From Thermoleophilia bacterium (GTDB lineage: Bacteria > Actinomycetota > Thermoleophilia > Gaiellales > Gaiellaceae), in NCBI GenBank assembly GCA_029865325.1, contig JAOUHF010000010.1:1-39714 (forward strand): a stretch of 39,714 nt of DNA, read 5' to 3'. The position numbers and the translations under genes were made by a program. Every line of letters starts with the position of its first letter. The first letter of the stretch is position 1. Under the pieces are notes generated by a model. It was not told where the DNA came from. It saw nothing but the letters and a program-made list of their open reading frames with translations, and made no database searches. Below, in pieces: positions 1 through 39,714 of this stretch.

Positions 1-216
1 AACCCGTATGCCGCGCTCGCGGAGTGCATCGCGCGACCGGCTGCCATCGGCGATCGTCGCATGGCCGACCAGCTCCCAGAGCTTGCGCAACCCCATCGAG
101 AAGTGCTCCTTGCGGTCGACGAGCACCACCTCGTGCTCCGCTCCGAGCAGTCGCTTCAGCTCGGTGCTGACAGTGAGGCCGCCGAAGCCGCCGCCGAGGA
201 TCAAGGTTCGGCTCAA
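1..216 (-). CDS. NAD(P)/FAD-dependent oxidoreductase, N-terminal part (runs off window)
   Basis: This is the N-terminal end of a flavoprotein oxidoreductase that continues beyond the left edge. From a TTG start at 216 the reading is L-SRTLILGGGFGGLTV..., a Rossmann-type dinucleotide motif (GGGFGG) at the extreme N-terminus. It is followed by VVLVDRKEHFSMG, the beta-strand ending in an acidic residue that normally binds the FAD ribose. This layout is that of NDH-2 / sulfide:quinone reductase-like FAD proteins; the specific substrate cannot be told from 72 residues. It lies 7 bases downstream of the ABM-domain gene on the same strand and is probably co-transcribed with it. The start codon is a guess because no ATG is available; the family call is firm, the subfamily is not. 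Confidence 0.72.
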   Translation of the reverse strand, partial: MSRTLILGGGFGGLTVSTELKRLLGAEHEVVLVDRKEHFSMGLRKLWELVGHATIADGSRSRDALRERGIRV

Positions 217-223
217 GGCCGTA

Positions 224-532
224 TCACCTCGGCGTCCCGGCGCTTGCCACGACCTCGAGCTCGGTCGGCGCGAACTTGTCGACGTGCTTCTGCACGCGAC
301 TCATTCTCTCCTTGAACTCCGGCGAGTCCTTCCACCCGCGCACGCCGGCCATGTTCTCCCAGTCCATGAGGCTGACGAAGCGCTCCGGGTCGCGGAAATC
401 GCGGGCGAGGTGTGCCGTGCCCGCGCCGGGTAGCCCGCTCGCCCAATTTGCAAACTCGATCCACGCCTCGACGAACGCTGCCTCCTGGCCAGGGAAAGGC
501 TTCCACGAACCGGTCGTGTACACGTCAGACAT
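224..532 (-). CDS. Antibiotic biosynthesis monooxygenase (ABM)-domain protein
   Basis: A 102-aa protein with the compact dimeric alpha+beta barrel pattern of ABM / YgiN-like proteins: an N-terminal strand (MSDVYTTGSWKPFPGQE), a helix rich in aromatic residues (FVEAWIEFANWASG), the strand ARDFRDPERFVSLMDWEN, and a C-terminal helix (FKERMSRVQKHVDKF) before the last strand. Family members are cofactor-free monooxygenases or haem or aldehyde-binding proteins; no specific substrate is implied here. The length is usual for a single-domain member. It starts with ATG at 532 and lies immediately upstream of the flavoprotein at the window edge, so it may work with that oxidoreductase. Function beyond the fold is inference. 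Confidence 0.78.
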   Translation of the reverse strand: MSDVYTTGSWKPFPGQEAAFVEAWIEFANWASGLPGAGTAHLARDFRDPERFVSLMDWENMAGVRGWKDSPEFKERMSRVQKHVDKFAPTELEVVASAGTPR

Positions 533-568
533 CGCTGTCTCCTATCTCGTGTGATCGGCTGAAGTCTC

Positions 569-766
569 TCACTCGCGAACATCGCGCCTCACCCAGTACC
601 TGATGAAGTACAGAGGCACTGCTACGCCCGCGGCGAGGAACGCGGCGACACCCCACGCAGTCGCGTGACGGCTGCCGTGCTTGCTCGCGTGTGCGAATAC
701 CCCGGTGGAGATCGCCGCCGCAAGGAGGACGGCAAATACGAACGTGACGGGGTCGGGTGTTTCCAC
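569..766 (-). CDS. Small two-helix membrane protein, unknown function
   Basis: About 65 residues from a GTG at 766 (VETPDPVTFVFAVLLAAA...), with an in-frame TTG at 796 as the longer alternative. Two hydrophobic segments are visible, FVFAVLLAAAISTGVF and WGVAAFLAAGVAVPLYFI, separated by a basic loop (HASKHGSRHA). A positively charged tail (RYWVRRDVRE) follows. This suggests a two-pass inner-membrane protein with both ends in the cytoplasm. I do not recognise a family. It is upstream of the ABM gene on the same strand and divergent from the cyclase/ATPase gene starting at 864. Coding is supported by the membrane pattern only. Confidence 0.5.
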   Translation of the reverse strand: METPDPVTFVFAVLLAAAISTGVFAHASKHGSRHATAWGVAAFLAAGVAVPLYFIRYWVRRDVRE

Positions 767-863
767 CGCCCGCACGATACGCCAAGGGACACACAAGATC
801 CCATCGCGGCGGGCTTCGGCGGCTGTCGAGCGCGCTGACCCCCCGCGTAGAGAGAATTACGTC

Positions 864-3335
864 ATGAGTCGGCGTGAGCTACCGACCGGCACCGTCACGT
901 TTCTCTTCACGGACGTCGAGGGCTCGACCCGACTCCTGCAGGAGCACGGGGCGGACTATGCCGGGCTGCTCGACGATCACCGCAGCGTTCTGAGGGGCTC
1001 ATTTGCGAGACACGACGGGGTCGAGGTGGACACGCAGGGCGATGCCTTCTTCGTGGCCTTTCCGAGTGCCGGCGCCGCGGTCGCCGCGGCGACCGAAGCG
1101 CGCGAAGCGCTCGAGCACGGTCCGATTCGGGTGCGCATGGGCATCCACACGGGCGAGCCGCTCGCGACCGACGAGAGCTACGTCGGGATCGACGTCCATC
1201 GGGCAGCGCGTATCGCCTCGGCGGGCCACGGAGGTCAGATCGTCATCTCGGAGACGACGCGTGGGCTGTTAGAAGGGGACATCGCCATTCGCGACCTCGG
1301 CGAGCACCGGCTGAAGGACCTGATCGGAGCCGAGCGCCTCTACCAGGTCGGTGAAGGCGACTTCGCGCCGCTTCGGACGCTCGACGCCACGAATTTGCCG
1401 ATCGCGGCGAGCCCGCTCGTCGGGCGGGAGGACGAGCTCGAGGAGATCGTCGCGCAGCTCTCGAACGGCTCGCGCCTCCTCACCGTCACCGGGCCTGGAG
1501 GCACCGGGAAGACGCGCCTCGCGCTCCAGGCCGCCGCCGAGCTCGTCGGCACGCTGCATGACGGCGTCTTCTGGGTCCCGCTCGCCGGTCTCTCCGAGCC
1601 CGAGCTCCTGCCCTCGGAGGTCGCTCGTGCGATCGGTGCGCGCGACGACCTTGCTGGATTCCTCCGCGGGAAGGAGCTCCTGATCCTGCTCGACAACTTC
1701 GAGCATCTCCTCGACGCCGCTCCGGCCGTCGGCGCGTTCCTCGCTAACGCGGGCGGCCTCCGCGTGCTTGTCACCAGCCGATCGCCCCTGCGCCTGTCGG
1801 GCGAGCGCGAGTTTCGGCTGGAGCCGCTCCCGGCGAGTGATGCCGCGACCCTCTTCGTCGAGCGGGCTCGCGCGGTCGGGCGAGAGCTCACGCCCGATTC
1901 CACCGTCGAGGCGATCTGCCGCCGCCTCGACGGTCTTCCGCTGGCAATCGAGCTCGCCGCGGCGCGCACGCGGCTCCTCGCTCCCGAGCTGCTCCTCGAG
2001 CGCCTCGACTCGATCCTCCCACTGCTGACCGGAGGCGCGCGCGACGCCCCCGAGCGCCAGCGCACGCTGCGCGCCACGATCGAGTGGAGCTACGACCTCC
2101 TCGACGCTCCAGGCAGGGAGCTCTTTGCTCAGCTCTCGGTGTTCGCAGGGAGTTTTCCGCTCGCGGCTGCGGAAGAGGTGTGCTGCACCGATCTCGACGG
2201 CCTCGCGGCCCTCGTCGACTCGAGTCTTCTCAAGCCGATCGGGGACGATCGCTTCCTGATGCTGGAGACGATCCGTGAGTACGCGTCCGAGACGCTCGCT
2301 GGCTCGTCAGACGCCGAGGAGCTCCGCCAGCATCACGCGACCTTCTTCCTGGCGCTCGCGGAACAGGCCTATGGGCACCGGTTCGACGCCGAGGCGGAGT
2401 GGTCAGAGCGGCTCGAGATCGACCACGACGATCTCCGCGCCGCGCTCGACTGGTTGACTGAGGACGATCCGGACAGCGCGCTCGAGCTTGCGGGTGCTCT
2501 GGGCTGGTTCTGGCTTTCGCACGGCCATCTGGCGGAAGGTCGCCGCCTTGTAGCCGACGCGCTCGACCGATCGACGGCTGTCGGACCCTCCCGGGCGCGG
2601 GCCCTTACGTCAGCGGGGTCGTTGACGGGTCGGGGTGGTGATGCCGACGCGGGGCGTGCGCTTCTCTCCGAAGGGATCGATCTCTGGCGCGATCTCGGCG
2701 ACCGAGACGAGTTTGCCTCGGCACTCGTCACGCTCGGCTGGCTCCTCATCTACGACGCCGGAGACAACCCCGGCTCGCTCGATGCGTTCGAGCGAAGCGT
2801 CGAGCTCCGCCGCGAGCTGGGCGACCGACCCGGCGAGACGCGCGCACTCGTCGGCGTCTGCCAGTTGCTTGTCGTACTCGGCGACGTCGAGCGGGCAGAG
2901 GTTCTCTCTCGCGAACTGCTCGAGATGGCCGACGACGACCCGCGCACCGAGCACTTCGCCTTCCACTTCCTCGCCGACTGCGCGCTGATACGTGGCGATG
3001 TGGAGGTGGCCGGGACGCGCTACCGGGAGAGCCTGCGAGCGGCGCTTGCGCTCGGAGACGTCCTCGAGACGAGCTTCGAGATCCAGGGTGTGGCTATGGC
3101 GGCGGCCGGCGCCGGCGACCTCCACCGCGGCCTTCGCTTGGCCGCAGCGGTCGAGGCACTGTGGGAATCCCTTGGCACATCGTTCTCGGTCGCCTTCTGG
3201 GATGAGCTCCTCGAGAAGTACATCGGGGGCGCCCGAGAGGCGCTGGGGGCAGACGCCGATGTCGTCTGGGGGGAGGGCCGCGCGCTGGCGTTCGACGACG
3301 CGGTCGACCTCGCCCTGACTCCCCGAGACACGTAG
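864..3335 (+). CDS. Class III cyclase-domain / NB-ARC-like ATPase regulator with TPR-like tail
   Basis: An 823-aa multidomain regulator. Residues 1-165 are a class III nucleotide-cyclase homology domain (FLFTDVEGSTRL, metal Asp17; QGDAFFVAF, Asp60; GIDVHRAARIASAGHGG). Residues about 185-480 are a STAND-type ATPase with Walker A GPGGTGKT (210-217) and a Walker B-like LLILLDNFEHLL, of the COG3903 predicted-ATPase type. The rest is helical TPR-like repeats. Such proteins are common signal-transduction regulators in actinobacteria. The ATG at 864 is chosen because cyclase homology starts right after it (GTVTFLFTDVEGST); the frame is open upstream from 681 but that part is low-complexity. In the cyclase domain the usual adenine-selecting Lys is Asp56 and the usual Asn before the transition-state Arg is His112, so catalysis is doubtful. 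Confidence 0.9.
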   Translation: MSRRELPTGTVTFLFTDVEGSTRLLQEHGADYAGLLDDHRSVLRGSFARHDGVEVDTQGDAFFVAFPSAGAAVAAATEAREALEHGPIRVRMGIHTGEPLATDESYVGIDVHRAARIASAGHGGQIVISETTRGLLEGDIAIRDLGEHRLKDLIGAERLYQVGEGDFAPLRTLDATNLPIAASPLVGREDELEEIVAQLSNGSRLLTVTGPGGTGKTRLALQAAAELVGTLHDGVFWVPLAGLSEPELLPSEVARAIGARDDLAGFLRGKELLILLDNFEHLLDAAPAVGAFLANAGGLRVLVTSRSPLRLSGEREFRLEPLPASDAATLFVERARAVGRELTPDSTVEAICRRLDGLPLAIELAAARTRLLAPELLLERLDSILPLLTGGARDAPERQRTLRATIEWSYDLLDAPGRELFAQLSVFAGSFPLAAAEEVCCTDLDGLAALVDSSLLKPIGDDRFLMLETIREYASETLAGSSDAEELRQHHATFFLALAEQAYGHRFDAEAEWSERLEIDHDDLRAALDWLTEDDPDSALELAGALGWFWLSHGHLAEGRRLVADALDRSTAVGPSRARALTSAGSLTGRGGDADAGRALLSEGIDLWRDLGDRDEFASALVTLGWLLIYDAGDNPGSLDAFERSVELRRELGDRPGETRALVGVCQLLVVLGDVERAEVLSRELLEMADDDPRTEHFAFHFLADCALIRGDVEVAGTRYRESLRAALALGDVLETSFEIQGVAMAAAGAGDLHRGLRLAAAVEALWESLGTSFSVAFWDELLEKYIGGAREALGADADVVWGEGRALAFDDAVDLALTPRDT

Positions 3336-3375
3336 TGAGGCGTGACCGACCGGGAGCGCTCAAGCTTTTCGCTAG

Positions 3376-3448
3376 TGGGCCGGGTTGGAATCGAACCAAC
3401 GAACTTGGGATTAGAAGTCCGCCGCTCTGTTTACGAAAACGCCGGTTC
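3376..3448 (-). pseudogene. Decayed tRNA-Lys copy (73 nt, 3' half conserved)
   Basis: Aligned without gaps to the intact tRNA-Lys at 6251-6323, this 73-nt stretch matches in 43 of the 45 bases at the 3' end (T-arm and acceptor 3' strand fully kept). It diverges in the 5' half: the D-stem no longer pairs, two acceptor pairs are lost, and the anticodon stem is weakened. The anticodon position reads TCT instead of TTT. Same orientation as the intact gene, 2.8 kb downstream of its 3' end. It gives rise to spurious peptides in other frames (GRVGIEPTNLGLEVRRS type). This looks like a duplicated tRNA 3' end, as left by tRNA-targeted integration or by recombination, and is not a working tRNA. Confidence 0.72.
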
Positions 3449-3574
3449 AGCCGCCTGTTTAAGCCAAATTCGGCGAGCGGCTTCGGCAACTTGTTACTCG
3501 ACGACTTCGTGCACTGTGCTGCCTCAGATGACACCGAAGCAACTGTTTGTCTCGGTGCAATCTTGATCACGCCC

Positions 3575-3592
3575 GCGATCCCGGAGGATCGC
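3575..3592 (-). terminator. Possible hairpin terminator downstream of DUF1295 gene
   Basis: A 7-bp perfect stem (GCGATCC / GGATCGC) with a CGGA loop lies about 20 bases past the stop of the minus-strand DUF1295 gene at 3613. There is no clear T-run after it, so it may be only a weak or Rho-assisted terminator. Confidence 0.3.
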
Positions 3593-3612
3593 CGCGGCGA
3601 TGGGGGTAGGCG

Positions 3613-4380
3613 CTAGCTGCGAGGCGGGAGCGGCACGAGAATGCTCGTTCGGCGCTTGTACTCGCGGTAGGCGGGGTCGTCGCCGTACTTCGCCTCGGCA
3701 CTCCGCTCGAGCAGTGGAATCCCGCTCACGAAGAGCAGGAGCAGGGTGATGAACACGGGCCCGATCACCACGGCAAAGGCTGCTCCATCGAGGAACGGCA
3801 CGGCGTAGAGGAACAGCCCCCACCAGACGAGCATCTCCCCGAAGTAATTGGGGTGGCGAGAGAACTTCCAGAGGCCGCTCGTGATGAAGCGCTCGCGGTT
3901 TTCTTCTCTCCCCTTGAACGAAGACTTCTGTGCGTCGGCTGCGGTCTCGATCACGAGCCCGATGAACCAGATCGCCACCCCGGTGATCGCCCAGAGGCCG
4001 AAGTCGGGAGCACTGTCTCGACCGAGCAGGTAGGAGACCGGAAGCATGATCACGGCGACCGCAATGGCCTGCAGTAGCCAGAAACGGGCGAAGCGAAGCG
4101 GCTTGTCCCTCATCTTGTCGAAGCGGTGATCGACCTTGATCCGCAGGATGCGGGTGAGCAGGTAGCCGCCGAGCCGCACTGCCCAGATAAGGACGAGGAG
4201 CGAGGCGGCAAGCTGAACCGGTTCGTGCGCGCCGAACGAGGGGAGCGCGATCGCGAGCAACGCGAAGGAGAGGCTGTAGGAGAGGTCGGTGACGACGTCG
4301 GTCCTGCGAATCGCTGCGACGGCGAAGAAGACCGCGTTCACCGCGAGGGAAATCAAGAAGGAGAGGAGAATCGCGTTCAT
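3613..4380 (-). CDS. DUF1295 / steroid 5-alpha-reductase-like membrane protein
   Basis: A 255-aa integral membrane protein. It shows about six hydrophobic segments and the family signature near the C-terminus: SGLWKFSRHPNYFGEMLVWWG, followed by ERSAEAKYGDDPAYREYKRRTS. The RHPNYFGE motif is characteristic of DUF1295, related to 3-oxo-5-alpha-steroid 4-dehydrogenases and isoprenylcysteine methyltransferases; it binds NADPH or a lipid head group in relatives. The ATG at 4380 overlaps the stop of the upstream gene (ATGA), indicating translational coupling. The longer open frame (to 4731) is discarded because it only overlaps the neighbour. Substrate is unknown; a lipid-modifying reductase is the natural inference. 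Confidence 0.9.
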   Translation of the reverse strand: MNAILLSFLISLAVNAVFFAVAAIRRTDVVTDLSYSLSFALLAIALPSFGAHEPVQLAASLLVLIWAVRLGGYLLTRILRIKVDHRFDKMRDKPLRFARFWLLQAIAVAVIMLPVSYLLGRDSAPDFGLWAITGVAIWFIGLVIETAADAQKSSFKGREENRERFITSGLWKFSRHPNYFGEMLVWWGLFLYAVPFLDGAAFAVVIGPVFITLLLLFVSGIPLLERSAEAKYGDDPAYREYKRRTSILVPLPPRS

Positions 4381-5807
4381 GTGGTCTGCGTCGAGGCGAC
4401 GGCGATCCGTTGCAGCATGCCACCGAAGATGAAGTTGTGCACCGGCCAGAGCGTGTACCAGTAGGCGAGACCGGCGATCCCTGCCGGGTCGAAGATCGCC
4501 GTTTGCCGGATCGTCGAGCCGCCGTTGTGGTCTGGTTCGACCTCGAACTGGAGCCACGCGCGGCCGGGTACCTTCATCTCCGCCGCGAGACGCAAAAGCC
4601 GATCTTGCTCGAAGCCCTCGACTCGCCAGAAGTCGATCGTGTCCCCGACCTCGATGCCGACCGGGTCGCGGCGCCCGCGCCGCAGTCCCGGCCCGCCGAC
4701 GAGAACGTCGAGCCCGCCCCGCAGCTCCCACAACTGGTCGCCGAGGTACCAGCCGGTGTCGCCGCCGATTCGCTGGATCGGTGCGAACGCAGCAGCGGGC
4801 GAGCGCGGCACCGTGACGCTACGCGAGTCGACGAGCCGCGAGCCATATCGGGCGCCGCCGTAGCCCGGGCTCGGCGCAGACTCCTCATCCGACCAGCGGG
4901 TCTCCGCGATCTCGTGATCCTCATTCACCAGAGCGCGGGCGATCGCCTCGGCCGAACTGCGCGGCCGCACGGGGAAGACCTCGAGCGCGCGCGGGTCGTT
5001 GACGACGGTCTCGTTACGCAGGCTGTCGACGAGCTCACGCCCGATATCGGCGTACACGGGGGTGACGAGATGGAGCCAGAGGCTCGAGAGCCGTGGCGTC
5101 AACACCGGAACGGGAACCATGTGCCGCCGCAGGCCGCGGCGGTCCGCGTACTCATGCATCAGGTCGAGGTAGGAGCAGACATCGGCGCCGCCGATCTCGA
5201 ACACCTCGCCCCCATTCGGCTCGTAGTCGAGCGCCGCGAGCAGGTAGGAGAGAACATCCTCGATCGAGATCGGCTGCGCGCGCGTGCCCACCCAGCGTGG
5301 CGTGACCATCACCGGTAGCCGCTCGACGAGCGCGCGCAGCATCTCGAAGGAGGCGCTTCCCGAGCCGATCACGATCGAGGCGCGAAACTCGATCGTCGGT
5401 ACGCCCGACTCGCGCAGGATGCGTCCGACCTCCTGCCGCGAGGCGAGGTGCTCGGAGAGGTCTCCCTCGCCGAGGCCGCCGAGGTACACGATCCTGCGCA
5501 CTCCCGCGGAGCGCGCAGCGCGCCCGAACGACGCAGCCGCCTTGCGATCGACTTCCGCGAAGGAGCCGCCGTAGCCCATCGAGTGCACGAGGTAGTAGGC
5601 CGTCTCGACTCCCTCGAGTGCCGGGCGCAGCGTCCTCGGGCGCGACACGTCGCCGAGGACGACCTCGGTGCCAGCGCCGACGCGCGCCGCGAGGTGCTCA
5701 GGTCTGCGCGAAAGGCAACGAACGCGTGCCCCGCGGGCCTCGAGCGCGTGCAGAAGCCGGCCCCCGATGTAGCCCGTGGCCCCCGTTAGTGCGATCAGCC
5801 CGCCCAC
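4377..5807 (-). CDS. SDR-family NAD(P)-binding protein fused to DUF2867 domain
   Basis: A 476-aa protein. The first about 300 residues are an atypical/extended SDR (NmrA/complex I NDUFA9-like) with the nucleotide motif TGATGYIGG near residue 8, then VRCLSRRPEH and YYLVHSMGYGG. Residues about 325-476 match DUF2867, an SRPBCC-like ligand-binding fold (GDTGWYLGDQLWELRGGLD; RAWLQFEVEPD; LAYWYTLWPVHNFIFGGML). This fusion is widespread in bacteria and is thought to reduce or bind a hydrophobic ligand. Start is GTG at 5807, immediately before the Rossmann strand. It is the first gene of a two-gene operon with the overlapping DUF1295 membrane protein. Both sit between two tRNA-Lys copies. Confidence 0.88.
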   Translation of the reverse strand: MGGLIALTGATGYIGGRLLHALEARGARVRCLSRRPEHLAARVGAGTEVVLGDVSRPRTLRPALEGVETAYYLVHSMGYGGSFAEVDRKAAASFGRAARSAGVRRIVYLGGLGEGDLSEHLASRQEVGRILRESGVPTIEFRASIVIGSGSASFEMLRALVERLPVMVTPRWVGTRAQPISIEDVLSYLLAALDYEPNGGEVFEIGGADVCSYLDLMHEYADRRGLRRHMVPVPVLTPRLSSLWLHLVTPVYADIGRELVDSLRNETVVNDPRALEVFPVRPRSSAEAIARALVNEDHEIAETRWSDEESAPSPGYGGARYGSRLVDSRSVTVPRSPAAAFAPIQRIGGDTGWYLGDQLWELRGGLDVLVGGPGLRRGRRDPVGIEVGDTIDFWRVEGFEQDRLLRLAAEMKVPGRAWLQFEVEPDHNGGSTIRQTAIFDPAGIAGLAYWYTLWPVHNFIFGGMLQRIAVASTQTT

Positions 5808-5883
5808 GTTCCCAGCCTAGCCAAGCGAGCCACCCCACCATGGCACGCCAGTCGAAGCCCCCGGCTCATGCGTCTGCCCAGGA

Positions 5884-5991
5884 CTATGACTGCAGGTGCG
5901 CTTCGACGAACCAGAGGTGCTTGTCAATCGCGCGCGAGACTTCCGTGAACAGATCAGCGGTGTCTTGGTCACCCAGCTCCGACGACGCATG
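5884..5991 (-). pseudogene. Dps (ferritin-like DNA protection protein) C-terminal remnant
   Basis: The minus strand encodes ELGDQDTADLFTEVSRAID followed by KHLWFVEAHLQS and a TAG stop. This is the characteristic last helix of Dps-type miniferritins (family pattern ELGDxxTADLFTEISRxxDK.LWFLEAHLQ). Only about 35 codons resemble Dps. Upstream the frame becomes arginine-rich and meets a stop near 6038, and no ferroxidase residues or start codon are present. The rest of the gene is missing, so this is a truncated pseudogene. It lies between the SDR-DUF2867 gene and tRNA-Lys, consistent with a recombination breakpoint. The call rests on recall of the family motif; a BLASTX search would settle it. 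Confidence 0.66.
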
Positions 5992-5997
5992 CGAGTA

Positions 5998-6250
5998 CCG
6001 CCCCTCGCCTCTCGTTCGCGCCCGCGGGTCAGCAATGGGTCAGCGACCTATGGGAAATGGCGGGAATCAGCAGGAACGGTAAGGCATCGCATTTAGCTCA
6101 GCTGAGCCAAATGGGAACCATTGAGACCGTTCCCCGGGTATTTGCCATGCAGGAGGTCGTTGGGGCTCGCGTTGCCCCGTGTGTTGCCCCCTGCCCTCTT
6201 TCGTTCGCAGATGAGGCATCGTGAATAGTTGATTTGCAGGAATTTCTTGA
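5998..6250. other. Non-coding stretch beside tRNA-Lys
   Basis: No convincing gene. It has short direct repeats of the type GGGTCAGC(A/G)A at about 6026-6042, related to CTGGGTCAGCGA near 6588-6599 on the other side of the tRNA cluster. A minus-strand frame reaching into the tRNA (6093-6308) gives the usual tRNA-derived false peptide. I looked for integrase remnants here and saw none. Confidence 0.5.
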
Positions 6251-6323
6251 TGGGCCGGGTTGGAATCGAACCAACGACCTTGGGATTAAAAGTCCCCTGC
6301 TCTGCCAACTGAGCTACCGGCCC
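6251..6323 (-). tRNA. tRNA-Lys (anticodon TTT)
   Basis: Full cloverleaf: acceptor GGGCCGG / CCGGCCC, D-arm GCTC...GAGC, anticodon loop CTTTTAA (anticodon TTT), and T-arm with GGTTCGATTCC. It is 73 nt with discriminator A and no encoded CCA. Divergent from the tRNA-Glu/tRNA-Val pair. A decayed copy lies at 3376-3448. Confidence 0.96.
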
Positions 6324-6377
6324 GGGCCGAGGCAGTGTAGAAGGAGCGCGTTCTCTCGTCTCTAGACTCCGATGTCG

Positions 6378-6450
6378 GCCCCCATCGACTAGCGGCCTAG
6401 GTCACCACCCTTTCAAGGTGGCAGCACGGGTTCGAATCCCGTTGGGGGCA
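6378..6450 (+). tRNA. tRNA-Glu (anticodon TTC)
   Basis: Acceptor GCCCCCA pairs with TGGGGGC; anticodon stem CCACC/GGTGG encloses CTTTCAA, giving anticodon TTC; T-arm GGGTTCGAATCCC. It is 73 nt, CCA not encoded. Four bases separate it from the following tRNA-Val, so the two are probably one transcript. Confidence 0.96.
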
Positions 6451-6454
6451 CCTC

Positions 6455-6527
6455 GGGCGGTTAGCTCAGCTGGTAGAGCGCCTGCTTTACACGCAGGTGG
6501 CCGCAGGTTCGAGTCCTGCACCGCCCA
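6455..6527 (+). tRNA. tRNA-Val (anticodon TAC)
   Basis: Acceptor GGGCGGT pairs with ACCGCCC; D-arm GCTC...GAGC; anticodon stem CCTGC/GCAGG around TTTACAC, giving anticodon TAC; T-arm GCAGGTTCGAGTCCTGC. It is 73 nt, no encoded CCA. Directly follows tRNA-Glu. Confidence 0.96.
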
Positions 6528-6869
6528 TGTAAGAATCACCCGCTCATCCGGCCCTTTCTGAGTCAGGCGGGTATCGACGGACAGCGCTGGGTCAGCGAAA
6601 GGTCAGCGTTGGCGTGGCTGAAACGGCGGCGAGGCCCGAGGGCGCTCGCACTCCGCGAGGGCCGGCCGTGAAGCGAGGCGATCTCGCGGCCGCCCTCGAC
6701 CCGATTCTCGCCGCCCGCGACGGGCGCGCATGGCTCGTCCCGCCGACCGCGTCCTCGCTGCTCGCCGAGCTCCCGTAAGGCTTTGTTCACCGGCCTTTAC
6801 GCCCTTGGTAAGGATTGCTCTCCCACACTGTCGATGCGGCACAAGTCGCACTCGACGAAGGGAGGCACC
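6528..6869. other. Gene-poor stretch with a coding-like fragment and a dispersed repeat
   Basis: No complete gene. On the plus strand, one frame from about 6620 to a TAA at 6776-6778 reads like the C-terminus of a protein (AVKRGDLAAALDPILAARDG, then RAWLVPPTASSLLAELP) but has no credible start. It includes a 37-bp sequence found again at 10345-10381. I treat it as a gene remnant of unknown origin. The last part, up to 6869, is the leader of the secreted protein gene. Confidence 0.4.
6641..6677. repeat. 37-bp dispersed repeat, copy 1
   Basis: Matches 10345-10381 in 36 of 37 bases (begins GGCGCTCGCACTCCGCGAGG, ends GTGAAGCGAG). Same orientation as copy 2; the sequences diverge directly outside the repeat. 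In both copies one frame reads GARTPRG.AVKR, so it may be the relic of a shared coding segment rather than a palindromic element. Confidence 0.75.
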
Positions 6870-7205
6870 ATGCTCCGCAAGGCATCAGTCGTGCTCCTGG
6901 CTTGCCTGGCCTTGACCCTTGTGGTCGTCGCCACGGCCAGTGCGAAAGGCGGAAGAGCGGGGCCCACGGGAGTTGTCTTTGTGACAAGCCAAGGGCTTTA
7001 CTTCGACACGTTCGTGACGAATGACCCGCTTCCCATGCAGGGCAAGTTCCAACTGCTCGACAATGGGACGACGGAGTTCGGACCGGGTGACCCAGGCTAT
7101 CTCGGCGGTCGCTGGTGGGTGGACTCGAACGAGAACGGATATCAGGACGCCGGAGACCATTTCTTCCACTGCCCGTTGCTAGGCCCGGGACGCGCCACGC
7201 CGTAG
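6870..7205 (+). CDS. Small secreted protein, unknown function
   Basis: A 111-aa protein with a clear Sec signal peptide: MLRKASVVLLACLALTLVVV followed by ATASAKGG (cleavage probably after ASA). The mature part of about 85 residues is rich in Gly, Asp and aromatic residues (GLYFDTFVTNDPLPMQGKF; GRWWVDSNENGYQDAGDHFF). NENGYQDAGD resembles a calcium-binding DxNxDG-like loop. There are two Cys-free halves and a single late Cys. The start at 6870 is supported by GGGAGG six bases upstream. No family recognised. It is a stand-alone gene downstream of the tRNA pair. Confidence 0.72.
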   Translation: MLRKASVVLLACLALTLVVVATASAKGGRAGPTGVVFVTSQGLYFDTFVTNDPLPMQGKFQLLDNGTTEFGPGDPGYLGGRWWVDSNENGYQDAGDHFFHCPLLGPGRATP

Positions 7206-7264
7206 CCGCTGAGATGGAATCGCGGGTGCACTGAGTCCGGGATTGCTGACTGACGTGTGGGAGT

Positions 7265-7339
7265 TCAGCGCTCGTTCACGCGACCGCGCTCCCGCACGTC
7301 GATCCGCAGGTAGCTCGCGAGGTCGGGGACGTCGCCGCG
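7265..7339 (-). pseudogene. Decayed copy A of a ~60-aa small-protein gene (C-terminal fragment)
   Basis: The minus strand reads RGDVPDLASYLRIDVRERGR and ends VNER plus TGA. It matches the C-terminal half of copies B and E (RGDDPELASYLRIEERE...). The N-terminal half is absent. It is arranged in tandem downstream of copy B, in the same orientation. Confidence 0.6.
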
Positions 7340-7392
7340 GGTTTGGGGCGCGGTCGTCTTCGGCATCGTCGCTGCCGTCTAGCGACCATCCA

Positions 7393-7554
7393 GTTCAGCC
7401 CGCCCGCCTCCAGCTCGCGCTCCTCGATCCGCAGATAGCTCGCAAGCTCGGGATCGTCGCCGCGCACCTCCTCGATGAAGCGCTCGGCGTCCTCGCGGCG
7501 GATGAATGTCTCGACGGCCTCGCCGAGCGGGTGATCGGGGCTGGACCGAACTCG
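7393..7554 (-). pseudogene. Decayed copy B of the ~60-aa small-protein gene
   Basis: This is the longest preserved body of the family: RVRSSPDHPLGEAVETFIRR, then EDAERFIEEVRGDDPELASY and LRIEERELEAGGLN. Compared with copy E the first codons (MIVYAIVD) are frameshifted, and the terminal stop after LN is changed to Trp (TGG; copy C keeps TGA), so the frame reads on into junk and copy A. Many charged residues suggest a small soluble cytosolic protein of alpha/beta type. Function is unknown. Probably no longer expressed as a proper protein. Confidence 0.62.
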
Positions 7555-7663
7555 ACGCACGTGCGTAGATGTTGGCAGCCGCGTCCGTGCGCTCCCCGAT
7601 GCACCGAGGTGCGTCCAGACGCAGTCTCGGGGCGTCGGAGTACGACTCGGGAGGTACGAAGCG

Positions 7664-8026
7664 ATGAGCATCTCCGCCTCCACAAACGAGACCGAGACTG
7701 CCAGGACGGGAGAGGCGATGCCCGTAAGAGCCGAGGACGAACTGCGCCAGGAGGCGATAGCGACCCTCAAGCGGAAGCGGAAGTTCGCGAAGGATCTCTT
7801 TGCGTACGTCTCCGTTAACGGCGTCCTCTGGCTGATCTGGGCGTTGACCGACCGCTCAACCGATGGCGGGATTCCATGGCCTGCCTGGGTCTCGATCATC
7901 TGGGGCTTCTTGCTTGCGGTGGACGCCTGGAGGACGTTCGGCCGTTGGCCTGGAAGCCTGCATCGGCCGATCACCGAGGAGGACATCGAGCGTGAGATGA
8001 GGCGGCTGCAGCCCCCCGGAGCATAG
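7664..8026 (+). CDS. 2TM-domain membrane protein
   Basis: A 120-aa protein. Residues about 24-110 match the 2TM domain pattern: a charged amphipathic stretch (ELRQEAIATLKRKRKFAKD), a first helix LFAYVSVNGVLWLIWAL, a short loop with Gly/Pro (GGIPWPAW), and a second helix VSIIWGFLLAVDAWRTFG. A cytosolic tail with TEEDIEREMRRLQ follows. In other bacteria the domain is found alone or attached to histidine kinases. The start at 7664 follows GGAGGT with an 8-base gap; a second in-frame ATG with upstream GGGAGAGG lies at 7718 and could be used instead. It is a single-gene unit. Confidence 0.82.
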   Translation: MSISASTNETETARTGEAMPVRAEDELRQEAIATLKRKRKFAKDLFAYVSVNGVLWLIWALTDRSTDGGIPWPAWVSIIWGFLLAVDAWRTFGRWPGSLHRPITEEDIEREMRRLQPPGA

Positions 8027-8127
8027 GCAGCGGCGGCTCGTGCTGATCGATCCGCCCAACAAGGGGAGGTTTAGCTCTTCGATGTCGCGGCGAAGCGCTC
8101 GCGCCGTTCGAGCCCGGCGGCTGAGGC

Positions 8128-8634
8128 ATGAGTTCCACGGGCAGTAATCGAGGAGCCATGCGCCTGCCCACACTCGGCAAGCGGGGTGAAGGCTGGGTTG
8201 CGGGTCAGATCCTGCTGATCGCTGCGGTCTTCCTTTCCGCACTCGTGGGCCGAGGCTGGAGCAGCGGCTATGCGGTCGCGGCCTACACCCTCGGCGGAAC
8301 GCTGTTTGCGCTGGGCCTCCTCCTCCTTGCCACAGCCGGACTTCAGCTTGGTACGTCGCTGACGCCGTTCCCTGCTCCGCGAGAAGACCAGCAACTCACC
8401 ACGACCGGCGCATTCGCGCTCGTCCGCCACCCCATGTACGGCGGCGGTATCCTGATCGCCCTCGGCTGGACGATCATCTTCGCCAGCGTCGTCGGGCTGG
8501 GTCTGACGCTCGTTCTCGCGCTCTTTCTCGACCTGAAGGCACGCCGGGAGGAGGTCTGGCTCAGCGAAGGCCTCGACGGCTACGAGGCGTACCAGGAGCG
8601 AACGCGGCGCAAGCTCCTTCCCTTTGTCTACTAG
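8128..8634 (+). CDS. Isoprenylcysteine carboxyl methyltransferase (ICMT/PEMT)-family protein
   Basis: A 168-aa polytopic membrane protein with about four helices. It carries the family signature LVRHPMYGGGILIALGWTI (consensus RHPxYxG), which forms part of the SAM-binding site, then a C-terminal E(E)VWLSEGLDGYEAYQERTRR (consensus EE..L...FG..Y..Y...). Members methylate lipid or prenyl-like substrates at the membrane; the substrate here is unknown. Start is ATG at 8128, with an alternative at 8158 directly before LPTLGKRGEGW. It lies downstream of the 2TM gene by about 100 bases and is probably separately transcribed. Confidence 0.85.
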   Translation: MSSTGSNRGAMRLPTLGKRGEGWVAGQILLIAAVFLSALVGRGWSSGYAVAAYTLGGTLFALGLLLLATAGLQLGTSLTPFPAPREDQQLTTTGAFALVRHPMYGGGILIALGWTIIFASVVGLGLTLVLALFLDLKARREEVWLSEGLDGYEAYQERTRRKLLPFVY

Positions 8635-8725
8635 GTAGCGATCGATCCGGCGATTACATGCCTCGCGCGATGCTGAAGCGCGGCTGACGTATCCGCGGTA
8701 CTTCCGGGTAGGCGGGGTCAGCGAC

Positions 8726-8755
8726 TCAGTTCCGCCCGCCCGCCTCTAGCTCTCG
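8726..8755 (-). pseudogene. Fragment C of the small-gene family (C-terminal end)
   Basis: The minus strand encodes RELEAGGRN and a TGA stop, equivalent to the end of copy B (RELEAGGLN). Upstream in the same frame is unrelated but coding-like sequence (ALRLLERYLTKGSPRLQHFA) back to a stop near 8840, suggesting a fusion of two gene remnants. The stop here supports the original end of the family. Confidence 0.42.
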
Positions 8756-8881
8756 CTTCGCGAGACTCATCGTGATCTGCGCGAAGTGCTGGAGCCTGGG
8801 CGAGCCCTTAGTCAGGTATCGCTCGAGCAGACGCAGCGCTCGTCTTCAGTTACGCGAACCCGGCTTACGATCGCACCACCC

Positions 8882-9871
8882 TCACGCAACCAATTGGCGC
8901 TCGAGCAGTTCGCCGAGGTCGGCGATGACGAGGTCAGCGTCGCGAAGCCTCAGCGCTTCGCCAGCGCGATCCACGGCAACGACGAGCTCGAACCCTCCGG
9001 CACGCCCAGCGGCCACGCCGTCCTGAGTCGTCTCGAAGACCACGGTCCGATCCGGATCGACCCCGAGCCGACGGCAGGCGGCGAGCAGCATGTCGGGTGA
9101 AGGCTTCCTCCGGAGTCCCTCGGCGCGCACGGCGTTTCCGTCGACACACTCGTCGATCAGCCCCCTGAGATGTGCGCGGCTGAGCAGGATCTCCGCGTGC
9201 GTACTCCCCGAGACGACGGCGCAGCGAATCTGCGCGTCGTGAGCGAGCTCGAGGTATAGGCGTGAGCCCTCGAACGCCATGACGCCGCGGTCATCGAGAA
9301 GACGAAGCAGCGCTCGATTCTTCCGGTTGGCGAGCCCGTTCACAGTCTCTGCGTCCGGTGAGTCGTCGGGAGAGCCGTCGGGCAAGACGATCCCTCGAGT
9401 GCCGAGAAACTCGTGGATAGCTTCTGCCCGGCCCTTGCCGTGGATGTGCCTCGGATAGTCCGTGCCGACATCAAAAGATGCAAAAGGCTCGCCCGTCTTC
9501 TCGATGCGCCTCGTGATGAACTCGTCAAAGGTCTCTTTCCAGGCCGCCGCGTGGATCGCGGCGCTTGCCACAAGGACACCGTCGACGCTGAACACACACG
9601 CGAGCGCGTCTGCCGGCAGCCCCAGCAGACGCTTCGTCTCCCATGGTGAGGCGATCAGTCGCACGAGGAAGGGCTTCATGTGTCGTTCTCGGGCGACGGC
9701 ACCGAGCAAGCGGACTGTCTCGCCCCGCTCGTCTGCGAGTCGTTGGCTCCGCAGACGAAGCTCGGCCGCGGGGAAGTCGTGTCTACCCGCTCGGAGTGCG
9801 TCCTGGGCGGCTTCAAGCGCCAAGCGCCACGCTCCGATCAGGACGTCTAGGTCGACGGCGTCGTCAATCAC
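8882..9871 (-). CDS. HAD-IA (beta-phosphoglucomutase-like) protein lacking the nucleophile Asp
   Basis: A 329-aa protein. Residues about 1-85 form a helical N-terminal extension; residues 90-329 are a HAD subfamily IA domain with a cap. Motif I is FSVDGVL (94-100): the catalytic nucleophile Asp is Ser95, while the acid/base Asp97 is kept. Motif II VVSGS and motif III Lys256 (RRKPSPDML) are present. Motif IV reads VVFETTQDGVAAGRAGGF, with the usual ED metal pair changed to Glu280-Thr281. Two key acidic residues are therefore gone, pointing to a non-catalytic or repurposed protein. The frame is intact over its whole length, so it is not an obvious pseudogene. Start GTG at 9871. Confidence 0.82.
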   Translation of the reverse strand: MIDDAVDLDVLIGAWRLALEAAQDALRAGRHDFPAAELRLRSQRLADERGETVRLLGAVARERHMKPFLVRLIASPWETKRLLGLPADALACVFSVDGVLVASAAIHAAAWKETFDEFITRRIEKTGEPFASFDVGTDYPRHIHGKGRAEAIHEFLGTRGIVLPDGSPDDSPDAETVNGLANRKNRALLRLLDDRGVMAFEGSRLYLELAHDAQIRCAVVSGSTHAEILLSRAHLRGLIDECVDGNAVRAEGLRRKPSPDMLLAACRRLGVDPDRTVVFETTQDGVAAGRAGGFELVVAVDRAGEALRLRDADLVIADLGELLERQLVA

Positions 9872-9959
9872 ATCGCAAGTGTGAAGGTCAAAGCTCTGTG
9901 CGGTGCGGCATGCGGTTCGGAGAGGGTGAGCCGTCAGCTTCAGCGTTGGGCTTTACCGG

Positions 9960-10013
9960 CCCGCCCGCCTCTAGCTTCCGCTCCTCGATCCGCAGGTAGC
10001 TCGCGAGCTCGAA
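9960..10013 (-). pseudogene. Fragment D of the small-gene family (C-terminal part)
   Basis: The minus strand encodes FELASYLRIEERKLEAGG, matching copy B (PELASYLRIEERELEAGG) in 16 of 18 residues. The N-terminal part is missing: directly upstream is a different open frame ending at 10014. The usual stop is also lost, and the frame continues PVKPNAEADG. Confidence 0.6.
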
Positions 10014-10193
10014 CTAGGCGACGGAGTCGTTGTTCATTGACGGCTTCTCGTCGCGATCATCTTGGACTCGTTCGCTTTCAGCGCGAGGGATTGAGGACGG
10101 TGCTGCCAGAGGCGCAGGGGCGGTGGCCACGCGCAGAAGCTCGTGCATCCGCGACGACAGGGTGTCAGCACGTATTGCAGCGTCATCGTCCAT
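10014..10193 (-). CDS. Possible 59-aa ORF, doubtful
   Basis: ATG at 10193 to TAG at 10014, reading MDDDAAIRADTLSSRMHELL, then RVATAPAPLAAPSSIPR and an acidic tail. The composition is protein-like (an amphipathic helix followed by an Ala/Pro-rich tail) and upstream codons are also open back to a stop near 10276. No ribosome site and no recognised family. It abuts fragment D, so it may equally be the C-terminal end of a broken gene. Confidence 0.22.
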   Translation of the reverse strand: MDDDAAIRADTLSSRMHELLRVATAPAPLAAPSSIPRAESERVQDDRDEKPSMNNDSVA

Positions 10194-10344
10194 AGGTGCG
10201 GGATCGGCTCTCGCCAGAAGCGCATTGAGCCCGAACGGGGTAGACCGACGCTCAACGGGCGATCCCGTCGTCGCTCGTCAGCGGCGTCGGCGCGATGGCA
10301 ACCTCCAGGAGCGCGACGAGCGGCCCCTTCGGGCTTCCAACCAA

Positions 10345-10381
10345 GGCGCTCGCACTCCGCGAGGGGCGGCCGTGAAGCGAG
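10345..10381. repeat. 37-bp dispersed repeat, copy 2
   Basis: It is 36/37 identical to 6641-6677, in the same orientation (single C/G difference at the 22nd base). It lies just past the end of homology of copy E of the small-gene family, within the region where that reading frame has become arginine-rich and non-natural. Confidence 0.75.
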
Positions 10382-10490
10382 TCGTTCGACCTCTCCTGCG
10401 ACGCGATTCGGCTCCGCCTCCGGGTCCGCCGTCGCTGAACCGACGTTCTCGCGACGCTCCGATCCGAGGACTCAACCAGAATCGCAGGAG

Positions 10491-10646
10491 CTCGATCCGC
10501 AGCAGGCAGCTCGCGAGGTCGGGCTCGTCGTCGCGCACCTCCTCGATGAAGCGCTCCGCGTCCTCGCGACGGACGAACGTCTCGACGGCGTCACCGAGCG
10601 GGTGGTCGGGGCTCGAGCGCACATCGACGATGGCGTAGACGATCAC
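10491..10646 (-). pseudogene. Copy E of the ~60-aa small-protein gene (intact N-terminus, altered C-terminus)
   Basis: ATG at 10646 opens MIVYAIVDVRSSPDHPLGDA, then VETFVRREDAERFIEEVRDD and EPDLASCLLRIE. This is the only copy with an intact start. Compared with copy B it has a 3-base insertion (ASCLLRIE instead of ASYLRIE), and similarity ends after RIE; the frame then runs into arginine-rich sequence to 10278. It could still make a protein of about 122 residues, but the tail is not natural. MIVYAIVDVRSS...HPLGDAVETF suggests a small alpha/beta protein. Function unknown. Confidence 0.55.
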
Positions 10647-10750
10647 GGCCGAGACGATGACGGACTCGGGGTGAGGTGTCGAGATGGCTTCTCCGCACGT
10701 GGCTCGTCTACCCGGAGTGCTTGGGAGCGGGTGTTCGGGGCCGGGAAGCA

Positions 10751-10774
10751 GAAGGCCCGCCTGAGCGGGCCTTC
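10751..10774 (-). terminator. Rho-independent-like terminator hairpin
   Basis: A perfect 10-bp stem (GAAGGCCCGC / GCGGGCCTTC) with a 4-base loop begins 8 bases past the stop of the minus-strand membrane protein gene. On the minus strand it is followed by TGCTTCC, a weak pyrimidine tract, as is typical for high-GC actinobacteria. Confidence 0.78.
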
Positions 10775-10782
10775 CCTCGAAC

Positions 10783-11466
10783 TTACGAAGACGCAGACGC
10801 TGGAGGTGTGGTTGCGCCCCCGCCCTTCCAGAAGAGAACGATTCCGACGACGACGATCCACGCCATCCAGACGAACGCTGCGATGAACATGATCGTCGCG
10901 AGCGCAGCGAGCGCGGCGACGACTCCTAGCCAGCCCGCCCACTTCGGCACGACACCCGAGCGAATGAACGCAATCGACGCGGCGAGGATCATGACGCCGA
11001 GAGCCGCTCCTCCCGTCGCGTGCATGACGTACCCCACGTCGCCCGCAGCGTGGATGAGCTCGGGATAGACCTGGTTCTGGTAGGTGTCGTCACTCATCGT
11101 CCTGATCGCGCTTTCGAGAGCGACGGCACTCAGAGCCAGTGCCGCATAGATGCCGCCGCCGAGCGCAGTCAGTGTCCCGAGGATGCCGTCACGGTCGAAT
11201 CTGCTCACCGTCCGCCGAAGCGACGCGACGAAGAAGAGAAAGAAGACGAGGCCGAGGCCCGCGAACAGCCAGCCGAAGTTCACCTGGTTCCGGTTCCCGG
11301 AATCACCGAAATACTCGATGACCTTGTCCGGCGACGAACTCAAGTCGGGTTCGCCGTTGAACATGAAGAAGAGGCCGATGATGAAGAGGGCCACAAAGGC
11401 GACGCCCCCCAGGGCGGACCACTCGGACAGGCCCCGTCTTCCAGCCGCGTGCTGAGGTGATTCCAT
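10783..11466 (-). CDS. Polytopic membrane protein, unknown function
   Basis: About 227 residues from ATG at 11466 (MESPQHAAGRRGLSEWSALG). Six hydrophobic stretches are visible, for example GGVAFVALFIIGLFFMFNG, FAGLGLVFFLFFVASL, LGGGIYAALALSAVALESAI and a C-terminal pair ending FVWMAWIVVVGIVLFW. A periplasmic or outer loop contains SSPDKVIEYFGDSGNRNQ. The overall pattern (EPD..SSPDKVIEYF..SGNR..V..GW....L) is a recurrent, uncharacterised actinobacterial membrane protein type. The start is chosen because AAAGGAAG lies just before it; the frame is open to 11502. Followed by a good terminator, so it is monocistronic. Confidence 0.85.
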   Translation of the reverse strand: MESPQHAAGRRGLSEWSALGGVAFVALFIIGLFFMFNGEPDLSSSPDKVIEYFGDSGNRNQVNFGWLFAGLGLVFFLFFVASLRRTVSRFDRDGILGTLTALGGGIYAALALSAVALESAIRTMSDDTYQNQVYPELIHAAGDVGYVMHATGGAALGVMILAASIAFIRSGVVPKWAGWLGVVAALAALATIMFIAAFVWMAWIVVVGIVLFWKGGGATTPPASASS

Positions 11467-11504
11467 GTCTTCCTTTCTGCCGCTGAGACTCGCCGTTTGC
11501 ACGG

Positions 11505-11831
11505 CGAGTCATGTCAGCGCGACTCTACTCGCGTCGTCCCATGCCGTCGACGCTGCTGCCCTGAGTGCGGGGAGCGGGCGTTCAGTAGTTCCGGGTAGGC
11601 GGAGTGCTTGCCGCGCTGGAAATCTCTCACCGACTTATTAGTGACAACTTGTAACTTGCGTTACGTGAAATCCCCGATGCCGGGTAGCTGGGCCAGGGAT
11701 ATGAGTGCGTGAGAAGAAGGTCAGCTATTCGAAGCCCAGCCTAGTCGGGCGTCGCGGCCCTGTGATCATGCCGATGAGCGCTGTCGGTAGCCGGTCACGA
11801 TTCGCGGGGCGTTTGGTGAAGCATGTCCGGT
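11505..11831. other. Intergenic region without a gene
   Basis: Between rtcB and the membrane protein gene. No coding frame is credible. It holds short pieces that recur elsewhere in the window: TTCCGGGTAGGCGGAGT at 11589 (like 8702) and GAGTGCGGGGAGCGGGCGTTC at 11563 (like 10715). It also has a relatively AT-rich island around 11630-11675 with a dyad. Confidence 0.5.
11651..11664. promoter_or_regulatory. Possible operator dyad GTAAC-TTGC-GTTAC
   Basis: A 5-bp inverted repeat with a 4-base spacer in an AT-rich island, about 185 bases upstream of the membrane protein gene. AACTTGT/AACTTGC is also directly repeated across its left arm. It could be a regulator binding site, but this length can arise by chance. 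Confidence 0.22.
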
Positions 11832-13277
11832 CTAGCCCTTGACGACGCCGATCGGCACGAGCCGCGCGACGCGGCGTGCTAGTCCGGCACGCTGGACGAC
11901 CTCGACGACCCGCTCGACGTCCTTGTAGGCGAACGGCGCCTCCTCGGCGAGGCCTTTGTTCGAGGAGCAGCGGACAACGATCCCTTGCGCCTCGAGCTGG
12001 CGGCGCAGCTCGGCGCCTCCGATCCGCTTGCGGGCGGCCGTTCGAGACATGGCTCGTCCGGCCCCGTGACAGGTCGTGCCGAAAGAGCGCTCCATCGAGC
12101 CGGGCTCGCCGGCGAGGACGAAGCTGGCCGTGCCCATACTGCCGGGAATGAAGACCGGTTGGCCGACTGTGCGGAAATCGGCGGGGATCTCCGACGATCC
12201 GGCCGGGAAGGCGCGCGTGGCTCCCTTGCGGTGCACGAGGAGGTCGCGGCCCCGGTAGCGCTCGACCTTCGCAACGTTGTGGGCGACGTCGTAGACCTGT
12301 CGGGTCGCTTCAGCCACGTTCGGACCGAGCACGCGGGCGATCGCCTCGCGGACGCAATGGGCCATCGCGTGCCGGTTGGCGAAGGCGAAGTTAGCGGCCG
12401 CTGCCATGGCTGCGAGGTACGCGCGACCTTCCGGAGAGGAGGCGGGCGCGCAGGCGAGCTGACGGTCCGGTAGCAGGATCTGGTAGCGGGCTTGCACGGC
12501 ATCCATTGCACGCACGTGGTCGGTGCAGACCTGATGGCCGAGCCCGCGCGAGCCCGAGTGAATGAGCACGGTGATCTGATCGTCGTGCAGCCCGAACGTC
12601 CCGGCGGCAGCCGGGTCGAAGACACGCGCCACTCGCTGCAGCTCGATGAAGTGATTGCCTGCACCGGCCGTGCCGAGCTGCCCGGTGCCACGCTCGTGGG
12701 CCCGTGCGGAGACAGCAGCCGGATCAGCCCCCGGCAGGCAGCCCTGTGACTCCGTGCGCTCGAGATCGTCCTCCCGGCCGATGCCGCGGGAGACGAGCGC
12801 GCGTGGTCCTTCGCGCAGCACAACGTCGAGCTCGGGCCAGGAAAGGCTCAGCGACCCGTGCTTGCCCGTCCCCGCCGGGATCGCTCGTGAGAACTCGTGC
12901 ACGAGAGGCTCCCGGCGATCGCCGAGGTCGCTTGTCGACAGCGGGAGGACGAGCAGCCGTACACCGCAGTTGATGTCGTAGCCAACCCCGCCCGGGGAGA
13001 CCACCCCGTCCGGGAGCTCCATCGCCGCGACACCGCCGACCGGAAAGCCGTACCCCTGATGGATATCCGGCATGGCAAGCGCGGCGTCGACGATCCCGGG
13101 GAGCGTGGCGACATTCTGGAGCTGCTCGAGACACTGGTCGCGAACGATTGCGTCGAGCAGCTCTCGGTCGGCGAAGATTCGCCCCGGTACGCGCATATCC
13201 GGCCGTGCGCCCACGGGAATCTCCCACAACATCTCGTCGATACGGACCAACTCTGACGTCGAGAGCGCGATTGCCAC
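11832..13277 (-). CDS. rtcB: RNA-splicing ligase RtcB
   Basis: A 481-aa GTP- and Mn-dependent RNA ligase joining 2',3'-cyclic-phosphate or 3'-phosphate ends to 5'-OH ends. Visible signatures are MPDIHQGYGFPVGGVAAME, VSPGGVGYDINCGVRLL (metal-binding Asp and Cys), GTAGAGNHFIELQ, HSGSRGLGHQ, YDVAHNVAKVE, HRKGATRAFP (the His guanylylated in family members), PGSMGTASFVL and GAGRAMSR. The length is normal. GTG at 13277 is preferred because AAGGAGG lies at the right distance; another GTG is at 13283. No archease or RNA cyclase gene adjoins it. Roles in relatives are tRNA or rRNA repair after stress. Confidence 0.96.
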   Translation of the reverse strand: MAIALSTSELVRIDEMLWEIPVGARPDMRVPGRIFADRELLDAIVRDQCLEQLQNVATLPGIVDAALAMPDIHQGYGFPVGGVAAMELPDGVVSPGGVGYDINCGVRLLVLPLSTSDLGDRREPLVHEFSRAIPAGTGKHGSLSLSWPELDVVLREGPRALVSRGIGREDDLERTESQGCLPGADPAAVSARAHERGTGQLGTAGAGNHFIELQRVARVFDPAAAGTFGLHDDQITVLIHSGSRGLGHQVCTDHVRAMDAVQARYQILLPDRQLACAPASSPEGRAYLAAMAAAANFAFANRHAMAHCVREAIARVLGPNVAEATRQVYDVAHNVAKVERYRGRDLLVHRKGATRAFPAGSSEIPADFRTVGQPVFIPGSMGTASFVLAGEPGSMERSFGTTCHGAGRAMSRTAARKRIGGAELRRQLEAQGIVVRCSSNKGLAEEAPFAYKDVERVVEVVQRAGLARRVARLVPIGVVKG

Positions 13278-13283
13278 CAGCAC

Positions 13284-13637
13284 CCTCCTTCAGAGCCAGC
13301 ATGCCCACGACGCGAGGCGCCGCAATCAGGGACGTCACGGACTGAAGCGCGGAGATTCCCGCATCGTCCTCAGATACTCGTCTGCCTACAGCCACTCCGG
13401 GAGAAGCCGCATCGCCGTCACCGGGCCCGGAGGTCCAGGCGATGAGCAGCGTGTCTTCTGCTCGAGACGAGGTTCTGCGTTTGAACCTCGACTTCTCCTC
13501 GTGCCAGCTCGGAGTGGGCGAGTGTCGCCGGTGACAGAGTTCGCCGACGTGGGCGTAGACCCGTAGTTGGCGATAGGGCAAGCCGTTACGCGTTCCAACC
13601 CGCTGTGGGGGTCTCGCAGCGGTCGCAGAATCGGCGC
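13284..13637. other. Intergenic region, nothing recognised
   Basis: Holds the ribosome-binding region of rtcB (CCTCCTT on the plus strand at 13285-13291). No RNA gene, repeat or credible small gene seen; open frames here have unnatural composition. Confidence 0.5.
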
Positions 13638-14582
13638 TCAGGTCGAGTGGCGGGAGAGCCAGTCGAGCAGTGCGCAGAGGCTCGCAGTCGCCACACAGAT
13701 CGACGTGTCGGCCGCACCGTAGTACAGACGGATCGTGTCACCGTCGTCGAGGAGCTGCCAGCCGCAGGAGAAGACGACCTGGTCAACGTCGCCGATTCGC
13801 TCGTAGGGGGCATCGGGCCCGAGGAGCCATTCGCTCGAGCGCGCGAGCACACGATCGGGGTGCGCGATGTCGAGGAGGGCGAGGCCGAGCCGGTAGATCG
13901 ACCCGGCCGCCGTCGTTTGGACGCCGTGGTAGAGCAGAAGCCATCCTCGCGGTGTCTCGAGCGGCGGCGCACACAGGCCTATCTTGTGCGCGTCCCACCA
14001 GGCGCCCTCGCGAGCGCTGAACAGAATCGTGTGAGCGCCCCAGTGCCGAAGGTCGGGGCTCCAGGACAGCCAGATGTGTGCCGCAAGCCTCGGCGTTGCC
14101 GACACCGGCCGGTGGATGAGCGCCCAACGGCCCTCGAACTGGCGCGGGAAGAGCGCTGCGTCCTTGTCCTCGGGCGGCATGAGCACCCCGCGCCGCTCGA
14201 AGGAGCGGAAGTCCCGGGTCTTCGCCAGGCAGACGAGTGGGCCGTCGCTCGAGTAGCCGGTGTACACGATCAGGTACTCGTCGCCGATCTGCGTGATCCG
14301 CGGGTCTTCGATCCCGAACTGCTCTGCGTGCGAGGCGAGATCAGGCACCATGTTCCTGTCGTGCTCGACGATCCAGTCCGTGAGACCGTTTACGCTCCGC
14401 GCCACGCCGAGGTGGGAGATGCCCGTGCGGTCCTCGACGCGCGCGAGCAGGAGCGTCTCGCCCCTGAGTTGCGCGACTCCTGGATTGAAGACGGCGTTGA
14501 CCGTGTGCGGCCAGTCCGCCGCCGTGAGGATCGGATTCCCGTCGTGGCGCTGAAACAGCTCCCCGCGTAGCTCAGGCCTCAA
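13638..14582 (-). CDS. GH130-family glycoside phosphorylase/hydrolase (first of a divergent pair)
   Basis: A 314-aa five-bladed beta-propeller protein of glycoside hydrolase family 130 (beta-mannoside phosphorylases and beta-mannosidases, COG2152). Visible motifs are HDGNPILTAADWP and NPGVAQLRGETLLLARVED near the N-terminus, the signature GIEDPRIT (catalytic-face Asp, residues 91-97), DKDAALFP...GRWALIHRP (phosphate/sugar site), and GLCAPPLETPRGWLLLYHGV. Most members cleave beta-1,2- or beta-1,4-mannosides with phosphate. It is cytosolic, with no signal peptide. Divergent from a second GH130 gene with 67 bases between them, so they share a promoter region. Whether it is a phosphorylase or a hydrolase is not decided here. 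Confidence 0.9.
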   Translation of the reverse strand: MRPELRGELFQRHDGNPILTAADWPHTVNAVFNPGVAQLRGETLLLARVEDRTGISHLGVARSVNGLTDWIVEHDRNMVPDLASHAEQFGIEDPRITQIGDEYLIVYTGYSSDGPLVCLAKTRDFRSFERRGVLMPPEDKDAALFPRQFEGRWALIHRPVSATPRLAAHIWLSWSPDLRHWGAHTILFSAREGAWWDAHKIGLCAPPLETPRGWLLLYHGVQTTAAGSIYRLGLALLDIAHPDRVLARSSEWLLGPDAPYERIGDVDQVVFSCGWQLLDDGDTIRLYYGAADTSICVATASLCALLDWLSRHST

Positions 14583-14649
14583 GCGTCGCCGATCTCCAGT
14601 CGATCAAGCCGTTAAGGATACGGGCGCCCCGCGCAGAACGTCCATTCAC

Positions 14650-15654
14650 GTGACCGATCTACCAACCGGAATGAGGGTCTCCGTGCATCGCGTGAGCGAG
14701 TTGCCAATCGTCGCCGCCGGCGCGGTGCCCGGCTATGGCCCGATCTTCAACGCCGGCGTGATCCACCACGACGGGCTCTTCCATCTCTTCGCACGTGGCG
14801 TCCGCGACGGCTATCGCCGCAACGAGGGCGCCGGGCCACGCTTTCTCGACTACAGCTCGGACGTGCTCGTCTTCACGTCGAGCGACGGGCGCTCGTACGA
14901 GTTTCAGCAGGTCCTCGCCACAAGCTCGCCGGAAGGCATTCACTCCTACGAAGACCCGCGTGTGCAGCGCGTGCGCAGCGGCGACGGCGAGCAGATCGTG
15001 ATGTCGTACACGAACCTGCCGCCGCCCGAGTCAGGCAGGCCGTGGCGCGTAGGGGTGCACCGGCTCGGCTTCGAGGACGGACGGTTCGTCCTCAACCGCA
15101 CATCCGGCAGGGTGATCGGCCCGGAGGGCGAGTCAGACAAGGATGCGGTGGTCTTCAACCTGCGCGACGGCCGGGTCGGGCTGATCCACCGGATCCACCC
15201 GAACATGCAGCTCGCCGTCTTCGACTCTCTGGACGCGCTGTGGAGCCCGAGTCCAGGTTTCTGGGACGACCACATGCGTGACCTCGAGCAGCACACGATC
15301 ATCGAGCCTTCGGACGGGGCGCTCGGTGTCGGTGCGGGTGCGCCGCCGGTCCCGACCGACGACGGTTTGCTCCTCTTCTTCCACGAGCGCGAGGGAAAAG
15401 GGCAATACACGACGAGGGTCGCGCTGCTCGATGACGAGACCGGACGGGTGAGGTCAGCGCTGCCGGAGCCGATCATGCGCCCGAGCCTCGCCTGGGAGAG
15501 GTCCGGCGACGTCGACGACGTCGTCTTCGTGCAGGGTGCGGTTGCCCAGCCGGATGGCACGATCTACCTCACCTACGGCGCGTCAGATCGCCACGTCGGA
15601 GCCGCGACAGTTGCCGCCGCCGAGGTGCTGGCCGCCCTTCGCGCCGCTGCCTGA
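14650..15654 (+). CDS. GH130-family glycosidase-related protein (second of the pair)
   Basis: A 334-aa relative of the preceding gene, with low direct similarity but the same landmarks: GPIFNAGVIHHDGLFHLFAR, SYEDPRV (residues 99-105), DKDAVVFNLRDGRVGLIHR, and GVGAGAPPVPTDDGLLLFFH. It belongs to the COG2152 / GH130 propeller group. GTG at 14650 is used; ATG at 14671 is the alternative. The 3' end overlaps the convergent minus-strand glycosidase-like gene by about 80 bases. Sitting among a GT4 transferase and an (alpha/alpha)6 protein, it probably acts on an oligosaccharide made or recycled by the same module. The mannoside specificity is inferred from the family. Confidence 0.88.
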   Translation: MTDLPTGMRVSVHRVSELPIVAAGAVPGYGPIFNAGVIHHDGLFHLFARGVRDGYRRNEGAGPRFLDYSSDVLVFTSSDGRSYEFQQVLATSSPEGIHSYEDPRVQRVRSGDGEQIVMSYTNLPPPESGRPWRVGVHRLGFEDGRFVLNRTSGRVIGPEGESDKDAVVFNLRDGRVGLIHRIHPNMQLAVFDSLDALWSPSPGFWDDHMRDLEQHTIIEPSDGALGVGAGAPPVPTDDGLLLFFHEREGKGQYTTRVALLDDETGRVRSALPEPIMRPSLAWERSGDVDDVVFVQGAVAQPDGTIYLTYGASDRHVGAATVAAAEVLAALRAAA

Positions 15655-16691
15655 ATGCTGCGAGCCTGCTGGAGCGCGCTGATCAGCGCCAGCGTCGACT
15701 CTGCACCCTCGTTTCGGTTGCGGCCGTCCGGCCCGAGCCCGTCGGAGCAACCACCCGTGGCAGCGTCGAGCAGGGGGAGGCCGGCGTCGTTCGTGCCGAG
15801 GAACCACTCCGCGGCGCGCAGACAGGCGTTCGCCCAGCGCGCCTCGCCGGTCGTGTCGAAGGCTCTCGCGCAGGCGTCTGCCATCGCGCCAGCCTCGATC
15901 GGCTGCTGGTCGAACCCTGGCCGCGGCTCTCCTAGCGTCCAGCCCCTGTGCGGGGTGAAGCTGAGGTGGTCGCCGCAGGTCTCGGTGGCGACGAGCCAGT
16001 CGAGCAAGCGAAGGCCTTCGTTCAGCAGCCGCTGGTCGCCAAGCGCGACACCCGCTGCGATGCGGCCCTCGGCAAGGCGAGCGTTGTCGTAGGCGAGCCG
16101 GGCCTCAGGCCACGGCCACGTCGGGTCCGCGGAGACCGTTCCAAGACGAGCCGCCGCCTTCTCGAGCAGCGCCCGCGCGGGGCGGTGATCCCGGCGGGAC
16201 GCAAGCACCTGCACTGCGCCGAGAACGGCGGCTGCGTTCGCGCGCGGCGACGGAGAGCAGAAGTCGGTGCCCAGCTCGAATCGAGCGAGCGCTCTGTGCC
16301 GCAGCCCCGGTGACCTCCCACCCGCGGCGGCTGCTCCAAGGGCCCAAAGCGCCCTACCGATGGCGTCGTCGGAGCCCACCTCGTCGAGCCAGCGGCACTC
16401 GGGCGCTGCCGAGAGTCGGTTGTGGAAGCGGCCGTCGGGGAGCTGGGCGTGCACGAGGAAGCTGAAGTAGAGGGACTCAAGACGGCGGAGCTCGGGAGGA
16501 GGGGACGGCTCGCGGACGACGACGACGAGCCCGCGGGCGACGTCGTCGGTGCAGTAGCCGTAGTTGCGCAAGGGGCCTGCACTCGAGGCGTGCTCGAACA
16601 GGCCGGTACCGTCGCTCAGCCGGAGCAGGTGCTCGAACGGGGGCTGCGGGAGTCTCAGTGACCCTGCTCCACGCGCGTGCGCAAGGTGCAA
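15573..16691 (-). CDS. (alpha/alpha)6-barrel glycosidase-like protein
   Basis: About 372 residues. Repeated helical segments with aromatic-rich turns are typical of six-hairpin glycosidases: GLFEHASSAGPLRNYGYCTDD near the start, LESLYFSFLVHAQLPDGRFH, DEVGSDDAIGRALWALGAA, FDQQPIEAGAMADACARAF and EWFLGTNDAGLPLLDAATG, ending GPDGRNRNEGAESTLAL. The protein lacks a signal peptide. The start is uncertain: a TTG at 16691 fits, overlapping the end of the GT4 gene by 37 bases; no ATG is available. It ends inside the convergent GH130 gene. It is the last gene of the operon baeRF-kinase-GT4-this. The exact linkage cleaved is unknown. Confidence 0.82.
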   Translation of the reverse strand: MHLAHARGAGSLRLPQPPFEHLLRLSDGTGLFEHASSAGPLRNYGYCTDDVARGLVVVVREPSPPPELRRLESLYFSFLVHAQLPDGRFHNRLSAAPECRWLDEVGSDDAIGRALWALGAAAAGGRSPGLRHRALARFELGTDFCSPSPRANAAAVLGAVQVLASRRDHRPARALLEKAAARLGTVSADPTWPWPEARLAYDNARLAEGRIAAGVALGDQRLLNEGLRLLDWLVATETCGDHLSFTPHRGWTLGEPRPGFDQQPIEAGAMADACARAFDTTGEARWANACLRAAEWFLGTNDAGLPLLDAATGGCSDGLGPDGRNRNEGAESTLALISALQQARSIQAAARRAASTSAAATVAAPTWRSDAP

Positions 16692-17860
16692 TGTGCGAGC
16701 TCGCGATACACCCGCCCGACTTGCTCCCAAGCGAGCGTCGGCGCCTGCGCTCGCGCCACGGCTGCAGCTCGGGCAGCCAGCTCCGGGTCGGACAGCAGCA
16801 TCCGCAATGCGGAGGCGATCGCGGCCGGGTCGTCGTGCGGGACGAGGATGCCGGAGCCCCCGCGGAGCATCTCGACCGCGTGCGGGAAGCGTGTTGCGAC
16901 CACCGGTTTCCCCGAGGCGATTGCTTCGACGAGCACACCGGAGACGACCTGGTCGCGAGAGCGGTAGGGGAGGAGCACCACGTCGGACTCGCGGATCCAC
17001 GCGAGCACCGACTCCGTGTCGACGTACTCGGCGTCGAACTCCACGAGCGCGCCGATCCCGAGCACTCGCACCTGCTCGAGCAGCGATTCGCGGTAGGCCT
17101 CTCCGTCGTTCTCGACAACGCGCGGGTGGGTGTGACCGTGCACGACGTATCGGGGGGGCGGGTCGAGGTCGCGGAGCCGCGAGACCGCTTCGATCCCGAA
17201 CTCGATGCCCTTGCCGGGGCCGAGCAGGCCCCAGGTGAGGACGACAGGTCGACGCGCGGAGCCGTTTCCGGCGTGTTGAGCGGAGACGTTGAAGGGGGCA
17301 CCGTGCGGGATGACATGCACGCGCGACAAAGCGACGTCGTACGTCTCCAGGAGGCGCGACCTTGCCGCGGCGCTCTGGACGATGACGCGCTCGGCCGCCG
17401 AGGCGAGCTCCTCGACGATCTCTCGCTGATGCGGCGAAGGCGAGCGGAGCATCGTATGCAGAACGACGACCACGGGAACGCCCAGCTCTCCGACCAGCTC
17501 GACGACGTCGGCGCCGTCCTCACCGCCGTAGATCCCGAACTCGTGCTGGACGACGGCGACGTCGAAGCTCTCGAGCGCCGCCGCAGCCGACTCCAGCGAC
17601 GCGGCCGAGCCGCGAACGAGCTCCGCGACCACCTCCGGACCGAAGCGCACCGCTCCGGGCTCGTCAACGCACGCGACGACGCCTGACCGGGGAAGCGCCA
17701 TCGCCCGCCGCAGGGAGGCCGTGAACGTCGCGATCCCGCACCTCGTCGGGGGATAGGTGCCGACGAAACCAGCCGAAAACAAACGGGGCGCAACTCCCTC
17801 CCGCTCAGGCACAGGCGCGCGTCTGCTGAGCGCTTTCGAGACTTCGAGGGCCGGCACCAC
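16655..17860 (-). CDS. GT4-family glycosyltransferase (GT-B fold)
   Basis: A 401-aa retaining GT-B glycosyltransferase. N-terminal half: FVGTYPPTRCGIATFTASL (acceptor-side glycine loop) and VAVVQHEFGIYGGEDGADVV. C-terminal half: VVLTWGLLGPGKGIEFGIEA, the nucleotide-sugar site SDVVLLPYRSRDQVVSGVLVE with the family E-x7-E arrangement, then SGKPVVATRFPHAVEML and GILVPHDDP. It probably transfers a hexose such as mannose or glucose from a nucleotide sugar in the cytosol. GTG start at 17860, only 2 bases after the kinase stop, so the genes are co-transcribed. With two GH130 genes alongside, a mannan-like or storage oligosaccharide is a reasonable guess. Confidence 0.92.
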   Translation of the reverse strand: MVPALEVSKALSRRAPVPEREGVAPRLFSAGFVGTYPPTRCGIATFTASLRRAMALPRSGVVACVDEPGAVRFGPEVVAELVRGSAASLESAAAALESFDVAVVQHEFGIYGGEDGADVVELVGELGVPVVVVLHTMLRSPSPHQREIVEELASAAERVIVQSAAARSRLLETYDVALSRVHVIPHGAPFNVSAQHAGNGSARRPVVLTWGLLGPGKGIEFGIEAVSRLRDLDPPPRYVVHGHTHPRVVENDGEAYRESLLEQVRVLGIGALVEFDAEYVDTESVLAWIRESDVVLLPYRSRDQVVSGVLVEAIASGKPVVATRFPHAVEMLRGGSGILVPHDDPAAIASALRMLLSDPELAARAAAVARAQAPTLAWEQVGRVYRELAHCTLRTRVEQGH

Positions 17861-17862
17861 GT

Positions 17863-18345
17863 CTACGCCTTGTAGCCGAGGCGACGGAGCAGTGCCCTGC
17901 GCTCGGACACGTCTTCCGCCGTCTCTACACCCGTCGGCGAACTGCCGTCGACGACACCGAGAATCGCCCTGCCCTGCTCGGTCGTCGCGACGACGACCTC
18001 GACCGGGTTGGCCGTCGCGCAGTAGATCGTGCAGACCTCCGGAACCTGCTTCAGCGCGTTCAGGACGTTGACCGGAAAGCCTTCGCGCAGGAAGACGACG
18101 AGAGAATGGCCCGCTCCCACTGCCAGGGCGTTCTGAACGGCGAGCGCGACGAGCTCGTCATCGTTCCCGGCGCGCCGAACGAGGCACGGCCCAGACGACT
18201 CGCAGAAGGCAAGGCCGAAGCGCAGATTCGGCGAGCTTCCTGCGAGAGCCTCGTAGACGTCGTCCACCGTCTTGATGAAGTGCGACTGGCCGAGAATCAG
18301 GTTGACGTCCTCGGGCTTTTCGATTCGAACGGTTTCGAGCTCCAT
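17863..18345 (-). CDS. Adenosine-specific kinase family protein (Adenosine_kin, DUF355)
   Basis: A 160-aa protein matching the archaeal/bacterial Adenosine_kin family almost end to end: ETVRIEKPEDVNLILGQSHF, IKTVDDVYEALAGSSPNLRF, GLAFCESSGPCLVRRAGNDD, FPVNVLNALKQVPEVC, CTIYCATANPVEVVVATTEQ, and GRAILGVVDGSSPTGVETAE. A crystal structure of an archaeal member shows adenosine binding; the biological role is poorly known. The length is standard. It starts 7 bases after the baeRF stop and ends 2 bases before the GT4 start, so it is the middle gene of an operon. I see no link that explains why a nucleoside-binding protein sits with sugar enzymes. Confidence 0.93.
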   Translation of the reverse strand: MELETVRIEKPEDVNLILGQSHFIKTVDDVYEALAGSSPNLRFGLAFCESSGPCLVRRAGNDDELVALAVQNALAVGAGHSLVVFLREGFPVNVLNALKQVPEVCTIYCATANPVEVVVATTEQGRAILGVVDGSSPTGVETAEDVSERRALLRRLGYKA

Positions 18346-18352
18346 CGGATCC

Positions 18353-19498
18353 TCACCAGCGCAGAAGTGCCGCTATTCCCTCGCATGCCGAGAGCGTCCG
18401 AGCTGCGTCCCCGTAAAGCGGTGTCACCGCTGCATCTGTCGCGAGGGCCCGGGCGACGATCAGGTCGGTGAGGTCGGCTGCGTCCTCGTCGTGCCCGGCC
18501 GCCGCCAGCATCTCTGCCTCGACGACGCCTGGGAAGGTCCTGTTCGCATCGATGAGCAGTCGCGCGACGCGCGCCTCGTTGAGGGCGGCGAGCACCGGAA
18601 CGAGTCCACTGACCGCGCTGCTAGCCGATACCACGTTCTCTGCCAACCGAGCTTGCTCCTCGGCAACCAGCGTCTCGAGAGCCGCATCGAGCCGTGCGAG
18701 CGCATCTTCGGTACGCAGGCCTTCGAGGTTGGCCCGGATCGTGGTCGTGGTCAGGTCGCACTCGCGCAGCACTCCGTCCAGTGCGTCGACCGTGCGTGAA
18801 TCGCCTGCGAGCACGGCGCGCGTCCAACTTCGTTTCCGGGCGAGCGCGCCAAGCCTCGCGGACGCGTCGTCGAGCGTGTGCCGATAGGCCGCAGCAATCC
18901 GGCGCTCATAACGATCTCTCTGCGAGACCGTCTGTTGGCTCCGCAGCGGATTTGCCCTGGAAGGCCCCTTCATCTCCGGCCACCAGTCGCCGACCCAGGG
19001 CTCGAGCTCGATGCGATCGACCTCACTCACGCTTCCGAGCTCCGACTCGAAGAGAACGATCGCGTCCCTCGACGCCATGATCAACACCGCACGCTCCCCG
19101 CGCTCGAGCGCTTCGAGAACCGGAAGAACGTGTGCCACCGGGCCGACCCGTGCGGCTGTGGGTAGCGCCCTTTGAAGTGTGATCTTACGCGACGCTCCCG
19201 ACTCGAGGGCGACGTACAACGCGCGCCCCCTTCCAGTCGAAGCCAGATCGAGGACCTCAGCCAGCCGCGCAGAGATCGCTTCGAGTGCCTTCTTTGGGGA
19301 CGCCCCGAGGGAGCCGTCGTGCCGGAGCCGCGCGAGGTCGTTCTCGAGGGCGATCTCCCACGGTGGCGTCCGGCCACTCCCCGCCCCAGGCTCGATTCCG
19401 ACCGTGATCGAAAGCACTCCGATCGGGTCACGCAACTCGACGGCAGCGTCTACGAAGCCCCTGACGTCGCGTGCTCGCTCCATCAGCATCAGTGCCAT
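18353..19498 (-). CDS. baeRF-family (eRF1-like) putative peptide chain release factor
   Basis: About 381 residues from ATG at 19498 (MALMLMERARDVRGFVDAAV). The layout is that of bacterial archaeo-eukaryotic release-factor-like proteins: an N-terminal domain (DPIGVLSITVGIEP), a central eRF1-domain-2-like RNase-H fold (ERGERAVLIMASRDAIVLFE; ELEPWVGDWWPEM), and a C-terminal domain 3 (VLAALNEARVARLLIDANRT). In place of the GGQ peptide-release loop there is RSQQTVSQRDRYERRIAAAY, without GGQ, so classical hydrolysis is uncertain. It is the first gene of the operon with the adenosine-specific kinase (7-base gap) and GT4 gene. Known relatives act in ribosome rescue or hibernation contexts. In-frame starts up to 19546 exist. 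Confidence 0.84.
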   Translation of the reverse strand: MALMLMERARDVRGFVDAAVELRDPIGVLSITVGIEPGAGSGRTPPWEIALENDLARLRHDGSLGASPKKALEAISARLAEVLDLASTGRGRALYVALESGASRKITLQRALPTAARVGPVAHVLPVLEALERGERAVLIMASRDAIVLFESELGSVSEVDRIELEPWVGDWWPEMKGPSRANPLRSQQTVSQRDRYERRIAAAYRHTLDDASARLGALARKRSWTRAVLAGDSRTVDALDGVLRECDLTTTTIRANLEGLRTEDALARLDAALETLVAEEQARLAENVVSASSAVSGLVPVLAALNEARVARLLIDANRTFPGVVEAEMLAAAGHDEDAADLTDLIVARALATDAAVTPLYGDAARTLSACEGIAALLRW

Positions 19499-19616
19499 CG
19501 ACACAAGAGTCCCACGCGGTACCGCGTGCGCCATCGGGGAGAGCACTGATCGGGAGTTCTCGATGGTCCGGAGTTCCCCCGATGCCGCCCTGCGCGCGGC
19601 GAGGGATCATTGAAGT

Positions 19617-20978
19617 GTGGAGACGTTGTCTCGATATGAGCGTAGCCGGGCCAGGGGTTTCGCGAGCCGTCGCGAAGCCGGTCGGTTCCTCGCGCGGGAG
19701 CTCGAAGACGCCAGCGCTCTCGATTCGTCGGTTGGGCGCATCGTCGTCGTCGGCCTCGCGCGCGGCGGAGTCGAGGTCGCTGCCGAGGTGGCATCAGCCC
19801 TGCGCGCGCCGCTGGATGCCCTTGCCGTCCGGAAGGTCGGCCACCCGTTGCAGCCCGAGTACGGAATCGGAGCAGTCGCCGCCGGCGGCGCCGAGTACAT
19901 CCGCGCGCACGACGGCCTGACGGAGGAGGAGCTCGCTCAGGCTGTCCGTGTCGCAGCGATGAAGGCCGCGACCCTCGACGCGGCCCTGCACGCACATCGC
20001 GCGCCAGTGGACGTGGATGGCGCTACGTGCATCCTCGTCGACGATGGCCTGGCGACGGGCGGCACGATGGTCGCTGCGATTCGCTGGGCCCGCGCGCGGG
20101 GAGCCCGCCGCGTGGTTGTCGCGGTGCCGGTCGGAGCCGACGCGACCGTACGAAGCCTCGAGGCCGACGACGACGTTGACTCGGTCGTCTGCCTGGTCGC
20201 TCCCTTCGACTTCGGAGCCGTCGGGTTCTGGTACGACGACTTTCACCAGGTGTCGACCGAGGACGTCGTCGAGCTGCTCTCTGCTTCGCAAGGATCCACA
20301 ACGTCCGCGGAGGAGATCCTTGTCGATGACGTCCGGCTTGCGGCCGACCTGACCGTTCCGACGAACGCGATCGGTTGGGTCGTGTTCGCACACGGCAGCG
20401 GTTCGAGTCGGCGCAGCCCACGCAACATCGACGTCGCTACTGCCCTCAATCGAGCCCAAATGGCAACGCTCCTCTTCGACCTGCTGACCCGCGACGAGGA
20501 GGCCGATCGGCAGAACGTGTTCGACATCGAGCTCCTCACGAAGCGCCTGGTCGCTGCGACGCGGTGGCTTTCAGCGCGACCGGCTGCCGGCGATTTGCCG
20601 ATGGGATACTTCGGCGCGAGCACGGGAGCAGCTGCGGCGCTCCTCGCGGCCTCCGAGCTTGACGACCAAGTCTCCGCCGTGGTTTCGAGGGGCGGTCGCC
20701 CGGACCTCGCCTGGCACGGGCTCGCCGAGGTGCACGCACCGACGCTTCTCATCGTTGGTAGCGCCGACCGAATTGTCCTCGATCTCAACCAGGCCGCAGC
20801 GGCACAACTCACGTGCCCACACGAGCTCGCAATCGTGCCCGGTGCGACGCATCTCTTCGAGGAGCCCGGAGCGCTCGAGCGCGTAGCAGAGCTCGCGACC
20901 GCCTGGTTCACGGAGCAGTTCTCAGCCCGGCACCGCGTGCCGGCACCATCACGAGAAGGGAGTCACCATGGGCGCTAG
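19617..20978 (+). CDS. Phosphoribosyltransferase-alpha/beta hydrolase fusion protein
   Basis: A 453-aa two-domain protein. Residues 1-225 form a type I PRTase with the PRPP-binding loop VDDGLATGGT (141-150) and the RKVGHPLQPEYGIGAVAAGG segment. Residues about 240-440 form an alpha/beta hydrolase of the dienelactone-hydrolase type: VVFAHGSGSSRRS, nucleophile elbow GASTG (Ser335), Asp384 (GSADRIV) and His412 (GATHLFEEPG), giving a complete triad. Such fusions are annotated in many actinobacteria and proteobacteria, but the substrate is unknown. GTG start at 19617; divergent from the baeRF operon by 118 bases. The downstream 73-aa gene starts inside its 3' end. Proximity to NAD-salvage genes makes a ribosylated base a plausible substrate, which is inference. 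Confidence 0.92.
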   Translation: METLSRYERSRARGFASRREAGRFLARELEDASALDSSVGRIVVVGLARGGVEVAAEVASALRAPLDALAVRKVGHPLQPEYGIGAVAAGGAEYIRAHDGLTEEELAQAVRVAAMKAATLDAALHAHRAPVDVDGATCILVDDGLATGGTMVAAIRWARARGARRVVVAVPVGADATVRSLEADDDVDSVVCLVAPFDFGAVGFWYDDFHQVSTEDVVELLSASQGSTTSAEEILVDDVRLAADLTVPTNAIGWVVFAHGSGSSRRSPRNIDVATALNRAQMATLLFDLLTRDEEADRQNVFDIELLTKRLVAATRWLSARPAAGDLPMGYFGASTGAAAALLAASELDDQVSAVVSRGGRPDLAWHGLAEVHAPTLLIVGSADRIVLDLNQAAAAQLTCPHELAIVPGATHLFEEPGALERVAELATAWFTEQFSARHRVPAPSREGSHHGR

Positions 20979-21189
20979 CACACAGATCTCCCTGGGACTG
21001 ACCGAGCAGGAGCTCCGCAACATCCTCACCGAGGAGCTCGAGCTTGCGTTCCGGACCGAGGGCGATGCGACGACGATTCACGGGATTGCGCACTCGATCG
21101 CGCGTGTGATCGGGCTCGACCATCTGCGTATTGCTGATCAACTCGAGAATGCGGGCGTCCGGCTGAAGCCCGCGAAGCCCGCGAGCTGA
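20968..21189 (+). CDS. 73-aa hypothetical protein
   Basis: A small acidic, mostly helical protein: MGASTQISLGLTEQELRNIL, then TEELELAFRTEGDATTIHGI and AHSIARVIGLDHLRIADQLE. The ATG overlaps the 3' end of the PRTase-hydrolase gene, and AAGGGAG lies 5 bases upstream, which strongly supports the start and translational linkage. I do not recognise the family. The IAHSIARVIGLDHLRI segment could be a short protein-protein interaction helix pair. Likely co-expressed with the fusion enzyme. Confidence 0.75.
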   Translation: MGASTQISLGLTEQELRNILTEELELAFRTEGDATTIHGIAHSIARVIGLDHLRIADQLENAGVRLKPAKPAS

Positions 21190-21213
21190 GAGAGGAGCTC
21201 GACTCGTTCGGTC

Positions 21214-21330
21214 GTGTGTCGCCGATGCCGTCACCGGCCCGAGTGGGACGTGGTCTCCGACGAGATCGTCGAAGGCGAGGGATATGTCCTGGCCCGGTCT
21301 CAAGCATGCTTGTCTCGTTCTCGAACATGA
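21214..21330 (+). CDS. Possible 38-aa CxxC mini-protein
   Basis: From GTG at 21214: VCRRCRHRPEWDVVSDEIVE, then GEGYVLARSQACLSRSRT and TGA. The codons are GC3-rich and the middle (PEWDVVSDEIVEGEGYVLAR) looks natural. CxxC plus one later Cys hints at a broken zinc ribbon. Its stop overlaps an in-frame ATG (21327) of the nicotinate phosphoribosyltransferase as ATGA. No adjacent ribosome site; a remnant is equally possible. Confidence 0.28.
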   Translation: MCRRCRHRPEWDVVSDEIVEGEGYVLARSQACLSRSRT

Positions 21331-22391
21331 GCGACAGCTCTCATAGCAGGCTGGATCCAGAGGTCTTCGACCTCCCTGTCGAGAAGATCAAAGACGGGTA
21401 CTACACCGACGCGTATTTCAGCCACGCGCGGTCGGCGCTGCTCGCCGACGGTCGCCACCCGCTGGTGCTGATGCAGGTCTTCCAGAAGAAAGAGGCGGTC
21501 CTCGGCGGCATGGACGAGGCGATTGCGATCCTGAAGCTCTGCTCGCACGGGTGGCGCGAACTCGTCGTGCACGCCCTCCACGACGGCGACGTGATCGAGC
21601 CCTGGGAGACGGTGCTGACGATCGAAGGTGACTACACGCTGTTTGCCCACCTCGAGACCGTCTACCTCGGTGTCCTGGCCCGGCGAACGCTCGTCTCCAC
21701 GAACGTTCGCCGCGTCGTCGAGGCGGCGAACGGGAAGCAGATCCTCTACTTTCCCGCCCGCCACGACCACCATCGCGTTCAGACGGGCGACGGCTACGCC
21801 GCTCACATCGCAGGCGCGATCGGCGTCTCCACTGATGCTCAGGCTTCCTGGTGGGGAGGCCGCGGCATCGGGACCGTTCCGCACGGTCTCATCGCGGCCT
21901 ATGACGGCGACACGGTGCTTGCAGCGCTCAGATTCGCCACCTGGGCACCGAGTGACCTGAACATCGTCGTCCTGGTCGATTTCGAGAACGACTCCGTAAA
22001 GACGTCGCTGGAGGTAGCCCGCGCCCTCGGTCCGCGCCTGTGGGGTGTCCGTCTGGACACGTCGGGCGACGTCGTGGATCGAGCGCTCTGGGACGAGATG
22101 GGTGACTTCGACCCGCGCGGCGTCAACGAGCGACTCGTCCGCAAGGTCCGAGATGCGCTCGACGACGAGGGCTTCCGGGACGTGCGGATCGTCGTCTCGG
22201 GTGGTTTCACGGTCGAGAAGATCCGTGCGTTCGAGGAGCACAGCGTCCCGGTCGATGCCTACGGTGTGGGCTCGTCGCTGATTCGCGGCGAAAACGACTT
22301 CACAGCCGACGTGGTGATGACCGACGGCAAGCCGCGCGCGAAGGCCGGGCGGTGGGTGCGACCAAACCCTCGCCTCGAGCTCGTCACCTAA
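21306..22391 (+). CDS. Nicotinate phosphoribosyltransferase
   Basis: About 361 residues. It makes nicotinate mononucleotide from nicotinate and PRPP in NAD salvage. Visible are DGYYTDAYFSHARSALL, MQVFQKKEAVLGGMDEAI, FPARHDHHRVQTGDGYAA, the phosphate/active-site region GGRGIGTVPHGLIAAYDGDT containing the His phosphorylated in family members, GVRLDTSGDVVDRALW and IVVSGGFTVEKIRAFEEH, ending GVGSSLIRGENDFTADVV. It is of the short (archaeal/actinobacterial) NAPRTase type. Start 21306 or 21327; the latter overlaps the stop of the preceding mini-ORF. It converges with a nicotinamidase gene, so the two steps nicotinamide to nicotinate to NaMN are adjacent. Confidence 0.92.
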   Translation: MLVSFSNMSDSSHSRLDPEVFDLPVEKIKDGYYTDAYFSHARSALLADGRHPLVLMQVFQKKEAVLGGMDEAIAILKLCSHGWRELVVHALHDGDVIEPWETVLTIEGDYTLFAHLETVYLGVLARRTLVSTNVRRVVEAANGKQILYFPARHDHHRVQTGDGYAAHIAGAIGVSTDAQASWWGGRGIGTVPHGLIAAYDGDTVLAALRFATWAPSDLNIVVLVDFENDSVKTSLEVARALGPRLWGVRLDTSGDVVDRALWDEMGDFDPRGVNERLVRKVRDALDDEGFRDVRIVVSGGFTVEKIRAFEEHSVPVDAYGVGSSLIRGENDFTADVVMTDGKPRAKAGRWVRPNPRLELVT

Positions 22392-22459
22392 TTGCCAGCG
22401 GGTCGCCGCACCGAGTCTCCGCGCATGCAGAACCGATGTCGAAGACGCTGGTGCGATCC

Positions 22460-23014
22460 CTACTGCCGAACGGCCGCGGGCTCGTGTATCAGCTCCGCGA
22501 CGGCTGTGATCCGGGCGCCGTAGACGCTGCGCAGGTAGTCAAGGGCGTCCTGCTCGTCGACTCCCTCGAACGCGCACACGGCATCGCTCGGAACAGTGAT
22601 CGCGTATCCGCGACGAAGCGCACCGTAGGCGGTATGGCGGACGCAGATGTGCGTGTGCTGGCCGGAGAGGACCACCTCATCGACCCCAAGCTGGCGTAAG
22701 CGCGCGTCGAGATCGGTGCCGTCGAACGCTCCGTAGGCGCGCTTCGGGCAGAGGAGCTCGCGCTCGTTCGGATTAGGCTCGAGCTCGCGAATGACCTGCG
22801 CGCCGGGCGTATCCGCCATCGCATGCTCCCCCCAGATCGAGAGCTCGGGATCGCCCGGTTCATGCGCGTCGTTGGAGAAGACGACCACCCATCCCTCCGA
22901 GCGCGCATGCGAGAGCAAGCGGCCCAGAGGCTCGAGAATCGCCTCGGCGCGCGGATTCGCAAGCGCTCCGTGCACGAAGTCCTCGAGCATGTCGATGACG
23001 ATGAGCGCCTTCAT
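22460..23014 (-). CDS. Nicotinamidase / isochorismatase-family amidohydrolase
   Basis: A 184-aa cysteine hydrolase. The triad is visible: Asp in LIVIDMLEDFVHG, Lys in CPKRAYGAFDGTDLD, and Cys in SGQHTHICVRHTAYGAL (HTHICV, as in nicotinamidase-like members; cis-peptide before it). DAHEPGDPELSIWGEHAM provides the metal and substrate region (D.H..GDPE). The ATG at 23014 directly precedes KALIVIDM; the open frame to 23098 is unnatural. Convergent with nicotinate phosphoribosyltransferase, 68 bases apart, which strongly supports nicotinamide deamidation over isochorismate hydrolysis. Cytosolic. Confidence 0.9.
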   Translation of the reverse strand: MKALIVIDMLEDFVHGALANPRAEAILEPLGRLLSHARSEGWVVVFSNDAHEPGDPELSIWGEHAMADTPGAQVIRELEPNPNERELLCPKRAYGAFDGTDLDARLRQLGVDEVVLSGQHTHICVRHTAYGALRRGYAITVPSDAVCAFEGVDEQDALDYLRSVYGARITAVAELIHEPAAVRQ

Positions 23015-23141
23015 CACAGCACCCTTCGATCGTCCACCCTCGTGTGGACCGAGACATCGGCATGAGTACGGATTCCGTTTCGGGAAAGCCACATCCACTT
23101 CATGCAGGCGAGCAACCCCGGGGGCACCTGGGTTCGAGTAC

Positions 23142-23285
23142 TTGGTTAATGAGCACCACCTGTGTCGCAGTTGTGGCGGCTGTTATCGCGTCACGATCGC
23201 TCAGCTCCCGTTCGGCACGGTCGAGATCTGCGAGTCCGCCACTGAACACGGAAGTGCTGGAGCTTCACTCTCCCGCTGTCAGTGA
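23142..23285 (+). CDS. Possible 47-aa Cys-rich mini-protein
   Basis: From TTG at 23142: LVNEHHLCRSCGGCYRVTIA, then QLPFGTVEICESATEHGSAG and a short tail to TGA. The C-x2-C-x2-C...C arrangement and the natural-looking QLPFGTVEIC strand suggest a small zinc-binding protein. There is no good ribosome site or ATG, and the frame continues upstream without clear character. It may be a remnant. Confidence 0.28.
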   Translation: MVNEHHLCRSCGGCYRVTIAQLPFGTVEICESATEHGSAGASLSRCQ

Positions 23286-23510
23286 CCTTTGGGAGCAAGT
23301 TTGCGGCCCTTCGCGATGTGTGTACGTGCGCCTCGAAACATCTTCGGTATTCCAGTTTTGACAACATCCCGGACAGAATATTCACCGGCGCCAAGGAGAG
23401 CGACGACACGAGCAGCGCCAACCAGCAGTGACAGAGGGGTCAGGAAAACACGTGCGGTGCCTACTCTGGTGCCTACCTCGGGATTTCGCCGAACCTGACA
23501 ACATGACGTC

Positions 23511-23570
23511 GTGCGCGTCTTCGTGATCCTCGACAATCGTTCGAGCCTCGATCACCCGCTCGGCGACGCG
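23511..23570 (+). pseudogene. Fragment F of the small-gene family (N-terminal part, plus strand)
   Basis: From GTG at 23511 the frame reads VRVFVILDNRSSLDHPLGDA, matching the start of copy E (MIVYAIVDVRSSPDHPLGDA) in 13 of 20 residues including the HPLGDA core. Similarity stops there and the frame runs on into sequence antisense to nhaA. It is opposite in orientation to the other copies and about 13 kb away from them. Confidence 0.55.
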
Positions 23571-23597
23571 GGTCGAGCACTTTGGAACGAGAGCGAC

Positions 23598-25031
23598 TCA
23601 CGCGCGGCGTTTGGTACTTCGGCGGTGGCTACTCAAGAGAGACGAGCCTGTGAGCAGGGCGAACCCGATCGCCGCGGCGGTGGCGGATGCGACCAGGATT
23701 GCGAGCTTGGCCTGCTCTTGCAGCCTCGCTTCATCGAAGGCGAGCACGGAGATGAAGATCGCGATCGTGAAGCCGATTCCCTTGAGTGGCGCGACGCCTC
23801 CAATCGCTTGCCAGTCCAGGCCATCGGGCATACGGCCAGGGCCGAGGCGAACCATCCCCCACGCGAACAGCACCCCGGCGAGCGGAGCACCCACGACCAG
23901 GCCCAGCAGGATGCCCAGGCCGACCGGTCCGCTCAAGGCGTCCGCGACCCCGTCGCGTGAGACCTGCACCCCCGCGTTGGCGAGGGCGAAGAGCGGAAGG
24001 ATCACATACGCGCTCCACGGATGCAGGCTTTCCTCCAACCGCGCCAGCGGTGATACGGACTCCTTCGCAACCCTGGAGGTCTCGAGCAGCGCTGCCTCGC
24101 CGAGTTCGCCATCAGGACCCGAGATCTCGGTCAAACGGGCGCGGAGGAACTCGGCTGTCCTCTGCGGCGAATAGAACGCCGCGGCCGGTGTCAAGAAGCC
24201 GAGCACGACCCCGGCGATCGTCGCATGCACGCCCGACTCGAACACAGCGAGCCACAGCAGGCCCGCGAGGAGAACGTACGGAACGAGCGAGCGCACCCCG
24301 ACGCGCTGCGCCACCACTACGGCCAGGCCGACCGCGGCGGCGGCGGCGAGCCAAACCAGCGAGATGCCCTGTGAGAAGAAGACCCCGATCACAACGATCG
24401 TGCCGAGATCGTCGACGACCGCCAGAGTCAACATGAACGCGCGCAGCTCCGTCGGCGCCCGTCGTCCCACGAGCCCCAGCACTCCAACTGCGAAGGCGAT
24501 ATCGGTCGCGATCGGGATTGCCCAGCCACGAAGGTCGCCGTCGCCGATCAGGTTGACCGCGACATATGTCAGGGCTGCGCCAACCATCGTCCCGAGCGCC
24601 GCAGCGACTGGAACAGCAGCTGACCGTCGGTCACGCAGCGAGCCAAAAATCATCTCGCGTTTCACTTCGAGCGCGACCACGTAGAAGAAGACCGCCATCA
24701 ACAGGTCATTGATCAAGTGCCTTAGGTCTTCCTCGATCAGCAGCGGCCCAAGGTCGACGGTCACGCTCCTCGACCAGACGCGCTCATACGCCTCAGGCCA
24801 CCCGTTTACCCACACGAGCGCGACCACAGCTGCAGCGAACAACAACGAGGCGCTGCCAGCCTCCAGCTTCAGGTACCGCTCAAGCGGACGCAGCACCAAT
24901 CGCGGCAACGCCCGCTCTGAACGAAACCACGGCTGGCGGAGATGCCTTACTGCGCGAACGTCATTCCTTCGACCCAAAGCACCTTCGCTCTCGTCGTGGA
25001 CCAGCGACTCGCCCGCGTCGGCGGCGGGCAC
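23598..25031 (-). CDS. nhaA: Na+/H+ antiporter NhaA
   Basis: A protein of about 477 residues with some 12 membrane helices, exchanging protons for sodium at alkaline pH or high salt. Clear NhaA landmarks are LRHLINDLLMAVFFYVVALE, VKREMIFGSLRDRRSAAVPV, GWAIPIATDIAFAVGVLGLV, the ion-binding pair in LTLAVVDDLGTIVVIG (equivalent to Asp163/Asp164 of E. coli), and GGVAPLKGIGFTIAIFIS. The family core starts near RLVLRPLERYLKLEAGS, so about 40 N-terminal residues before it may be an extension or over-annotation; GTG at 25031 is the longest start. Divergent from the ferric-reductase-like gene. Confidence 0.94.
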   Translation of the reverse strand: MPAADAGESLVHDESEGALGRRNDVRAVRHLRQPWFRSERALPRLVLRPLERYLKLEAGSASLLFAAAVVALVWVNGWPEAYERVWSRSVTVDLGPLLIEEDLRHLINDLLMAVFFYVVALEVKREMIFGSLRDRRSAAVPVAAALGTMVGAALTYVAVNLIGDGDLRGWAIPIATDIAFAVGVLGLVGRRAPTELRAFMLTLAVVDDLGTIVVIGVFFSQGISLVWLAAAAAVGLAVVVAQRVGVRSLVPYVLLAGLLWLAVFESGVHATIAGVVLGFLTPAAAFYSPQRTAEFLRARLTEISGPDGELGEAALLETSRVAKESVSPLARLEESLHPWSAYVILPLFALANAGVQVSRDGVADALSGPVGLGILLGLVVGAPLAGVLFAWGMVRLGPGRMPDGLDWQAIGGVAPLKGIGFTIAIFISVLAFDEARLQEQAKLAILVASATAAAIGFALLTGSSLLSSHRRSTKRRA

Positions 25032-25130
25032 ATCCTTGATACCAAGCGTCTAATACCAGGTAACACAGAACTCCCGCTCCCAGTACTCCGGGCAGCAGAC
25101 GTGCTGGACGACGAGGGTGGAGTGACTCCG

Positions 25131-25142
25131 CGTTGATCAACG
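25131..25142. promoter_or_regulatory. Palindrome CGTTGATCAACG in a divergent promoter region
   Basis: A perfect 12-bp palindrome in the 177-bp gap between nhaA (minus) and the ferric-reductase-like gene (plus), 67 bases before the latter's start. Position and symmetry suit an operator; a chance palindrome is possible. Confidence 0.28.
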
Positions 25143-25208
25143 AACGCACGGGGGAGTGCCGGGGGGTGACGGTCGTTAGCGCCGTAGCTCTGACGTAGGG
25201 TTGCGCAC

Positions 25209-26540
25209 GTGGGTGGCAGATTCGTCGCCCGAGAGGTTGGGCCGGCGGCGATCGGCGTCCTTGTCTGCGGCATGGGCGTCTTGTGGCTCGTTGCGCGGCC
25301 CGCAGGCGGGCCGACCGGGAGCTATGTCGGGCAGTTTCTGGGCGCGGAATCGATTCTGCTGCTGTCGATCGGTCTCGTACTGATCAGCACGCTGCCGTGG
25401 GTGGAAGAGTGGTTCGACGGGATCGACCGTGCTGCGATCTGGCATCGCCGCGTAGCGATCACCGGTCTGGTCCTGCTGGCACCTCACATCTTGCTGTCGT
25501 CGAACCCCCACGGCACCACGCTCGGCGGGCCGCTCGGAGTGATCGGGGCGATCGGCCTCGTGGCGCTCGCACTGTGGGCGATCCTGCCGCGCTGGCAGTC
25601 CGTCGTGCCCTCGCCGCTGCGGGGCCTTGTGCGCGCCGCGCGCGAAGCACCGGTCGTGCGTGACGTTCGCCGCATGTTCGGCGGCTATGACCGCTGGCGG
25701 GCGCTGCATCGCACCACGGGGCTCTTCGTCGCCGCGGGTTTCGTGCACGGCGTGCTCGATGGGACGTCCTTTCACAACGCTCCCGTTCTTCGCTGGAGTT
25801 ACGTCGCGGTCGGAGCCGTCGGGGTTGGGTTCTACGTCTACCGCGAGCTGCTCGCGCGTTTCTTTCTCTCGTTGCACGACTACGAGGTCGACGCGGTGCG
25901 CGAGATCGGCGACGGTCTCGTCGAGGTCGCGTTGCGGCCGATCGGCCGCAGGGTCGAATTCGTATCCGGCCAGTTCGCCATGGTCTACCTCGAAGCCAAG
26001 GATGGCTGGCACCGGCACCCCTTCACGATCTCAAGCGCCCCGCAAGAGGACGTCCTCCGCGTCACCGTCAAAGCGCTCGGCGACTACACGTCGCGCCTGC
26101 AGGAGCTGATCGAGCCGGGCATGCCCGCGGTCATAGGCGGTCCTCACGGGCGCTTCAGCCACCGGAAGGGGACCGATCGGCAAGTATGGATTGCAGGGGG
26201 CGTTGGCGTCGCGCCGTTCCTCAGTTGGCTCCGCGCGCTCGACGCTCATCTGCCCTACCGCGTTGACTTCTTCTACACCGCGGACGGCGAGGCGCCACTC
26301 GCCGACGAGATCCGCGGGATCGCCGATCGCTTTGAGTCCTTGCGCGCGCACATGATCGACACGAGCGTCGACGGTCGCCTCACGGTCGAGCATGTTCTCG
26401 CCGTTGCCGACAGCGATCGGAGTGGGCTGTCAGTCTTCATGTGTGGCCCGCAGGGGATGCTGCGCAGCTTCCAGACCCAGCTGCGGCGCGCGGGCGTGCC
26501 CTCCAGGCAGATCCATCGCGAGTACTTCGACTGGCGATGA
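25209..26540 (+). CDS. Ferric reductase-like transmembrane / FAD-NAD(P) oxidoreductase
   Basis: A 443-aa protein. The N-terminal about 215 residues form a six-helix ferric-reductase-like domain with haem-ligand type histidines (AAIWHRRVAITG, APHILLSS, RALHRTTGLFVAAGFVHGVL). The C-terminal half is a ferredoxin-NADP reductase module: the FAD motif in WHRHPFTISSAPQE (RxYS variant HPFTIS), IGGPHGRFSH, the NAD(P) motif WIAGGVGVAPFLSWL, and MCGPQGMLRSF near the end. It should move electrons from NAD(P)H via FAD across the membrane to an external acceptor. GTG at 25209 follows directly on the promoter region shared with nhaA; a terminator follows at 26739. Confidence 0.92.
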   Translation: MGGRFVAREVGPAAIGVLVCGMGVLWLVARPAGGPTGSYVGQFLGAESILLLSIGLVLISTLPWVEEWFDGIDRAAIWHRRVAITGLVLLAPHILLSSNPHGTTLGGPLGVIGAIGLVALALWAILPRWQSVVPSPLRGLVRAAREAPVVRDVRRMFGGYDRWRALHRTTGLFVAAGFVHGVLDGTSFHNAPVLRWSYVAVGAVGVGFYVYRELLARFFLSLHDYEVDAVREIGDGLVEVALRPIGRRVEFVSGQFAMVYLEAKDGWHRHPFTISSAPQEDVLRVTVKALGDYTSRLQELIEPGMPAVIGGPHGRFSHRKGTDRQVWIAGGVGVAPFLSWLRALDAHLPYRVDFFYTADGEAPLADEIRGIADRFESLRAHMIDTSVDGRLTVEHVLAVADSDRSGLSVFMCGPQGMLRSFQTQLRRAGVPSRQIHREYFDWR

Positions 26541-26612
26541 AGCGACCCGCGCCGCGCGCCGCCGTACAGGACCAGCGCGGCGGAACTGACGAGCATGGCA
26601 AGGACGACGTGG

Positions 26613-26646
26613 CGTGCAAATTCCATACACGTGCAAATTCCATACA
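26613..26646. repeat. Perfect tandem duplication of a 17-bp unit
   Basis: Two head-to-tail copies of CGTGCAAATTCCATACA in an otherwise GC-rich 246-bp gap between the ferric-reductase-like gene and the VWA gene. The unit is clearly more AT-rich than its surroundings. On the minus strand each copy contains ATGGAATTTGCACG. Confidence 0.92.
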
Positions 26647-26738
26647 TAGGTCTTGGCGGCACCAGCGGGTGGCACGGGTGTGCATCAGGTGTGCGTCAGA
26701 GGGCCGAGCGGCAGCACACCGTGGCGTGAGTGACAGGC

Positions 26739-26765
26739 GCGAGGGGCCCGACATAGGCCCCTCGC
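26739..26765. terminator. Bidirectional hairpin terminator between convergent genes
   Basis: A perfect 10-bp stem (GCGAGGGGCC / GGCCCCTCGC) with a 7-base loop lies in the gap between the plus-strand reductase and the minus-strand VWA gene, 21 bases past the stop of the latter. Poor T-tracts on either side, but well placed to serve both. Confidence 0.7.
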
Positions 26766-26786
26766 GTCGTTACGACTCGTGCTCCG

Positions 26787-28556
26787 CTACTTGGGGGGAG
26801 GCGGGACCTTGCAGCTGACGGTCGCGCTGTTGCCCGACCCGTCGGTCGCGGTCACAAGGGCATCGCCCTTGAGCGTGATATGCCAGTCGATCACGCCGGG
26901 TCCCGGTTTGACATTCGGCTTCCCGCCGGGCGCCTGGACGAGCTTGATCTTCGTGCCACTCGCGTAGGGTCCGGCGACGAAGCTGCTCCCCGTATCCGCA
27001 ACCGTGATCTGCGGATTCGGGTCGACGTCGTCTGTCGCGGTCAGCACGTAGAAGCCATCGGGGTTCTGTCCGCTCGCCGGGTTGTTGCCGGCCGGCGGGA
27101 CGTTCTTCCCGGACGGGTTGGTCGTGGGAGAGCAGGCGGCGGCCGGCGGGGTCGTGTCCGCCCACCGTTTCGTCACTTGCTCCGTGTCCGTAGCACCTGT
27201 CGGATCTCCGAGCGTGACACTGGCGTCGACCGTGTCGTCGCCCAGGCTGCTCGGTGCGACCGGCACCGAGTACGTGAACGTGACCTCCCCGGCTGCGTTC
27301 GTCTTGCAGTCCGCCGGGTTGCAGGCGCCCGAGGCTCCGGCATTCTGGCCGCCCACGGCGAAGTTCACGAGGTAGCCACCCACTGATCCTGGCGGGCCGT
27401 TCAGCGTGGCCGTGACCGTGTGGGTGTTGTCCGAGCCGAGCTCGTTCGTAGCGCTGGCCGGTGTGAGCACGAGGTCGTAGACCTTGACGGTCACGCATGT
27501 CGTGACGTTCGCGCTCCCGCCCGTGGCGTCGGTTCCAGACGCGGTCACGCAGATCTGATGGCTTCCGGGGCTCAACCCGGCCGTCATCGTCGAGTAGGTG
27601 ACCATGGCGGGCCCGACCTGCGGGGTCGGGGGCACGGTTGTCAACGGAGTCGGTGTTCCGCCGTCGACGCTCATCTCGACGCTCGTGAGCGTGGAGCCGA
27701 TCAGGTTCGGGATGAGATCCGGCAGGTCGTTCGGGTCGGCGACCGCGTAGCAGGTGCCTCCGTTGACCGTGATGTTGGCGAGGTCTCCGTCGGTTCCGCC
27801 CGTGCAGGCGGCGCCGGACCCGATCGCGATCGAGTTGGCCACCGCACCCGTCGCCGCGATCGCCGTGACGGCGGCGTTGAATGCAGCCAACCCCCCTTGG
27901 TTGCTCAGCCCGTCGGATGCGAAAACCAGGAACTTCTTCGGATCCGTGCTCGCGTTGAGCACGTTCAGTGCCTCTTGGAGCGCCGCGGCGTAGTTGGTGC
28001 CGTCGGCGTTCCCGTTCTTCGCCGTGTACTGGCCGACCTGGTAGCCAAAGCCGCCGCCGGTCAGGACGATCGAGTTGATCGCCGTGTTGCCGTCGGACGG
28101 CGCACCCAGCGGATCGTCGCCGCCGGCGGGCGTCATGTCCGCCTGCACGGCATTGGCTCCGAAGACGACGAGCCCGATCTGGTTGACGGATCCACTGCCT
28201 GCTGCTGCGGTGTTCAGGCCGGTGAAGAACGTCTTCTCACAGTCGAGGACGGTGCCGCAGGCCCCACCGGAGCTTCCGGTGCTACCCGAGGCGTCGAAGA
28301 CGTACACGATCGTGGCCTGAGGCGTTCCCTGGCCGATGCTCGCCGTGCCGCTCACCGGGACCGGCACCGGCACGCCGTCCGCGAGGAACTCCGTTCCGTC
28401 TGCCGGGCTGTCGATCGATACGGACAGCTGCGCTCCGTTCGGCAGGGTCGTGCTATTCGACCCGGCCACTGCGGGGAGCGCTGTCAGCAGAAAAGCAAGA
28501 GCAATGATGACGATGATCGAGCGCGAGCGCCCGAAGGTGGTCGTTCTACCACTCAC
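26787..28556 (-). CDS. Secreted von Willebrand factor A-domain protein
   Basis: About 589 residues from GTG at 28556. Residues about 10-32 are a signal peptide (SRSIIVIIALAFLLTALPAV then AGS). A VWA domain follows, with MIDAS motif YVFDASGSTGSSGG (DxSxS), then VFASDGLSNQGGLAAFNAAV. After it come two or three Ig-like/adhesion modules (VKVYDLVLTPASATNELG; FTYSVPVAPSSLGDD) and a C-terminal HYR-like domain (DGFYVLTATDDVDPNPQITV; ATDGSGNSATVSC). No LPXTG motif, membrane anchor or surface-layer domain is visible, so it is probably released or wall-associated. GGGGAG five bases before the GTG supports the start. The open frame continues upstream to 28745 without natural sequence. Metal-dependent adhesion is inferred. 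Confidence 0.86.
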   Translation of the reverse strand: MSGRTTTFGRSRSIIVIIALAFLLTALPAVAGSNSTTLPNGAQLSVSIDSPADGTEFLADGVPVPVPVSGTASIGQGTPQATIVYVFDASGSTGSSGGACGTVLDCEKTFFTGLNTAAAGSGSVNQIGLVVFGANAVQADMTPAGGDDPLGAPSDGNTAINSIVLTGGGFGYQVGQYTAKNGNADGTNYAAALQEALNVLNASTDPKKFLVFASDGLSNQGGLAAFNAAVTAIAATGAVANSIAIGSGAACTGGTDGDLANITVNGGTCYAVADPNDLPDLIPNLIGSTLTSVEMSVDGGTPTPLTTVPPTPQVGPAMVTYSTMTAGLSPGSHQICVTASGTDATGGSANVTTCVTVKVYDLVLTPASATNELGSDNTHTVTATLNGPPGSVGGYLVNFAVGGQNAGASGACNPADCKTNAAGEVTFTYSVPVAPSSLGDDTVDASVTLGDPTGATDTEQVTKRWADTTPPAAACSPTTNPSGKNVPPAGNNPASGQNPDGFYVLTATDDVDPNPQITVADTGSSFVAGPYASGTKIKLVQAPGGKPNVKPGPGVIDWHITLKGDALVTATDGSGNSATVSCKVPPPPK

Positions 28557-28972
28557 TGAATCTCCCCTTGGTTGATATGGACACCGCCGCTGCCCCGCAT
28601 CCCCCTCGCTGCTGGGTGCGGCGATTTCGAGGTTGGCGCCCGGGCTCACCTCCAATGTCGCTCCGAACTCGCGGATGTCTGTGAGCAAGGATCCATTCAC
28701 GCGAGGCAACGCATTCCTATGCCTCCAGCGGGTGAAGCTGCGCATCCCTCGAACGAGACAGAGCCAGGAGGCAACCCCCAGCAGAACTCCATCGGCCGGG
28801 CAGAGATCGAACCCATCGCCCGCAGCATTGAACTCGCAGCGAGACGAGCACCGCGAAGCGCCGCCGCCGCCTCATTCGACAGCCGCCGGAGCTTGACCGA
28901 TGAGTCCACACGACTCCGCGGATTACACGGGGTGAAGGCGCTCAGCCGGAGCGCCCGGACGAGGAGGAAGGC
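28557..28972. other. Divergent intergenic region, no gene seen
   Basis: Contains the leaders of the VWA gene (minus) and cupin gene (plus). Open frames here are Arg/Ser-rich shadows. No repeat or RNA structure recognised. Confidence 0.5.
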
Positions 28973-29377
28973 ATGCCCGATGTGACGGTTCGAGAGATCG
29001 ACGAGATGGACGGGATCTTCGGTGGCGTCGCGCGGCGCGCCCGCGCGGAGCTCGGAGTCTCGGCCTGGGGAATGCAGGTGCTGACACTCCCGCCGAACTG
29101 GGACGGATACCCGAATCACAACCACGGAGCGAATGCCTACGACGCGAACCAAGAGGAGGTCTACATCCCGCTCGAGGGGTCGGCGACGCTGATCGCGGAC
29201 GAAGCGGAGTTCGAGCTGAGGCCTGGGTCGATGGCGCGCGTTGGACCTGACCAGATGCGGCAGATCCTGCCCGGCCCCCAGGGGATCCGGTTCATCGCGC
29301 TCGGCGGGCGACCTGGTGCGTTCGAGGCCAACACGTGGACCGAGATCGGGGCAGATCCCCCGAACCCAGGCGAGTAG
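28973..29377 (+). CDS. Single-domain cupin protein
   Basis: A 134-aa cupin. Motif 1 is visible as YPNHNHGANAYDANQEEVYI followed by PLEGSATL (metal ligands His-x-His and Glu). Motif 2 is degenerate: LRPGSMARVGPDQMRQILPG lacks an obvious second His, so the metal site may have three ligands. GMQVLTLPPNWDGYPNHNH is typical of small stress or sugar-related cupins. GAGGAGGAAGG right before the ATG is a very strong ribosome site. The sigma-factor gene starts 10 bases after its stop, so the cupin is probably in an operon with it and may be a target or sensor partner. Confidence 0.85.
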   Translation: MPDVTVREIDEMDGIFGGVARRARAELGVSAWGMQVLTLPPNWDGYPNHNHGANAYDANQEEVYIPLEGSATLIADEAEFELRPGSMARVGPDQMRQILPGPQGIRFIALGGRPGAFEANTWTEIGADPPNPGE

Positions 29378-29387
29378 CCTCCCGGGA

Positions 29388-30380
29388 ATGACGACGGGTG
29401 CGGCGATATGGGCTGATGAGGCAGCACTGCTCTCGGCAGCTCGCGGCGGGGACGGCCAGGCGTTCGAGCGCCTGCTCGAGCCGCACCGGCGGGCTCTTCA
29501 CGTCCACTGCTACCGGCTCCTCGGCTCGCTCCACGACGCAGACGATGCCCTGCAGGAGACGCTGTTGAGAGCGTGGCGCGGGCTCGAGCGCTATGAGTCG
29601 CGCGCGTCCCTTCGGGCCTGGCTCTACCGGATCGCGACGAACGTGTGCTTCCGCGCGATCGAGCGTCGCGCGCGGACCCCGGAGGCGCTGGATCCGGCAG
29701 AGGTGGAGATCGCGAAGTACCTGCAGCCGTACCCGGACCGCCTGCTCGAGACGGACATCGAGGTCGAGGAACGCGAGTCGGTCGGACTCGCATTCGTGAG
29801 CGTGATGCAACTCCTGCCGCCCCGGCAGCGTGCCGTGATCGTGCTTCGGGAGGCCCTCGGGTGGTCGGCGAAGGAGGTCGCAGATCTGCTCGGCGACAAC
29901 GTCGCCTCCGTCAACAGCGCACTGCAGCGGGCGCGCGGGACGCTCCATCGCGAGCGCACGGCGGGGAGGCTCGCGCGTGACCACGCTCCTGCTTCTGCCG
30001 AGGCCGAGGCACGCGTCATGAAGAAGTTCGTCGCGGCCTGGGAAGCGGTCGACGTCGACGGGATCGTCGAGCTTCTCGTCGAGGACGCGGTGCTCACCAT
30101 GCCGCCCGAGCCCATGCGCCTCACTGGTACCAAGGCGATCGGGGACTTCTTCCGCACGGTGCCCGCCGCAGGGGCGCTCGAGCGCATTCGCCTCGTTCCG
30201 ACGCGCGCCAACTGCCAGCCTGCGGTGGCGGCCTATCTGGAGGACGACGCCGGGGCGTACCAGGCGTACGGCGTGATGGTGTTCGCGCTCGAGGGCGAGG
30301 CCGTGGCGAGCGTCACGGGGTTCGCGGGCCACACGGACCTCTTCCCGGCGCTCGGGCTCCCCGTCTCACTGGACGGCTGA
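29388..30380 (+). CDS. ECF-type sigma factor with SnoaL-like C-terminal domain (SigX5/TIGR02960-like)
   Basis: A 330-aa protein. Region 2: FERLLEPHRRALHVHCYRLL, GSLHDADDALQETLLRAWRG and ASLRAWLYRIATNVCFRAIE. Region 4: LPPRQRAVIVLREALGWSAK, EVADLLGDNVASVNSALQRA. Residues about 210-330 form a SnoaL/NTF2-like domain (KKFVAAWEAVDVDGIVELLV, MTGTKAIGDFF-like stretch LTGTKAIGDFFRTVPAAG), which in such sigma factors controls activity in place of an anti-sigma factor. The start is ATG at 29388; the frame is open to 29241 inside the cupin gene. It forms an operon with the cupin upstream (10 bases) and the TfoX-N gene downstream (overlap). Confidence 0.92.
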   Translation: MTTGAAIWADEAALLSAARGGDGQAFERLLEPHRRALHVHCYRLLGSLHDADDALQETLLRAWRGLERYESRASLRAWLYRIATNVCFRAIERRARTPEALDPAEVEIAKYLQPYPDRLLETDIEVEERESVGLAFVSVMQLLPPRQRAVIVLREALGWSAKEVADLLGDNVASVNSALQRARGTLHRERTAGRLARDHAPASAEAEARVMKKFVAAWEAVDVDGIVELLVEDAVLTMPPEPMRLTGTKAIGDFFRTVPAAGALERIRLVPTRANCQPAVAAYLEDDAGAYQAYGVMVFALEGEAVASVTGFAGHTDLFPALGLPVSLDG

Positions 30381-30721
30381 TGGCGTACGACGAGACACTC
30401 GCCGACCGGGTTCGAGACGCCCTCGCACCTGAGGACGGTGTCACCCAGCGCAAGATGTTCGGCGGGCTGGCGTTCATGGTCGACGGCCACATGGCCTGCG
30501 GCGTCGTTGGCGAGGACCTCATGCTGAGGCTTGGCGCCGAGGGCGCTGAAGCCGTACTCGAACGCGCGCATGTCCGGCCCATGGACTTCACGGGGCGACC
30601 GATGACCGGGATGGTCTACGTCGACTCGGCAGGTCTGCGCGGCGTGGCGTTGCGGAACTGGGTCGAGAAGGCCGTCGCGCATGCCCGTTCCCTGCCGCCG
30701 AAGGTGCCAAGGAGCCGCTAA
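30380..30721 (+). CDS. TfoX/Sxy N-terminal-domain protein
   Basis: A 113-aa protein carrying only the TfoX N-terminal domain: DRVRDALAPEDGVTQRKMFG, then GLAFMVDGHMACGVVGEDLM and MDFTGRPMTGMVYVDSAGLR. The KMFGG(L)AFM signature is diagnostic. In gammaproteobacteria TfoX controls competence, but stand-alone N-domains in actinobacteria are common and their role is unknown. The ATG shares a base with the sigma-factor stop (TGATG), so translation is coupled. It ends about 20 bases from the convergent FN3-protein gene. Confidence 0.9.
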   Translation: MAYDETLADRVRDALAPEDGVTQRKMFGGLAFMVDGHMACGVVGEDLMLRLGAEGAEAVLERAHVRPMDFTGRPMTGMVYVDSAGLRGVALRNWVEKAVAHARSLPPKVPRSR

Positions 30722-30744
30722 CCCGTACTGCAGAGGCGCGCGGG

Positions 30745-32226
30745 TTACCAGCCTGGGGGCGCGACGATGTACACGGCAACGCCCAGACCCGGAAGCTTGT
30801 CCACGACGAGGTCGCCGAGTGGAGTGACGACACGCCCGTCGCGAAAGACGCGAAGCTTGCGGCCGCCGAGACCCGGAATCGTGAACGACGCGCTCGTCGG
30901 GGAGGTCGACGTGTTCACGGCGATGACGTATGTCGCGCCGTTGTAGCGGCGAGCTCCCACGCGCACGGGGCTCTCGGTCGACCAGTTCGCCTTCGCGACG
31001 GGTGCGAGGAGTGCAGGGGCAAGGGCCAGGATCTCCCGGTTCACGAGGCGCACCTCGTTGCGAATGTCCTCGGCCCACCAGTCGGGGAAGTAGCCGATGC
31101 CACGGGCGCCGCCGGCGATCGCCAGCCAGGTCTCGGCGCGGACGACTACGGGAGTCGGATCCTCGTTGTTGTGGCAGTGCTCCATCGGTCCGGCTTCGAT
31201 CCATTGGAACGTCGGCTTGCCGCCGGTGAGCGAGACGAGCTCGCGCTGCATCCAGTAGACGTTGTCGATCTGCGCGAGCGAGCAGCGGACCTCGACCGGA
31301 TACGTGTCGAACCCGATCACGTCCCCGCGCTCGAAGAACTTCGGATAGATGCTCTTCCCAAAGGGACCGGGGGCGGCGTTCACCGAGAACTTGTCGGTCA
31401 GCGTCAGGAACGTGACCCTCCCGCTCGCCTGTGGCTTCGGGAGGCTCTCCACGATTCCCACGGAGACGTCTGCCTCATCGGGCAGATGCCATCCGACGAC
31501 ACCAGGGCCTGAGATCCCGGGCGTCTTGGCGTCGACGGTGGAGATTGCGCGACCCGCGAGCCGGTCGAACTGCTCGTCGGGCTCCGCACAGCTCACGCCG
31601 AGGAAGAGGTTGATCCCCGCTCCCATGCTCGTCGGGTAGTAGGTCGGACACTGTCGCCAGACCATGCGCGGGAAGATCGCGCTGCCGTTCAGGCGGAGCG
31701 GCGACGAGCTCTCCACCTTTGGTGTTCCGGGAGGAAGCGCGCCGGTGCTCGACGGCGGCGCCGGGGTGACGCCGGGTGGGAGCGCGGGTGGCAACACGAA
31801 CGGGGACGCAGAGCTGGGCGTCGAGACGTCGGCAGCAGCGGGCACGGCGGTCGCGGCCGTCGACGACGGCCACGGGTCCGTGCGGAACGAGCCGCGCGCT
31901 TCGGCTTTCATCCCGTTTCGCCAACGCGCGACGACCCGGAATCGATACGTCGTTGCGGGCTCGAGACCAGAGAGGGTCGTGCGCGCGGTCAGTGCGTTGT
32001 GCGCGACCGTTGTGGGAGACCAGATGCCGTAGCGGTCATCCAGCCCCACCTCGAGCACGATCCGACCCGGGTCGGAGACGCGCCACTTGACCATGGCCGA
32101 GAAGGGTCGGGCCTCGACGTCGAGGATGTCTGCGGTGGCTGCGCGAGTGGCGTTAGCGCCGCTCGACGCGAGCGCCGCGACCGCGGCGAGCGCGAGCAGG
32201 AGGAGTACAGCGGATCGCCGCAGCAT
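30745..32226 (-). CDS. Secreted FN3-domain protein with glycosidase-like region
   Basis: About 493 residues from ATG at 32226 (MLRRSAVLLLLALAAVAALA, signal peptide; alternative start 32247). Residues about 35-125 form a fibronectin type III-like domain (AMVKWRVSDPGRIVLEVGLD; GLEPATTYRFRVVARW). Next is a Pro/Ser/Thr-rich linker to about 180 (PALPPGVTPAPPSSTGALPP). The C-terminal 310 residues look like a TIM-barrel glycosidase-like region: FPRMVWRQCPTYYPTSMGAG, VVGWHLPDEADVSVG, DVIGFDTYPVEVR, GKPTFQWIEAG, and GARGIGYFPDWWAED. WHLPDEAD and QWIEAG offer acidic residues in plausible catalytic positions. The C-terminus is a beta domain (GVAVYIVAPPG). Substrate unknown; probably extracellular polysaccharide. 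Confidence 0.8.
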   Translation of the reverse strand: MLRRSAVLLLLALAAVAALASSGANATRAATADILDVEARPFSAMVKWRVSDPGRIVLEVGLDDRYGIWSPTTVAHNALTARTTLSGLEPATTYRFRVVARWRNGMKAEARGSFRTDPWPSSTAATAVPAAADVSTPSSASPFVLPPALPPGVTPAPPSSTGALPPGTPKVESSSPLRLNGSAIFPRMVWRQCPTYYPTSMGAGINLFLGVSCAEPDEQFDRLAGRAISTVDAKTPGISGPGVVGWHLPDEADVSVGIVESLPKPQASGRVTFLTLTDKFSVNAAPGPFGKSIYPKFFERGDVIGFDTYPVEVRCSLAQIDNVYWMQRELVSLTGGKPTFQWIEAGPMEHCHNNEDPTPVVVRAETWLAIAGGARGIGYFPDWWAEDIRNEVRLVNREILALAPALLAPVAKANWSTESPVRVGARRYNGATYVIAVNTSTSPTSASFTIPGLGGRKLRVFRDGRVVTPLGDLVVDKLPGLGVAVYIVAPPGW

Positions 32227-32403
32227 GAGATCAAGGTCGGCACCCACTCGGAACCGCGTGTCCCTCGGACGAGGGAACCCCTTCGGGTGGGGCTCAGAGG
32301 TCTGAGATGTGGCGCCTGGATGACGGCCTGCCGGACTACGAACTCGTTGTGCTCAGACGCCTCGTCCCACTCGATGGTGGCACCGACTGGTAGCGTCGCG
32401 GCC

Positions 32404-32859
32404 GTGTCGAAGGCGATCATGACCACGAGCGAAGGTGCCATCGAAATCGAGCTCTTCGACGGCGATGCGCCTCGGACCGTCGAGAACTTCACGAAGCTCG
32501 CCGCCGACGGCTACTACGACGGTGGTGTCTTTCATCGCGTGATCCCCGACTTCATGATTCAGGGCGGATGCCCGCGGGGCGACGGCACCGGTGGACCCGG
32601 GTACACGTTCGAGGACGAGTTCAACGATCACCCGGTCGCGCGTGGCTACCTCGCGATGGCCAACTCCGGACCGGACACGAACGGCTCGCAGTTCTTCATC
32701 GTCACCGCCGAGGACTGCTCGTGGCTGAATGGCAAGCACACTGTCTTCGGCCGAGTTACTGCAGGGCAGGATGTCGCCGACCGGATCTCGCTCGTCGAGC
32801 GAGACATGCGAGACCGCCCGCTCGAGCCAATCGCCATCGAGTCCGTCCAGCTCAGCTAG
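32404..32859 (+). CDS. Cyclophilin-type peptidyl-prolyl cis-trans isomerase
   Basis: A 151-aa cytosolic cyclophilin catalysing proline isomerisation during folding. Signatures are GAIEIELFDGDAPRTVENFT, GVFHRVIPDFMIQGGCPRGD (catalytic Arg, Phe and Gln), AMANSGPDTNGSQFFI, and WLNGKHTVFGRVTAGQDVAD. No signal peptide. GTG at 32404 is used; ATG at 32419 is the alternative. Slightly shorter than eukaryotic cyclophilins, as usual for bacterial single-domain members. It stands alone between a convergent FN3 gene upstream and an SDR downstream, separated from the latter by a strong hairpin. Confidence 0.95.
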   Translation: MSKAIMTTSEGAIEIELFDGDAPRTVENFTKLAADGYYDGGVFHRVIPDFMIQGGCPRGDGTGGPGYTFEDEFNDHPVARGYLAMANSGPDTNGSQFFIVTAEDCSWLNGKHTVFGRVTAGQDVADRISLVERDMRDRPLEPIAIESVQLS

Positions 32860-32890
32860 CTCTCTGGCGCAAGACCGCGCTGGCCTACGC

Positions 32891-32928
32891 ATGACCCGGG
32901 GTCAGACCCGGGGTCTGACCCCGGGCAT
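32891..32928. repeat. Long perfect hairpin (REP-like or terminator) after cyclophilin
   Basis: Arms CCCGGGGTCAGACC and GGTCTGACCCCGGG pair perfectly (14 bp) around a 3-base CGG loop; outside them ATG/CAT extends the stem with one bulged base. The GGGGTCTGACCCC core resembles a widespread intergenic repeat seen in high-GC soil bacteria. It lies 32 bases after the cyclophilin stop, so it can also act as a terminator, though without a T-run. Confidence 0.85.
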
Positions 32929-32955
32929 GGCCTCGGCGGACTAGGCTCCCGGCGC

Positions 32956-33687
32956 ATGGAACTCGAAGGCAAGACGGCGATCGTCACGGGCGCGTCGAGC
33001 GGCATCGGCGCCGCTACCGTGCGCAAGCTGCGCGCGGCCGGTGTCCGCGTCGCGGGCGGCGCGCGTCGCGTCGCGCGCATCGAGGCCGACCTCGCTCTTC
33101 CGCTCGACGTCACCGACGAGGAGAGCTGCGCCGCGTTCGTCACGCGGGCCGCATCGGAGCTCGGCGGGGTCGACATCCTCTTCAACAACGCCGGCCTTGC
33201 TCTAGGCCGCTACCCGTTCTGGGAGTCGAATCCCGACGACGAAGCGACCGTCCTGCATACGAATGTGGACGGCGTGCTGCGCATGACTCGTATCTGCCTT
33301 CCGCACATTCGCGACCAGGGACACATCGTCTTCATGGGTTCGGTAGCAGGGCGCCAGGCGTACCAGAACGCCGCCTCGTACGTTGCTGCGAAGTTCGGGC
33401 TGCGCGGGTTCGTCTACGCGCTTCGCGAGGATCTTCTCGGGCGCCCCATCCGGATCACGACTGTGGATGCAGGCCTCGTGGAGTCCGAGTTCTCGCTGGT
33501 GCGCTTCCGAGGCGACGAAGACGCCGCGAAGGCCGTCTACGCAGGCGTCGAGCCGGTCACACCGGAGGAGATTGCGGACTGCGTGCTCTTCGCTCTCACG
33601 CGCCCACTCCACGTCAACATCGACGAGATCGTGATCAAGGCGCTTGCCCAGTCGAGTGGGGCGCGGGTCGTGCGCCGCGAGAAATAG
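32956..33687 (+). CDS. Short-chain dehydrogenase/reductase (classical SDR)
   Basis: A 243-aa classical SDR. Visible are the cofactor motif TGASSGIG (residues 10-17), the Asp of PLDVTDEESC, NNAG in ILFNNAGLALGRYPF, the catalytic Ser in IVFMGSVAGR, YxxxK as SYVAAKFGLRG, and TTVDAGLVESEFS after it. The Arg-rich GGARRVARIE after the second strand favours NADP. It is of the YdfG/serine-dehydrogenase-like cytosolic group; substrate unknown. The ATG at 32956 follows GGCTCCCGGC without a strong ribosome site. 11 bases before the debranching enzyme gene, so it probably leads that operon. Confidence 0.93.
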   Translation: MELEGKTAIVTGASSGIGAATVRKLRAAGVRVAGGARRVARIEADLALPLDVTDEESCAAFVTRAASELGGVDILFNNAGLALGRYPFWESNPDDEATVLHTNVDGVLRMTRICLPHIRDQGHIVFMGSVAGRQAYQNAASYVAAKFGLRGFVYALREDLLGRPIRITTVDAGLVESEFSLVRFRGDEDAAKAVYAGVEPVTPEEIADCVLFALTRPLHVNIDEIVIKALAQSSGARVVRREK

Positions 33688-33698
33688 CGCACCCTTCG

Positions 33699-35756
33699 AT
33701 GCTCACGATCCTCGAGGGATCAACGTTCTGCATCTGCGACGAGCTCGGCGACATCGCTGCCGACACGAGCGGGTTCTTCGCGCACGACACGCGCTTCCTC
33801 TCTCGACTCGCCCTTCGGATCGAGGACGCGAGCCCGCTGCTCTTGTCCTCTGGCCGGGTCGAGCACTTCCAGGCCGCCTTCTACCTTCGTAACGCGCCGA
33901 ACGGGCTGCCGCGGGATGCCCTTTCGATCGCCCGCGAGCGGTTTGTCGGAACGGGGTTACGGGAACAGATCATCGTGCGGAACGAGAGCATGGAGCGACT
34001 CGAGTTCACGCTCGCTCTCGAGATCGCCGCCGACTTCGCGGACATCATCTCGGTGAAGCAGCACGATTTCGCTCTCGGCGATCCGGTCCATGCCGCGGCG
34101 CTCCCGGATGCTGCTCCGGCCACATATGACACAGAGCAGCGACGGCTTTCGATCGTCGATCCCGCCGGGGATCTCAGCACCCGGGTCGTCTTCTCGCATT
34201 CCGGGCGCCTCGACGACGAGGCGGTGGCCTTCGACGTCGCACTCGAGCCGAACGAGCAGTGGGATCTGAGAGTCGACGTGCTGCCCTCACTGGACGGGGA
34301 GGCCGAGATCGCGCCGCCCGAGAACATCGACGGGGAGCGTGAGACCGCGGCGGACGCCGTGGCGGCCTGGACGCTGCGCGTTCCTCGCGTGCGCGGCGGC
34401 TGGGAGAGTCTCAGGCACGCCTTCGATCGGTCGATCGCCGACCTTGCGGCTTTGCGCATGCGGACGGGCGAGTACCGACGGCCGCTGTTCGCAGCCGGGA
34501 TGCCGTGGTTCATGACCGTGTTCGGGCGTGACACCGCAATCACCTCTCTCCAGACGCTTCTTCTTGGTCCCGAGGTCGGGATCGGCGCGCTCGACGCCCT
34601 CGCCGAGTTACAGGCGCAGGAGGATGACCCCACGATCGATGCTGAACCGGGGAAGATCGTTCACGAGGTCAGGCGCGGTCGCTGCGCGGAGACCTGGTTT
34701 CCTCGTTACTACGGCTCGCTCGACTCGACGCCGCTCTTCCTCGTCCTCCTCGCAGAGACGTGGCGGTGGACCGACGACTCCACGCTTGCGACCCGGCTAC
34801 AAGAGCCCGCGCTTCTCGCCCTCGAGTGGATCGACCGTTACGGCGACCGCGACGGCGACGGGTTCGTCGAGTACAGCCGGCATGTCGACCACGGGCTCGC
34901 GAACCAATCCTGGAAGGACTCGGGTGACTCGCAGCGGTTCCACGACGGCCGGTTCGCCGAGCCGCCGATCGCTCCGGTCGAGGTTCAGGGTTACGTGTAC
35001 GACGCAAAACGCGGGCTCGCCGAAATCGCCCGGGAGGTGTGGCGCGATCCTGCGCTCGGTGACCGTCTGGAACAGGAGGCGAACGATCTCCGAGCCCGCT
35101 TCGACGAGGCGTTCTGGGTCGATGAGCGCGGCGGCTTCTACGCACTGGCGATCGACGGGGAGAAACGGCCCGTCGATGCGCGCTGCTCGAACATGGGCCA
35201 TCTCCTCTGGAGCGGAATCGTCCTTCCCGAGCGCGTCCAACCGACGGTCGACCAGCTTCTCTCGACCGAGCTGTGGTCGGGCTGGGGAATCCGCACGATG
35301 GCGAGCGACGCGGCTGCGTACAACCCGATCAGTTACCACAACGGAACGGTGTGGCCGCACGACTCCGCCCTAGCCGTGTGGGGGCTCGCGCGGCATGGCT
35401 ATGTCGAGGAGGCTCGGCGCGTCTCGCGGGCTCTGATCGAAGCTGCCGCATACTTCGACTGGTCGCTTCCCGAGGTCTTCGCGGGCTACGCCCGGGGTGA
35501 GACACCGTTCCCCATTGCTTACCCGACAGCCGCTCGCCCGCAGGCATGGGCGGCCGGAACCCCCGTCCTCCTCGTCAGGGTTCTCCTGGGAATAGAACCG
35601 GACCGTGCCCGCCAGCGTCTGATCTCGACCGTGACCGACGAGCTGCCGAGCTGGCTCGACGGGCTCACAGTCGAGGGCGTCCGCGCCTACGGTCGCACGT
35701 GGACGGTTGCAGTTGAGCGTGGCCATGTCACCATCTCCGAGGTGTCTAGGCAATGA
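33699..35756 (+). CDS. Amylo-alpha-1,6-glucosidase / glycogen-debranching-type protein
   Basis: A 685-aa protein. The N-terminal about 210 residues form a GDE_N_bis beta domain (STFCICDELGDIAADTSGFF, AHDTRFLSRLALRIED). Residues about 230-660 form an (alpha/alpha)6 catalytic region: AAGMPWFMTVFGRDTAITSL (FGRDT typical), GKIVHEVRRGRCAETWFPRY, YYGSLDSTPLFLVLLAETWR, GLANQSWKDSGDSQRFHDG (WKDSGD), EVQGYVYDAKRGLAEIA, and MGHLLWSGIV. The C-terminus has YHNGTVWPHDSALAVWGLAR. It is cytosolic. Many actinobacteria pair this protein with the GT4 gene that follows; both are thought to act on glucans or related oligosaccharides. Stop overlaps the GT4 start (ATGA). Confidence 0.93.
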   Translation: MLTILEGSTFCICDELGDIAADTSGFFAHDTRFLSRLALRIEDASPLLLSSGRVEHFQAAFYLRNAPNGLPRDALSIARERFVGTGLREQIIVRNESMERLEFTLALEIAADFADIISVKQHDFALGDPVHAAALPDAAPATYDTEQRRLSIVDPAGDLSTRVVFSHSGRLDDEAVAFDVALEPNEQWDLRVDVLPSLDGEAEIAPPENIDGERETAADAVAAWTLRVPRVRGGWESLRHAFDRSIADLAALRMRTGEYRRPLFAAGMPWFMTVFGRDTAITSLQTLLLGPEVGIGALDALAELQAQEDDPTIDAEPGKIVHEVRRGRCAETWFPRYYGSLDSTPLFLVLLAETWRWTDDSTLATRLQEPALLALEWIDRYGDRDGDGFVEYSRHVDHGLANQSWKDSGDSQRFHDGRFAEPPIAPVEVQGYVYDAKRGLAEIAREVWRDPALGDRLEQEANDLRARFDEAFWVDERGGFYALAIDGEKRPVDARCSNMGHLLWSGIVLPERVQPTVDQLLSTELWSGWGIRTMASDAAAYNPISYHNGTVWPHDSALAVWGLARHGYVEEARRVSRALIEAAAYFDWSLPEVFAGYARGETPFPIAYPTAARPQAWAAGTPVLLVRVLLGIEPDRARQRLISTVTDELPSWLDGLTVEGVRAYGRTWTVAVERGHVTISEVSRQ

Positions 35757-36799
35757 GGATCGGCCTCGTCTGTTCCGTGTGGTTCCCGGTGCCCCCCGAG
35801 GCGTACGGGGGAACCGAGCGCGTCGTTGCCCTGCTCGCTGACGGGCTCGTCGACGCCGGCCACGACGTCACGCTGTTCGCTTCCGGTGACTCGCAGACTC
35901 GCGCCCGTCTCGAGGCGGTCTTCCAGACGGCCCCCAGCGAATGGATCGGGCATACGTACTGGGAGATGCAGCATGCGGTCCATGCGTTCCGCAAGGCCCG
36001 TTCGTTCGACGTCTTCCACGATCACACCGGACTGCTCGGTCTCGCATTCGCCGGCCTCGTCAGCGTGCCGTTCTGCCACACGGTGCACGGACCGCTCGAC
36101 GGCCAGCCCGGCCGCCTCTACGAGCAGGTCGTCGACCTCGCGCCGAATGCCAAGCTGATCTCGATCTCGATGAACCAGCGGAAGCCGAAGCCGGCGCTTC
36201 CGTGGATCGCGAACTGCCCGAACGCGCTCGATCTCTCGATGTTTCCCTTCCGTCGGAAGTCGGGCGGCGACTACCTCGTCTTCCTCGGGCGCATGAGCCC
36301 GGAGAAGGGAGCGCACCGGGCGCTCGCCGTCGCTCTCGAGATGGGCCTGCCGCTGAAGATCGCTGCCAAGTGCCGCGAGCCCCTCGAGATCAGGTACTTC
36401 GACGAGTTCATCCGACCCCATCTCGGAGGCTCGATCGAGTACGTGGGCGAGGTCGGACACGCCGACAAGGTCGAGTTGCTGCTGGGCGCTCGGGCCCTCA
36501 TCTCCCCGATCGACTGGGAGGAGCCGTTCGGGCTGATGATGATCGAGGCGATGGCGTGCGGGACACCTGTGATCTCGACGCGCCGAGGTGCAGTCCCCGA
36601 GATCATCGACCACGGGCGAACGGGCGTCATGGTCGACAACTACCGCGACATGGAGGACCCGGCAATCCTCGCGCTCGCCGATTCGCTCGATCCTGCGGTG
36701 ATCCGCCGCGAGGTCGAGGAGCGGTTCTCGCCCGAGAACATGGTGCAGAGCTACGTCGCGGCCTACGAGGCGACGATCGAAGCCACTCGCGGCGCGTGA
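35753..36799 (+). CDS. GT4-family glycosyltransferase
   Basis: A 348-aa GT-B transferase. N-terminus MRIGLVCSVWFPVPPEAYGG then TERVVALLADGLVDAGHDVT, where the glycine-rich PEAYGGTERVV is the acceptor loop. C-terminal half: YLVFLGRMSPEKGAHRALAV, GEVGHADKVELLLGARALIS, then the donor site WEEPFGLMMIEAMACGTPVI and RRGAVPEIIDHGRTGVMVDN. It is retaining and nucleotide-sugar dependent, and the acceptor is unknown. It overlaps the debranching gene by 4 bases at its start and the MATE gene by 4 bases at its end, so the three are translated as one coupled unit. Confidence 0.94.
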   Translation: MRIGLVCSVWFPVPPEAYGGTERVVALLADGLVDAGHDVTLFASGDSQTRARLEAVFQTAPSEWIGHTYWEMQHAVHAFRKARSFDVFHDHTGLLGLAFAGLVSVPFCHTVHGPLDGQPGRLYEQVVDLAPNAKLISISMNQRKPKPALPWIANCPNALDLSMFPFRRKSGGDYLVFLGRMSPEKGAHRALAVALEMGLPLKIAAKCREPLEIRYFDEFIRPHLGGSIEYVGEVGHADKVELLLGARALISPIDWEEPFGLMMIEAMACGTPVISTRRGAVPEIIDHGRTGVMVDNYRDMEDPAILALADSLDPAVIRREVEERFSPENMVQSYVAAYEATIEATRGA

Positions 36800-38100
36800 G
36801 GCTGCGCTCTCCGTACGACCGCGAGATCGTGCGGCTCGCGCTCCCCGCGCTGGGCGCCCTCGCCGCGGAGCCGCTCTACCTCCTCGTCGACACCGCGATC
36901 GTCGGTCATCTCGGACGGTCCCAGCTCGCCGCTCTCGGGATCGCGTTCACGATCCTCGGCGGGCTCTTCGCGATCTTCAACTTCCTCCAGTACGGGACGA
37001 CGGCACAAGTCGCGCGCGCAGGCGGAGCCGGGGAGAGCGAGACCGCACGACGGCTCGGGGCGCAGGCTGTCTGGCTATCGCTCGCCTTCGGCATCGCGGT
37101 GTCGGTGCTCGTCGCAGTGCTGGCCGAGCCGCTCGTTTCGCTCATGGGTGGAGAGGGCGATGCAGCCGACTACGCGGTCACCTACTTGCGGATCGCGGCC
37201 GTCGGCTTCCCGGCCGCGTTTCTCGCACTCGGAGGCCAGGGCTACCTGCGCGGGGTGGCCGATCTCCGAACTCCACTGGCGATCCTCATCGCCGGGAACG
37301 TCGTGAACCTCGTGCTCGAGGTCCTCTTCGTCTATGGGTTCGACTGGGGAATCGAGGGCTCGGCGTGGGGGACTGCGATCGCCCAGCTAGGGATGGGCGC
37401 AGCGTTCATCGTCGTGATCGTCCGTCGGCTGCAGCCTGGCGAGATGCGCGTGCAGATCGTTCTCGCGCGCCGGGTGCTCTCGCTCGGGAAGTGGATCTTC
37501 GTCCGCACTTCAGCACTCATGGGCGCGTTTGTCCTTGCAGGTGCAGTGGCGACGCGTTTCGGGGAGGCCTCGATCGCGGCGCATCAGATCGCCTTCCAGC
37601 TCTGGATCTTCCTCGCGCTCGTCCTCGACTCCGTTGCGATCGCCGGGCAGATCATCGTCGGGCGTGAGCTGGGCGCCGGTCGGCAGGACGAGGCATACGG
37701 TGCGGGCGACCGGATGATCTGGCTCTCAGTTGGGCTTGGCGCTGCCTTCGCGGCTCTGATGCTGGTGCTCTCGAGCGTGCTCCCGCGGGCGTTCACGGGC
37801 GATGCGGCGGTCCTCGACGAAACTGCGCTCCTCTGGCCGCTGTTCGCGGTCATGCAGCCGCTGAACGGTGCGGTCTTCGCGCTCGACGGGATTCTGATCG
37901 GAGCAGGAGACGGGCCGTTCCTCGCGGGCTCGATGGTGGCTGCGTTCCTCGCCTGCGTTGCCGTTCTCGTCGGCTCGCTGGTCGGCGACTGGGGAATCCG
38001 TGGGGTGTGGGCGGCGCTCGTGATCCTCATCCTCGTGCGGCTGGCGCTGATGACCGCGCGCTTCCGTCGCGGCCGGTGGCTCGTCACCGGCTGGGCCTAA
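36796..38100 (+). CDS. MATE-family multidrug/oligosaccharide-type exporter (DinF-like)
   Basis: A 434-aa membrane protein with about 12 helices in two homologous bundles: LALPALGALAAEPLYLLVDT followed by AIVGHLGRSQLAALGIAFTI (MATE signature), SLMGGEGDAADYAVTYLRI, GYLRGVADLRTPLAILIAGN, then EASIAAHQIAFQLWIFLALV and SVAIAGQIIVGRELGAGRQD in the second half. It couples export to a Na+ or H+ gradient. The start is GTG at 36796, overlapping the GT4 stop (GTGA); the longer open frame back to 35941 is only the GT4 gene read in another frame. Coupling to GT4 and a debranching enzyme suggests a sugar-containing cargo, which is inference. Confidence 0.93.
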   Translation: MRLRSPYDREIVRLALPALGALAAEPLYLLVDTAIVGHLGRSQLAALGIAFTILGGLFAIFNFLQYGTTAQVARAGGAGESETARRLGAQAVWLSLAFGIAVSVLVAVLAEPLVSLMGGEGDAADYAVTYLRIAAVGFPAAFLALGGQGYLRGVADLRTPLAILIAGNVVNLVLEVLFVYGFDWGIEGSAWGTAIAQLGMGAAFIVVIVRRLQPGEMRVQIVLARRVLSLGKWIFVRTSALMGAFVLAGAVATRFGEASIAAHQIAFQLWIFLALVLDSVAIAGQIIVGRELGAGRQDEAYGAGDRMIWLSVGLGAAFAALMLVLSSVLPRAFTGDAAVLDETALLWPLFAVMQPLNGAVFALDGILIGAGDGPFLAGSMVAAFLACVAVLVGSLVGDWGIRGVWAALVILILVRLALMTARFRRGRWLVTGWA

Positions 38101-38154
38101 TTCCCACCTCGACACACGGGCACCGTTCTCCGCGTGCGTCGTATGATGAGGCGC

Positions 38155-38862
38155 ATGCTCGCGCTGGATGCGAGGCCGGCCCCGCTGCTCGTCGATCCGG
38201 AACGAACGGCCGTCGTCGTCGTCGACATGCAGAACGACTTCGGCGCGCCGGGTGGCATGTTCGAGCTGGCCGGCATCGACATCAGCGGGATCACGAAAGC
38301 AGCAGCGGCGACCGGCCCGGTTCTAGGGGCAGCGCGCGATGTGGGTATCCCGGTCGTCTACCTGAAAATGGAGCATGCTCCGGATCTCTCCGACGTCGGT
38401 CCGGCCGATGGCCCGCATTGGATCAAGCATCTGCCACTCCGCGTCGGAGACGAGGTGGTCGCGCCCGACGGCTCCACGAGCCGGATCCTCGTGCGAGGGA
38501 CGTGGAACACGCAGATTCTCGATGTTCTCACACCCGAGCCCCGCGACCACCTCGTGTCCAAGCACCGCTACAGCGGGTTCTTCGAGACGGAGTTGGACGA
38601 CGTGCTTCGTGGACTCGGAGCGAAGTACCTACTCGTCACCGGCTGTACGACGAGCGTCTGCGTCGAGTCGACGGTACGAGACGCTGCGTTCCGCGACTAC
38701 TCGTGCATCGTTCTCGAGGACTGCACGGCTGAGCCGATCGGCGCCGGTCTGGCGCGGACGAATCACGACGCCTCGCTGCTCGTCGTCGAAACGCTCTTTG
38801 GCTGGATCTCGAGCAGTCGCGTAGTTTGCGACGCGCTCGCGCAGCAAGTTCAGCTCGTCTGA
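38155..38862 (+). CDS. Isochorismatase-fold cysteine hydrolase (RutB-like)
   Basis: A 235-aa cysteine hydrolase. Triad: Asp in AVVVVDMQNDFGAPGGMFEL, Lys in VSKHRYSGFFETELDD, and Cys in LLVTGCTTSVCVESTVRDAA. GTWNTQILDVLTPEP and the insertion WIKHLPLRVGDEVVAPDG resemble ureidoacrylate or N-carbamoyl amide hydrolases (RutB/biuret group) more than nicotinamidase. The ATG at 38155 is chosen; in-frame starts exist at 38134 and 38143-38146. It is 54 bases downstream of the MATE gene and may be its own unit. Substrate is inferred to be a small amide or carbamate. Confidence 0.9.
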   Translation: MLALDARPAPLLVDPERTAVVVVDMQNDFGAPGGMFELAGIDISGITKAAAATGPVLGAARDVGIPVVYLKMEHAPDLSDVGPADGPHWIKHLPLRVGDEVVAPDGSTSRILVRGTWNTQILDVLTPEPRDHLVSKHRYSGFFETELDDVLRGLGAKYLLVTGCTTSVCVESTVRDAAFRDYSCIVLEDCTAEPIGAGLARTNHDASLLVVETLFGWISSSRVVCDALAQQVQLV

Positions 38863-38906
38863 TCTGCGGGCGACGGTCACGACCTCGCGGGGCTAAGCTC
38901 GGCGCG

Positions 38907-39269
38907 ATGAACGTCCTCGGCGGCGAGCTCGAGCCCTGTTGTTTCGACCCGGTGACCGGGTTCTTCCGTGACGGTTACTGTCGCACGGAGGGCGTCGATG
39001 CCGGCTTCCACGTTGTCTGTGCCGTCATGACCGAAGAGTTCCTCGAGTTCTCGGTGTCACGCGGGAACGACCTGGTTACGCCGCAGCCGCAGTGGATGTT
39101 TCCCGGCTTGCGGCCCGGGGATCGCTGGTGCGTGGTCGCCGCGCGGTGGCAGGAGGCGTTCGAAGCGGGCGTCGCCGCACCGGTCGTACTCGAGGCGACG
39201 CATGCCTCGGCGCTCGAGTTCGTCTCGATGGCCGATCTCGAGGCGCACGCAGCGGGCGACGCGGCCTGA
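38907..39269 (+). CDS. DUF2237 family protein
   Basis: A 120-aa protein with the complete DUF2237 pattern: MNVLGGELEPCCFDPVTGFF, RDGYCRTEGVDAGFHVVCAV, MTEEFLEFSVSRGNDLVTPQ, and PGLRPGDRWCVVAARWQEAF, ending VVLEATHASALEFVSMADLE. Conserved Cys (PCCFD, DGYC, HVVCA, DRWCV) and the final LEATH are typical. The family is widespread in bacteria and eukaryotes but has no established function. The ATG at 38907 begins the conserved N-terminus. Ends 2 bases from the convergent GNAT gene. Confidence 0.93.
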   Translation: MNVLGGELEPCCFDPVTGFFRDGYCRTEGVDAGFHVVCAVMTEEFLEFSVSRGNDLVTPQPQWMFPGLRPGDRWCVVAARWQEAFEAGVAAPVVLEATHASALEFVSMADLEAHAAGDAA

Positions 39270-39271
39270 GC

Positions 39272-39714
39272 TCAGGTGTGCCCGAGCCAGTTCGCCGTCA
39301 CGGCGACCTCCTCGAACCCGCTCCGGAGGATGTTGCGGTACGAGTTCGACGGACGCTGATCCTGCAACTCGCCTGTCTCTGTGATGACGGTGTCGCAGCG
39401 GAGCTCTGCCGCGCGCCGGATCCGCGCTGCGAGGAGTGCGCCCTGTGCGCCCTTCCCACGGTGCTCCGGCAGTGTGGCGGCGAATCCCAGGTAGCCAATC
39501 CCGTCGGCCACGTAGAGGCCCGCCGCCGACGCAGGCTCGTCGCCCTCCATGGCGAGCCAGCAGATCCAACCCGCTTCCGGCGCACGCGCGATGACCGACT
39601 CGAGCGCTCCGGGCAGCCCATAGCCGACGCAGACGACACGCGCGAACGTCCTCGCCTGCTGCTGGTCTTGCACCTCCTCGAGGCGGAGCTCCGTTCGAGC
39701 CGGCGGCGGGTCGT
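39272..39714 (-). CDS. GNAT N-acetyltransferase, partial (5' end outside window)
   Basis: This is the C-terminal about 146 residues of a GNAT acyltransferase. The acetyl-CoA loop is LPEHRGKGAQGALLAARIRR (consensus R/Q-x-x-G-x-G/A). It is preceded by ASAAGLYVADGIGYLGFAAT (beta4) and followed by CDTVITETGE and a C-terminal NSYRNILRSGFEEVAV, as in members with tandem domains. The frame is open to the window edge (reading ARTELRLEEVQDQQQARTFA), so an N-terminal part is missing here. Acceptor is unknown. Confidence 0.88.
   Translation of the reverse strand, partial: DPPPARTELRLEEVQDQQQARTFARVVCVGYGLPGALESVIARAPEAGWICWLAMEGDEPASAAGLYVADGIGYLGFAATLPEHRGKGAQGALLAARIRRAAELRCDTVITETGELQDQRPSNSYRNILRSGFEEVAVTANWLGHT

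Follow-up and report, generated by a model that had tools for sequence, protein, structure and literature searches.

Relics of two tiny genes in tRNA-anchored variable islands of a soil actinobacterium

Known islands and integrative elements that are anchored at tRNA genes insert on the 3′ side of the tRNA and are characterized by directly repeated tRNA 3′ ends, by tyrosine-recombinase remnants, and by variable cargo between conserved flanks. Chromosomal integrons hold cassette arrays in which small accessory genes lie between co-oriented repeats. The islands described here resemble the tRNA-anchored elements in their position and variable cargo, and some of them also in the repeats and recombinase remnants, but their recurring marker is a pair of decayed tiny genes, and no intact element is known. 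They share the co-oriented repeats and the intervening small genes with integron arrays, whereas their repeats are truncated coding sequence, biased by codon position, in which no hairpin is conserved. The best explanation, to which we assign a probability of about two-thirds, is that integrative elements accreted at tRNA 3′ ends and were eroded, leaving the relics as remains of their cargo. The relics would then be a fossil marker of repeated tRNA integration in a group, the uncultured soil actinobacteria, about whose mobile elements little is known, and would point to an uncatalogued family of small acidic proteins linked to integrative elements.

The window, i.e. the whole stretch of 39,714 bp that was analysed, belongs to a 2.59-Mb draft genome (95% complete) of a soil actinobacterium of the class Thermoleophilia; genome-wide statements are based on database searches and selected contigs. 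The initial annotation had described six fragments (A–F) of one small gene in it, and all six are indeed homologous to one another (family 1). When its consensus is used as the tblastn query, B scores 107 bits, E 89, D 36.2, and F and A 30.4 each, compared to a best score of 24.3 bits in 30 block-shuffled control windows. At 20.8 bits, the protein match of C lies under this maximum, but C is recovered by a DNA profile (E=8e-5) and is 87.5% identical over 72 bp, 3′ flank included, to a copy on contig C156 (L017), so that the evidence for C is confined to the DNA level. Relics A (7288–7339; DNA profile E=7e-12) and D (9957–10023; E=1e-15) are C-terminal pieces, and C (8723–8763) comprises the last codons and the TGA. 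B (7389–7560; E=4e-55) is the body of the gene, which has lost its start region and has its stop codon changed to TGG. E (10491–10646) retains an intact start, has lost its tail, and carries a 3-bp insertion in the indel map. A to E lie on the minus strand, and F (23489–23577; E=3e-13), which covers the 5′ end and the start region, lies on the plus strand. Upstream of the gene, the homology extends up to 120 bp in some copies; this extension was overlooked in the initial annotation, as were the relics of a second gene. In relic E, which spans 10491–10737 in the DNA profile when its 5′ flank is included, the conserved flank (10647–10738, minus strand) ends in the tail of that second gene on the opposite strand (10711–10738). 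The same layout of 5′ flank and antisense tail is found in copies on contigs C126, C65, and C1.

The second small gene (family 2), whose relics end in FCPECWEREFGSSG, accompanies copies of family 1: it is present at more than 15 sites, most of them on contigs that also carry family 1. DNA profiles place its 3′ ends in the window at 8696–8721 (plus strand), 11558–11602 (plus strand, E=2e-11), and 25054–25093 (minus strand, E=2e-9). The family 2 3′ end lies antisense to family 1 in several copies, at a distance of ~64–119 bp on the upstream side. Elsewhere, the genes converge with 14 bp between their stop codons, as for relic C and its neighbour (8696–8763) and on C156 (527–699). A 43-bp repeat (93%) that is unrelated to both families occurs in two intergenic gaps of the window (6641–6683 and 10345–10387) and is possibly a third relic family. 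Window positions 13247–13527 also match another relic-bearing contig (L133, 17755–18184) in two stretches of 166 bp (91%) and 124 bp (85%).

The protein encoded by family 1 has ~61 residues and is highly acidic. Variants that are common to at least two copies fall at third codon positions in 49 of 100 cases, and 39 are synonymous, against ~24% expected at random; both enrichments are weaker among variants seen in a single copy. Third positions have diverged by 0.227 and first and second positions by 0.116 (p=3e-4). Measured in the same copies, third positions (0.245) evolve at the same rate as the non-coding 5′ flank (0.252), and the other two positions reach slightly more than half of that rate. 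Since the shared differences are mainly at third positions, the copies diverged mostly while the gene was functional and decayed afterwards. The 3′ pieces, which are commoner than 5′ pieces, keep the third-position bias, and a drop in divergence at third positions in the 3′ part falls short of significance (p=0.08). Sequence searches of Pfam, NCBIfam, PHROGs, and the PDB returned no credible family for the protein, and literature searches returned nothing on it. An AlphaFold model of copy E was discarded for its mean pLDDT of 54. That a small acidic protein on mobile DNA served as an accessory or counter-defence factor is a guess only.

Copies of family 1 are scattered across the intergenic gaps of the genome, where 26 protein-level matches correspond to ~23 distinct partial copies, with additional tails detected by DNA only. 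Clear protein-level copies are present in four of ten relatives from the genus, and a DNA query reveals further tails, with 12 matches in relative G006 alone; genus relatives carry 2–12 partial copies each. Each copy in the genome and in these four relatives is truncated, frameshifted, or missing its start or stop, so that none can be read through as one complete open frame. A multicopy family that had dispersed and then decayed was proposed in the initial annotation and is borne out by these broken copies. The tblastn check that it suggested returned homologues in the genome and its genus relatives, all of them broken, and the intact copy that it expected elsewhere in the genome was not found. 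The genomes searched contained no close copy that is intact, and among 399 genomes of the class family 1 was located in its own genus and, beyond it, very distant relatives only. A contig end lies no more than 600 bp away from 6 of the 23 copies, where 2 would be expected, and the draft assembly could lack a nearly identical intact copy. The end of the window (39577–39714) and that of a second contig of the genome (L139, 8109–8246) share 138 bp at 99% identity; judged by this end identity, contigs C96 and C124 are probably adjacent.

The relic arrays are interleaved with ordinary accessory genes, one or two of which lie between pieces on either strand; several are small, and half have no Pfam match. 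Those in the window include a 2TM-domain protein (7664–8026, plus strand, PF13239), a PEMT/ICMT-type membrane methyltransferase (8128–8634, plus strand, PF04191), a HAD-family hydrolase (8882–9871, minus strand, PF00702), and a DUF4386-like membrane protein that scores below Pfam's cut-off (10783–11502, minus strand). The relics themselves keep a constant polarity. When family 1 is counted as forward and family 2 as reverse, the latter being a post hoc choice, 31 of 34 neighbouring pairs less than 3 kb apart agree (P=4e-7). Family 1 pieces by themselves agree in 16 of 19 pairs, counted by hand from the same list.

All relics of the window are contained in a variable interval of 24.2 kb (6528–30744), which was delimited by tblastx synteny. 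Its left edge is a tRNA-Val(tac) gene (6455–6527, plus strand; ARAGORN, Rfam, and synteny), on the 3′ side of which the array begins after 0.76 kb. The right flank (30745–39254) is conserved and collinear with contig C136 of G006 (49430–57013), at 76–86% identity in most blocks and 59% in one. Between collinear flanks, the matching tRNA-Val site of G006 holds 6.6 kb of unrelated genes and its own family 1 relics. A tRNA gene lies within 2.5 kb of 6 of the ~15 loci in the genome, where ~1.5 are expected (P=0.002, assuming ~50 tRNA genes in the genome), and the relics are on the 3′ side of the linked tRNA in 10 of 10 cases. For about half of the relic loci, the stretch examined contains no tRNA, in some cases because the contig ends. 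Direct repeats of a tRNA 3′ end bound relic islands on contig C42 of G006 (tRNA-Gly, 30/30 bp) and on contig C2 of relative G010 (tRNA-His, 47 bp, 89%); the C136 island of G006 has a 45-bp repeat (80%) of the tRNA-Val 3′ end. Tyrosine-integrase remnants adjoin the tRNA in C42 and C2, the only two relic islands in which they were seen. In the window, no integrase was detected by motif or tblastn, and the right end of the interval showed no tRNA-Val repeat. The only such repeat in the window belongs to a tRNA-Lys(ttt) gene of the same hotspot (6251–6323, minus strand), whose 3′ end recurs as a 54-bp direct repeat (93%; 3376–3429, minus strand) 2.8 kb on the 3′ side of the tRNA and represents the remnant of an attachment site from a separate event. 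A 46-bp copy (91%) of the tRNA-Gly 3′ end is located within a relic array (L133, 16245–16290); contigs C8 and C156 may be part of one island. In G010, the 5′ half of tRNA-His is duplicated without mismatch over 33 bp (L141, 3550–3582) just upstream of the complete gene.

In the proposed mechanism, the gene for the ~61-residue acidic protein would have been carried as cargo by elements that insert at tRNA 3′ ends. Site-specific recombination would bring successive elements to the same place in the same orientation, and their remains would pile up in arrays of one orientation, interspersed with other cargo genes. Selection would have maintained the gene while the elements lived; after these were stranded, each copy would be broken independently. 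Both the mobility of the gene on those elements and the role of accretion in producing the polarity are inferred. The dispersal and decay proposed in the initial annotation are kept in this explanation; the annotation had missed the partner family, the polarity shared by the pieces, and the anchoring of the variable island at a tRNA. The genomes searched yielded no intact element with an intact copy, and searches of viral (IMG/VR), phage, and plasmid sequences for family 1 were negative. As a counterpoint, the hotspots may simply tolerate junk. This is part of an alternative in which a chromosomal family was duplicated in local tandem, dispersed by rearrangement, and lost its function, with the debris surviving near tRNAs. 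Tandem duplication also predicts a constant polarity, the third-position bias is compatible with long-lived functional paralogues, and the 120-bp 5′ flank that is common to four copies indicates that gene and flank were duplicated together. We nevertheless consider this origin unlikely, as the copies occupy many tRNA loci, their 3′ flanks are unrelated despite a neutral divergence of only ~25%, and the matching site in G006 has relics while its other genes are unrelated.

It is much less probable that the conserved 3′ ends of both genes are recombination sites of a non-integron, cassette-like gene capture at tRNA loci. Co-oriented pieces do follow each other every 0.4–1.3 kb, separated by one or two small accessory genes, pieces on C42 of G006 lie within 8–17 bp of genes, and the excess of 3′ pieces fits as well. 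But the ends of the pieces vary, the third-position bias persists within 3′ pieces, and single strands fold no better than shuffles (z 0.1 to 1.6 for pieces, −1.6 for the composite site). With no folding excess, and with the expected integron core motifs absent on inspection by eye, an attC-type hairpin with conserved core sites was rejected. A passenger gene of an insertion sequence is the most improbable origin. It is suggested by a copy on contig C137 of G010 that is fused to the end of a DDE transposase, the sole other genus copy of which lies ~0.7 kb from a relic in G006. This transposase is missing from the genome that holds most copies, for which reason the explanation was rejected, and the copy alignment reveals neither repeated terminal inverted repeats nor common ends.

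Apparently intact acidic relatives of 57–64 residues, which are not covered by Pfam or NCBIfam models, are encoded elsewhere in the class (e.g. L155, L161, L162, and L164). They resemble family 1 in length and in a similar YAL...F.RREDA..L...DEP pattern, and differ from it in being apparently intact, in occurring once or twice per genome, and in their identity to it of ~27%. All tested members are strongly acidic, with a pI of 4.05–4.34 in the distant relatives. A full-length comparison of the two profiles by hhalign yields a probability of 96.7% (E=3.4e-10, 52 columns), a value that is somewhat favoured by gathering the distant members with a related query, and supports a shared origin. One of the distant genes is located 118 bp on the 3′ side of a tRNA-Gly, and another ~260 bp from a tyrosine integrase motif.
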